Shown here in pieces: positions 1 through 35,897 of a stretch of DNA of 35,897 nucleotides. Source of the stretch: Candidatus Gastranaerophilales bacterium (GTDB lineage: Bacteria > Cyanobacteriota > Vampirovibrionia > Gastranaerophilales > Gastranaerophilaceae); assembly GCA_017467305.1 (NCBI GenBank), contig JAFTSM010000012.1:1-35897 (forward strand), read 5' to 3'. The position numbers were made by a program, and so were the translations under genes. Positions within the stretch are counted from its first letter, which is position 1; every line of letters starts with the position of its first letter. Below the pieces are notes generated by a model. It ran no database searches. It saw only the letters and a program-made list of their open reading frames with translations, and was not told the origin of the DNA.

Positions 1-3
1 TAT

Positions 4-230
4 AAAATAAGTGTGATTTTCAATCCGTTCAATAATAATTATTTTCTTAAGTTCAGCATAAAAGCAATTCAAACTCGCTCACGCTCAAACAGTGAATTGC
101 CGTGATGTTTACTTCACTAAAGAAAATTAAATTATTATTTCACCTACATTTCATTTCGGATACAGGCTCATTTCTGCTCACTACGTTGTGCGAATTCGCT
201 TTGTAAAGTCATTCAAATCACACTTATTTT
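4..230. repeat. MITE-like element with terminal inverted repeats
   Basis: A perfect 16-bp inverted repeat (AAAATAAGTGTGATTT at 4-19 and its complement at 215-230) bounds 195 bp without an ORF. Nested inside are a second inverted pair, GCAATTCA (64-71) with TGAATTGC (93-100), and an A/T-rich imperfect pair near 31-48 and 123-147, so much of the element can fold. A short palindrome GCGAATTCGC lies at 190-199. This looks like a non-autonomous miniature transposable element or a large intergenic palindromic repeat. No target-site duplication can be judged at the left end because it lies at the window edge. Confidence 0.5.
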
Positions 231-250
231 GTTTTTTATTATTTTAATAC

Positions 251-284
251 TCTGGATTGCCACGCTTACGCTCGCAAAGACGTA
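251..284. repeat. REP-like palindromic repeat
   Basis: Read on the minus strand, the segment has GTCTTTGCGAGCG followed by taagcg and TGGCAATCCAGA. This closely resembles the widespread REP/BIME-type repeat with TGCGAG...GGCAATCC ends. It lies in the gene-free stretch before the phage genes, next to the MITE-like element. No RAYT transposase is in the window. Confidence 0.5.
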
Positions 285-341
285 CTCATAATATTATTTA
301 TGTAATTTCAATGATTTCTATTAATAATCAATTTATTTAGT

Positions 342-400
342 ACAATTTCGCAATTGTCATTTTTATAGGCTACGGGTTAATCCGTAGTCTATTTTCTTTG
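342..400 (+). promoter_or_regulatory. dyad and hairpin upstream of the endolysin
   Basis: The dyad ACAATT-TCGC-AATTGT lies at 342-357 and overlaps TTGTCA (354-359), a plausible -35 box. A hairpin CTACGG-gttaat-CCGTAG (370-387) followed by a T-rich run ends just before the ribosome binding site AAAGGA of the endolysin. It could be a weak terminator for upstream transcription or a structured 5' leader; the sequence does not decide. The 231-410 stretch otherwise shows only the REP-like repeat. Confidence 0.3.
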
Positions 401-410
401 AAAGGATTCT

Positions 411-863
411 ATGAAAAACGATATTAATTTTCAAAATGCGATTAACCATTTGTTTAAGTTAGAAGGTGGTTACTCTAATAACAAATATGATAAAGGTGGT
501 GAAACTAATTATGGCATTGCTCAAAAAACTTATAGTGCGTATCTTAAAAAGCAAAATCTTCAAAATAAAACTGTAAAAACAATTACAAAAGAAGAAGCAA
601 CCAAAATTTATTACGAAGAATATTGGCTTTTATCTGGTGCAAATAAAATAAATGATTTTAAATTAGCATATCTTCTCTTTGATTCTAGTGTAAATCACGG
701 AGTTAGTACTGCCAAGAAAATGTATAAAAACTCACAATCTGATTTTGATAAATTTATAAATTTAAGGCGCGAAAAATATCTTTTGATTGTTAAAAACAAT
801 CCAACACAAAAAAATTTCTTGAAAGGTTGGTTAAATCGTCTTACTTACATCCACAATCTATAG
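411..863 (+). CDS. phage endolysin, GH108 N-acetylmuramidase
   Basis: This 150-aa protein is a peptidoglycan hydrolase of the glycosyl hydrolase 108 family, expected to cleave the glycan backbone and lyse the host at the end of phage growth. The family hallmark LEGGY is at residues 17-21, with Glu18 as the predicted catalytic acid. It is followed by DKGGETNYGIA (27-37), which is typical of the family. The C-terminal half (about 85-145) fits the short peptidoglycan-binding domain usually attached to it. No signal peptide or membrane segment is visible, so export would need a holin. AAAGGA sits correctly before the ATG. Unusually for a T7-like gene order, the lysin precedes the portal gene and is separated from it by a terminator. 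Confidence 0.87.
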   Translation: MKNDINFQNAINHLFKLEGGYSNNKYDKGGETNYGIAQKTYSAYLKKQNLQNKTVKTITKEEATKIYYEEYWLLSGANKINDFKLAYLLFDSSVNHGVSTAKKMYKNSQSDFDKFINLRREKYLLIVKNNPTQKNFLKGWLNRLTYIHNL

Positions 864-878
864 TTTATTCTTTCTTAT

Positions 879-905
879 TGCCGTGTTTTTCACGGCATTT
901 TCTTT
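879..905 (+). terminator. intrinsic terminator after endolysin
   Basis: The 7-bp stem TGCCGTG/CACGGCA (879-885 and 891-897) with a five-T loop is followed by TTTTCTTT. It separates the endolysin from the structural genes. Confidence 0.75.
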
Positions 906-981
906 AAAACAATCTTAAATTATGCCACTGAATTATTCGGTATATAGCTTTTAATACAAATTTAATGGAAGGAGAAAAATT

Positions 982-1182
982 ATGTGCTTATCTGCAAAAG
1001 TTGAAAAGGTAAAAGAATCAGAAAAAATTAAATCGCCAACTAATGCTGATGCTTCATTACAAAAATCAACAGCTGAAAATAGAAGAATTGAAAGTGCTTT
1101 GGCTTCTGAAAATATTAGAACCTCAAACAATGGATTAGATGACGAAGTTTCTGTTTCTAAGAAAAAATTATTAGGGGAATAA
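982..1182 (+). CDS. small phage protein before the portal gene
   Basis: This is a 66-aa hydrophilic, Lys/Ser-rich protein with a strong ribosome binding site (GGAAGGAG) 6-7 bases before ATG. The C-terminal NNGLDDEVSVSKKKLLGE resembles the tail of short proteins found just upstream of portal genes in podoviruses (T7 gp7.3-like position), which are minor virion components. The stop codon is one base away from the portal ATG, and the portal's ribosome site (AGGGGAA) lies within its last codons, so the two are translationally coupled. The virion role is inferred from position and the tail motif only. Confidence 0.65.
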   Translation: MCLSAKVEKVKESEKIKSPTNADASLQKSTAENRRIESALASENIRTSNNGLDDEVSVSKKKLLGE

Positions 1183-1183
1183 T

Positions 1184-2839
1184 ATGAAGAAAAAGAACTC
1201 TTATTCAAAAAGTTATTTTAATTCCAGAAGAATGGAAATGGAGGTTGCTTATAATACATTGAAAGCTGATTGGCAAGATTTAGCTGATTATTTTTTACCT
1301 CGTTCTGTTCGTTTCTTAGCTCGTAACGTTAACAAACAACCAGCAAAAAATAAGAAAATAAAGGATTCTACTCCGTTAATAGCTGTTAGAAACTTTTCTT
1401 CTGGTATGATGTCTGGTGCAACAAACCCTGCTACAAATTGGTTTAAAGTTCGTGTCCGTGGCTATCAACCAGAAACAAGTTATGAAGTTAAAACTTGGTG
1501 CAATAGTGTTGAAATATTATTGCGTGATATTTTTAACTCCTCTAATTTGTATAGAGTTTTGCCTTCTGTCTATAAACAATTAGGTGTTTTTGGTATTGCT
1601 ACTCTCGCTTTACAAGAAGATGAAACTAGTGTTTTTCGCTGTCAATTATTACCTATAGGTTCATACAGAATAGCAAAAAATTCAAAAGGTGAAATTGATA
1701 CTATTTGCCGTGTGTATATGGAAACAGCTAAAAATCTTTATGATACTTTTGGTGAAGAAAATGTTTCCCAAAATATTTTAAATGCAATAAATTCAAATCG
1801 TTTTGAAGAGATGTTTGAAATTGTTCATTTTGTTGAACCAAATAAAGACTTTATGCCAGATTCTGTTTGGGCAGAAGATAAAGCTTTTATATCTGTTTAC
1901 TATGAATATGCTTCAAATGAAGAAAAGTTTTTATCTAAAAGTGGTTTTGATAGGTTTCCTTATGCTGTTTTTGAGTCTGAAGTCAATGGCGAAGATATTT
2001 ACCCTTGTGAGTGTCCTGGAGTTAATGCTCTGCCAGATGTCAAACAGCTTATGAGTATGGTAATTGATGAGGGTAAAGCTGTAAAGAAAATGATTAGTCC
2101 AACCTATAAAGGTCCAGCTAGCTTAAAAAACAAAAAGATGATAGATGCCCCAGCTGCTTTTATTGAAGAGGATGAAAATGGCAGAGGGCTATCTCCTATT
2201 TATGAAGTAAATCCGAGAGTTTTAGAGGTAGATTCTATAATTGAAAAATTAAAAGAGTCTATTAAAGAAATATTTTATAATGATTTATTCTCTATGATTT
2301 TAAACACAGCTGAACGCTCTAGAACTGCAACAGAGGTCAATGAACTAAAAGAAGAAAAAATGGTGCTTTTATCTCCATTACTTCAACAAATTCATTCTGG
2401 CTTAAATGTAATTATAGATTGGGTCTTTGAAGAGTGTATAAAATTAAATATTCTGCCAGAACCTCCAGAAGAAATTATGGGTTCAAATATGGATATTGAA
2501 TTTGTCTCAACACTTGCTCAAGCTCAAAAAGCAACTAAAATTGCTGCGATGGAAAGATTTACAACATTTACTGTCAACTTGGCTAACAGCATTGATCCTA
2601 TTCTTGCTAAGAAAATCAATGCTAGCAAGGTGATTGATGACTATGCTGATTACGTTAATATCTCTCCAGAACAAATTGTTCCTACGCGAGAAATAGAACG
2701 ACAACAACAACAGCAAGAAGAATTCCAAAAACAACAGCAAACAATTGAACAGGCTAAACAAGGTGTTGAAATTATTCAAAATATTGCTGGTACTGATGTT
2801 GCTGGTGGGGATTTGATGGAAAGACTTGGTATTTTATAA
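1184..2839 (+). CDS. phage head-tail connector (portal) protein
   Basis: This 551-aa protein matches the podovirus head-to-tail connecting protein family (T7 gp8 type), the dodecameric ring through which DNA enters and leaves the capsid. Visible hallmarks are the N-terminal W-x-DLADYFLPR (about 29-39), the segment FSSGMMSGATNPATNWFKV (about 71-89) and a RSRTATEVNE helix near 380-390. The C-terminus is Gln-rich (about 505-525) and likely a flexible barrel/crown region. Length is normal for the family. It leads the morphogenesis genes. A terminase large subunit, normally adjacent to the portal, is not found here. Confidence 0.92.
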   Translation: MKKKNSYSKSYFNSRRMEMEVAYNTLKADWQDLADYFLPRSVRFLARNVNKQPAKNKKIKDSTPLIAVRNFSSGMMSGATNPATNWFKVRVRGYQPETSYEVKTWCNSVEILLRDIFNSSNLYRVLPSVYKQLGVFGIATLALQEDETSVFRCQLLPIGSYRIAKNSKGEIDTICRVYMETAKNLYDTFGEENVSQNILNAINSNRFEEMFEIVHFVEPNKDFMPDSVWAEDKAFISVYYEYASNEEKFLSKSGFDRFPYAVFESEVNGEDIYPCECPGVNALPDVKQLMSMVIDEGKAVKKMISPTYKGPASLKNKKMIDAPAAFIEEDENGRGLSPIYEVNPRVLEVDSIIEKLKESIKEIFYNDLFSMILNTAERSRTATEVNELKEEKMVLLSPLLQQIHSGLNVIIDWVFEECIKLNILPEPPEEIMGSNMDIEFVSTLAQAQKATKIAAMERFTTFTVNLANSIDPILAKKINASKVIDDYADYVNISPEQIVPTREIERQQQQQEEFQKQQQTIEQAKQGVEIIQNIAGTDVAGGDLMERLGIL

Positions 2840-2858
2840 GAATTTGAAAGGGAAAAAT

Positions 2859-3449
2859 ATGTTTCAAAAAAATGAAAATCAAAATTTAGCCTTAGGTATG
2901 ACTGATTTTGAACAGATTACTGATGAAAAAATTGTGGATGCTATTCCTACAGATGAAGGTTACTTTGGAAAACCAGAACAATATGATTATTCTGATGTTC
3001 TACTTCCAACTAATTATGGTTATGACGAGGCTTTATTAAATGAATTTAATGAATTAGCTGCAAAGTATAATCTATCTCAAAAAAGTGCAAATGAATTAAT
3101 GTCTATGGCAGTGAAACTAACACAGCTTACAGATTCTAACATCTTAAAAGCTCAAGCAGAACAACATAGACAAACTGTTGAAAATTACAAACGCACATTA
3201 ATTAATGATAGCGAAATTGGTGGGGCTAATTTTGAAAAAACAATGAAAACTGCAAATGTTGCATATACACAATTTGCTGACGAAGAAGTCCAAAAATTAT
3301 TGCAAGAGACTGGTTTAAATTGTCACCCTCAAGTGGTGAAAATGTTCTATAACATAGGTCTTAAAATGCAAAATGATTATATTTATGGTGCAAATGCTGC
3401 TGCAGTTCAAAAAGAAAATAGGGAAGATATTCTTTTCCCTACTATGTAG
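2859..3449 (+). CDS. phage scaffold-like capsid assembly protein
   Basis: This is a 196-aa acidic, Gln/Asn-rich, largely helical protein between portal and capsid genes, the place of the scaffolding protein in podoviruses (T7 gp9, BPP-1 Bbp18). A segment at about 50-85 (LLNEFNELAAKYNLSQKSAN) follows the helix-plus-LSQ pattern seen in such scaffolds. I chose the ATG at 2859 because AAAGGG lies 6-7 bases upstream; an upstream in-frame GTG/TTG-type extension has no such site. It probably guides capsid assembly and is lost from the mature particle. The function is inferred from position and composition. Confidence 0.7.
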   Translation: MFQKNENQNLALGMTDFEQITDEKIVDAIPTDEGYFGKPEQYDYSDVLLPTNYGYDEALLNEFNELAAKYNLSQKSANELMSMAVKLTQLTDSNILKAQAEQHRQTVENYKRTLINDSEIGGANFEKTMKTANVAYTQFADEEVQKLLQETGLNCHPQVVKMFYNIGLKMQNDYIYGANAAAVQKENREDILFPTM

Positions 3450-3474
3450 TACAAAAAAATGAAAGGAAAATCAA

Positions 3475-4470
3475 ATGGCAACTTTAGGTGCTAATTATTT
3501 AACATTGGCAGATAGATTTAAAAGAACTGAAAATGGTAAAATCGCTGCTGAAATTATTGAAATGATGTCTGAAACAAATGAAGTTTTACAAGACGCTAAT
3601 GCTCTTCAATGTAATGATGGAACAAATCACATTACAACTATTAGAACTGGGCTTCCATCTGCTGTATTTAGAAATCTATATGGCTATGTACCTAGCTCTA
3701 AATCTACAACTGAACAAGTAAAAGATGTTACTGGCATGTTAGAAACATATTCTATTGTTGATGTTGATTTAGTTGATAAATCTGAAAATCCTAAATTATT
3801 TAGATTATCAGAATCTTCTGCATTTATTGAAGCAATGAACCAAAAACTTCAAGAAACAATCTTTTACGGTAGCATAAAAGAAAATGCTGCAGCTTTTGAT
3901 GGTTTAACTGCTAGATATGCTAAAAAATCAGCTGATACTAAGAAAATTGGTTCAAATATTATTGATGCTGGTGGAAAAGCTGATGATAATACTTCAATTT
4001 GGTTTGTAACTTGGGGGGATTTACATACTTCTTTATTATACCCTCAAGGTTCTCTTGCTGGTGTTCAACACAAAGATGACGGTGTATTAACTGAAACAAG
4101 CGCTACTGGTGGAAAAAGAAAAGTTTACCAAGACCATTACAAAATGGATGTTGGTTTATCAGTTCGTGATTGGCGTTCAACTTGCCGTATTGCAAACATT
4201 AGCATTGCAAACTTGGCGTCAACTTCTGCTGCTGATTTAGAAGAGCTTTTAAACAAGGCATATTACAAAATTAGAAGATTTGCTAAAACTGGTAAAACTT
4301 GTATCTATTGCAACTCTACTGTTCTTATGTATTTCGAAGCTCAATTAAAAGCTAAAACTAATGTTAACTTCACTATCAAGGAATATTTAAATGACAACAT
4401 TTTACATTACAAAAATATTCCAATCCGTGAATGTGAACAAATTACTTGTACAGAAGATTTAGTATCTTAG
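3475..4470 (+). CDS. phage major capsid protein
   Basis: This 331-aa protein should form the icosahedral shell. The pattern WGDLHTSLLYPQGSLAGVQ (near 178-196), followed by YQDHYKMDVGLSVRDWR (about 219-235) and RIANI, is characteristic of podovirus capsid proteins of the BPP-1-like group, which have an HK97-type fold. It begins MATLGANYLTLADRFKR, as is common in these proteins. It has a good ribosome site (AAAGGAAA) and lies directly ahead of the Bbp16-type cement gene, the same order as in Bordetella phage BPP-1. Five cysteines fall in the C-terminal third. Codon use matches a well-expressed gene. Confidence 0.9.
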   Translation: MATLGANYLTLADRFKRTENGKIAAEIIEMMSETNEVLQDANALQCNDGTNHITTIRTGLPSAVFRNLYGYVPSSKSTTEQVKDVTGMLETYSIVDVDLVDKSENPKLFRLSESSAFIEAMNQKLQETIFYGSIKENAAAFDGLTARYAKKSADTKKIGSNIIDAGGKADDNTSIWFVTWGDLHTSLLYPQGSLAGVQHKDDGVLTETSATGGKRKVYQDHYKMDVGLSVRDWRSTCRIANISIANLASTSAADLEELLNKAYYKIRRFAKTGKTCIYCNSTVLMYFEAQLKAKTNVNFTIKEYLNDNILHYKNIPIRECEQITCTEDLVS

Positions 4471-4486
4471 AAGAAAGGAAATAAAA

Positions 4487-4888
4487 ATGATATTAGATGA
4501 ACAAGGTTTATTTTCAAATAATCAAAAAATAACAGCAAGTGCTGAATCAGAAAATATTTTGGATTTAGGGAAAAGAGAAGTTTCTTTTGGTACACCTATT
4601 GAATTATTTATTCAAGTTTCTGAAGAATTTAATAATTTAACAGCTTTAGATATTAAAGTTCAAACTGCGACTGATGAAGAGTTTTCTGATCCAGTTGATT
4701 TGATTGAACAAACAATGACTCTTGATGAATTAGTAAAAGGTGCTGTTTCTTCTATTAAATTTTTACCAAAAGGTAATCTTGGTTATATGCGCTTATTTTA
4801 TACAGTTACTGGTTCTAATCCAACAACTGGCAAAATTTTAGCTGGGATTACTGCTGGTGCTCAAGAAAGTTTCCATAATATAGGTTAA
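4487..4888 (+). CDS. Bbp16-family capsid cement protein
   Basis: This 133-aa protein resembles the Bbp16 family of capsid cement proteins, which sit on the outside of the BPP-1 shell and stabilise it. It has the family-like start MILDEQGLFSNNQKITASAES, an ILDLG motif, an FIQVSEEF strand, a LPKGNLGYMRLFYTV segment and a terminal TTGKILAGITAG. The fold is a small beta jelly roll in the family. It follows the capsid gene by 16 bp with its own GAAAGGAA site and is ended by a strong terminator. Confidence 0.85.
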   Translation: MILDEQGLFSNNQKITASAESENILDLGKREVSFGTPIELFIQVSEEFNNLTALDIKVQTATDEEFSDPVDLIEQTMTLDELVKGAVSSIKFLPKGNLGYMRLFYTVTGSNPTTGKILAGITAGAQESFHNIG

Positions 4889-4914
4889 ACATATCCTCAT
4901 ACTTTTTAGTCTTT

Positions 4915-4950
4915 GAGTGTCCACTTATAAAGTGGGCACTCTTTCTTTAA
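4915..4950 (+). terminator. intrinsic terminator after capsid genes
   Basis: The stem GAGTGTCCACTT/AAGTGGGCACTC (4915-4926 with 4930-4941, one G-T pair) has a 3-base loop and is followed by a T-rich run. It splits the head genes from the tail genes. Confidence 0.85.
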
Positions 4951-4968
4951 ATCAAAAAAGGAGTAAAA

Positions 4969-5559
4969 ATGAATTACACAAAAGCAAAAATATTTAATAT
5001 TACATTGAAAAATTTAAGAGTAAGTGTTGGTATCCAAAGCTCTAATCAAACAGATAAAAATACAGTTGTTCTAAATGAATTTTATGAAGTGGCTAGAGAA
5101 CAAGTTCTTAAAGATTTTGATTGGAATTTCGCAAATTCTTATAGAGAATTAACTCTTACTGGTAATATTCCACAAAATCCAAAATTTTTATATGAATATG
5201 ATTATCCAAATGATTGTGTGTTCGCTCGTGAAATTATTCCATATGTAGATAGTGATTTAGTTGAGTTTGAAATAGCTTCAAATGCAACTGGGCAAAAGGT
5301 AATTAATTCTAACCAAACTCCAGCTGTTTTGCGTTACACAAAATTAGTAGAAAATGAAACATTTTATTCCACAGAATTTGTTATGGCGCTCTGTTGGTAT
5401 CTTGCATTTCTCGCTGCACCGGCAATTACCGGAAATCGTGCAATACAAAGTGATTGTATGAGTGTTTACACAAATATTCTTGCAAAATCAAAAGTGATGA
5501 ATGCCTCTGAAGGTTTTATCAAAGATACATCTACTTGCTCTTGGTTAGATGCAAGATAG
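4969..5559 (+). CDS. phage tail tubular protein A (T7 gp11-like)
   Basis: This 196-aa protein fits the tail tubular protein A family, a gatekeeper ring joining portal and nozzle. Supporting features are EFYEVAREQVLKDFDWNFA (about 37-55), the YEYDYPNDCVFAREI segment (about 71-85) and the Tyr-rich LRYTK followed by ALCWYLAFLAAPAITG near 138-153. Length is typical. A clear AAAGGAG site precedes ATG. It is followed 8 bp later by tail tubular protein B, the conserved order in T7-like and BPP-1-like phages. Confidence 0.87.
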   Translation: MNYTKAKIFNITLKNLRVSVGIQSSNQTDKNTVVLNEFYEVAREQVLKDFDWNFANSYRELTLTGNIPQNPKFLYEYDYPNDCVFAREIIPYVDSDLVEFEIASNATGQKVINSNQTPAVLRYTKLVENETFYSTEFVMALCWYLAFLAAPAITGNRAIQSDCMSVYTNILAKSKVMNASEGFIKDTSTCSWLDAR

Positions 5560-5567
5560 GAGATTTT

Positions 5568-7613
5568 ATGACTAGATATACACAAAAATCTTTTACTGGT
5601 GGAGAATTAAGTCCAGCTTTATATTCTAGAAATGATTTAGCAAAGTATGTTATTGGGTTAAAAACTTTAAAAAATGGGTTTGTTAGAGCAGAAGGTTGCG
5701 TTAGTAATAGAACGGGGCTTGAGTTCATTTGTGAGGTTAAAGATTCTTCTACATCTGTTAGGTTGCTTCCGTTTTCTTTTAATACTGAACAAACATATAT
5801 TATCGAACTTGGAAATAATTATGCTAGGTTTGTTAAAAATGCTGGTCAGATTAAAAGTGATGATGCTCCAGTTGAAATTGAAACTCCGTTTTTAGAAAAA
5901 GATTTATTTAACATAAAATATGCACAAAATGCTGATGTTTTAACTTTGTGTCATAATGAATATTCTCCTTATGAACTCTCTAGAGAATCACATTATGTCT
6001 GGAAATTAGAAACAATTGAGTTTAATCCTAAAATTTCTGCACCTCAAATTACTAATATAACGTGGAAAGGTGGTTCAGAAGAAAAAACCACATACAATTA
6101 TATTGTAACGGCTGTAATGAAAGATTCTTATGAAGAAAGTAATTCTTCAAATATTATGAGTGTTGAAGGTGAAGTTGAATCATATTGGGGTGTTTCTGAC
6201 TATATTAAATTGGAGTTTACTGCTGTTGAAAATGCCATAGAATACAATGTTTATAAAAGTGTAAATGGTATTTATGGCTACATTGGAACAACATCTGATA
6301 CTACTTTTACTGATGACAAAATAGAACCTGATATGACATCTACTGCACCAATTTATACTAACCCATTTAAAGATGGAAATAATCCATCGTGCGTAAATTA
6401 TTTCCAACAACGTAAAGTGTATGCTTGTTTAAAGAATAATCCTCAGCAAGTTGTTACATCTCAAACCTCAACAAATAATAACTTTAATATTTCTAGACCC
6501 TTAAAAACAACTGATAGTATAAACATAACTCTATCAGAACGTGAGGTTAACGAAATTAGACATATTATTGCAATGAATGACTTGATTTTACTAACTTCTG
6601 GCGCTGAATGGAAATTGAATGGTTCTGATGGTGCTTTTACTGCTTCTTCTTCATTGGTTGCTACTCCTCAGAGTTATTATGGTTGTTCGCACGTTCAACC
6701 AGTTGTATCTGGTAATATGATTTTATTTGTTCAATCTGGTGGTAGTGTTGTAAGAGATTTGGGCTATACCTATGTTTCTGATAGTTATGACGGAGAAGAA
6801 CTTTCTATTTTCGCAAATCATTTGTTTGAGGGGAAGCAAGTTATTGATATGGCTTATTCAAAAGAACCTTATAGGATTCTTTGGTGTGTTATGTCTGATG
6901 GAACGCTCAATGCTTTGACTTACAACAAAAAGCAAGAAGTTATTGGTTGGCACAAGCACGAAACAAAAGGAAACTTTGAAACAGTGGCCGTAATTAGAGA
7001 AAATTTTGAAGATGTTCCTTATTTTGTTGTTAAACGTGAGATAAATGGACAAACTAAACGCTACATTGAACGCTTGGCATCTCGCTACATTGAAAAAACT
7101 CAAGATGGAATATTTTTAGATAGTTCTCTTTGCTATGAAGGTGAACCTATAAAAACAATTAAAGGGCTTGAACATTTAGAGGGTGAAACTATAAATCTTT
7201 TAGTCGACGGTTGTGTAGTAGTTGACAAATTGGTAAAAGACGGAACTATTGAACTAGATTATCCTGTTTCAAAAATAGTTGCGGGTTTACCCTATGAATT
7301 TGAACTGGAAACTTTGAATTTAGAAGGAGAGAATACTCAAGGTCTTACCAAAATAGTTAATTCTATTAATGTAATGGTTGATAAATCTAGGGAAGATTTT
7401 TTTGTTATAGGAACAAATGGAGATGTTGTTCAAAATTCTAGAAGTATGAAAAGTATAAATGACCCTAATTATTTACATTCTGGAAATGTTGAACTATATT
7501 CTTTCTCTGACTATTCTGACTGTGCAAATGTGCATATAAAACAAATATATCCATTTCCTTTAACTGTAAATTCTATATCCTTGGATGTAACGGTGGCTGA
7601 TAAAAATGCTTAA
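5568..7613 (+). CDS. phage tail tubular protein B / nozzle (T7 gp12-like)
   Basis: This 681-aa protein begins with TQKSFTGGELSPALYSRNDLAKY, the signature start of podovirus nozzle proteins that carry the fibres and form the distal tail tube. Later segments such as YAQNADVLTLCHNEYSPYEL (about 124-143) and MNDLILLTSGAEWKLNG (about 340-356) also match the family. The ATG at 5568 is preferred because GGAG lies 7 bases upstream; a TTG-led extension inside the previous gene lacks a site. The last 8 bases overlap the next gene, implying coupled translation. Confidence 0.9.
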   Translation: MTRYTQKSFTGGELSPALYSRNDLAKYVIGLKTLKNGFVRAEGCVSNRTGLEFICEVKDSSTSVRLLPFSFNTEQTYIIELGNNYARFVKNAGQIKSDDAPVEIETPFLEKDLFNIKYAQNADVLTLCHNEYSPYELSRESHYVWKLETIEFNPKISAPQITNITWKGGSEEKTTYNYIVTAVMKDSYEESNSSNIMSVEGEVESYWGVSDYIKLEFTAVENAIEYNVYKSVNGIYGYIGTTSDTTFTDDKIEPDMTSTAPIYTNPFKDGNNPSCVNYFQQRKVYACLKNNPQQVVTSQTSTNNNFNISRPLKTTDSINITLSEREVNEIRHIIAMNDLILLTSGAEWKLNGSDGAFTASSSLVATPQSYYGCSHVQPVVSGNMILFVQSGGSVVRDLGYTYVSDSYDGEELSIFANHLFEGKQVIDMAYSKEPYRILWCVMSDGTLNALTYNKKQEVIGWHKHETKGNFETVAVIRENFEDVPYFVVKREINGQTKRYIERLASRYIEKTQDGIFLDSSLCYEGEPIKTIKGLEHLEGETINLLVDGCVVVDKLVKDGTIELDYPVSKIVAGLPYEFELETLNLEGENTQGLTKIVNSINVMVDKSREDFFVIGTNGDVVQNSRSMKSINDPNYLHSGNVELYSFSDYSDCANVHIKQIYPFPLTVNSISLDVTVADKNA

Positions 7614-8085
7614 AAAGTCTAATGATATATTAATTGTGCATCAAATTTTAAAAAATATACGTGATGAAGATAAACAAGAATTAATGGCGTTATTTTCTGA
7701 GGAATGGTATTTGAAAACTATTGAAAGTTTTAAAAATAAAGAATTTCTTGTTCTTTATGGATTTGATGATAAAAAATTGAAAGTTCCAATAGCGATTGGT
7801 GGTATTGATGAAGTTATTGATAAACATAATCGTGTTGCTAGTGTTTGGTTTCTATCCACAAAATGGATTAAAAATAATAAAAGATTATTATTTTCTACTT
7901 TAAAAAATCAAATTTTATTAGCAGAAAAGGATTATGATATCCTTTTTAATTTTATTTATAAATCAAATTTGAAGTTAAAAAGTTGGCTTGAAAAATTGGG
8001 ATTTGTTTTTGGTGATACTTTTTTAAAAGAGTTTCCTCCTAAAAAGGGATTTGAGTTCTTTTATAAATTTATAGAAAGGAATTAG
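7606..8085 (+). CDS. GNAT-like phage protein (T7 gp13-like)
   Basis: This 159-aa protein has the layout of GNAT-fold proteins: an N-terminal strand-helix pair, a central FLVLYGFDD...VPIAIGGIDEV strand region (about 47-71), RVASVWFLST (about 76-85) and the closing SWLEKLGFVFGD (about 128-139). In T7-like phages such a protein (gp13, DUF2833) lies right after the nozzle gene and assists assembly of the internal core. Catalytic activity cannot be judged; the family member in T7 is structural. Its start overlaps the end of the nozzle gene. Confidence 0.68.
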   Translation: MLKKSNDILIVHQILKNIRDEDKQELMALFSEEWYLKTIESFKNKEFLVLYGFDDKKLKVPIAIGGIDEVIDKHNRVASVWFLSTKWIKNNKRLLFSTLKNQILLAEKDYDILFNFIYKSNLKLKSWLEKLGFVFGDTFLKEFPPKKGFEFFYKFIERN

Positions 8086-8095
8086 GTGTACGACA

Positions 8096-8581
8096 ATGGA
8101 CGCTTGGGATATTTTCAATGTTGTTATAAAAGTTGTACAAGCAGCTTTTCAAGTTAAAAAAGCTGTTGAAGTGAGAAAAGAAGCAAAATATCAGACTGAT
8201 ATACTTCGACAAGAAGCTAAACAAGCAAAAGAAGATGCTGCGGATGAAAGACAACAAGGGTTGGATGAAGCTAGAAGAATACGTTTAAAATCAATTTTGA
8301 ATATGAGTGAAATGAAATCAGATATTGCTTCTAACAATATATTATTATCTTCAAAAACGGCCTTAAATCTTGTTACAGATGAAAAATTAAATGGCGAGCT
8401 AGATGCATTAGTTACCCTTCAAAATTCAGAACGAACTGCAGAAAATTATCTTCGACAATCTCAAAAATACTACCAAAATGCTGCACTAAAATCTGCAAGT
8501 AGTAAAAATAATTTGGTAAATTCTGTCTCAAATTCAGTCTTGAATCTTTCTTCAAATATATTGAAAATAGCCCAAAAATAG
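8096..8581 (+). CDS. phage internal virion protein (T7 gp14-like)
   Basis: This 161-aa protein has a hydrophobic helix at about 4-22 followed by a long charged helix (about 23-65: KKAVEVRKEAKYQTD...), then RLKSILNMSEMKSDIASNNI (about 63-82) and a Ser/Asn-rich helical tail. Position after the gp13-like gene and the helix-then-coiled-coil form match internal ejection proteins, which leave the head to build a DNA channel through the host envelope. Sequence resemblance to T7 gp14 is weak, so the assignment rests on order and architecture. Confidence 0.62.
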   Translation: MDAWDIFNVVIKVVQAAFQVKKAVEVRKEAKYQTDILRQEAKQAKEDAADERQQGLDEARRIRLKSILNMSEMKSDIASNNILLSSKTALNLVTDEKLNGELDALVTLQNSERTAENYLRQSQKYYQNAALKSASSKNNLVNSVSNSVLNLSSNILKIAQK

Positions 8582-8596
8582 AGAGAGGAATAATTT

Positions 8597-9979
8597 ATGT
8601 TAAATATGCAAAATAAAAAGGATAATACTTTTTCATTGAGAAAAATTCCTATATCAAAAAAAGATACTCATAATTTGGATATTTCTGTTGAAGATTTTGA
8701 TAAAGTAAAAATACTTGAATTATCTAATCTTATTGATAAATGGGAAGAAGAATTATTGTTCTCGAAGGATGGATTTTATTCAATTAAGGGGAAAAATATA
8801 GAAGATAAAATGAAAGAGTTTATAAAAGAATTGGACTCTTTTATTTTAAAGCAAATATCTTTGATGAAGTTTCAAAATGAAGAATCAAAGAAAATTGCAT
8901 TGGAAATAAAAAGGAATAAAGTTCTTGCTATTAAAAATGAAATGCAAAAATATGAACAAGAACAGCTAAAGGAATGGCAATTAAATGTATTTGAAGATTC
9001 ACTTTCTTCTGCAATTTCTAGGGCTGTTTTGTACAAGTCTAATGAACAAATTATTCTCTCGTCATTTAAAAATGCTCACGATGTGATAAGGCTTATTTCT
9101 CAAAAGGAAAAATGGGACAATAAAACTTACAAGGCAAAAATGGAAGAATTTAATTCTAGATTTTATTACTATTTAATTTCTGAATTTATACAAGATAAAG
9201 ATTCTAAGGCTGTATCTTATTTTGATAAGTTCAAAGATTTTTTATTGAAAGATGAAAAGGAAAATTTAGAAAAAAATCTAAAAGAATTTAAGGTAAATGT
9301 AATAGGATTCAATTTTGCTAAGGAGTTATTCTCATATAAGTTATCTGACGTAGAACAAGAAAAAGAACTGAGAGCAATTAAGGATGAAGAAATAAAAAAT
9401 GCTGTTAAAAAGTTTCTTTCTGAATTTATTAGTTCTGACAAAAAGCAAAAAATAGAAGATGAAAAGAAAAAAAATCTTGAAAATTGGCAAGAAATTATAG
9501 ATATTGTTGAACAAGATATTGATAAAGCATATCTTTATATTGATTATAGTTTGTCAAATGCTTCTATAAATGCTAAAAAACACTATATTTCTTCTATGAA
9601 AAAATATAAGTGCATCGTTACTGATAAAAAGAAATTTATTGATTTAATTACTGAGCTTTTTGAAGATTTTATTGCTTTTAAACAAAAAGATATATCTGAT
9701 TTTCAAGCATCTTTTTCCAAAGAAGATTATAACCTTTTATTAAATTTTCAAAACTTGAGTATTCAAGAATTTGAGAAAATAAATATTGATTACAAATATT
9801 TATTTTCCCAAACAAAGGATATTAATTTTAAAAAACAAGATGATAAATATGATTTTATCAAATTAATATTCTCATCTTTCTCTGAATACAAGAAAAACAA
9901 CAAAAAAGAAGCTGATTTAAAAGCGAGAAACGAAATAATCGATTTGATATTAAACAGATTTAAAGAAAATAAAAAATAA
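8597..9979 (+). CDS. coiled-coil phage protein, possible internal core protein
   Basis: This 460-aa protein is very rich in Lys and Glu and almost entirely helical, with no signal peptide or membrane span and no recognisable enzyme motif. Its place between the gp14-like protein and the fibre gene is where T7 has its large ejection proteins gp15 and gp16, but at 460 aa it is far shorter than either. It could be a reduced ejection protein or a lineage-specific core component. GAGAGGAA precedes the ATG. Function not recognised. Confidence 0.6.
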   Translation: MLNMQNKKDNTFSLRKIPISKKDTHNLDISVEDFDKVKILELSNLIDKWEEELLFSKDGFYSIKGKNIEDKMKEFIKELDSFILKQISLMKFQNEESKKIALEIKRNKVLAIKNEMQKYEQEQLKEWQLNVFEDSLSSAISRAVLYKSNEQIILSSFKNAHDVIRLISQKEKWDNKTYKAKMEEFNSRFYYYLISEFIQDKDSKAVSYFDKFKDFLLKDEKENLEKNLKEFKVNVIGFNFAKELFSYKLSDVEQEKELRAIKDEEIKNAVKKFLSEFISSDKKQKIEDEKKKNLENWQEIIDIVEQDIDKAYLYIDYSLSNASINAKKHYISSMKKYKCIVTDKKKFIDLITELFEDFIAFKQKDISDFQASFSKEDYNLLLNFQNLSIQEFEKINIDYKYLFSQTKDINFKKQDDKYDFIKLIFSSFSEYKKNNKKEADLKARNEIIDLILNRFKENKK

Positions 9980-9989
9980 GGAGTTAGGA

Positions 9990-12578
9990 ATGACAGTTTC
10001 ATCAATTGTGCCCGTAAATAATCATACGGGTAATTCTTCTACTAAAATTTTTGATTTTGATTTTTTGATAGAAAATGAATCAGAATTAGTTGTACATCAT
10101 ATTGATGCAAATGGAATAGTTTCAATTTTGGAAAATGGTGTTGATTATTCTATTGCAGAAGTGGGGAATAAAAATGGTTCTTATATTACATTTCCTCTTG
10201 ATTCTTCTAAATATAATGTTCTAGATTTTAAAGAATATCTTTCTTTATATCTTGATTTACAAATAAAACAAGAAAGTGAATTTCACAATTCATCATATTT
10301 TAACTTGGAAATTTTGGAATGGACTTTTGATTATATAGTTAGAATTCTCCAAATTTTAAATAGAAAAGTCGAACGTTGTATTAAAGTTGAAGAAACAGCT
10401 GAGGTAAAACCAGAACAACTTATATCTGATTTATATGATACAAGAAAAGAAGTTCAATCTTCTTATGAAAGTATTATTGATTTATCTAATGAAGTTAAGG
10501 CAAATTTAGATGTTGTTGAAGAAAAGGCTGAATTAACATCTGAACAACTTGAACTGGCTAAAAACGAAGTATTACTTGCAAAAGAAGAAGTTGAAAGAGC
10601 GAAAGAACAAGTTAAAATTGCAACTCAAAAGGCAAGAGATGCTGCAAGTATACCTATTGGTTCAATAGTTGCTTTGGCTTCATCAAGTAAATATGTACCA
10701 GAAGGATATCTACTTGCTGACGGTACGGAATACTCTAAGTCGCAATTTAAAGATTTATATAACAACTATTTGACTGGTGGTGTTTCAACAAATATCGAAG
10801 AAACTTGGCAAGAAAATACTGGATATTACTATAAAAATTGGAACTCTTTTGCCTATGGTAGTAGTAAATATGTTTTAGTTGGTAATGACGGATATATTTC
10901 AACTTCAGATGATGGTGTAACTTGGAATTCAGCAACTGTTCCAGGTGGTACAGCGAATAAGCTAGATGTAGCTTATGGAAACGGTTGTTTTATAGCAACT
11001 TCTTATGGTAGTGTTTATTTCCTTCTTTCTATGGACGGTGGAAATACTTGGCAAAACACTGCTGTAGGCAATGCTAGCTACAATAAAATGTGGCAAAAAA
11101 TCGCCTTTGGAAACGGACGTTTTGTTGCAATCTCTTTAACAGGTGATGCTGTAAGTACAACAGCCACAACTATTAATTGGCAAGGTGTATTAAGTTGGGC
11201 TGGTGATGTAATGAATTGGCGTAGTCTTGCCTTTGGTAATGGTATATTTGTCGCTGTTTCCGACGGTGGTTATGTATCTACTACTGTAGACGGATTAATT
11301 TGGTCTACTCCGACACTAATACATGAAGCTGGATTTAATTGTATTAATTTCGATGATGTTAACAATAGATTTATTATTAATACTGATGATGATTTAATAA
11401 TATCTACAATAGATGGTTTGAAATTTGAAACAATTGGTACAATTCCGGTTACTGGTGCATTAAATAGTAACTTTATAATTGGTGCTGGTAAAGCAATTGC
11501 TATTCAAACTGGTTCTGGTACAGTTTATGAAACAACAGATTTTAATACTTGGACTTCGACATTAATAACAGATAGTGCTTCATTGGGTAATTGGCTTTTA
11601 GGTTATGATGATAAAAGGTTTTTTATTTTTTCTAATTCTAGTATAAGTACAGCACTTGCATTTTCAAAAACTTGTTATGTTAAAACTATAACTTTATTGA
11701 ATACTTGTACATACGCAGAATATGAAACAGAAATAGCAACCTATGGACAATGTGCTAAGTTTGCTGTTGATACTGATAATTTGATATTTAGAGTTCCATT
11801 AATTAAAGACACAGAAACAGATGTATCTAATAATATTGATTATGATAATGGAACTGAAATTACAAGTTGTCCACTGGAAACAACACCATTCACTGCAACA
11901 TCTGATGGTGTTTTAGTCCTTACATTATGGCAAAACGGAAATGCTACATCTTATTGTTATATAAACGGGATTCAACGTACTTTATATCATGATGGCGAGG
12001 CAACAAATGTTCCCGAAACTTATTATATACCTTTAAGCAAAGATGATGTTTTGTATTGGAGTTCAAGTAGAACATTATATAACTCCTATTTCTATCCATA
12101 CAAAGAAGAAACAACTGACAAACCATTTAAATCTTTTGTTGTTGTAGCTAACGGTCAAACAAACCAAAGTTTAATGGACTGGAGTGCGTGGGCTAGTAGT
12201 TTACAAGGTAGGCTTGATACAAGCGTTACAAATATAACTGGTGATGGTAAAGCAAATATAACAGATATGCTTAGTCCAGATTATTCTGCTGGTGTTGAAA
12301 AAGTGTGGGGTGAAACTTATACTGCAGAAGTAAGTGGATGGTTGTATTATGCTATACGTATTGCAATAACGGCATCAACTACTATTGATGATTATACTTG
12401 TTTATGGATTGATGAAGTACCAGTTGGTGTTGGTGGTGGTCAAAAAAGCACTTCAAGTTCTGCAAATAGCGGATTAGTTAAAATTGGTAAAGGTTCAACG
12501 TATAGAACAGCCACACCAAGTAGTACTAGTTACGATGCACAATGTATAAGATTTTATCCAGATAAAGGAGTTAACTAA
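9990..12578 (+). CDS. tail fibre with collar domain and beta-propeller-like repeats
   Basis: This 862-aa protein is the likely receptor-binding fibre. Residues 1-140 resemble the N-terminal tail-attachment domain of T7 gp17-like fibres (FDFDFLIENESELVVHHID). Residues about 145-220 form a heptad coiled coil. A phage tail collar domain starts at about 222 (PIGSIVALASSSKYVPEGYL, then LADGTEYSKSQFKDLY). It seems interrupted at about 268-565 by repeats of the pattern AFGNG-x-FVAVS...S-DG-x-TW, like Asp-box/beta-propeller units. Collar-like sequence resumes at about 570 (YAEYETEIATYGQ). Two similar C-terminal beta domains follow (about 640-720 and 770-862), probably receptor-binding. The start has an AAGGAG site. 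Its stop overlaps the next ATG. Confidence 0.85.
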   Translation: MTVSSIVPVNNHTGNSSTKIFDFDFLIENESELVVHHIDANGIVSILENGVDYSIAEVGNKNGSYITFPLDSSKYNVLDFKEYLSLYLDLQIKQESEFHNSSYFNLEILEWTFDYIVRILQILNRKVERCIKVEETAEVKPEQLISDLYDTRKEVQSSYESIIDLSNEVKANLDVVEEKAELTSEQLELAKNEVLLAKEEVERAKEQVKIATQKARDAASIPIGSIVALASSSKYVPEGYLLADGTEYSKSQFKDLYNNYLTGGVSTNIEETWQENTGYYYKNWNSFAYGSSKYVLVGNDGYISTSDDGVTWNSATVPGGTANKLDVAYGNGCFIATSYGSVYFLLSMDGGNTWQNTAVGNASYNKMWQKIAFGNGRFVAISLTGDAVSTTATTINWQGVLSWAGDVMNWRSLAFGNGIFVAVSDGGYVSTTVDGLIWSTPTLIHEAGFNCINFDDVNNRFIINTDDDLIISTIDGLKFETIGTIPVTGALNSNFIIGAGKAIAIQTGSGTVYETTDFNTWTSTLITDSASLGNWLLGYDDKRFFIFSNSSISTALAFSKTCYVKTITLLNTCTYAEYETEIATYGQCAKFAVDTDNLIFRVPLIKDTETDVSNNIDYDNGTEITSCPLETTPFTATSDGVLVLTLWQNGNATSYCYINGIQRTLYHDGEATNVPETYYIPLSKDDVLYWSSSRTLYNSYFYPYKEETTDKPFKSFVVVANGQTNQSLMDWSAWASSLQGRLDTSVTNITGDGKANITDMLSPDYSAGVEKVWGETYTAEVSGWLYYAIRIAITASTTIDDYTCLWIDEVPVGVGGGQKSTSSSANSGLVKIGKGSTYRTATPSSTSYDAQCIRFYPDKGVN

Positions 12579-13111
12579 TGATTAAATATGCAAAAGTAGT
12601 AAACAAACAAACTGGACTTGTTGAAGCTGGAATGGGGAATAATACTCAATTTTATCAATCAATAGGAATGGTTCAACTAGATGTTCAACAATCTGATGTT
12701 GATAATAAATGGTATTTAACAGAAAAATGCCCTATGAAATCAGAAGAAGAAAAAGAGAAAGAAGAACAAGAACGTATTGCAATGCTATCTCTAACTTCTG
12801 CAGATGTTGAACGTGGTATTTATAAAGCAACTGGAATGGATTTTGATGACATTATTGCAAAGGTTCAAAGTCTTTGCGATTCTTCGACTGAGCCTCAGAA
12901 TGACAAAGGTGTCATTCTGAACGATAGCGAAGTATCACAAGGGCTGAATATTGACATAAAAGCCTTAAAGATAGAGTTAAAAGCAAACAACTTCTATCGT
13001 GGAAATGCTTATGTTGACTCAATAGGAACGTTATTGGGTTTTACTAAAGAACAGTTAGACGAGTTCTTCAAAACTGGTGATTATACAAAACTTTTGAAAG
13101 TTGAAGATTAA
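12578..13111 (+). CDS. fibre-associated phage protein with REP insertion
   Basis: This 177-aa acidic protein starts in a TAATG overlap with the fibre stop codon, suggesting a fibre chaperone or accessory. A Glu/Lys-rich helix (about 52-68) is followed by LTSADVERGIYKATGMDFDDIIAKV (read as a helix pair, about 74-98), then a low-complexity insertion encoded by a REP-like palindrome (about 100-123), then a compact C-terminal domain with IDIKALKIELKANNFYRGN and LGFTKEQLDEFF. The frame is kept across the insertion. Similar two-part proteins are common in gut phages, but I know no assigned biochemical function. Confidence 0.7.
   Translation: MIKYAKVVNKQTGLVEAGMGNNTQFYQSIGMVQLDVQQSDVDNKWYLTEKCPMKSEEEKEKEEQERIAMLSLTSADVERGIYKATGMDFDDIIAKVQSLCDSSTEPQNDKGVILNDSEVSQGLNIDIKALKIELKANNFYRGNAYVDSIGTLLGFTKEQLDEFFKTGDYTKLLKVED
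12878..12940. repeat. REP-like palindrome inserted in a coding region
   Basis: The segment contains perfect 11-bp arms TCAGAATGACA (12895-12905) and TGTCATTCTGA (12910-12920) around AAGG, and flanking CTTCG/CGAAG with GAT/ATC ends. This is the familiar GTCATTCTGA...CGAAG...ATC intergenic repeat type seen in many bacterial genomes. Here it lies in frame within a phage gene and adds about 22 residues to the protein. Confidence 0.72.
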
Positions 13112-13113
13112 TT

Positions 13114-13596
13114 ATGAAAGAAAAAATAATAAGTGTTTCTTTTTCCCAAATACCTAATGTCCGAGTAAGGGTTATAGATGCAGATGATATCCTAGAATTA
13201 AAAAAGAACAAGAAAAAATATCCTTTTGAACTTCAAAATTCTGTTGATGTTTTAATTGTAACTACTAAACGAAATTTTTCCTTTACTATTTATAACGGAT
13301 ACACTTGGAACGGGGCTGATATACCCCGTTTCTTTTGGAGAATTATTGGGTCTAGAACTGATAACGATTTTTTGATTGCTTCTATGTTACATGATTATTT
13401 ACTTGAATTTAAATCATATGTAATTAGTGAAATCTTGAAAAATCAAATTAAGAAAAAAGAGTATAGAAGGTTAACATCTTTGATTTTTAGGCACATTATA
13501 AAAGAACAAGGTACAAATACAATTAAAGCGAATGTTATGTCTTGGTGTGTAGATGTTTTTCAGATGTTTAATTGGAAGGCTTGGAAAAGTTGCTGA
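13114..13596 (+). CDS. DUF1353 family phage protein
   Basis: This 160-aa protein carries the DUF1353 hallmark GYTWNGADIPRFFWRIIG (about 65-82) followed by DFLIASMLHDYLLEF (about 87-101), where the His-Asp pair is conserved. DUF1353 genes are found in phage lysis or tail-end regions and are often next to holin genes; a metal-dependent peptidase-like role has been suggested for the family but is not established. The stop codon overlaps the ATG of the next gene (TGATG), a sign of translational coupling with the putative lysis protein. Confidence 0.85.
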   Translation: MKEKIISVSFSQIPNVRVRVIDADDILELKKNKKKYPFELQNSVDVLIVTTKRNFSFTIYNGYTWNGADIPRFFWRIIGSRTDNDFLIASMLHDYLLEFKSYVISEILKNQIKKKEYRRLTSLIFRHIIKEQGTNTIKANVMSWCVDVFQMFNWKAWKSC

Positions 13597-13805
13597 TGAA
13601 TGAATTTTATTTGTTATTGGTGATAAATATTATTTCTGCAAGTATTGCAATTGGAAGTTATACCAAAACTCTAAAATATATTGAAGATCATATAAAACGC
13701 CTAGAAGATAAGCAAGATAAACACAACTGTCTGATTGAAAGAATGGTTGCTGTTGAACAATCAACAAAATCCGCACATCATCGTATAGATGAATTACTTT
13801 CTTAA
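13596..13805 (+). CDS. small membrane-anchored coiled-coil protein, holin/XhlA-like
   Basis: This 69-aa protein has one N-terminal membrane segment (about 4-22, LLLVINIISASIAIGSY) followed by a charged heptad-like helix ending RMVAVEQSTKSAHHRIDELL. That form is like XhlA-type phage lysis accessory proteins, which work with a holin and endolysin. I use the ATG in the TGATG overlap with the DUF1353 gene; a TTG extension is possible. The stop is shared with the converging repressor gene: TTAA at 13802-13805 supplies stop codons to both strands. Confidence 0.6.
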   Translation: MNEFYLLLVINIISASIAIGSYTKTLKYIEDHIKRLEDKQDKHNCLIERMVAVEQSTKSAHHRIDELLS

Positions 13806-14107
13806 TGGATTATTCTATAAACTATGTTAATGATTTCTTCAGGTTGTGAACTTATTTGTGTTTGTATTTCTTTTATTTTTTCTTCTTTTGTTTTTAAGTG
13901 TTTATAATCAAAGAATATATTTAGATCATAATTGAGACTAGAAGCAATTTTTTCTATTGTTGGAAATGCAGGGTAATGCCTACCACTTTCTATTGCACTT
14001 AAAGAACAAGTTTCAATGTCTATCATTTCTGCAAGTTTCTCTTGTGTTAAATTTCTGTTTTTTCTTAACTCTTTTATTCTTTTACCTAGTAATTTTTTAT
14101 TATCCAT
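13802..14107 (-). CDS. XRE-family helix-turn-helix repressor
   Basis: This 101-aa protein has an N-terminal XRE/Cro-type DNA-binding domain: LGKRIKELRKNRNLTQEKLAEM, then IETCSLSAIESGRHYPAFPTIEKIA, ending about residue 65. A charged C-terminal helix (about 70-101) is likely for dimerisation. The ATG at 14107 has AAGGAT 6-7 bases upstream, while the longer frame to 14197 has a hydrophobic N-terminus and no site. The gene is divergent from the ATP-grasp gene, and two GTGT/ACAC dyads lie in the 166-bp gap, so it probably represses that promoter and perhaps itself. It may be the prophage repressor or a regulator of the cargo pair. Confidence 0.82.
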   Translation of the reverse strand: MDNKKLLGKRIKELRKNRNLTQEKLAEMIDIETCSLSAIESGRHYPAFPTIEKIASSLNYDLNIFFDYKHLKTKEEKIKEIQTQISSQPEEIINIVYRIIH

Positions 14108-14188
14108 TAAAACATCCTTAACAACTATACTAAGCAATAAAACAAAGAAATATAAGTGTCTGTTGGATATGTTTTTGGATAAAAGTAA

Positions 14189-14197
14189 GTGTAACAC
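14189..14197. promoter_or_regulatory. operator candidate 1 (GTGT-A-ACAC)
   Basis: GTGTAACAC is a short dyad 14 bases upstream of the -35 box of the ATP-grasp promoter and 82 bases before the repressor start. It shares GTGT/ACAC half-sites with the second site at 14241-14251. It is likely bound by the adjacent XRE protein. Confidence 0.45.
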
Positions 14198-14210
14198 ACA
14201 TACTAATATA

Positions 14211-14238
14211 TTTACAAAGCTGTGTTTTTATGTATAAT
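14211..14238 (+). promoter_or_regulatory. promoter of the ATP-grasp/peptide operon
   Basis: TTTACA (14211-14216), a 16-base spacer and a perfect TATAAT (14233-14238) form a strong sigma-70-type promoter. The expected transcription start is near 14245, inside operator candidate 2, so repressor binding would block it. The ATG follows about 30 bases later with AAAGGAA as ribosome site. Confidence 0.7.
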
Positions 14239-14240
14239 AT

Positions 14241-14251
14241 GTGTTATACAC
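14241..14251. promoter_or_regulatory. operator candidate 2 (GTGT-TAT-ACAC)
   Basis: GTGTTATACAC lies immediately after the -10 box and covers the predicted transcription start of the ATP-grasp gene. Same half-sites as the dyad at 14189-14197; the two centres are about 53 bases apart (five helical turns), which would suit cooperative binding. Confidence 0.5.
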
Positions 14252-14273
14252 ATAGTTTTGAAAGGAATAGTAT

Positions 14274-15188
14274 ATGTTAGATTTTTTTTTTAAACATGGT
14301 ATTAGTAAAGAAGACATTCCTTCACCTCCTTATGATTATGATTTTTTATTGAATTTAACTCCTGAGAAATATCCTTTATATCTGGAAAAAATTTTTTATT
14401 ATCAAATGGGGAAAAAGCTTAATTTGTCTCATCCAAAAACATTTAATGAAAAAATACAATGGCTTAAGTTATATGATAATATTCCATTAAAAAGAAATTT
14501 AACCGACAAAATATTGGTTAGAGATTGGATTCGAAAACAAATTGGTGAAGAATATTTAAAACCTATTCTGTTAGTATGCAAAACATTTGACGAGATAGAT
14601 TTTTCTTCTTTACCTAATAAATTTATCATTAAGACAAATCATGGTAGTAAGTGGAATTATAAAATCAAAAATAAAGAACAGTTTTTATCTGAAAAAAGAT
14701 TGGTTCAAATGGTTAGAGATAATTTTAATTCTTGGCTTAATGTCAGTTTTTTCCCTTGGGTGGGCTTTGAAATGCAATATAAAGGTATTGAGCCTAAAAT
14801 ACTTATTGAAGAATTATTAATAGACGATGAACCTTTAATAGAATATGAAATATATTGTTTTAATGGACAACCACAACTTTATCAAAAAGTTATATACTCA
14901 CATCCTGTGGAATGCTGTGTATATGAAAAAGATTTTTCCATAAGTGATATTTGCTTTAATACTGGATACAGAAAAAATACTGAAGTTGCAGATAGTATTC
15001 TTAAAGAAGCTGTAGAACTGTCTAGAACTTTGGCAAAAGATTTTAAGTTAGTTCGTGTTGATTGGTTGCGACATGATAACAAATTGTATTTTAACGAAAT
15101 GACTTTTACTCCTTTTTCTGGTTTCTTTAAGTTCTCAGATGAAAGTCATAATCTTCGTTTGGGAAAAATGTTGGATTTAAAAAAATAG
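14274..15188 (+). CDS. TupA-like ATP-grasp protein
   Basis: This 304-aa protein matches the TupA-like ATP-grasp family, named for a teichuronopeptide biosynthesis protein and found in polysaccharide and phage cargo loci. ATP-grasp enzymes join a carboxylate to an amine using ATP. Landmarks are the family-typical HPKTFNEKIQWLKLYD near 52-67, the nucleotide-binding strand KFIIKTNHGS (about 116-125), ILIEELLID with YEIYCFNGQPQLY (about 176-203), and the metal-binding end RVDWLRHDNKLYFNEMTFTP (about 259-278). It is expected to be cytosolic. It has a strong operator-flanked promoter and is followed 11 bp later by a small Cys-containing peptide gene. It could modify a cell-surface polymer or the small peptide; the sequence does not decide which. 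Confidence 0.85.
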   Translation: MLDFFFKHGISKEDIPSPPYDYDFLLNLTPEKYPLYLEKIFYYQMGKKLNLSHPKTFNEKIQWLKLYDNIPLKRNLTDKILVRDWIRKQIGEEYLKPILLVCKTFDEIDFSSLPNKFIIKTNHGSKWNYKIKNKEQFLSEKRLVQMVRDNFNSWLNVSFFPWVGFEMQYKGIEPKILIEELLIDDEPLIEYEIYCFNGQPQLYQKVIYSHPVECCVYEKDFSISDICFNTGYRKNTEVADSILKEAVELSRTLAKDFKLVRVDWLRHDNKLYFNEMTFTPFSGFFKFSDESHNLRLGKMLDLKK

Positions 15189-15199
15189 GAGGTATTAAC

Positions 15200-15361
15200 A
15201 TGGAACAAGATGAAATATTTTCTCAAAAAGAACTCTTAGATTCATACAGTGACATCATAGAAGGTGATTCTTATTTGGTTGCGTCGGATTGTAAAGGCGC
15301 CGCCCCAGTATGTAGAAAATATGTGGCTGGACAGTGTGTCCAGTGGGATATGTGTAACTAA
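15200..15361 (+). CDS. 53-aa peptide with acidic leader-like half and four-Cys C-terminus
   Basis: An ATG with an excellent ribosome site (AGGAGGT, spacing 6-7) opens a 53-codon frame right after the ATP-grasp gene and ends exactly at the terminator. Residues 1-30 are acidic and leader-like (MEQDEIFSQKELLD...). Residues 31-52 hold four cysteines spaced C-X6-C-X7-C-X5-C (Cys31, 38, 46, 52), with Trp49, Tyr41 and a final Asn53. There is no signal peptide or membrane span. The codons for the C-terminal part are visibly richer in G and C than the surroundings and include a 7-bp hairpin (CTGGACA/TGTCCAG, 15327-15343). The layout resembles a precursor peptide with its tailoring enzyme, or a small metal-binding protein. 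Function not recognised. Confidence 0.68.
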   Translation: MEQDEIFSQKELLDSYSDIIEGDSYLVASDCKGAAPVCRKYVAGQCVQWDMCN

Positions 15362-15365
15362 AAAA

Positions 15366-15394
15366 GAGCTCTCAATTGAGAGCTCTTTTTTTTT
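15366..15394. terminator. bidirectional terminator
   Basis: GAGCTCTC-AATT-GAGAGCTC forms a perfect 8-bp stem with A-tract before and nine Ts after. It ends the ATP-grasp/peptide operon on the plus strand and can end lysC on the minus strand. Confidence 0.92.
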
Positions 15395-15407
15395 ATGTTT
15401 ATTCTCT

Positions 15408-16664
15408 TTATACGTCTGGTAAATCACCTTTAACATCAGCTGTTTCTGTTGTTTCTAATCCAAATTCTTTACAAAGAGATTTTATTGCATCGTTAGCATT
15501 TTTCTTTTCAACAAGACAACTAATTTTGATTTCACTAGTAGATATCATTTTAATGTTTATATTCTTTTCTGCTAAAGAACGGAACATGTCAGCAGCAATA
15601 CCAGGACGGTCAACCATACCAGCACCAACGATTGAAACTTTAGCTATATCATCATCTGTTAAAATTTCAGCAGCTTGTATAGTTTCTTTTTCGGATTTTA
15701 AAATGTTCATTGCATCTTCTAAATCATCAGCAGCGATAGTAAACGCAATAGAGTTTGTTCCATTATTTGCTAATGATTGGATAATCATATCAACGCTTAT
15801 ATTATTTTTTGCTAATGCACCAAACAATTTAGCAGCAGTACCAGGAATATCTGGAAGGTTTGATAGTAAAATTCTAACTTGTGAAGAATCAGCAGCAACG
15901 CCTGCGACTGGTTTATATATTTCCATGTTTTCAACTCCTATAATTAAAGTACCCATATTTTCTAATTTGAATGAACTTCTAACACGCAATGGAACGCTAA
16001 ATTGTTTTGCTGTTTCAACAGCACGTGGATGAAGAACATTTGCACCTAGACTTGCTAGTTCTAACATTTCTTCGTATGAAATAATATCTGTTCTTTGAAT
16101 GTTTGGAACAATTCTTGGATCTGTTGCATAAACACCTTCAACGTCTGTATAAATATCACATCTATCAGCTTTTAAAGCAGCAGCAATAGCAACTGCTGAC
16201 GTATCTGAACCGCCACGACCAAGTGTTGTAATTTCTCCATCTGGTGTAACGCCTTGAAAACCAGCAACTACGATAATATTCCCGTCTTTTAATTTTTGTT
16301 GTAGTTTTTCTGTTTTTATATCAACAATTCTTGCCTTAGAGTGAATACATTCAGTAACAATACCTACTTGTTGACCGTTCATACTAATTGCTTTGTGTCC
16401 TTGTGATTGAATAGCCATAGCTAATAAAGCAATAGAAACTTGTTCACCAGTAGATAATAACATATCCATTTCTCTGGAGTTTGGTGTATTTGTTACTTCT
16501 TTTGCTAGTTTGATTAAATGGTCTGTAGTGTGTCCCATTGCTGATACTACAACTACTACGTCATTACCATTTAACTTTTCTCTGATAACGGCTTTTGCAA
16601 CGTTATGGATTTTTTGTGGATCGGCTACAGATGTGCCCCCAAATTTTTGTACAATGATTCCCAC
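15408..16664 (-). CDS. lysC: aspartate kinase
   Basis: This 418-aa protein phosphorylates aspartate, the first step to lysine, threonine and methionine and to diaminopimelate for the cell wall. It starts with the kinase signature VQKFGGTSV (Lys7), has FQGVTPDGEITTLGRGGSDTSA (read as two parts around 135-156) for nucleotide and substrate binding, and carries two ACT domains in the C-terminal third (about 265-335 and 345-405), usual for feedback control by lysine and/or threonine. Length is normal for the monofunctional type. The start is GTG with AAAGGA, which also forms the last codons of the upstream TPR gene only 4 bp away. It is third in a kdsC-TPR-lysC operon. Confidence 0.96.
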   Translation of the reverse strand: MGIIVQKFGGTSVADPQKIHNVAKAVIREKLNGNDVVVVVSAMGHTTDHLIKLAKEVTNTPNSREMDMLLSTGEQVSIALLAMAIQSQGHKAISMNGQQVGIVTECIHSKARIVDIKTEKLQQKLKDGNIIVVAGFQGVTPDGEITTLGRGGSDTSAVAIAAALKADRCDIYTDVEGVYATDPRIVPNIQRTDIISYEEMLELASLGANVLHPRAVETAKQFSVPLRVRSSFKLENMGTLIIGVENMEIYKPVAGVAADSSQVRILLSNLPDIPGTAAKLFGALAKNNISVDMIIQSLANNGTNSIAFTIAADDLEDAMNILKSEKETIQAAEILTDDDIAKVSIVGAGMVDRPGIAADMFRSLAEKNINIKMISTSEIKISCLVEKKNANDAIKSLCKEFGLETTETADVKGDLPDV

Positions 16665-16668
16665 TTTG

Positions 16669-18375
16669 TTATCCTTTATTAATGTTCAGTGCTTTTTCAA
16701 TATATTCGCTTATTTCATTTTTGTCAAAAGTATTGTTGTTTGTTGTATTAACTTTTTCCAAATATAAATTTAGCATGTTTTCATTATAGTTTGTAGGGTT
16801 TTCTTCTACAAGTATTTTATATGCAAGATACGATAAATATACTACTATTCTTGATGTTTTTTCTTCTTCTTCCATTGGAAGTAGTATGTTTAGGGCTTCT
16901 TGAGGTTTCTTAATATTTATTAAAGCATTTGCTTTTATTAATTTTGCTTCTTTATTCTCTTTGTTTTTTTCTAACAATAAATCGGCTTTTTCAATTGCAT
17001 CACTACATATTCCGGCTTTTAAATCAGTTAGTGCATATATTGTAATAACTTTTTCTGAATTTCTGTTTATTTGGTAAGCATTTCTTATTTTTCTTAGTGC
17101 TTCTTTTACATTATTCATATCAAGGAGACATACAGTATAGTTTATAAGTGCCTCAATATGATTTGGATAATATTCAATTGTTTTTTCGTAGTATTCTATA
17201 CCTTTTTTAAATCTGTTTGTTTTGTAGTAACAGTTTGCTATGTAAAAGTACAAATATGCTTTTTCTGTTGATAATTCAATTGATTTGAAAAAAGTTTGAA
17301 TTGCTAATTGATAATCTTTTCTTTCATAATAAATTATCCCTAAATCAGCTGTTGCAGAGGGGTTCATAGGGTCTGCTTGAAGTGCTAGATTGTACAATTC
17401 TTCAGCTTTTTCAAAATTTCCTTCTTTATAATAGCAAGAACCAAGCCTATATAACGCATTAGAATCATTTTCTTTTTTATCGAGTGCTTTTAGAATTTGC
17501 TCTTTTGCTTCTTCTATTTTATTAATTCTTAAAAGAGAAATTCCCCAAGAAAGGAAAAATTCAAAATCATCTATGCCTGCTTCAAATCCTTTATTATAAA
17601 TTGCAAGAACCTCATCATTTTTGTTCATATTAATGTAGTTTTGAGCTAGTAATATATATATAGAAGGATTTTTATTGTCTTCATTTAAAGCCCTTTGGGC
17701 ATATTCTAGAACAGCTAAGTAGTTTTTCTCTTTCTTGTAGCAAAGTGCTATGTAATAATTCAAATTCTTATAGTTTGGATTTAATTCTTCAAGTTGTTTA
17801 AACTCATTAAATGCTTCTTGTATTTTTTCTGTTTCAAACAACATTACACCTAGTATAAACAATGTGTGGGTATTTACTGGGTTTAAGAATTTTGATTTTT
17901 TTAGCATTTCTATTGCTTTTGGTTTCTTTTGCATTTTTGCATATAGAATACCGTAATTTAAGTAAGTTTCTGCATCAGAAGGTGCTATTTTTAAAGATTT
18001 CTTTAGTGAATCTTCTGCTAATTCAAAACGCTCTTCAGCAACATAAATACTACTTAAAATAGAATAAGCATAAGCATTTTGAGAGTCTCTTTTTATTGCT
18101 TCAAGTAAAACTTTTTCAGCTTTTTCATATTCTTTTAATTTAGCATATATAATACCCAAGCTAATACAAGGCTTAGGGCTTTGGTTCGACATCATTATTG
18201 CTGTTTCCAGTTTTTCGATTGCCTTATCATAATCTTTTAAATTTGCAAAATGCATGCCCCAATTTGTATAGGCAATAGAAGGTATTTCAATATTATTTGA
18301 ATTTCTAAGATATTGATTTGTATATTCATCGAATTGAAGAATTTTTTTATAAATTTGTAATAAGAATTTTTTCAT
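16669..18375 (-). CDS. tetratricopeptide repeat protein
   Basis: This 568-aa protein is built almost wholly of TPR units of about 34 residues (for example AYTNWGMHFANLKDYDKAIE and ATADLGIIYYERKDYQLAIQ), roughly 13-14 in number. It has a short basic N-terminus (MKKFLLQIYKKI) that is not a clear signal peptide, so a cytosolic scaffold is likely. The ATG at 18375 overlaps the kdsC stop (ATGA); a TTG three codons upstream is the alternative start. It lies between kdsC and lysC and may be an assembly factor for an envelope process, but nothing in the sequence names a partner. Confidence 0.88.
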   Translation of the reverse strand: MKKFLLQIYKKILQFDEYTNQYLRNSNNIEIPSIAYTNWGMHFANLKDYDKAIEKLETAIMMSNQSPKPCISLGIIYAKLKEYEKAEKVLLEAIKRDSQNAYAYSILSSIYVAEERFELAEDSLKKSLKIAPSDAETYLNYGILYAKMQKKPKAIEMLKKSKFLNPVNTHTLFILGVMLFETEKIQEAFNEFKQLEELNPNYKNLNYYIALCYKKEKNYLAVLEYAQRALNEDNKNPSIYILLAQNYINMNKNDEVLAIYNKGFEAGIDDFEFFLSWGISLLRINKIEEAKEQILKALDKKENDSNALYRLGSCYYKEGNFEKAEELYNLALQADPMNPSATADLGIIYYERKDYQLAIQTFFKSIELSTEKAYLYFYIANCYYKTNRFKKGIEYYEKTIEYYPNHIEALINYTVCLLDMNNVKEALRKIRNAYQINRNSEKVITIYALTDLKAGICSDAIEKADLLLEKNKENKEAKLIKANALINIKKPQEALNILLPMEEEEKTSRIVVYLSYLAYKILVEENPTNYNENMLNLYLEKVNTTNNNTFDKNEISEYIEKALNINKG

Positions 18376-18854
18376 AGGATGCAATCCATAATCTCTCTAA
18401 AAGCTCCATACCCACCATTTTTTGTTGAGACGTATATATTTTCCACTTCTTTGACTGATATATGTGCATCTTGTACAGTTGCGGGATATGCTACTGTTTT
18501 TAAACATTCAATATCATTTATATCGTCACCAATATATATAATATTCTGTGGAAATAAATTGTACTTTTCCATTAATGATTTTAAAACATTAATTTTTTTT
18601 CTTTCATTTTGAAATGTATCTATCATCGGAAATTTTGACTTCATAATATCAATTGCAGCGGAAGTTTCGCCAGAAATAATTGCAAATTTGATATCTTGCT
18701 TAATTATATTAGCAATTGCCATGATATCTTTGTAATCAACATTTTTAGACGTAGTCCCGTCTGAATAAACTGTTAATTTACCGTCTGTAAACACTCCGTC
18801 AAAATCACTTACGACCATTTTTATTTGTTCTTTTGGAAAAATTTTTTTATACAT
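18372..18854 (-). CDS. kdsC: KdsC-type HAD phosphatase
   Basis: This 160-aa cap-less HAD hydrolase matches 3-deoxy-D-manno-octulosonate 8-phosphate phosphatase, which frees Kdo for the inner core of lipopolysaccharide. The nucleophile motif is VVSDFDGVFTDG (Asp17, Asp19), the SGE motif is at 61-63, the GDDIND metal motif is at 109-114, and the C-terminal GGYGAFRE (147-154) is the KdsC tail that closes the neighbouring active site in the tetramer. Related enzymes act on sialic or other nonulosonic acid phosphates, so the substrate is not certain. The stop overlaps the next gene. No strong ribosome site is visible before the ATG. Confidence 0.85.
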   Translation of the reverse strand: MYKKIFPKEQIKMVVSDFDGVFTDGKLTVYSDGTTSKNVDYKDIMAIANIIKQDIKFAIISGETSAAIDIMKSKFPMIDTFQNERKKINVLKSLMEKYNLFPQNIIYIGDDINDIECLKTVAYPATVQDAHISVKEVENIYVSTKNGGYGAFREIMDCIL

Positions 18855-18949
18855 AATAATATATCTACTTATTTAAAAACCTTTGAAAATTATATCATAG
18901 TAAGATTTTTATTTCTTTAAGTAAAGTTACAAAAATATAAAAAAACCAC

Positions 18950-18979
18950 TTGATTAATTGTTATGCTTATGTTTTTATA
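18950..18979 (+). promoter_or_regulatory. candidate promoter of the rpsP leader
   Basis: TTGATT (18950-18955) is followed after 18 bases by TTTATA (18974-18979). Transcription would start near 18986, at the left edge of the structured leader. The -10 match is only moderate; the same TTGATT -35 occurs at rpaB and at the 21658 TPR gene. Confidence 0.4.
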
Positions 18980-18980
18980 A

Positions 18981-19103
18981 GAGAGAACTGGAGGTCATCC
19001 TCTTTTAAGACTAAAGGTTCAACGGCTGCAAGGGGCAGTGGAAGGGATAAAAGGCTGAACTTTAATATATAAGTAAGTGTCTCTAAAACTTTATCATTAC
19101 CCC
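18981..19103 (+). ncRNA. structured leader RNA upstream of rpsP
   Basis: The stretch has unusually high G content for this genome and several compatible helices. AGAGA (18982-18986) pairs with TCTCT (19080-19084) to close the whole. GAGG-tcat-CCTC (18991-19002) makes a short hairpin. AAA-G-GTTCA (19013-19021) pairs with TGAACTTT (19056-19063) around an inner CTGC-aaggg-GCAG hairpin (19026-19038). GGGG at 19032-19035 could pair with CCCC at 19100-19103 as a pseudoknot. It lies 47 bases before rpsP and no ORF crosses it. It does not match SRP RNA, 6S, tmRNA, RNase P or the riboswitch cores I know. It may be a cis-acting leader for the S16 gene or a separate small RNA. Confidence 0.48.
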
Positions 19104-19150
19104 ATAAAAAAGAAGATAGCAGTAATAAACAAAAACGGAGAGTAAACCAA

Positions 19151-19492
19151 ATGGTTAAAATTAGATTAAAAAGATTAGGATATAAAAAGAACCCAGTATA
19201 CAGAATAGTAGTTTTAAACTCTACAACAAAGAGACAAGCTGCTCCTATTCAACAACTTGGTTTCTATAATCCTAAAACTAAAGAAATGAAATTAGATAAA
19301 GCTTCTGCTTTAGATTGGATTTCTAAAGGTGCACAACCAACTCAAACAGTTCAATATTTAATAAACAACTGTAAAGAAGATGGCACTTTAAACTATGTTA
19401 AAAAAGAAACAGAAAAACTTTCTAAAAAAGCACAAGCTAAATTAAAAGCTGAGCAAGAAGCTGCTGCAGCTGCTGCTTCAGAAGAAGCATAA
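19151..19492 (+). CDS. rpsP: 30S ribosomal protein S16
   Basis: This 113-aa protein begins MVKIRLKRLGYKKNPVYRIV, the universal S16 start, followed by RQAAPIQQLGFYNPKTK (about 29-45) and LDWISKGAQPTQTV (about 56-69). S16 is an early-binding protein that helps fold the 16S rRNA 5' domain. The C-terminal Lys/Ala/Glu-rich extension (about 85-113) is common in longer S16 proteins. A GGAG ribosome site lies upstream of ATG. The gene has a structured leader and its own terminator, so it looks monocistronic here rather than joined to ffh, rimM or trmD. Confidence 0.97.
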   Translation: MVKIRLKRLGYKKNPVYRIVVLNSTTKRQAAPIQQLGFYNPKTKEMKLDKASALDWISKGAQPTQTVQYLINNCKEDGTLNYVKKETEKLSKKAQAKLKAEQEAAAAAASEEA

Positions 19493-19526
19493 TAAAATTT
19501 TTTACAGGGAAAGAGAACACTTATTT

Positions 19527-19554
19527 ACCGCTTTAACAAAAGCGGTTTTTTTTA
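19527..19554 (+). terminator. intrinsic terminator after rpsP
   Basis: ACCGCTTT-aaca-AAAGCGGT (19527-19546) is an 8-bp perfect stem followed by a run of Ts. It ends only about 16 bases before the mntP ATG, so mntP must start from its own promoter in the gap. Confidence 0.9.
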
Positions 19555-19563
19555 TGTTATAAA
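19555..19563 (+). promoter_or_regulatory. extended -10 box of mntP, leaderless geometry
   Basis: TGT-TATAAA is an extended -10 element; the last base of TATAAA (19563) is six bases from the ATG at 19570. Transcription would begin at or within a base or two of the start codon, giving a leaderless mRNA. No ribosome site precedes the ATG. Confidence 0.5.
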
Positions 19564-19569
19564 ATATTT

Positions 19570-20112
19570 ATGAGTATTTGTGAAATTGTAATTTTATCAG
19601 TAGCTTTAGCATTAGATGCTTTAATTGTTAGTTTCTCTTATGGTTTGATTATCAATGCAAATCGTACTCGTAATGCGTTACTTTTAGGTAGTGCATTTGG
19701 CTTTTTTCAGTTTTTAATGCCGGTTTTGGGGTGGTTTTTTACAGGGAGTGTTTATTCATATTTAGAACGTTTTTCAAAATGGATAGTATTTGCAGTATTT
19801 TTTGCTTTGGGTTGTAAGTTTTTAAAAGAAGCTTTTGAAAAGAAAGAAGAAGTAAAAATTTGTTGTATTGGGTTAATGTGTGTATTGGGTCTTGCAATTG
19901 CAACAAGTATTGATGCTTTTGGTGCGGGTGTTTCTATTAGATTATTAAATGTAAATATTTTTATACCAGCATTGATGATTGGTGCAATTACATTTATTTT
20001 ATCGGTATTAGGATTTGCGATTGCTAATTCTTTAAAAAAATTTCCAGCTAAATATATTGAAATTGGTGGGGGATTACTTCTCTTCTATTTGGCTATAAAA
20101 GCTTTGTTTTGA
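19570..20112 (+). CDS. mntP: manganese efflux pump MntP
   Basis: This 180-aa membrane protein has six predicted helices in two related halves and matches the MntP (YebN) family, which exports Mn(II) from the cytoplasm. The conserved acidic residues in helices are visible as LALDALIVSFSYG (Asp16) and IATSIDAFGAGVS (Asp115). The length fits the family (about 185-190 aa). No Mn riboswitch core is recognisable, since the rpsP terminator leaves only 15 bases upstream. The start at ATG 19570 lacks a ribosome site and suits leaderless translation. It follows rpsP but is separated by a terminator. Confidence 0.9.
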   Translation: MSICEIVILSVALALDALIVSFSYGLIINANRTRNALLLGSAFGFFQFLMPVLGWFFTGSVYSYLERFSKWIVFAVFFALGCKFLKEAFEKKEEVKICCIGLMCVLGLAIATSIDAFGAGVSIRLLNVNIFIPALMIGAITFILSVLGFAIANSLKKFPAKYIEIGGGLLLFYLAIKALF

Positions 20113-20177
20113 TGTTATTAAATTAACTAAAAATTGTGGTATTGATATTCTCAGTTGGTCTGTTTTTAGCAGGAAAA

Positions 20178-20846
20178 TTAATCACGAATAATTTTAACTG
20201 AGGTTCTTGATTGAATATTGGGTGGTATGTAAAAATTCCTTACAACTCTATTTTGTGGATGTATATGTTGTGGCATGTATGAATGAGTGTATTCTCTATT
20301 AATATTATTAGACATCCAATGTCTGTTGTGTATTGGGTGGTTAAAATGATTATTATGATGTGAATTATGGTATGGGCAATAATTATTTTGAGTATCTAAA
20401 AAATTATTAAATACCCTATTTCCCCAATTTGATAAATTATTATTTCCATATGAGTCATAATAAGAACCATTATTATAAGTAGTACTAGATAATGAAGGGG
20501 TAAATCCTGTCATTGTACCAATATCACCTATATTATCAAAGAATTTTCGAATAGCGCTTTTTTTCTTTATTGAAGAACTAGGGTAATATGGTTTTTGAAT
20601 TGCTGTGGTTCTTGAATTATTAGAAATTCTATACAACAAATCTAATCTTTCATCAATACTTCCCTTTTGTTCCATTCCTAAAAAATCTGTTTCTAATTTA
20701 CTTAGTCTCTGAGCTAAACTTTCATTTTGAAATGTAGCACCATATTTTTGATATTCTAATTCACTTAAAATCTCTTCAGAATAACAGAACCCAATTAATT
20801 GAATACAAAAATAAAATAATCCTAAATACAAAAATTTTATAAACAT
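20178..20846 (-). CDS. secreted Asn/His-rich protein with LE-x-RL segment
   Basis: This 222-aa protein has an N-terminal signal peptide (FIKFLYLGLFYFCIQLIGFCYS). The next part, LEYQKYGATFQNESLAQRL and SKLETDFLG (about 30-57), with SIDERLDLLYRIS following, resembles the LE-x4-G-x8-RL-x2-LE units found in exported proteins of Melainabacteria and Cyanobacteria. The C-terminal half is low complexity, rich in Asn, His, Tyr and Ser, and could bind metal or lie at the surface. The ATG at 20846 is chosen because AGGAGA lies 7 bases upstream. A perfect 14-base palindrome (CTAAATATATTTAG, 20858-20871) overlaps the leader. Function unknown. Confidence 0.72.
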   Translation of the reverse strand: MFIKFLYLGLFYFCIQLIGFCYSEEILSELEYQKYGATFQNESLAQRLSKLETDFLGMEQKGSIDERLDLLYRISNNSRTTAIQKPYYPSSSIKKKSAIRKFFDNIGDIGTMTGFTPSLSSTTYNNGSYYDSYGNNNLSNWGNRVFNNFLDTQNNYCPYHNSHHNNHFNHPIHNRHWMSNNINREYTHSYMPQHIHPQNRVVRNFYIPPNIQSRTSVKIIRD

Positions 20847-20921
20847 CAACTGTTCTCCTAAATATATTTAGAAAGAAATTTAGAATATTTATAATCACCA
20901 ACAAGATATATTAAAGAATAA

Positions 20922-21536
20922 TTAATCTAAGTTCTTTAAAATAAAAAGAGTTTCATTAACATTCACCAATAATTTTTCTAATTTTTCATCCAAATTCTCT
21001 TTAGTATAAATATTATTTGATGAAGTATATGGTAAATATTTTTGAGCTGCTAAACCTTGTGTTCTGAAAGTAGCAACTTCTCTTGCTTCATTTGAAACTA
21101 CTTGCAATCTATTGTAAGAAAGATAATTTCCTTCTGGTTTATCCTTATACTCAACTTTTATATATTCAACATTATCAATTAAATTACTAACTATAGCGTT
21201 AAAAACTTGTATGCTCTGCTCATTATTTATACATTTACGTAATTTTTCTAAAATGATAATTACGGAATTGACATCTTTTAAATACTTAGTTGTTTTATCT
21301 TTTTTTACAATAATATCAACATAAGTATCATTTTCTCTAGGAATTGGTTTTAAACTTTGAGCATTTTCATTATCTAGTTGTTCAACAGAATATGGGGCAG
21401 ACGCTCGTTCACTCTTATCTTGTTTCTTCATATAAGAAAATTCTGCTTCAATATCTGGAAGCGTTCCAACATATCCAGCCCCAGTTGTTGTTATTACTAT
21501 CATCAATAAAGCAATTATAGTTAAGCTCTTCTTCAT
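20922..21536 (-). CDS. exported protein of unknown function
   Basis: This 204-aa protein has a classic signal peptide (MKKSLTIIALLMIVITTTGA with a small-residue end near 20-23). The mature part is acidic and mostly helical, with VIIILEKLRKCINNEQSIQVF (about 92-112, read as two parts) and a C-terminal helix pair. No enzyme or binding motif is recognised. A TATAAT box ends six bases before ATG, so the mRNA may be leaderless. It lies upstream of the gene ending at 20178 with a 75-bp gap, so the two secreted proteins may be expressed together. Confidence 0.7.
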   Translation of the reverse strand: MKKSLTIIALLMIVITTTGAGYVGTLPDIEAEFSYMKKQDKSERASAPYSVEQLDNENAQSLKPIPRENDTYVDIIVKKDKTTKYLKDVNSVIIILEKLRKCINNEQSIQVFNAIVSNLIDNVEYIKVEYKDKPEGNYLSYNRLQVVSNEAREVATFRTQGLAAQKYLPYTSSNNIYTKENLDEKLEKLLVNVNETLFILKNLD

Positions 21537-21542
21537 AATTTA

Positions 21543-21548
21543 ATTATA
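21543..21548 (-). promoter_or_regulatory. -10 box of the exported-protein gene, leaderless geometry
   Basis: On the minus strand TATAAT is followed by exactly six bases (TAAATT) and then ATGAAGAAG. TTCACT lies 16 bases upstream as a possible -35. The start of transcription would coincide with the start codon. Confidence 0.5.
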
Positions 21549-21600
21549 CTTATATTTTTAACAAAGTGAATAGAAAGAAGTAAATCTTTAGCAACATAAA

Positions 21601-21629
21601 TTGATTTTTTGCCGATTAAATAAGATAAT
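21601..21629 (+). promoter_or_regulatory. promoter of the TPR/YkgJ operon
   Basis: TTGATT (21601-21606), a 17-base spacer and GATAAT (21624-21629) form a good promoter. RNA would start near 21636, just before the ribosome site GGGAGG (21644-21649). This makes the in-frame TTG at 21601 part of the -35 box rather than a start codon. Confidence 0.6.
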
Positions 21630-21657
21630 TAATTATATCAAGAGGGAGGATAGTGCC

Positions 21658-23760
21658 ATTAATATTAAGTCTATTTTAACCGGAATGATAATAACAGCGA
21701 GTTTAACATCTTCTGTTTTTGCTATGACACCAGAAGCAAACAGATTTTATCACAAAGCTTGTTCTCTATCAGATAAACAACAATATACAGAAGCTGTGGA
21801 CTATCTAAATAAAGCCATTCAGCTTTCACCAGAAGATGCTCTTTTGTATACAAAATTAGCAGGAACATATTCTGAACTAGGGAAGTGGGAAGAAGCTATT
21901 GAAGCATATAAAAAAGCAGTTAAATTAAGACCTAATGACGCATTTATTTATATAAGTCTTGGTAATATTTATGAGCAAATGCAAAACTACAAAGAAGCTT
22001 TTGCGGCGTATAACCAAGCTATTAAAATATTCCCAGAATACAAATATAACTATTTAAATCTTGCAAGCGTTAAAACACATTTAAATGAAGATGAAGAAGC
22101 TATAAAATACTATCAAATGTTTCTTTCATATTATCCAGATGCACTTGATGCAAGAGAAAATATGGCTTCTATATATTTAAGAATGAATAAACCTCAAGCA
22201 GCTGTTGAAATATACAATGATATTTATTTAAAAGACCCAAGTACATTCAAAGATTATTCAAATTATGGTTTAGCATTGTATAGAATTTCTGATTTTGAAA
22301 ATGCTCAAAATATTTTATTAAAAGCAATTGAAAAAGATTCAAATGATTATGTTGCAAGGGCAAATTTAGCATATGTTTATCTTGCACAATCAAAAACTGA
22401 TATGGCAATGGAAGAGTTTAAAAAAGTTACTGATTTAAATCCAGAAATGACTGCTATTAGATTTGACTATGCAAACTTATTAGCTGATAAACAACAATTT
22501 GATGAAGCTCTTATTCAATATGAAGAATACCTTAAATCAAATAAAGATAACCCTATTGCATATTTAAATGCCGGAATTATCTGTGCAAAAAAAGGTGATT
22601 ATGAAAACGCAATTAAAACTTTAGAAGCTGGTAAAATTGCTGCACCTAAAGATGTTGAAATTCAAAAGGAACTTGCAAAGGTTTATCACTTAAATAAACA
22701 ATATGAAGAGGCTATAAAAGTATATGATTCACTGATTGCAATGAATCCAGAAAACTTCGATTTGATGTTAAACAAGGGGATTGCTCTTCACGCTCAAAAA
22801 AATTATTCAGAAGCAATTAGTTTATATAAAAATGTTCTGTTAAAAGATAAAGAGAATAAACTAGCTAAAGAATATATTTTAAAAGCATATCTTGCACAAG
22901 GTGATGCTCAATACAATGAAGCAAACTATAGAAAAGCTATTAATAGCTATGAATCAGCACTTAATTATAATTCAGAAGACCCTATGCTTTACCTAAATAT
23001 TGCAAATGCGTATGAAAAATTAGGTTCTAAATCAAAAGTAATAGAATATTATGAAAAGGCAATGGCAATTGCACCGGATAATAGTGAAGTTTTATCTTCT
23101 TATGCAAAAACGTTAACAAAATACGATAAGACAGAAGATGCAAAGTTAGTGTATGAAAAAGCACTAGAAACAAATGAAACTTCTGCGGATGAAAAATATG
23201 AATATTTTATTGATATTGCAGATAATTACTATAAAAATAAAAACTATATGATGGCTCTTGCTGAATATAAAAAAGCTCTTGAAGTTAAACCAAAAGATGA
23301 AATTGTTAATATCAAAATAGGAAATACCTATAAGGGACTCTCTAATTTAACGATGGCAATAGAATACTATAATAAAGCAGTTGAAATAAATGAAGAAAAT
23401 CCAGATGCTTATTTTAATAGAGGTCTTTGCCTTGCTGAATTAAACGACCTAGAAAAAGCGAAACAAGACTTTTTAAAAGTAACTGAACTTAGATTAGACT
23501 ACGCATATGCATATTATGCGCTTGGTCTTTCTTTTGAAAAGGAAAATAATTTGGTTGATGCAATCAAAAATTATGAACTATTTACTAATTATTCAGAAGA
23601 TAAAAATCTAAGAAATAATATTCAAAACAAAATTAACAACCTAAAGAAAAAACTTCCTCAAGAAGAAAAAAAAGTGGAAGAACCTAAGGTTGAAGAAACA
23701 GTAAAAGAAGAGATAAAATCTTCAAACACAGAAAATAAAGAAGTACCTATACTAGAATGA
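21658..23760 (+). CDS. secreted TPR protein, probable AUU start
   Basis: This 700-aa protein has a signal peptide (NIKSILTGMIITASLTSSVFA) followed by about 17-18 TPR units covering nearly the whole chain (for example AFIYISLGNIYEQMQNYKEA). The C-terminus is a Lys/Glu tail. The only in-frame codon with correct spacing (8 bases) from the strong site GGGAGG is ATT at 21658; no ATG, GTG or TTG fits. The TTG at 21601 lies in the promoter, and the ATG at 21685 would cut the signal peptide's basic part. AUU initiation is therefore inferred. The stop overlaps the next gene (ATGA). It probably scaffolds an envelope or periplasmic complex. Confidence 0.83.
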   Translation: MNIKSILTGMIITASLTSSVFAMTPEANRFYHKACSLSDKQQYTEAVDYLNKAIQLSPEDALLYTKLAGTYSELGKWEEAIEAYKKAVKLRPNDAFIYISLGNIYEQMQNYKEAFAAYNQAIKIFPEYKYNYLNLASVKTHLNEDEEAIKYYQMFLSYYPDALDARENMASIYLRMNKPQAAVEIYNDIYLKDPSTFKDYSNYGLALYRISDFENAQNILLKAIEKDSNDYVARANLAYVYLAQSKTDMAMEEFKKVTDLNPEMTAIRFDYANLLADKQQFDEALIQYEEYLKSNKDNPIAYLNAGIICAKKGDYENAIKTLEAGKIAAPKDVEIQKELAKVYHLNKQYEEAIKVYDSLIAMNPENFDLMLNKGIALHAQKNYSEAISLYKNVLLKDKENKLAKEYILKAYLAQGDAQYNEANYRKAINSYESALNYNSEDPMLYLNIANAYEKLGSKSKVIEYYEKAMAIAPDNSEVLSSYAKTLTKYDKTEDAKLVYEKALETNETSADEKYEYFIDIADNYYKNKNYMMALAEYKKALEVKPKDEIVNIKIGNTYKGLSNLTMAIEYYNKAVEINEENPDAYFNRGLCLAELNDLEKAKQDFLKVTELRLDYAYAYYALGLSFEKENNLVDAIKNYELFTNYSEDKNLRNNIQNKINNLKKKLPQEEKKVEEPKVEETVKEEIKSSNTENKEVPILE

Positions 23761-24164
23761 AAAAACTATTAATAATATTATTGATACTTCCATTATTTTT
23801 GTTATGTGGTTTCTTTAAGAGAGAGCAGAAGCCTTATTTGGTTTTATCTTCAGGTAGCATAAATACTCAGCAGACACAAAGAATAGAACGTAATTTTGCT
23901 TCTGGACAAAGAATTAATTACGCACTAATTGCGCCTAGTGGGTTTAAAAAATATGGGGTAAGGCTTCAACTATCAAAACAGGATGATAAAACAACAAACT
24001 GGGGCTTTTCTATTGTTAAAACTCAAGATTTATATCTAATTAAAGGTGAAACATCATATAGAGACTATATTTATTTGAAAAACACAGGTAAATATATTCT
24101 TCAATTTTTTTATTTAAGCAATAAAGATTACCCATTTGCTCATATAGAATTTAGAGTCCAATAA
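23757..24164 (+). CDS. small exported protein, possible lipoprotein
   Basis: This 135-aa protein has a hydrophobic N-terminus, MKKLLIILLILPLFLLCGFF. The Cys17 might be a lipidation site, but Leu rather than Gly/Ala precedes it, so the lipobox is poor. The mature part is predicted to be beta-rich (YGVRLQLSKQDDKTTNWGF; YIYLKNTGKYILQFFYLSN). No family is recognised. The ATG overlaps the TPR stop codon and the stop abuts the YkgJ-family ATG, so it is the middle gene of a tight three-gene operon. Confidence 0.72.
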   Translation: MKKLLIILLILPLFLLCGFFKREQKPYLVLSSGSINTQQTQRIERNFASGQRINYALIAPSGFKKYGVRLQLSKQDDKTTNWGFSIVKTQDLYLIKGETSYRDYIYLKNTGKYILQFFYLSNKDYPFAHIEFRVQ

Positions 24165-24560
24165 ATGTTAAAATATCTAAAATTTATTATTCAATACTTT
24201 AGTTCAGCAAAATTTATAAAAAAGGGTAAATGCAACAAATGTGGTAATTGTTGTAGAAACATTCTTTTATATGTTGATGAAGCTCCAATAACAACATCAG
24301 AACAATTTGAAAAAGTAAAAGAATGGGAAAAACATTATCATAGTTTCTATATTTCTGGAAAGTCAGAAAATGGCTCTCTACTATTTACGTGTAAAGAATT
24401 AGATGAAAACAATAGGTGCAAGGTTTATTTCTTTAGAGGGCTTGGCTGTAGACAATATCCTAAAAAAGATACAAAATTTTTGATAAATGGAGGCAAACCA
24501 CTCGACGGATGTGGATATTACTACGAAGCAAATAAACCTTTTAAATCTTTCTTAAAATAA
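24165..24560 (+). CDS. YkgJ-family cysteine cluster protein
   Basis: This 131-aa protein carries the YkgJ/UPF0153 signature KCNKCGNCCR (Cys23, 26, 29, 30), with further cysteines at 76, 85, 95 and 116 in CKELDENNRCKVYFFRGLGC and DGCGYYY. This pattern is thought to bind zinc or an iron-sulfur cluster; no reaction is established for the family. The ATG starts directly after the preceding TAA with no ribosome site, so translation must be coupled. The protein is expected to be cytosolic, although its two upstream partners are exported. Confidence 0.87.
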   Translation: MLKYLKFIIQYFSSAKFIKKGKCNKCGNCCRNILLYVDEAPITTSEQFEKVKEWEKHYHSFYISGKSENGSLLFTCKELDENNRCKVYFFRGLGCRQYPKKDTKFLINGGKPLDGCGYYYEANKPFKSFLK

Positions 24561-24599
24561 TGCTTCTTTTTATGCTAGTATTAGCAAAAAGGATTAATT

Positions 24600-25277
24600 A
24601 TGAAAGGTATTATTTTCGATTTTAACGGAACATTATTTTTTGATTCACATATGCATTATGAAGCGTGGAGAATATATTCTAAACAATTAAGAGGCTACTC
24701 TTTTACAGATGATGAAATGCGTGAAAAAATGTTCGGAAGGACTAATGCAGATATTATAGAATATGCAATTGGGAAAAAGCCAACAGAAGAATTAGTTGAA
24801 AAACTAGCAAAAGAAAAAGAAGCAATGTACCGAGAAATGTGCCTAAAGGATAGAGAAAACTTTGTTTTATCTCCAGGCGCAGAAGATTTTTTGAACTATT
24901 TGAAAGAAAATAATATACCAATGACAATAGCAACAATGTCTGAATGGGATAATGTAGAGTTTTATATAAAGGAATTTAACCTAGCAAAATGGTTTGATTT
25001 AGATAAAATTGTATATTCTAACGGTAAAATTCCGGGAAAACCAGCCCCAGATATATATCAAATAGCAGCTAAAAATCTTAATTTATCACCTAAAGATTGT
25101 GTTGTTATTGAAGATGCAGTATCAGGAATTAACTCGGCACACGCAGCCGAAATAGGAAAAATCATAGCAATAGCATCTATTGAAGAAGATTCTTTATATT
25201 CAGCAATTCCTTGCGTAAGCCAGATAATACATCACTTTTCGGAAATTGACAAAAATATTTTTAATCCTATTTGTTAA
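24600..25277 (+). CDS. HAD-superfamily phosphatase, beta-phosphoglucomutase-like
   Basis: This 225-aa protein has a helical cap (about 16-85) inserted in a HAD core, the layout of the beta-phosphoglucomutase/phosphonatase-like group. Motif I reads IIFDFNGTLFFDS with Asp7 as nucleophile but Asn9 where the general acid/base Asp usually stands. Motif II is ATMSEW (111-116), Lys147 is in PGKPAPDIY, and motif IV is VVIEDAVSG (168-176). The DFNGTLF form recurs in a subgroup of such proteins, so the Asn may be natural. Substrate unknown; a sugar phosphate is likely. An AAAAGGA site precedes the ATG. Confidence 0.87.
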   Translation: MKGIIFDFNGTLFFDSHMHYEAWRIYSKQLRGYSFTDDEMREKMFGRTNADIIEYAIGKKPTEELVEKLAKEKEAMYREMCLKDRENFVLSPGAEDFLNYLKENNIPMTIATMSEWDNVEFYIKEFNLAKWFDLDKIVYSNGKIPGKPAPDIYQIAAKNLNLSPKDCVVIEDAVSGINSAHAAEIGKIIAIASIEEDSLYSAIPCVSQIIHHFSEIDKNIFNPIC

Positions 25278-25364
25278 GTTTTGTAACAGAATTAACCCAT
25301 CTGGGCAATTATGTATCTTGTATATACTTTATATATACATAGGTGCGAAAAATATAGAAAGTGA

Positions 25365-27212
25365 ATGTGTATGGGTTTATCAATTAATAACAATTATGAT
25401 TATTTAAAATTTTTACAAGCTATGCAAAGTGGCCAAATTTCTGCTGCTGATGTATTAAAAAATAAAGGTAATGAATCATTTTTAACTTTATCTAACGATA
25501 GCGATTCATTCGAATTTTCATCAAGCTTAGAAGAAATGATGGAAGAAATTTCTGCATATGAAAATGAATTGGGAATTAATGCTTCTGAAGAGAATGCTGA
25601 AATCCCAGAAGAGGTTATGGAATCATTTCAAGAAATTATCGCTGAAGAAATAGAAGAAGTTCAAGAAGAAATCGCAGCAGATGAAGCTACTGAAGCAAAT
25701 AAAGGTGCTGAAAATCCAGCTGCTACTGAAGAAGCTGAAGATGCTAAAGCAGCACAAGAAGTTGCTGAAGAAGCTGCAGAAGTTTCAGATACAGAAGCTG
25801 CTAGCGCTGCATCATCTACAGATGCTACAACTTTAGCTGATGGTGAAGAATCTTCTAAAATTAAAGAAGAAATTGAAGAATTAGAAGATAGCAAAGATAA
25901 AAACTATAAAGAAATGGAAAAAATCGAAGCTGAGATTGAAGATTTAACAGCTAGAGCAGAAGAAAATATTATGAAAGCAGCAGCTGCTCAAGAGAAAAAA
26001 GTAGAAGAACATGAAGAAGAAACTCAAAAAGCTGTTGAAGAAAACATCAATGCATACGTTGAAGCTAACAAAGAAGGCGGAAAAGGTATGACAAGATCAG
26101 AACTTCAAGGAAATATCAAAGGTGCTTTATCAAATGTTCCTGAAGTTGGCGATGCAGTATCTGCAGCAATCGCAGCAAACGATCAACTTACAGCAATCGA
26201 CTCTAAATTAGGTGACTTAAACGAATTAATCGCTGATACTCAAGATATCGAATCTAAAATTGATGCAAAAACTCAACAATATGATGCTTGTAAAAAAGCT
26301 GAAGAAACAGCAGCTGAAGAATCTAAATCTTGTGACCCAATTGGTTTTACAATGGGTGAAGGCGAAGACCAAGTAAAATATGACTTTATCGTAGATGATG
26401 GTGCATTTGACTCAACTAGCGACTTCTTAGGTGCTGAAGACCAATGGTCTGAAATGCAAGCACTAGATACAGATGGTGACCAAATCGTAACTGCAGCTGA
26501 ATTAGAAGCTGGTAACATAAAAGCAGTTAAAACAGATGCTGATGGCAATCAAGAAGTTGTATCAATTGCTGAAGAATTAGGCGAAGACTTCTCAATCGAT
26601 TTAGCTTCTTACCAAGAAGGTGGCTCTCACTCAGCAGTACAAACTGGTACAGACCACGATAACGATGGCACAGTTGACCAAGAATTATTAGGTACATTCT
26701 CTATGAACGTAAATGGTCAATCAGTTCAAGGTTATAATACATTAGATGATACTGAATGGTTAGAAGAAAACTATGGTTTATCAGCAGCATCAACTTCTGC
26801 AGAAGAAGCAACAGAAAATGCAAATGCATACTCTATGGAATTAACAACTCACGTAAACTTCTTCCAAACATATACTCAAAAAGTTGAAGACTTAAAAGAA
26901 CAATTAAAAGAAGCTTGGGTTGGCATTGGTCAAACTGAAGAAACATTAAGAGCATTAAACGGTGAAGCAGTTGAACAAGCTGATTCAGAAGCTAAAGAAG
27001 TAGATGAAACAAAAGCAGAAGAAGCAGTAGAAACTGAAACAACTGAAAAAGAAGAAACTTCAGAAGAAGTAGCAGAAAATGGAAATGCAGCAGCATCTGA
27101 AGAAGCAACTACAGTTACAAACAAAGAAGCTACAGATATTGAAGCAGTAACTCCAGAAGAATTAGAAGAAAAAGAATTAGAATTAGAAGAAAACTTCTTT
27201 ATGGCAGCATAA
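25365..27212 (+). CDS. large acidic Ala/Glu-rich protein with EF-hand loops
   Basis: This 615-aa protein is strongly acidic. It has an Ala/Glu-rich stretch (about 55-165), a long coiled coil (about 165-245), a central domain with two calcium-loop motifs, and another Glu-rich tail ending EENFFMAA. The first loop, DTDGDQIVTAAE (368-379), is a canonical EF-hand with Asp at 1, 3, 5 and Glu at 12. The second, DHDNDGTVDQEL (430-441), is dockerin- or thrombospondin-like. There is no signal peptide. A, T-rich but clean codon use suggests high expression. The ATG at 25365 is followed by a second in-frame ATG two codons later with equal merit. It may be a calcium-responsive secreted or surface scaffold, but no family is recognised. 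Confidence 0.75.
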   Translation: MCMGLSINNNYDYLKFLQAMQSGQISAADVLKNKGNESFLTLSNDSDSFEFSSSLEEMMEEISAYENELGINASEENAEIPEEVMESFQEIIAEEIEEVQEEIAADEATEANKGAENPAATEEAEDAKAAQEVAEEAAEVSDTEAASAASSTDATTLADGEESSKIKEEIEELEDSKDKNYKEMEKIEAEIEDLTARAEENIMKAAAAQEKKVEEHEEETQKAVEENINAYVEANKEGGKGMTRSELQGNIKGALSNVPEVGDAVSAAIAANDQLTAIDSKLGDLNELIADTQDIESKIDAKTQQYDACKKAEETAAEESKSCDPIGFTMGEGEDQVKYDFIVDDGAFDSTSDFLGAEDQWSEMQALDTDGDQIVTAAELEAGNIKAVKTDADGNQEVVSIAEELGEDFSIDLASYQEGGSHSAVQTGTDHDNDGTVDQELLGTFSMNVNGQSVQGYNTLDDTEWLEENYGLSAASTSAEEATENANAYSMELTTHVNFFQTYTQKVEDLKEQLKEAWVGIGQTEETLRALNGEAVEQADSEAKEVDETKAEEAVETETTEKEETSEEVAENGNAAASEEATTVTNKEATDIEAVTPEELEEKELELEENFFMAA

Positions 27213-27244
27213 TAAAATAAATTTTACACAAACCCCGAAACACA

Positions 27245-27276
27245 AAAATAACCCTCTATTAATAGAGGGTTATTTT
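27245..27276. terminator. bidirectional terminator
   Basis: AAAATAACCCTCTATT is followed directly by its complement (27245-27260 with 27261-27276), a perfect palindrome with A-tract and T-tract ends. It serves the acidic protein gene on the plus strand and the PfkB gene on the minus strand. Confidence 0.9.
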
Positions 27277-27285
27277 TATCAGAAA

Positions 27286-28329
27286 CTAAATTATATTAAC
27301 TTTAAATTCTGGATTTCTATTTAGCCTTTTTTCAACTTCTTCAAATGATATAAATCCACCTTGAGCACTAAAGTGTTCAACAACAGAAGCTGCAACTACT
27401 GAAGCATATTTTAGTGATTTTTCAACATCTCCTTCTGTTTTAATAAGAGAAGCAACAAAAGTAGAAGCAAAAGCATCACCAGCACCCAATGTACTAACTA
27501 CATTAGCTGGGAATTCCCCGCAGTGATAATATTTCTTTGAATCATAAGCATATGCACCATTTTTGCCGTCAGTAATAATTGTAATTCTTCCTTCGCCCAT
27601 ATTTAATTCATTAAGCATTTTTATAATATCTGGGTGAATTACTTCATCAGAGAATTTTTCTGTTTTAGTGTCTGGTCTTTCGTGAATACCTGTAAGCATT
27701 GTTGCTTCATCTTTGTTCAAAATTACAACTTCAGCTGTTTTTAAAATCTTGTATAAATACTCTTTACCTTGTTTTATACTACTAGAGCCCACATTGATAG
27801 CCAAATTTACATTATTTTCTTCTGCAAATTCAGCAACTTTATCTAATACTTTTGTAGAATTACCATTCAAAGGTGCTAAATATAACCATTTAGAATTTTT
27901 AATTGCTTCAAAATTAATATCTTTTTCAACTAGGTTTGCATTTGCACCTCTATGTGCAAGAACTGTTCTATCTCCTTGGAAGCTAATTAGAATAATAGAA
28001 AATCCAGTTTTATAATCTTTGCTTTTTACTACATTAGATAAATCTACTCCATAGTTTTCAAGGGTCGCAACAACTTTTTGTCCTTGAACTTCATCACCAA
28101 TTTTAACAATAGTTGAAGCATTTAATCCTAAAGTAGCAAAATTACTTGCTGCATTTACAGCACCACCGCCTGTTTGGAAATCAAAATTATCAATTTCAAT
28201 TTTTGCACCATAAGGATAAGCCATAAATTCTCTTTTTGTATCAGTAGTACAAACAGATAAAATATTAGCTGCATCTGTTTCTATAAACGCATCCAAAGTT
28301 GCACTACCCATTGTTATAACATCAAACAT
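27286..28329 (-). CDS. PfkB-family carbohydrate kinase
   Basis: This 347-aa protein is a ribokinase-like kinase that phosphorylates a sugar or nucleoside with ATP. The first PfkB signature is TGGGAVNAASNFATLG (about 53-68) and the second, with the catalytic base, is STLGAGDAFASTFVASL (about 285-301). INVGSS and VVILNKDEATMLTG (about 205-225) are also typical. It is slightly longer than ribokinases (about 310 aa) and starts MGSATLDAFIET. The substrate cannot be read from sequence; ribose, fructose or adenosine are possible. A ribosome site AAGGAA lies before the ATG. Confidence 0.9.
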   Translation of the reverse strand: MFDVITMGSATLDAFIETDAANILSVCTTDTKREFMAYPYGAKIEIDNFDFQTGGGAVNAASNFATLGLNASTIVKIGDEVQGQKVVATLENYGVDLSNVVKSKDYKTGFSIILISFQGDRTVLAHRGANANLVEKDINFEAIKNSKWLYLAPLNGNSTKVLDKVAEFAEENNVNLAINVGSSSIKQGKEYLYKILKTAEVVILNKDEATMLTGIHERPDTKTEKFSDEVIHPDIIKMLNELNMGEGRITIITDGKNGAYAYDSKKYYHCGEFPANVVSTLGAGDAFASTFVASLIKTEGDVEKSLKYASVVAASVVEHFSAQGGFISFEEVEKRLNRNPEFKVNII

Positions 28330-28371
28330 ACTTAATTCCTTTTTTATCTTTATTTTTCCTTAATTATACAA

Positions 28372-29274
28372 CTAATTTGCCCTTGGGTGAGCAATATTAT
28401 ATGATTGCTTCAATCTTTCTGTTGAAACGTGTGTGTAAATTTGTGTATTACTAATACTACTATGACCTAGTAGTTCTTGAACAATTCTTAAATCTGCCCC
28501 ATTTTCTAATAATTTAGTAGCAAAACTATGTCTAAAAACGTGTGGGGTAACGTGTTTTGGTAATTCAATCTTATCTACTACTTCTTTTATTGCTCTTCTT
28601 ACGCTTTGTGGTTGAAGTCTATATCCTGTTTTGTTTATAAAAACAGGAGAAACATCTGTTGTTTTTTCATCATTAAATATTAAATATCGAACAGTTTTTA
28701 TATATGTTTCTAAAAACTTTTTTGCACGCTCAGAAACAAGCACAATTCTTTCTTTTGCACCTTTTCCGTATACTTTTATTTCATTTTCATCCAGATTTAA
28801 ATGTTCAAAGTTTAAGCTACTTAATTCAGAAATACGCATTCCAGTAGCATAAAGTAACTCTAATATAGTTCTATTTCTATAACCGGCAGGTGAGTCAATT
28901 TTAATGCTAAGTAAAATTTTATCTATTTCATCCTCCGTTAAAAACGCTGGCAATGATTTACCTCGTTTGGGAGAATGAACACCCATTGCTGGATTTGTTT
29001 CAATTACTTTTTCTCTGTATAAAAATCTATAAAAAGTTCTTAAAGAAGCTATTTTTCTTGCTGTTGTTGTTTTTGAATATGTAAATTGTTGAATATACAT
29101 TAAATATTCACGAATAAGAGGATAAGTAACATCTAGAATACTTCTATCATCCAACCATACAAGAAAACTTAATACATCAGAAGTATAAGCTAGAACTGTA
29201 TGCTTTGAAAAATTACGTTCCACTTCAATATACAATTTAAATTCTTGTAAATATCGTTTTGAAATCTCATTCAT
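28372..29274 (-). CDS. tyrosine recombinase XerC/XerD
   Basis: This 300-aa protein has the catalytic set of tyrosine recombinases: Arg147 in ATGMRISEL, Lys171 in YGKGAKER, His245 and Arg248 in HVFRHSFAT, His271 in LGHSSISNTQIYTH and Tyr280. The SAM-like N-terminal core-binding domain spans about 5-95. Length and lack of extra domains fit XerC/XerD, which resolve chromosome dimers at dif before division. I prefer the ATG at 29274, giving the usual length; a longer frame adds 58 unrelated residues. Whether it is XerC, XerD or a single Xer cannot be told. No dif-like site was recognised in the window. It is not an obvious prophage integrase, being 13 kb from the phage genes. Confidence 0.88.
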   Translation of the reverse strand: MNEISKRYLQEFKLYIEVERNFSKHTVLAYTSDVLSFLVWLDDRSILDVTYPLIREYLMYIQQFTYSKTTTARKIASLRTFYRFLYREKVIETNPAMGVHSPKRGKSLPAFLTEDEIDKILLSIKIDSPAGYRNRTILELLYATGMRISELSSLNFEHLNLDENEIKVYGKGAKERIVLVSERAKKFLETYIKTVRYLIFNDEKTTDVSPVFINKTGYRLQPQSVRRAIKEVVDKIELPKHVTPHVFRHSFATKLLENGADLRIVQELLGHSSISNTQIYTHVSTERLKQSYNIAHPRAN

Positions 29275-29433
29275 TGTTCTAAAATTGTAAAAAATTTTAA
29301 TAAAAAAATCAACTAATGCGCTATTTTTAGCTATATTAAGAAATATTAAATTTGTTGAAAGCATGGCAAACGCTATGATTACATGGTTTTGGGATATTGG
29401 CTGTAGCCAACAATTTGTGTAGTGAACAATTTG

Positions 29434-29462
29434 TTGTACTATTAACAATATTTTATTATAAT
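29434..29462 (+). promoter_or_regulatory. candidate promoter of yggS-sepF
   Basis: TTGTAC (29434-29439), 17 bases, then a perfect TATAAT (29457-29462). Transcription would start near 29469, giving a leader of about 45 bases before the yggS ATG. The 239-bp gap also serves the divergent xer gene. Confidence 0.5.
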
Positions 29463-29513
29463 ATTTTTAGTGTTTGATTTGTTCTAAAAAGGGAGACATT
29501 TTAACAGTTTACA

Positions 29514-30173
29514 ATGGATAAAATTCTTGAAAATTTTGAGAAAATCAAAACACAAATCGCACCTTATACACCTACAATAGTTGCAGTAACTAAATATTTC
29601 GATGAAAACCAAGTCATTAAATATTACAATATGGGATTTAGGGATTTTGGAGAAAATAGAGTAAAAGATGCACTTGAAAAAATGGAAAAACTTCCAAATG
29701 AAATTTTGAACAACAGTCGTTTTCACTTGATTGGACATTTACAAACAAATAAAGTTAAACACGCTGTTGGCAAGTTCGATTTAATACACTCGGTAGATAC
29801 AATTAAACTTGCAAAGGCAATTTCAGAAGAAGCTAAAAAACAAGGTATTGTTCAAAAAATCTTATTGCAAATCAATAATGCAAAGGAAGAACAAAAAGCT
29901 GGTTTTTATCCAGAAAAAATCAATGAAGCATTTAAAGAAATAATGAATTTGGACTCAATCGAGATATGTGGCGTTATGAATATGGCACCAATTGATAGCT
30001 CTGATGAAAAATTGCACGAATTATTTAGTAATATCAAACAAATAAACGATGTTTTACAATCAGAATTCAGAGTAGAATTAAAACAAATATCAATGGGTAT
30101 GAGTAGGGACTTTAGAATAGCACTTGAAGAAGGTGCAACCATTATAAGACTAGGAAGAATACTATTTGAATAA
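29514..30173 (+). CDS. yggS: YggS/PLPBP pyridoxal phosphate homeostasis protein
   Basis: This 219-aa single-domain PLP-binding protein lacks enzymatic activity in known members and buffers pyridoxal 5'-phosphate. Lys27 in PTIVAVTKYF is the expected Schiff-base residue. FGENRVKDA (about 45-53), FHLIGHLQTNKVK (about 70-82), CGVMNM, LKQISMGMSRDFRIALEEG (about 185-203) and ATIIRLGRILF complete the family signature. It stands 18 bp upstream of sepF, a gene order also common in Cyanobacteria and Gram-positive bacteria, where the pair belongs to the division cluster. Confidence 0.95.
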   Translation: MDKILENFEKIKTQIAPYTPTIVAVTKYFDENQVIKYYNMGFRDFGENRVKDALEKMEKLPNEILNNSRFHLIGHLQTNKVKHAVGKFDLIHSVDTIKLAKAISEEAKKQGIVQKILLQINNAKEEQKAGFYPEKINEAFKEIMNLDSIEICGVMNMAPIDSSDEKLHELFSNIKQINDVLQSEFRVELKQISMGMSRDFRIALEEGATIIRLGRILFE

Positions 30174-30191
30174 TACTTAGGAGGAAGAAAA

Positions 30192-30668
30192 TTGGCAGTT
30201 GCAGACATTTCAAAAAAAATCATTGATTTTTTAACATCAGGTTTTGAGAACAGAGAAGACAGTATTTACGAAGAAATGATGGATGAATCTTGTGAATATC
30301 CTACAGAGGATAATGTGGCATTAAAACCATCATATTCAAACGAAACAAGACAAAAAGTTGTTCCAATTAACAACTTTAAAGGATATGAAGTAATGGTTTG
30401 CGAACCACGTTCATATGAAGATTCAATCTCAATCGTTAAACATTTAAAAGAAAGAAAAACTATTGTTTTAAATTTACATTTATTAGATAAAGAACAAGCT
30501 TTAAGAATTGTAGACTTCCTATGTGGTGCTACTCATGCATTAGAAGGTAGCCAACAAAAAATTGGTGAATCTGTATTTATATTCACTCCTAAGAATGTTT
30601 CGTTGTCTGCAGAAACACAAAAAAGCAAGTTATTCAGAGATGCTTTATGGAACCAACCAGAAGCATAA
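30192..30668 (+). CDS. sepF: cell division protein SepF
   Basis: This 158-aa protein tethers and aligns FtsZ filaments at the division site. An N-terminal amphipathic helix (ADISKKIIDFLTSGF) suits membrane binding. A disordered acidic linker follows, and the SepF domain spans about 62-145: VMVCEPRSYEDSISIVKHL, TIVLNLHLLDKEQALRIVDF and LCGATHALEGSQQKIGESVF. The start is TTG with a strong AGGAGGAA site 7 bases upstream. It closes the yggS-sepF unit and is followed by a strong terminator. Confidence 0.95.
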   Translation: MAVADISKKIIDFLTSGFENREDSIYEEMMDESCEYPTEDNVALKPSYSNETRQKVVPINNFKGYEVMVCEPRSYEDSISIVKHLKERKTIVLNLHLLDKEQALRIVDFLCGATHALEGSQQKIGESVFIFTPKNVSLSAETQKSKLFRDALWNQPEA

Positions 30669-30688
30669 GTTTTGGGGATTAGTTAAAG

Positions 30689-30719
30689 AAAGAGAACGAA
30701 ATAATCGTTCTCTTTTTTT
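30689..30719 (+). terminator. intrinsic terminator after sepF
   Basis: AAAGAGAACGA pairs with TCGTTCTCTTT (30689-30699 with 30705-30715) and is followed by Ts. Confidence 0.9.
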
Positions 30720-30784
30720 GTAGTGAAATAAAAATAAACTATCTGCTGTGTGGTGGAGTTTTTAAAGTAGAGTATAATATAAAA

Positions 30785-30823
30785 TGTCATACTGAGGAGC
30801 AAAGTGAGCTCAGTATCTAGCCA
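30785..30823. repeat. REP-like palindromic repeat in an intergenic gap
   Basis: TGTCATACTGAG-gagcaaagtgag-CTCAGTATCTAGCC: ATACTGAG (30789-30796) and CTCAGTAT (30809-30816) are perfect arms, flanked by the GTCAT...TCTAGCC ends of a widespread bacterial repeat type. The rest of the 30720-30952 gap is A/T-rich, with a lone TATAAT at about 30775, and shows no gene or RNA I can support. Confidence 0.6.
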
Positions 30824-30952
30824 ACTTTAATATTAGGCATAATACTGGAATAGATTGCAAAACTACGATTTACATCTTATTTTTTTAATCTTTCAAGATG
30901 ATAGTGAAAAGGTTGTTCTTATTTTAAATTTAATTGAGTATAAACAGATAAG

Positions 30953-32011
30953 CTATTTATTATCAATGACATATTCATCATAATTTAACTTTATATTCTT
31001 TTCAGAATCATCCAGCTTAACTTTATTTAAAATATTTGTTCTTTTTTTACGGTATAACATATCAATAAAAGCTTCTATACGAGTAACAAAACCAGCTTCA
31101 CCAGTATGTTCATCAATTGATAAATGAAGAATTGGTTTGTTCATTCTTCTAGAATATCTTGCTATTCTTTCAAGCATCATAGAATCTGGACCACAACCAA
31201 ATGCGTTAATTGTAATAATACCGTCAATCTTTCTATCTTGAATATAATGAGCTGCAGCGCCAGTAATTTCATATTCATTAGCCCAATATAATCTTGATTT
31301 CATAGAATTTAGACCTTCTTGCATTTGTTCAATAGTCAATTGGTCAGATGTATATGCTTTAACATCTAATTTTTCTAGTTTATCAAAAATTTTCATACTC
31401 ACACGTTCATCATACAAATTATAGCCGTGCGCAATTAACGCAATATTAATCGGATATGATTTTTGATTTTCAGCAATAACGACTTTATTTTCTAAAGCAT
31501 ATCTTAATGCTTTTTTATATGGAACACCGCTTCTAGACATAACGTGGTAATTATTATAAACTTTCCACGCAGCTTTAGAAGCTTTTTTTATTCTTTCCAT
31601 GTCTGTAATGCCAAAAGGTTTTACAGCTTCAGCTAAAAACTCATACAAACCTTGATTTTTTTCTGATTTATCAAGAGTAGTTTCTATTAACGTAAAATCA
31701 CGTTTAATAACATTTCTGATTAAATCAGGAAGACCTCTAATTTTTGAGCAATTATAAATTTTCGGTGCAATAGATTGGATTGAGGGAACAAATACTTTAT
31801 CAATACCTTTATCTAACAAATTTAAAACGTGCCCAACATATACTTTAACAGGTAAGCAAGTTTCTGGAACTACCAAAGAAGAACCTTCTGACATTGTTTG
31901 TTTTGTAGTTATATCAGAAAGAACTATCTCAATTCCTAAATCTGTAAAAAAGCCATACCAAAATGGATAGAAATTGTAGTATGATAGTGCTCTTGGTATT
32001 CCGATTTTCAT
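30953..32011 (-). CDS. 2-hydroxyacyl-CoA dehydratase/activase-related protein
   Basis: This 352-aa protein belongs to the group annotated as acyl-CoA dehydratase activase-related or 2-hydroxyglutaryl-CoA dehydratase D-component-like (DUF2229/HgdB-like). It has the typical start KIGIPRALSYYNFYPFWYGFF, a lone PETCLPVK (Cys52), IYNCSKI (Cys88) and the end motif NAFGCGPDSMMLERI (Cys273), which in relatives ligate an iron-sulfur cluster. HLSIDEHTGEAGFVTRIEAF follows. The usual BadF/HgdC-type ATPase activator is not in the window. The physiological substrate is unknown; the small size suggests a subunit or stand-alone regulator. AAAGGGA precedes ATG. Confidence 0.8.
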   Translation of the reverse strand: MKIGIPRALSYYNFYPFWYGFFTDLGIEIVLSDITTKQTMSEGSSLVVPETCLPVKVYVGHVLNLLDKGIDKVFVPSIQSIAPKIYNCSKIRGLPDLIRNVIKRDFTLIETTLDKSEKNQGLYEFLAEAVKPFGITDMERIKKASKAAWKVYNNYHVMSRSGVPYKKALRYALENKVVIAENQKSYPINIALIAHGYNLYDERVSMKIFDKLEKLDVKAYTSDQLTIEQMQEGLNSMKSRLYWANEYEITGAAAHYIQDRKIDGIITINAFGCGPDSMMLERIARYSRRMNKPILHLSIDEHTGEAGFVTRIEAFIDMLYRKKRTNILNKVKLDDSEKNIKLNYDEYVIDNK

Positions 32012-32073
32012 TTATATCCCTTTATATTGTTAATTAATTATTAATGTCTTGACTGAATTATAACACGAACAAA

Positions 32074-33039
32074 TTATTTTTTGACTAAGGAGAATACCCA
32101 GTCAGAGAATGGCAGTTTTTTAACCATTTTAACAAATTTTTTCTTTGTATTTATTTGGCAAATTGCAATACCTAAAGCTACCAGAATACAAGCACCAAAT
32201 TGTTTTAAATTAAATGTTTCTCCTAAGAAAAACCAACCAAAAAACACTGCTGCCACTGGTAACATAAACAAGAATGGAGAAAATTTACTTGCTGGCAAAG
32301 TACATATTGCAAAATTATAAAGTGCATATGCAATTACTGTAAGTAAACCAAGATAAATAACAAGGAACAAACTTGTGTTCACAACAACATCAAAAGTTCC
32401 ACCTTGGATAATATTTAACAAAGTAAAAAATATTAATCCAGCAAAAATTGAAATACCTGCTAAAAAGAAAGGAGGATATTTTTCCATTAAATACTTTGTT
32501 GTTATTACGCAAGTATCTGTTAGAATAATTGCAATTAGCTCTAAAAAATTACCCAATAGTGGATTTGGTGCAAGTTCTGACGTATCAGAGGAAATACTTA
32601 AAAGAACTGAACCGATTATAGAAATAAATAACCCTAAATAGACTATTCTTACAAATTTTTCTTTAAGTATTATTCTCGCTGCGATAACAAGCAATACAGG
32701 TTCTAATGAGCTTACAATGCCGGCTTGACCGGAAGTAGTAAATTTAAGTGCATTTGTTTCAAATAAAAAATATAAACAAGGTTCACAAAGAACCATTAAA
32801 AGCAATAACTTAATATCTTTTAAATCAATTCTAATATTCTTATATACAGTAAATAAGAACGGTAAAAAGAACAATGCAGAAACAAACATTCTGAAAGCCA
32901 TTAATTGAGGAGTAGAATAATAATTTAAACAGATTTTTGTCGCAGTAAGAGTTGTACCATACAAAAGTACCGCAATAGTTACAGATAAATATGCAAATAA
33001 TTCGTTCTGATTCTTATACTTGGACAAAAAATCTTTCAT
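32074..33039 (-). CDS. EamA-family (DMT) transporter
   Basis: This 321-aa integral membrane protein has ten predicted helices in two EamA repeats (about 20-150 and 165-300). The N-repeat contains VLLYGTTLTATKICLNYY and MAFRMFVSALFFLPFL, and the second ends LLPVAAVFFGWFFLGE, followed by LGIAIC. Such proteins export amino acids or other metabolites; the substrate cannot be inferred. The ATG at 33039 is favoured by GAGGAA about 10 bases upstream; a start eleven codons earlier is possible. Confidence 0.88.
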   Translation of the reverse strand: MKDFLSKYKNQNELFAYLSVTIAVLLYGTTLTATKICLNYYSTPQLMAFRMFVSALFFLPFLFTVYKNIRIDLKDIKLLLLMVLCEPCLYFLFETNALKFTTSGQAGIVSSLEPVLLVIAARIILKEKFVRIVYLGLFISIIGSVLLSISSDTSELAPNPLLGNFLELIAIILTDTCVITTKYLMEKYPPFFLAGISIFAGLIFFTLLNIIQGGTFDVVVNTSLFLVIYLGLLTVIAYALYNFAICTLPASKFSPFLFMLPVAAVFFGWFFLGETFNLKQFGACILVALGIAICQINTKKKFVKMVKKLPFSDWVFSLVKK

Positions 33040-33171
33040 TTCATAAAGGTTCCTCAATTCCAATATAGACAATAGTTAAATGATTAAATAAAAGCATAAG
33101 AAAATCAAATAATAGAAGGGTATTATTAACAAAAATACATTAATTTTCTTTATGTTTTCTTAAGAAATATT

Positions 33172-33199
33172 TTGATTTTTTTATATTTTGTAATATAAT
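33172..33199 (+). promoter_or_regulatory. promoter of rpaB
   Basis: TTGATT (33172-33177), a 16-base spacer and TATAAT (33194-33199). Just downstream, on the minus strand, is TTACC-x4-TTTACA (about 33200-33213), reminiscent of the HLR1 direct repeats bound by cyanobacterial RpaB, so self-regulation is conceivable. The ribosome site AAGGGG precedes the ATG. Confidence 0.6.
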
Positions 33200-33241
33200 G
33201 TAAACAAAGGTAATATTTATTAATGTTAAGGGGTCTTAAAA

Positions 33242-33991
33242 ATGACTGAGAATAATGAATTACAAGCCGAACAAGATTCGCATCAAAAGATATTAGTGGC
33301 AGATGATGAAGCTAGTATCAGAAGAATCTTAGAAGCTCGTTTGAGTATGATTGGATACGACATTGTAACTGCAACTGATGGCGAAGAAGCTATTGCTGCA
33401 TTTAATAAACATAATCCAGACTTAATTGTTTTAGACGTTATGATGCCTAAAATCGATGGATATGGCGTTACTAGAGAAATTAGAAGAACATCTGATGTCC
33501 CTATTATTATCCTTACTGCTTTAGGTGATGTTTCTGAAAGAATTACAGGTCTTGAGCTTGGTGCTGATGACTACGTTATTAAACCTTTCAGCCCAAAAGA
33601 ATTAGAAGCAAGAGTTAAAGCTGTTCTTAGAAGAACAAATACTAAAGAAGTTGCTGCACCTACTAGCAAAATTGCTAAAAATGTTATCACTACTGGTAAC
33701 ATCAGAATAGACACAGCAAGAAGACAAGTATTTAGAAAAAATGAACGTATTAGACTTACAGGCATGGAATTTAGCTTACTTGAGTTATTAGTTAACAATT
33801 CTGGTCAAGCATATTCTAGAAACGAAATTCTTCAACACGTTTGGTCTTACCCACCAGATCACAGAATTGATACTCGTGTAGTTGACGTTCACATTTCTAG
33901 ATTGCGTTCTAAACTTGAAACTGACCCAGCTAACCCAGAATTAATTCTAACAGCTCGTGGTATCGGTTATATGTTCCAAAGAATTTCATAG
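33242..33991 (+). CDS. rpaB: RpaB-like OmpR-family response regulator
   Basis: This 249-aa regulator has a receiver domain (about 16-130) and an OmpR/PhoB winged helix (about 150-248). Acidic pocket Asp21/Asp22, phosphorylated Asp65 in LIVLDVMMP, Thr92 and Lys114 are all present. Stretches such as ASIRRILEARLSMIGYD and GLELGADDYVIKPFSPKELE match cyanobacterial RpaB closely. In Cyanobacteria RpaB binds HLR1 sites and controls high-light and growth genes; in a gut non-photosynthetic relative the stimulus must differ. No sensor kinase is adjacent, as usual for RpaB. It is monocistronic, between its own promoter and a bidirectional terminator. Confidence 0.93.
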   Translation: MTENNELQAEQDSHQKILVADDEASIRRILEARLSMIGYDIVTATDGEEAIAAFNKHNPDLIVLDVMMPKIDGYGVTREIRRTSDVPIIILTALGDVSERITGLELGADDYVIKPFSPKELEARVKAVLRRTNTKEVAAPTSKIAKNVITTGNIRIDTARRQVFRKNERIRLTGMEFSLLELLVNNSGQAYSRNEILQHVWSYPPDHRIDTRVVDVHISRLRSKLETDPANPELILTARGIGYMFQRIS

Positions 33992-34013
33992 TTAAGAAAG
34001 AAATAGATAAATA

Positions 34014-34041
34014 AAAAAGACTCCATTTAGGAGTCTTTTTT
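34014..34041. terminator. bidirectional terminator
   Basis: AAAAAGACTCC-attta-GGAGTCTTTTT (34014-34040) is an 11-bp perfect stem with A and T ends. It ends rpaB on the plus strand and the XRE gene on the minus strand, whose stop codon adjoins it. Confidence 0.9.
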
Positions 34042-34259
34042 TATGGGATATTTTTTAACAACTCATTAATATCAATTTGTAGAGTTTTTGCTATATCATA
34101 AACGAGAAACACAGATGGTGTTTGTAAGCCTCTTTCTAAAAGGCTAATTGTACTTTCGCTTACATTGACTTTTTCAGCAAGTTGAGATTGGGTATAGTTT
34201 TTTCTATATCGTTCTGCTTTTATATTCCTTGCTAATATTTTGTTTCTGTTATCTTTCAT
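34041..34259 (-). CDS. small XRE-family regulator
   Basis: This 72-aa protein is a bare helix-turn-helix domain: KILARNIKAERYRKNYTQSQ, LAEKVNVSESTISLLERGLQ and TPSVFLVYDIAKTLQIDINELL. I use the ATG at 34259; a TTG eight codons upstream would also be possible but lies in the promoter. TATAAT ends six bases before this ATG, so the mRNA is probably leaderless. It is divergent from the pilin-like gene, and a tandem palindromic site of 44 bases lies between them, so the protein likely controls both promoters. Confidence 0.83.
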   Translation of the reverse strand: MKDNRNKILARNIKAERYRKNYTQSQLAEKVNVSESTISLLERGLQTPSVFLVYDIAKTLQIDINELLKNIP

Positions 34260-34265
34260 ATCACA

Positions 34266-34271
34266 ATTATA
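34266..34271 (-). promoter_or_regulatory. -10 box of the XRE gene, leaderless geometry
   Basis: On the minus strand TATAAT is followed by TGTGAT and then ATG, the same six-base spacing as at 19570 and 21536. A weak TTAAAT lies 17 bases upstream. Confidence 0.5.
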
Positions 34272-34300
34272 AATTCTTGACAAAACTTATTTAAGCGACT

Positions 34301-34344
34301 AAACTACTAACAGCTAGTAGTTTACTACTAGCTGTTAGTAGTTT
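34301..34344. promoter_or_regulatory. tandem operator: two CTACTA-N5-TAGTAG sites
   Basis: Two 17-base sites of form CTACTA-N5-TAGTAG (34304-34320 and 34325-34341) sit 21 bases apart centre to centre, i.e. two helical turns. Their spacers are complementary, so the whole is a perfect 21-bp inverted repeat with a TT centre. It lies between the XRE promoter and the pilin-like gene, which fits cooperative binding by two repressor dimers. A cruciform or hairpin is the alternative reading. Confidence 0.68.
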
Positions 34345-34364
34345 TAAATAGTTATGAGGTTTAT

Positions 34365-35012
34365 ATGAAAAGAGGATTCACTTTAGCAGAGGTATTAATT
34401 ACTTTAGTAATTATAGGTATCGTGGCGGCAATTACTGTTCCGTCAATGATACAAACAACACAAAAACAAGAATTTGTAACTGCATTAAAAAAGGCAAATT
34501 CAACTCTCAAACAATCAATGAAACTTATGGAAATAAATAATGGTTATGCACCTGGTGATTATTCATACCTGAAAGAAAATAATAATTTTATAGAAGAATT
34601 TGCAAAAGTAACTAGTTTTATGAGAACGTGTGATAGTTTAAGAGATTGCTTTGGGCGAGATGAATTTCATAGATATACATTCCTTAATGGGGTTGATACA
34701 CAAAATGCCTTTAATGATGGAAAAGTAGTAATAACAACTGATGGTATTTCTTACGTATACGCAGGAGAAAAATTCAGAAATTTTGGACTATCAGAAGAGG
34801 ATTACAATAACCAAATTGGTGCAATTGTTGTTGATGTAAATGGAGCAGAGAAAAAACCAAATAAATCCGGAATGGATGTATTTTTGTTTTTCTTAGTAGA
34901 CGGAAAAGGAATAGTTCCAGCAGGTAGTTTTGATGATAAAGATTGCAATAGAAAAGAGCTTGGTGGTGAATGTGCTGCAAAAGTTTTAAAAGAGGGTAAA
35001 ATTAATTATTAG
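34365..35012 (+). CDS. type IV pilin-like protein
   Basis: This 215-aa protein has a type III (prepilin) signal: MKRG|FTLAEVLITLVIIGIVAAI, with cleavage before Phe5 and the conserved Glu at position 5 of the mature chain (FTLAE). The hydrophobic helix (5-28) would anchor it and pack in a filament. The mature domain has Cys pairs (TCDSLRDC near 88-95; CNRKELGGEC near 194-203) that probably form disulfides. Length fits a major or minor pilin or pseudopilin of a type II secretion or natural competence system. It has a GAGG site before ATG and is monocistronic. The operator upstream suggests control by the XRE protein. Confidence 0.88.
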   Translation: MKRGFTLAEVLITLVIIGIVAAITVPSMIQTTQKQEFVTALKKANSTLKQSMKLMEINNGYAPGDYSYLKENNNFIEEFAKVTSFMRTCDSLRDCFGRDEFHRYTFLNGVDTQNAFNDGKVVITTDGISYVYAGEKFRNFGLSEEDYNNQIGAIVVDVNGAEKKPNKSGMDVFLFFLVDGKGIVPAGSFDDKDCNRKELGGECAAKVLKEGKINY

Positions 35013-35075
35013 TAGCTTACTTTTGTTAATATAATTAATAATTTGAGCAATTCTTTTTTGATGTTTATTAAACAA

Positions 35076-35105
35076 AAAAAGAGCCTTTTTTCAAGGCTCT
35101 TTTTT
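35076..35105. terminator. bidirectional terminator
   Basis: AAAAAGAGCCTT and AAGGCTCTTTTT (35076-35087 with 35093-35104) form a stem around TTTTC, with A-run and T-run. It ends the pilin-like gene and the rpsF-ssb-rpsR operon. Confidence 0.9.
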
Positions 35106-35122
35106 ATATCTGAATTTTATAA

Positions 35123-35356
35123 TTATGACTCAAATACGTAGCAAAGAAGAGATGCTTCTCTAGCTTTTTTAACTGCTTTAGCTAACATTCTTTGGTGTTC
35201 TGCGCAAGTACCAGTAATTCTTCTTGGAAGAATTTTACCAGCTTCAGTTAAGTATTTTCTTAATTTTTGAGCATCTTTATAATCGATAGCTTCAACTTTG
35301 TCTGCACAGAAACTGCAGTTTTTACGTTTCTTTTTGTCTAATTGTTCTTTTGCCAT
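35123..35356 (-). CDS. rpsR: 30S ribosomal protein S18
   Basis: This 77-aa protein matches S18, which pairs with S6 on the 30S platform. [22 protein letters not shown]-type sequence lies at about 25-46 and [20 protein letters not shown] (about 48-67) follows. Cys14, Cys17 and Cys51 make it the zinc-binding (C+) form. It is the third gene of the conserved rpsF-ssb-rpsR operon with an AAAGGA site. Confidence 0.96.
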
Positions 35357-35382
35357 TGTTTTAATTTCCTTTTCTACTATTT

Positions 35383-35784
35383 CTAAAACGGAATCTCTTC
35401 TTCACCGATTAATACATCGTCCATCTCAACTTCAGCGAATTTTACTACTTCGTCAGATTTTGAAGAAGAAGATGATGATACAGATGCTGAGCCTGATAGA
35501 ACTTCAAAGCTTGATAAATCAAGTTCCATAACTTTTTTATCAGAGCCATCTTCACCTTGAATGCTTGTAATTTGAAGTCTACCGTCTACAACAATCTTAT
35601 CACCTTTAGAAACGGCTTGCTCAATAGCTTCAGCATTATTGCCACGAGCAACGATTCTAATTAATGATTGTTCTTTTTCGTCAATATTTAGAGTAAATGT
35701 TGTTACAGGGATGTTGTTACCTGTAAATCTTTTTTCAGGGTTTCTGTATACTGTTCCTGATAATACTGCTTTTGCTATTGACAT
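35383..35784 (-). CDS. ssb: single-stranded DNA-binding protein
   Basis: This 133-aa protein has an OB-fold (about 3-100) and a Ser-rich linker (about 97-110). The tail ends in EEEIPF, the acidic tip that recruits repair and replication partners. The start [20 protein letters not shown] and the segment [20 protein letters not shown] are typical, although the chain is shorter and more divergent than E. coli SSB. It is in the usual place between rpsF and rpsR and has a GGAG site. Confidence 0.92.
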
Positions 35785-35806
35785 TGTTTTCTCCGATTAC
35801 TGTTGA

Positions 35807-35897
35807 CTACGCTTTAACTGTTGCTGTTGTTTCAAGAAGCATAATTCTTAAAACATTTTCGTTTAATCTTAATTGTCTGTTAAATTTAGCAACTTGA
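35807..35897 (-). CDS. rpsF: 30S ribosomal protein S6, C-terminal part
   Basis: The last 29 codons of a gene reach the window end on the minus strand: QVAKFNRQLRLNENVLRIML and then LETTATVKA before the TAG stop. The pattern NRxLRLNENVLR-ML matches the C-terminal helix and strand of S6. Position upstream of ssb and rpsR supports it. The start lies outside the window. Confidence 0.88.
   Translation of the reverse strand, partial: QVAKFNRQLRLNENVLRIMLLETTATVKA

Follow-up and report, generated by a model that had tools for sequence, protein, structure and literature searches.

An ATP-grasp gene of the TupA type and the 53-codon gene behind it appear to form a minimal unit for a ribosomally synthesized and post-translationally modified peptide (RiPP), a reading to which we assign a probability of about 0.8. 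The pair lies in a stretch of 35,897 nucleotides from Candidatus Gastranaerophilales (positions 1 to 35,897 of contig JAFTSM010000012.1), referred to here as the window. The short gene would encode a 53-amino-acid precursor, and the TupA-like ligase would act as its leader-guided maturase. A precursor peptide with its modifying ligase had been suggested in a preliminary description of this DNA, and this suggestion is strongly supported by the recurrent pairing of the two genes, the restriction of the pairing to one enzyme clade, and the co-divergence of leader and enzyme. Judged from their sequences, the many small ligase and peptide units of this one cyanobacteria-related gut genus resemble a family of enzyme-modified peptides that has yet to be described.

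The window unit comprised the following features:

13802..14197, minus strand: XRE/Cro-type HTH regulator gene (HTH_19, E = 5.3e-15; likely ATG start at 14107)
14189..14199, no strand: palindrome GTGTAACACAC, candidate operator (motif GTGTNNNACAC)
14211..14238, plus strand: candidate sigma-70-like promoter of the TupA-peptide operon, TTTACA-16-TATAAT (consensus match only)
14238..14254, no strand: 17-bp palindrome TATGTGT-TAT-ACACATA, candidate operator at the promoter (core 14241-14251)
14274..15188, plus strand: gene of the TupA-like ATP-grasp ligase, 304 amino acids (PF14305 match)
15188..15192, plus strand: GGAGG, ribosome-binding site for the peptide gene (overlaps the stop codon of TupA)
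15200..15361, plus strand: putative precursor peptide gene, 53 amino acids (homologue in G251; match to leader profile A4)
15200..15268, plus strand: leader segment, about codons 1-23 (from the leader consensus; approximate boundary)
15269..15358, plus strand: core segment, C-X6-C-X7-C-X5-C (four cysteines; hypervariable across the family)
15360..15391, plus strand: predicted intrinsic terminator (14 pairs and a T tail; perfect 16-nt inverted repeat)

The gene arrangement of the preliminary description was recovered throughout. The TupA gene ends at 15188 and the peptide reading frame starts at 15200, which leaves the described gap of 11 bp; the ribosome site of the peptide gene was found as GGAGG at its junction with the TupA stop; the first half of the peptide is acidic as stated; and the cysteines C31, C38, C46, and C52 have the spacing that was given. 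The terminator said to begin at the peptide stop corresponds to the hairpin at 15360-15391, the only terminator-like one between 13500 and 15600, where shuffled sequences gave an expectation of 0.5, and the RNA of this region had a fold z of -4.65. The window enzyme scored 106 bits (E = 2.9e-30) with the Pfam family ATPgrasp_TupA (PF14305), above the curated cut-off of 25 for membership, and this was the sole Pfam family that it matched. The HTH gene is divergent from the TupA gene and forms the left-hand limit of the unit. The promoter-like site between them agrees with the consensus at 11 of 12 positions and ranked highest among 14 such sites in 13500-15600, a number no greater than chance given the 13.3 expected. 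The palindrome GTGTNNNACAC occurred three times in the window against 0.21 expected from shuffles. Two of these copies (14189-14199 and 14238-14254) are located at the TupA-peptide promoter, and from their sequence and position they are candidate operators of the divergent HTH regulator.

No family for the 53-amino-acid peptide was found in Pfam or NCBIfam. When it was searched alone against 288 genomes of the taxonomic family, one clear relative was identified, in G251 (E = 5.9e-12), and all other matches had E-values of 0.125 or worse. The G251 relative shares 57% identity over residues 8-53 and the same cysteine spacing. It is likewise encoded directly behind a TupA gene, accompanied by a divergent HTH gene, and the gene beside this unit is one that we take to be priA. 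The window peptide also matched leader profile A4 with an E-value of 9.8e-5, being itself one of the 58 rows of that profile.

A scan of a genome collection with three TupAs of the window type gave 484 loci, from which the best 80 were kept. Records of Candidatus Gastranaerophilales contributed 66 of these best 80. The loci L062 and L083 came from records assigned to Clostridia and Bacilli, respectively; these contigs are 3-4 kb long and may be misbinned. Behind most of the closer TupAs in the best 80 loci was an open reading frame for a peptide of 48-164 amino acids with a similar front. Because an inspection of only the reading frames behind TupA would bias the pairing, a position-blind profile was grown from the window peptide by sequence alone and applied to all 5,229 reading frames of at least 30 amino acids in the window and the 80 loci (829,558 bases; threshold E ≤ 1e-3). 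The search returned 56 family members, including the window's own, 52 of which start between -60 and +100 bp from the stop of a TupA gene on the same strand. Homologues of the peptide thus recur beside TupA genes, as the preliminary description would lead one to expect. Since homologous peptides recur behind homologous enzymes and the G251 spacing is kept, the pairing of enzyme and peptide is more than chance. A RiPP system is recognized by a precursor with a gene-encoded conserved leader and a variable core, and by a candidate modifying enzyme encoded with it; the former was found in this family, and the latter directly upstream in the 52 cases above.

In a genome-wide count outside G142 and G295, 53 of the 80 members among the matches listed had a listed TupA directly upstream. 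Another 19 of these 80 listed members had no listed TupA directly upstream and no plus-strand contig start within 700 bp. Several of the 19 are at contig ends, and one (G185:C1, identical to L082) is in fact beside a TupA. Others look like orphans, such as the one in L017, where positions 1414-2078 hold a leader-family peptide gene and a divergent HTH gene with no TupA alongside. In several short loci, including L209, L224, L225, L237, L251, and L255, the draft contig often stops beside a leader-family gene at the place expected for TupA, a pattern that could arise if the assemblies were interrupted by nearly identical copies. Long reading frames with about three tandem leader-like segments before a core-like end were seen in G273, at L124 (245-910) and L170 (1153-1845, minus strand).

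A tree of the enzymes was constructed with FastTree from 156 trimmed TupA sequences, which were reduced to 95 different ones by merging identical sequences, and it was rooted on six TupAs from viral contigs. A leader-family reading frame was found behind 53 of the 95 TupAs, and all 53 were located inside one clade of 64 (SH-like support 100). No such frame followed any of the 31 TupAs outside the clade, indicating that the association follows the enzyme lineage. A divergent HTH gene was present within 400 bp of 20 of the 57 clade TupAs with at least 500 bp of upstream sequence available, against one of 28 outside. For the 11 clade TupAs with no scored leader-family frame behind them, three are near contig ends (L046, L052, and L081), three are followed by a similar peptide with a score too low (L062, L084, and L086), one has its peptide 1.7 kb away (L051), and one retains only a remnant (L057); no leader-family frame was seen behind the TupAs of L050, L058, and L087.

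Directly behind the clade TupAs were frames for peptides, and some loci had radical SAM genes there (three annotated). An enzyme that clusters only with glycosyltransferases, a pattern named in the preliminary description as counting against its proposal, was not seen in these adjoining frames. The peptide-paired TupAs form a clade apart from the others, and a glycosyltransferase neighbor was noted for one TupA of the latter group. This one is the outgroup L097, just outside the clade, with a neighbor of the GT2 family, and similar reading frames follow other TupAs there. A viral origin was also considered and rejected. A scan of IMG/VR yielded six distant TupAs of 29-38% identity, none with a leader-family frame behind it, and no PHROGs family matched the TupA or the peptide at E ≤ 0.01. 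These six viral TupAs fall outside the clade by construction, as they served as the root. The window's genome itself has further TupAs outside the clade. Those of L006 (258-2423) and L007 (149-2247) are accompanied by unrelated short reading frames and a radical SAM gene, and that of L003 (898-3660) by unrelated short frames and a PurD-like second ATP-grasp gene; these are possibly further peptide systems linked to TupA.

The peptides were divided by profile into a leader, taken as the first 25 or so residues, and a core. In total, 150 unique peptides were collected, and two that scored worse than E = 1e-3 were dropped, leaving 148 cores; 93 of the peptides were fetched later, among which L008 and L017 had already been seen. 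Asp and Glu together made up 31% of the leader, and 56 leaders contained a single Cys between them. In the core, Cys occurred at 6.5 times its frequency in long reading frames of these loci, and Trp, Gly, and Tyr were also abundant. Among 53 enzyme-peptide pairs, the distances between TupAs followed those between leaders (Mantel r = 0.48, permutation p = 0.001), while their correlation with core distances was slight (r = 0.07, p = 0.027). Core identity was 0.25-0.27, with 0.36 in the closest class, compared to 0.23 for shuffled cores.

The transition from leader to core was also visible in the DNA. Thirty-three pairs could be aligned with an identity of at least 80% across the end of the enzyme gene and the leader, and four of them were set aside as two reading frames of one locus. 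In 26 of the remaining 29 alignments (80-100% in enzyme-end and leader DNA), which are not independent and come from few groups, the similarity stops between -30 and +27 bp from the leader/core junction, and the other three continue through the core. For example, two loci of one draft genome, L039 and L041, share 668 identical bases up to a break 7 bp before the junction, beyond which they are unrelated (97.3% over 988 bases in all). The similarity returns behind the peptide gene in some pairs, such as L061/L065, L064/L230, and L039/L045. The abrupt loss of similarity at the junction in these close pairs points to an exchange of cores as cassettes, and the picture is one of units that would diversify by replacing the core at the leader/core junction.

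Cysteine counts in the cores were predominantly even. In the initial set of 56, each of the 39 cores that had at least four Cys showed an even count; the later-fetched 93 peptides gave 73 of 77, and the full set of 148 cores, not all of which are independent, gave 111 of 115. For nine other residues, the counts were even in 48 to 66% (for example, Gly 49/103, Tyr 49/99, and Ser 63/95). Odd or low Cys counts occurred mainly in short cores, several of which have a radical SAM gene behind them. The even counts point to cysteines paired as disulfides, and by extension to an oxidizing place of action, and they argue against a single modification of each Cys. Conservation of the cysteines, the lack of which the preliminary description had named as counting against its proposal, applies to the parity of their number and to their spacing in the nearest relative, G251; it does not apply to their positions across the family, because the cores are unrelated.

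The genomic location of the window unit was compared among relatives. The window contains phage head and tail genes up to 13805, followed by HTH, TupA, peptide, and lysC. The lysC gene was found in 41 of the 42 genomes of the genus, and TupA with the peptide at two of the 30 lysC sites read, those of the window and G297. In G297 the order is the same, with phage genes (34-38% identical), HTH (64%), TupA (59%), peptide, and lysC. The phage genes directly adjoin lysC in G251 and G284, where the unit is absent, and G231 has neither phage genes nor the unit at lysC. The G298 contig breaks off immediately after a family member that adjoins lysC. The proposal of cargo at a prophage edge is thus borne out for the window: since the window and G297 have the unit between phage genes and lysC and G251 and G284 lack it there, the HTH, TupA, and peptide genes look like one insert, which would have entered at the edge of a prophage common at the lysC site. 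The G251 unit of the same kind is located elsewhere, so the unit is not bound to this site. We regard the window HTH-TupA-peptide arrangement as a compact cassette with its own regulator, placed at the edge of a prophage and of a type that also occurs elsewhere. Many of the 30 genomes read (window 411-15408 and L300-L329) have, in convergent orientation to lysC, reading frames similar to the window phage gene at 13114-13596, and the gap that adjoins lysC seems to be a cargo spot, as with the radical SAM-like frame in L314.

At E ≤ 1e-3, the leader profile identified members in 23 of the 42 genomes of the window's genus, with the highest numbers in G142 (57) and G295 (40). As G142 is 98% complete with 1% contamination, strain mixing is not a ready explanation for its 57 members. 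PF14305 was present in 35 of the 42 genomes, with at least 50 matches in G142 and at least 52 in G295. Across the phylum, four of 386 genomes had members, all in the window's genus (one of 142 genera), and none of the 141 other sampled genera had any at E ≤ 1e-3. A four-row profile, A2, matched 48 of the 288 family genomes at E ≤ 0.1, of which 40 belong to other genera (best E-value 0.0012). The matches in other genera were presumed to be chance, most being in long reading frames or crossing stops.

The following sequence of steps is inferred for the maturation. The enzyme would bind the leader of the precursor, use ATP to convert a carboxylate into an acyl phosphate, and from this create an amide on the peptide. 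Pairing of the cysteines as disulfides and removal of the leader would follow. Residues K120, E179, and D263 are invariant and E275 is nearly so among 57 enzymes of the clade and outgroup, and we presume that these four have the usual ATP-grasp catalytic roles. Structure searches recovered the general ATP-grasp fold only. The fold neighbors include the graspetide synthetase PsnB, with and without its precursor (E about 2e-6, TM about 0.4), and ArgX bound to LysW, and graspetide synthetases were not among the best 50 entries of a second structure search. A read-through fusion model of L045 had a good enzyme portion, with leader and core unplaced (block means 29-45). A C39 peptidase domain was present in 12 of the 42 genomes of the genus; G185, G251, and the window's genome, which is 89% complete, showed none.

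The bond that the enzyme makes is the least certain part of the proposal. We tentatively favor, at somewhat less than even odds, a ligation that couples an amino acid or other small amine-bearing molecule to a carboxylate of the peptide, most likely the C-terminal one. This is ranked above a macrocycle within the peptide, which in turn is ranked above the transfer of an external carboxylate onto a peptide amine. The last residue was Lys in 37 of 147 cores of at least 10 amino acids, compared to 4.7 expected, and most of these cores are otherwise unrelated; this C-terminal bias may have another cause.

A graspetide-like macrocycle, in which a core Asp or Glu side chain is linked to Lys, Ser, or Thr (or Cys) of the same peptide, seems rather unlikely. 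The presence of PsnB among the fold neighbors speaks for it, cores rich in Cys and Gly would suit constrained products, and 138 of the 148 cores have an Asp or Glu after the second residue. However, the remaining 10, the core of L040 among them, have none, so that a side-chain carboxylate is not always available, and past the leader only the Cys columns are well conserved, with no conserved pairs of Thr, Ser, or Lys with Asp or Glu as expected of graspetides. The enzyme also had no NCBIfam family at E ≤ 1. A Lys residue was present in 54 of the first 56 cores, a count reached by none of 2,000 shuffles, and in 135 of all 148, reached by none of 1,000 unstratified shuffles (0.02 for the 93 new ones). 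Most of this excess faded when shuffles were stratified by length (0.115, 0.05, 0.044, and 0.629 in the four classes), which weakens a Lys requirement of the macrocycle, and Lys was dropped as a universal acceptor.

The same result bears on the reverse conjugation, in which an external carboxylate, from an amino acid or a surface-glycan glucuronate, would be attached to an amine of the peptide, which would thereby become capped or tethered. A known TupA-like domain activates glucuronate, according to passages in PMC11800379, and just outside the clade L097 has its GT2 neighbor, with similar reading frames behind other TupAs there. On the other hand, the frames directly behind the clade TupAs are peptides and some radical SAM genes, and the presence of Lys is at most marginally above length-stratified chance, which leaves the N-terminus as the only constant acceptor, and the N-terminus belongs to the leader. 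We consider this conjugation improbable.

An unmodified disulfide-rich or metal-binding peptide, with TupA a mere neighbor that has another job (e.g., immunity or a surface change), would fit the even Cys counts without any other modification and the seeming orphans such as L017, but it is very unlikely, because leader and enzyme diverge together while the cores hardly follow, the pairing is confined to one TupA clade, and a leader that is constant across unrelated cores needs a constant partner, which among the neighbors tested is the enzyme, the HTH gene accompanying only 20 of 57.

If the reading of the pair as a RiPP precursor with its TupA-like maturase is correct, an enzyme family of surface polysaccharides enters the chemistry of peptide natural products. 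It would also provide a natural set of 148 unique precursors in which the leader is shared while the core changes, and the system invites tests of how tolerant the ligase is, which bond it makes, and how bacteria swap cores. The little-studied Gastranaerophilales of the gut would gain a candidate arsenal for competition or host contact. A more far-reaching proposal, which is speculative and which we hold as possible, is that of a novel class of ribosomal peptides made by TupA-like ligases: a modular diversification system in which ligase and leader stay constant and the core is an exchangeable cassette, its dispersed members reaching 57 or more in a single genome, and whose products would be disulfide-paired miniproteins with the C-terminus joined to an amine by capsule-type chemistry.

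Among known systems, graspetides such as microviridin (MdnB/MdnC) and plesiocin (PsnB) likewise have an enzyme of the ATP-grasp fold beside a short precursor with a leader and a variable core. The window enzyme, in contrast, belongs to ATPgrasp_TupA and shares the fold only. No PDB chain, PsnB included, had a sequence match to it at E ≤ 0.1, and neither Pfam, NCBIfam, nor PDB placed it in the graspetide-synthetase branch; the cores here are moreover Cys-rich with even counts. The main text of a graspetide survey (PMC8939145) names none of TupA, Melainabacteria, or Gastranaerophil. Candidate RiPP families whose ATP-grasp enzymes differ from the microviridin and pheganomycin ones were put forward in the decRiPPter genome-mining study (PMC7794033), the main text of which mentions no TupA, Melainabacteria, or Gastranaerophil. 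The main text of a study that mines one Melainabacteria genome (PMC8600333) names neither TupA nor ATP-grasp. In the open-access papers searched, nothing was found on TupA-like ATP-grasp enzymes in RiPPs. Papers with both TupA and ATP-grasp concerned only a giant virus and capsule glycosyltransferases, none gave the Pfam name or accession, and nothing on point was found for RiPPs, precursor peptides, or gene clusters of Gastranaerophilales or Melainabacteria.

ArgX and LysX also act on a protein substrate, LysW, which is a constant metabolic carrier, and the window enzyme had no sequence match to any of these in PDB at the threshold above. In radical SAM-modified RiPPs, the closest parallel is offered by L059, L060, and L061, where a radical SAM gene (PF04055) follows the peptide and the cores contain 1, 4, and 1 Cys, respectively, whereas the window unit and many others have no radical SAM gene. 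The TupA of Bacillus halodurans is a TupA-like ligase of surface polymers, and compared with such ligases the recurring neighbor here is a small peptide gene, not a glycosyltransferase. In Campylobacter, the C-terminal TupA-like domain of Cj1438 amidates a polymer-borne carboxylate with ethanolamine-P or serinol-P, as described in passages of PMC11800379. It is the same kind of domain as the window enzyme, and the carboxylate activation and amide formation proposed here are the chemistry reported for Cj1438 in that source.

The diversity of the cores resembles that of the prochlorosins and other combinatorial RiPPs of picocyanobacteria. A conserved leader, a hypervariable Cys-rich core, and many precursors per genome characterize the prochlorosins, which are served by one shared lanthionine synthetase. 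The family described here has the same leader and core pattern and the same multiplicity, but a member often has its own TupA directly upstream (the 53 of 80 among the matches listed, outside G142 and G295), and the core changes abruptly at the junction. RiPPs and ATP-grasp maturases are both known; as far as tested, a maturase from a TupA clade that acts with exchangeable, disulfide-type cores is new.
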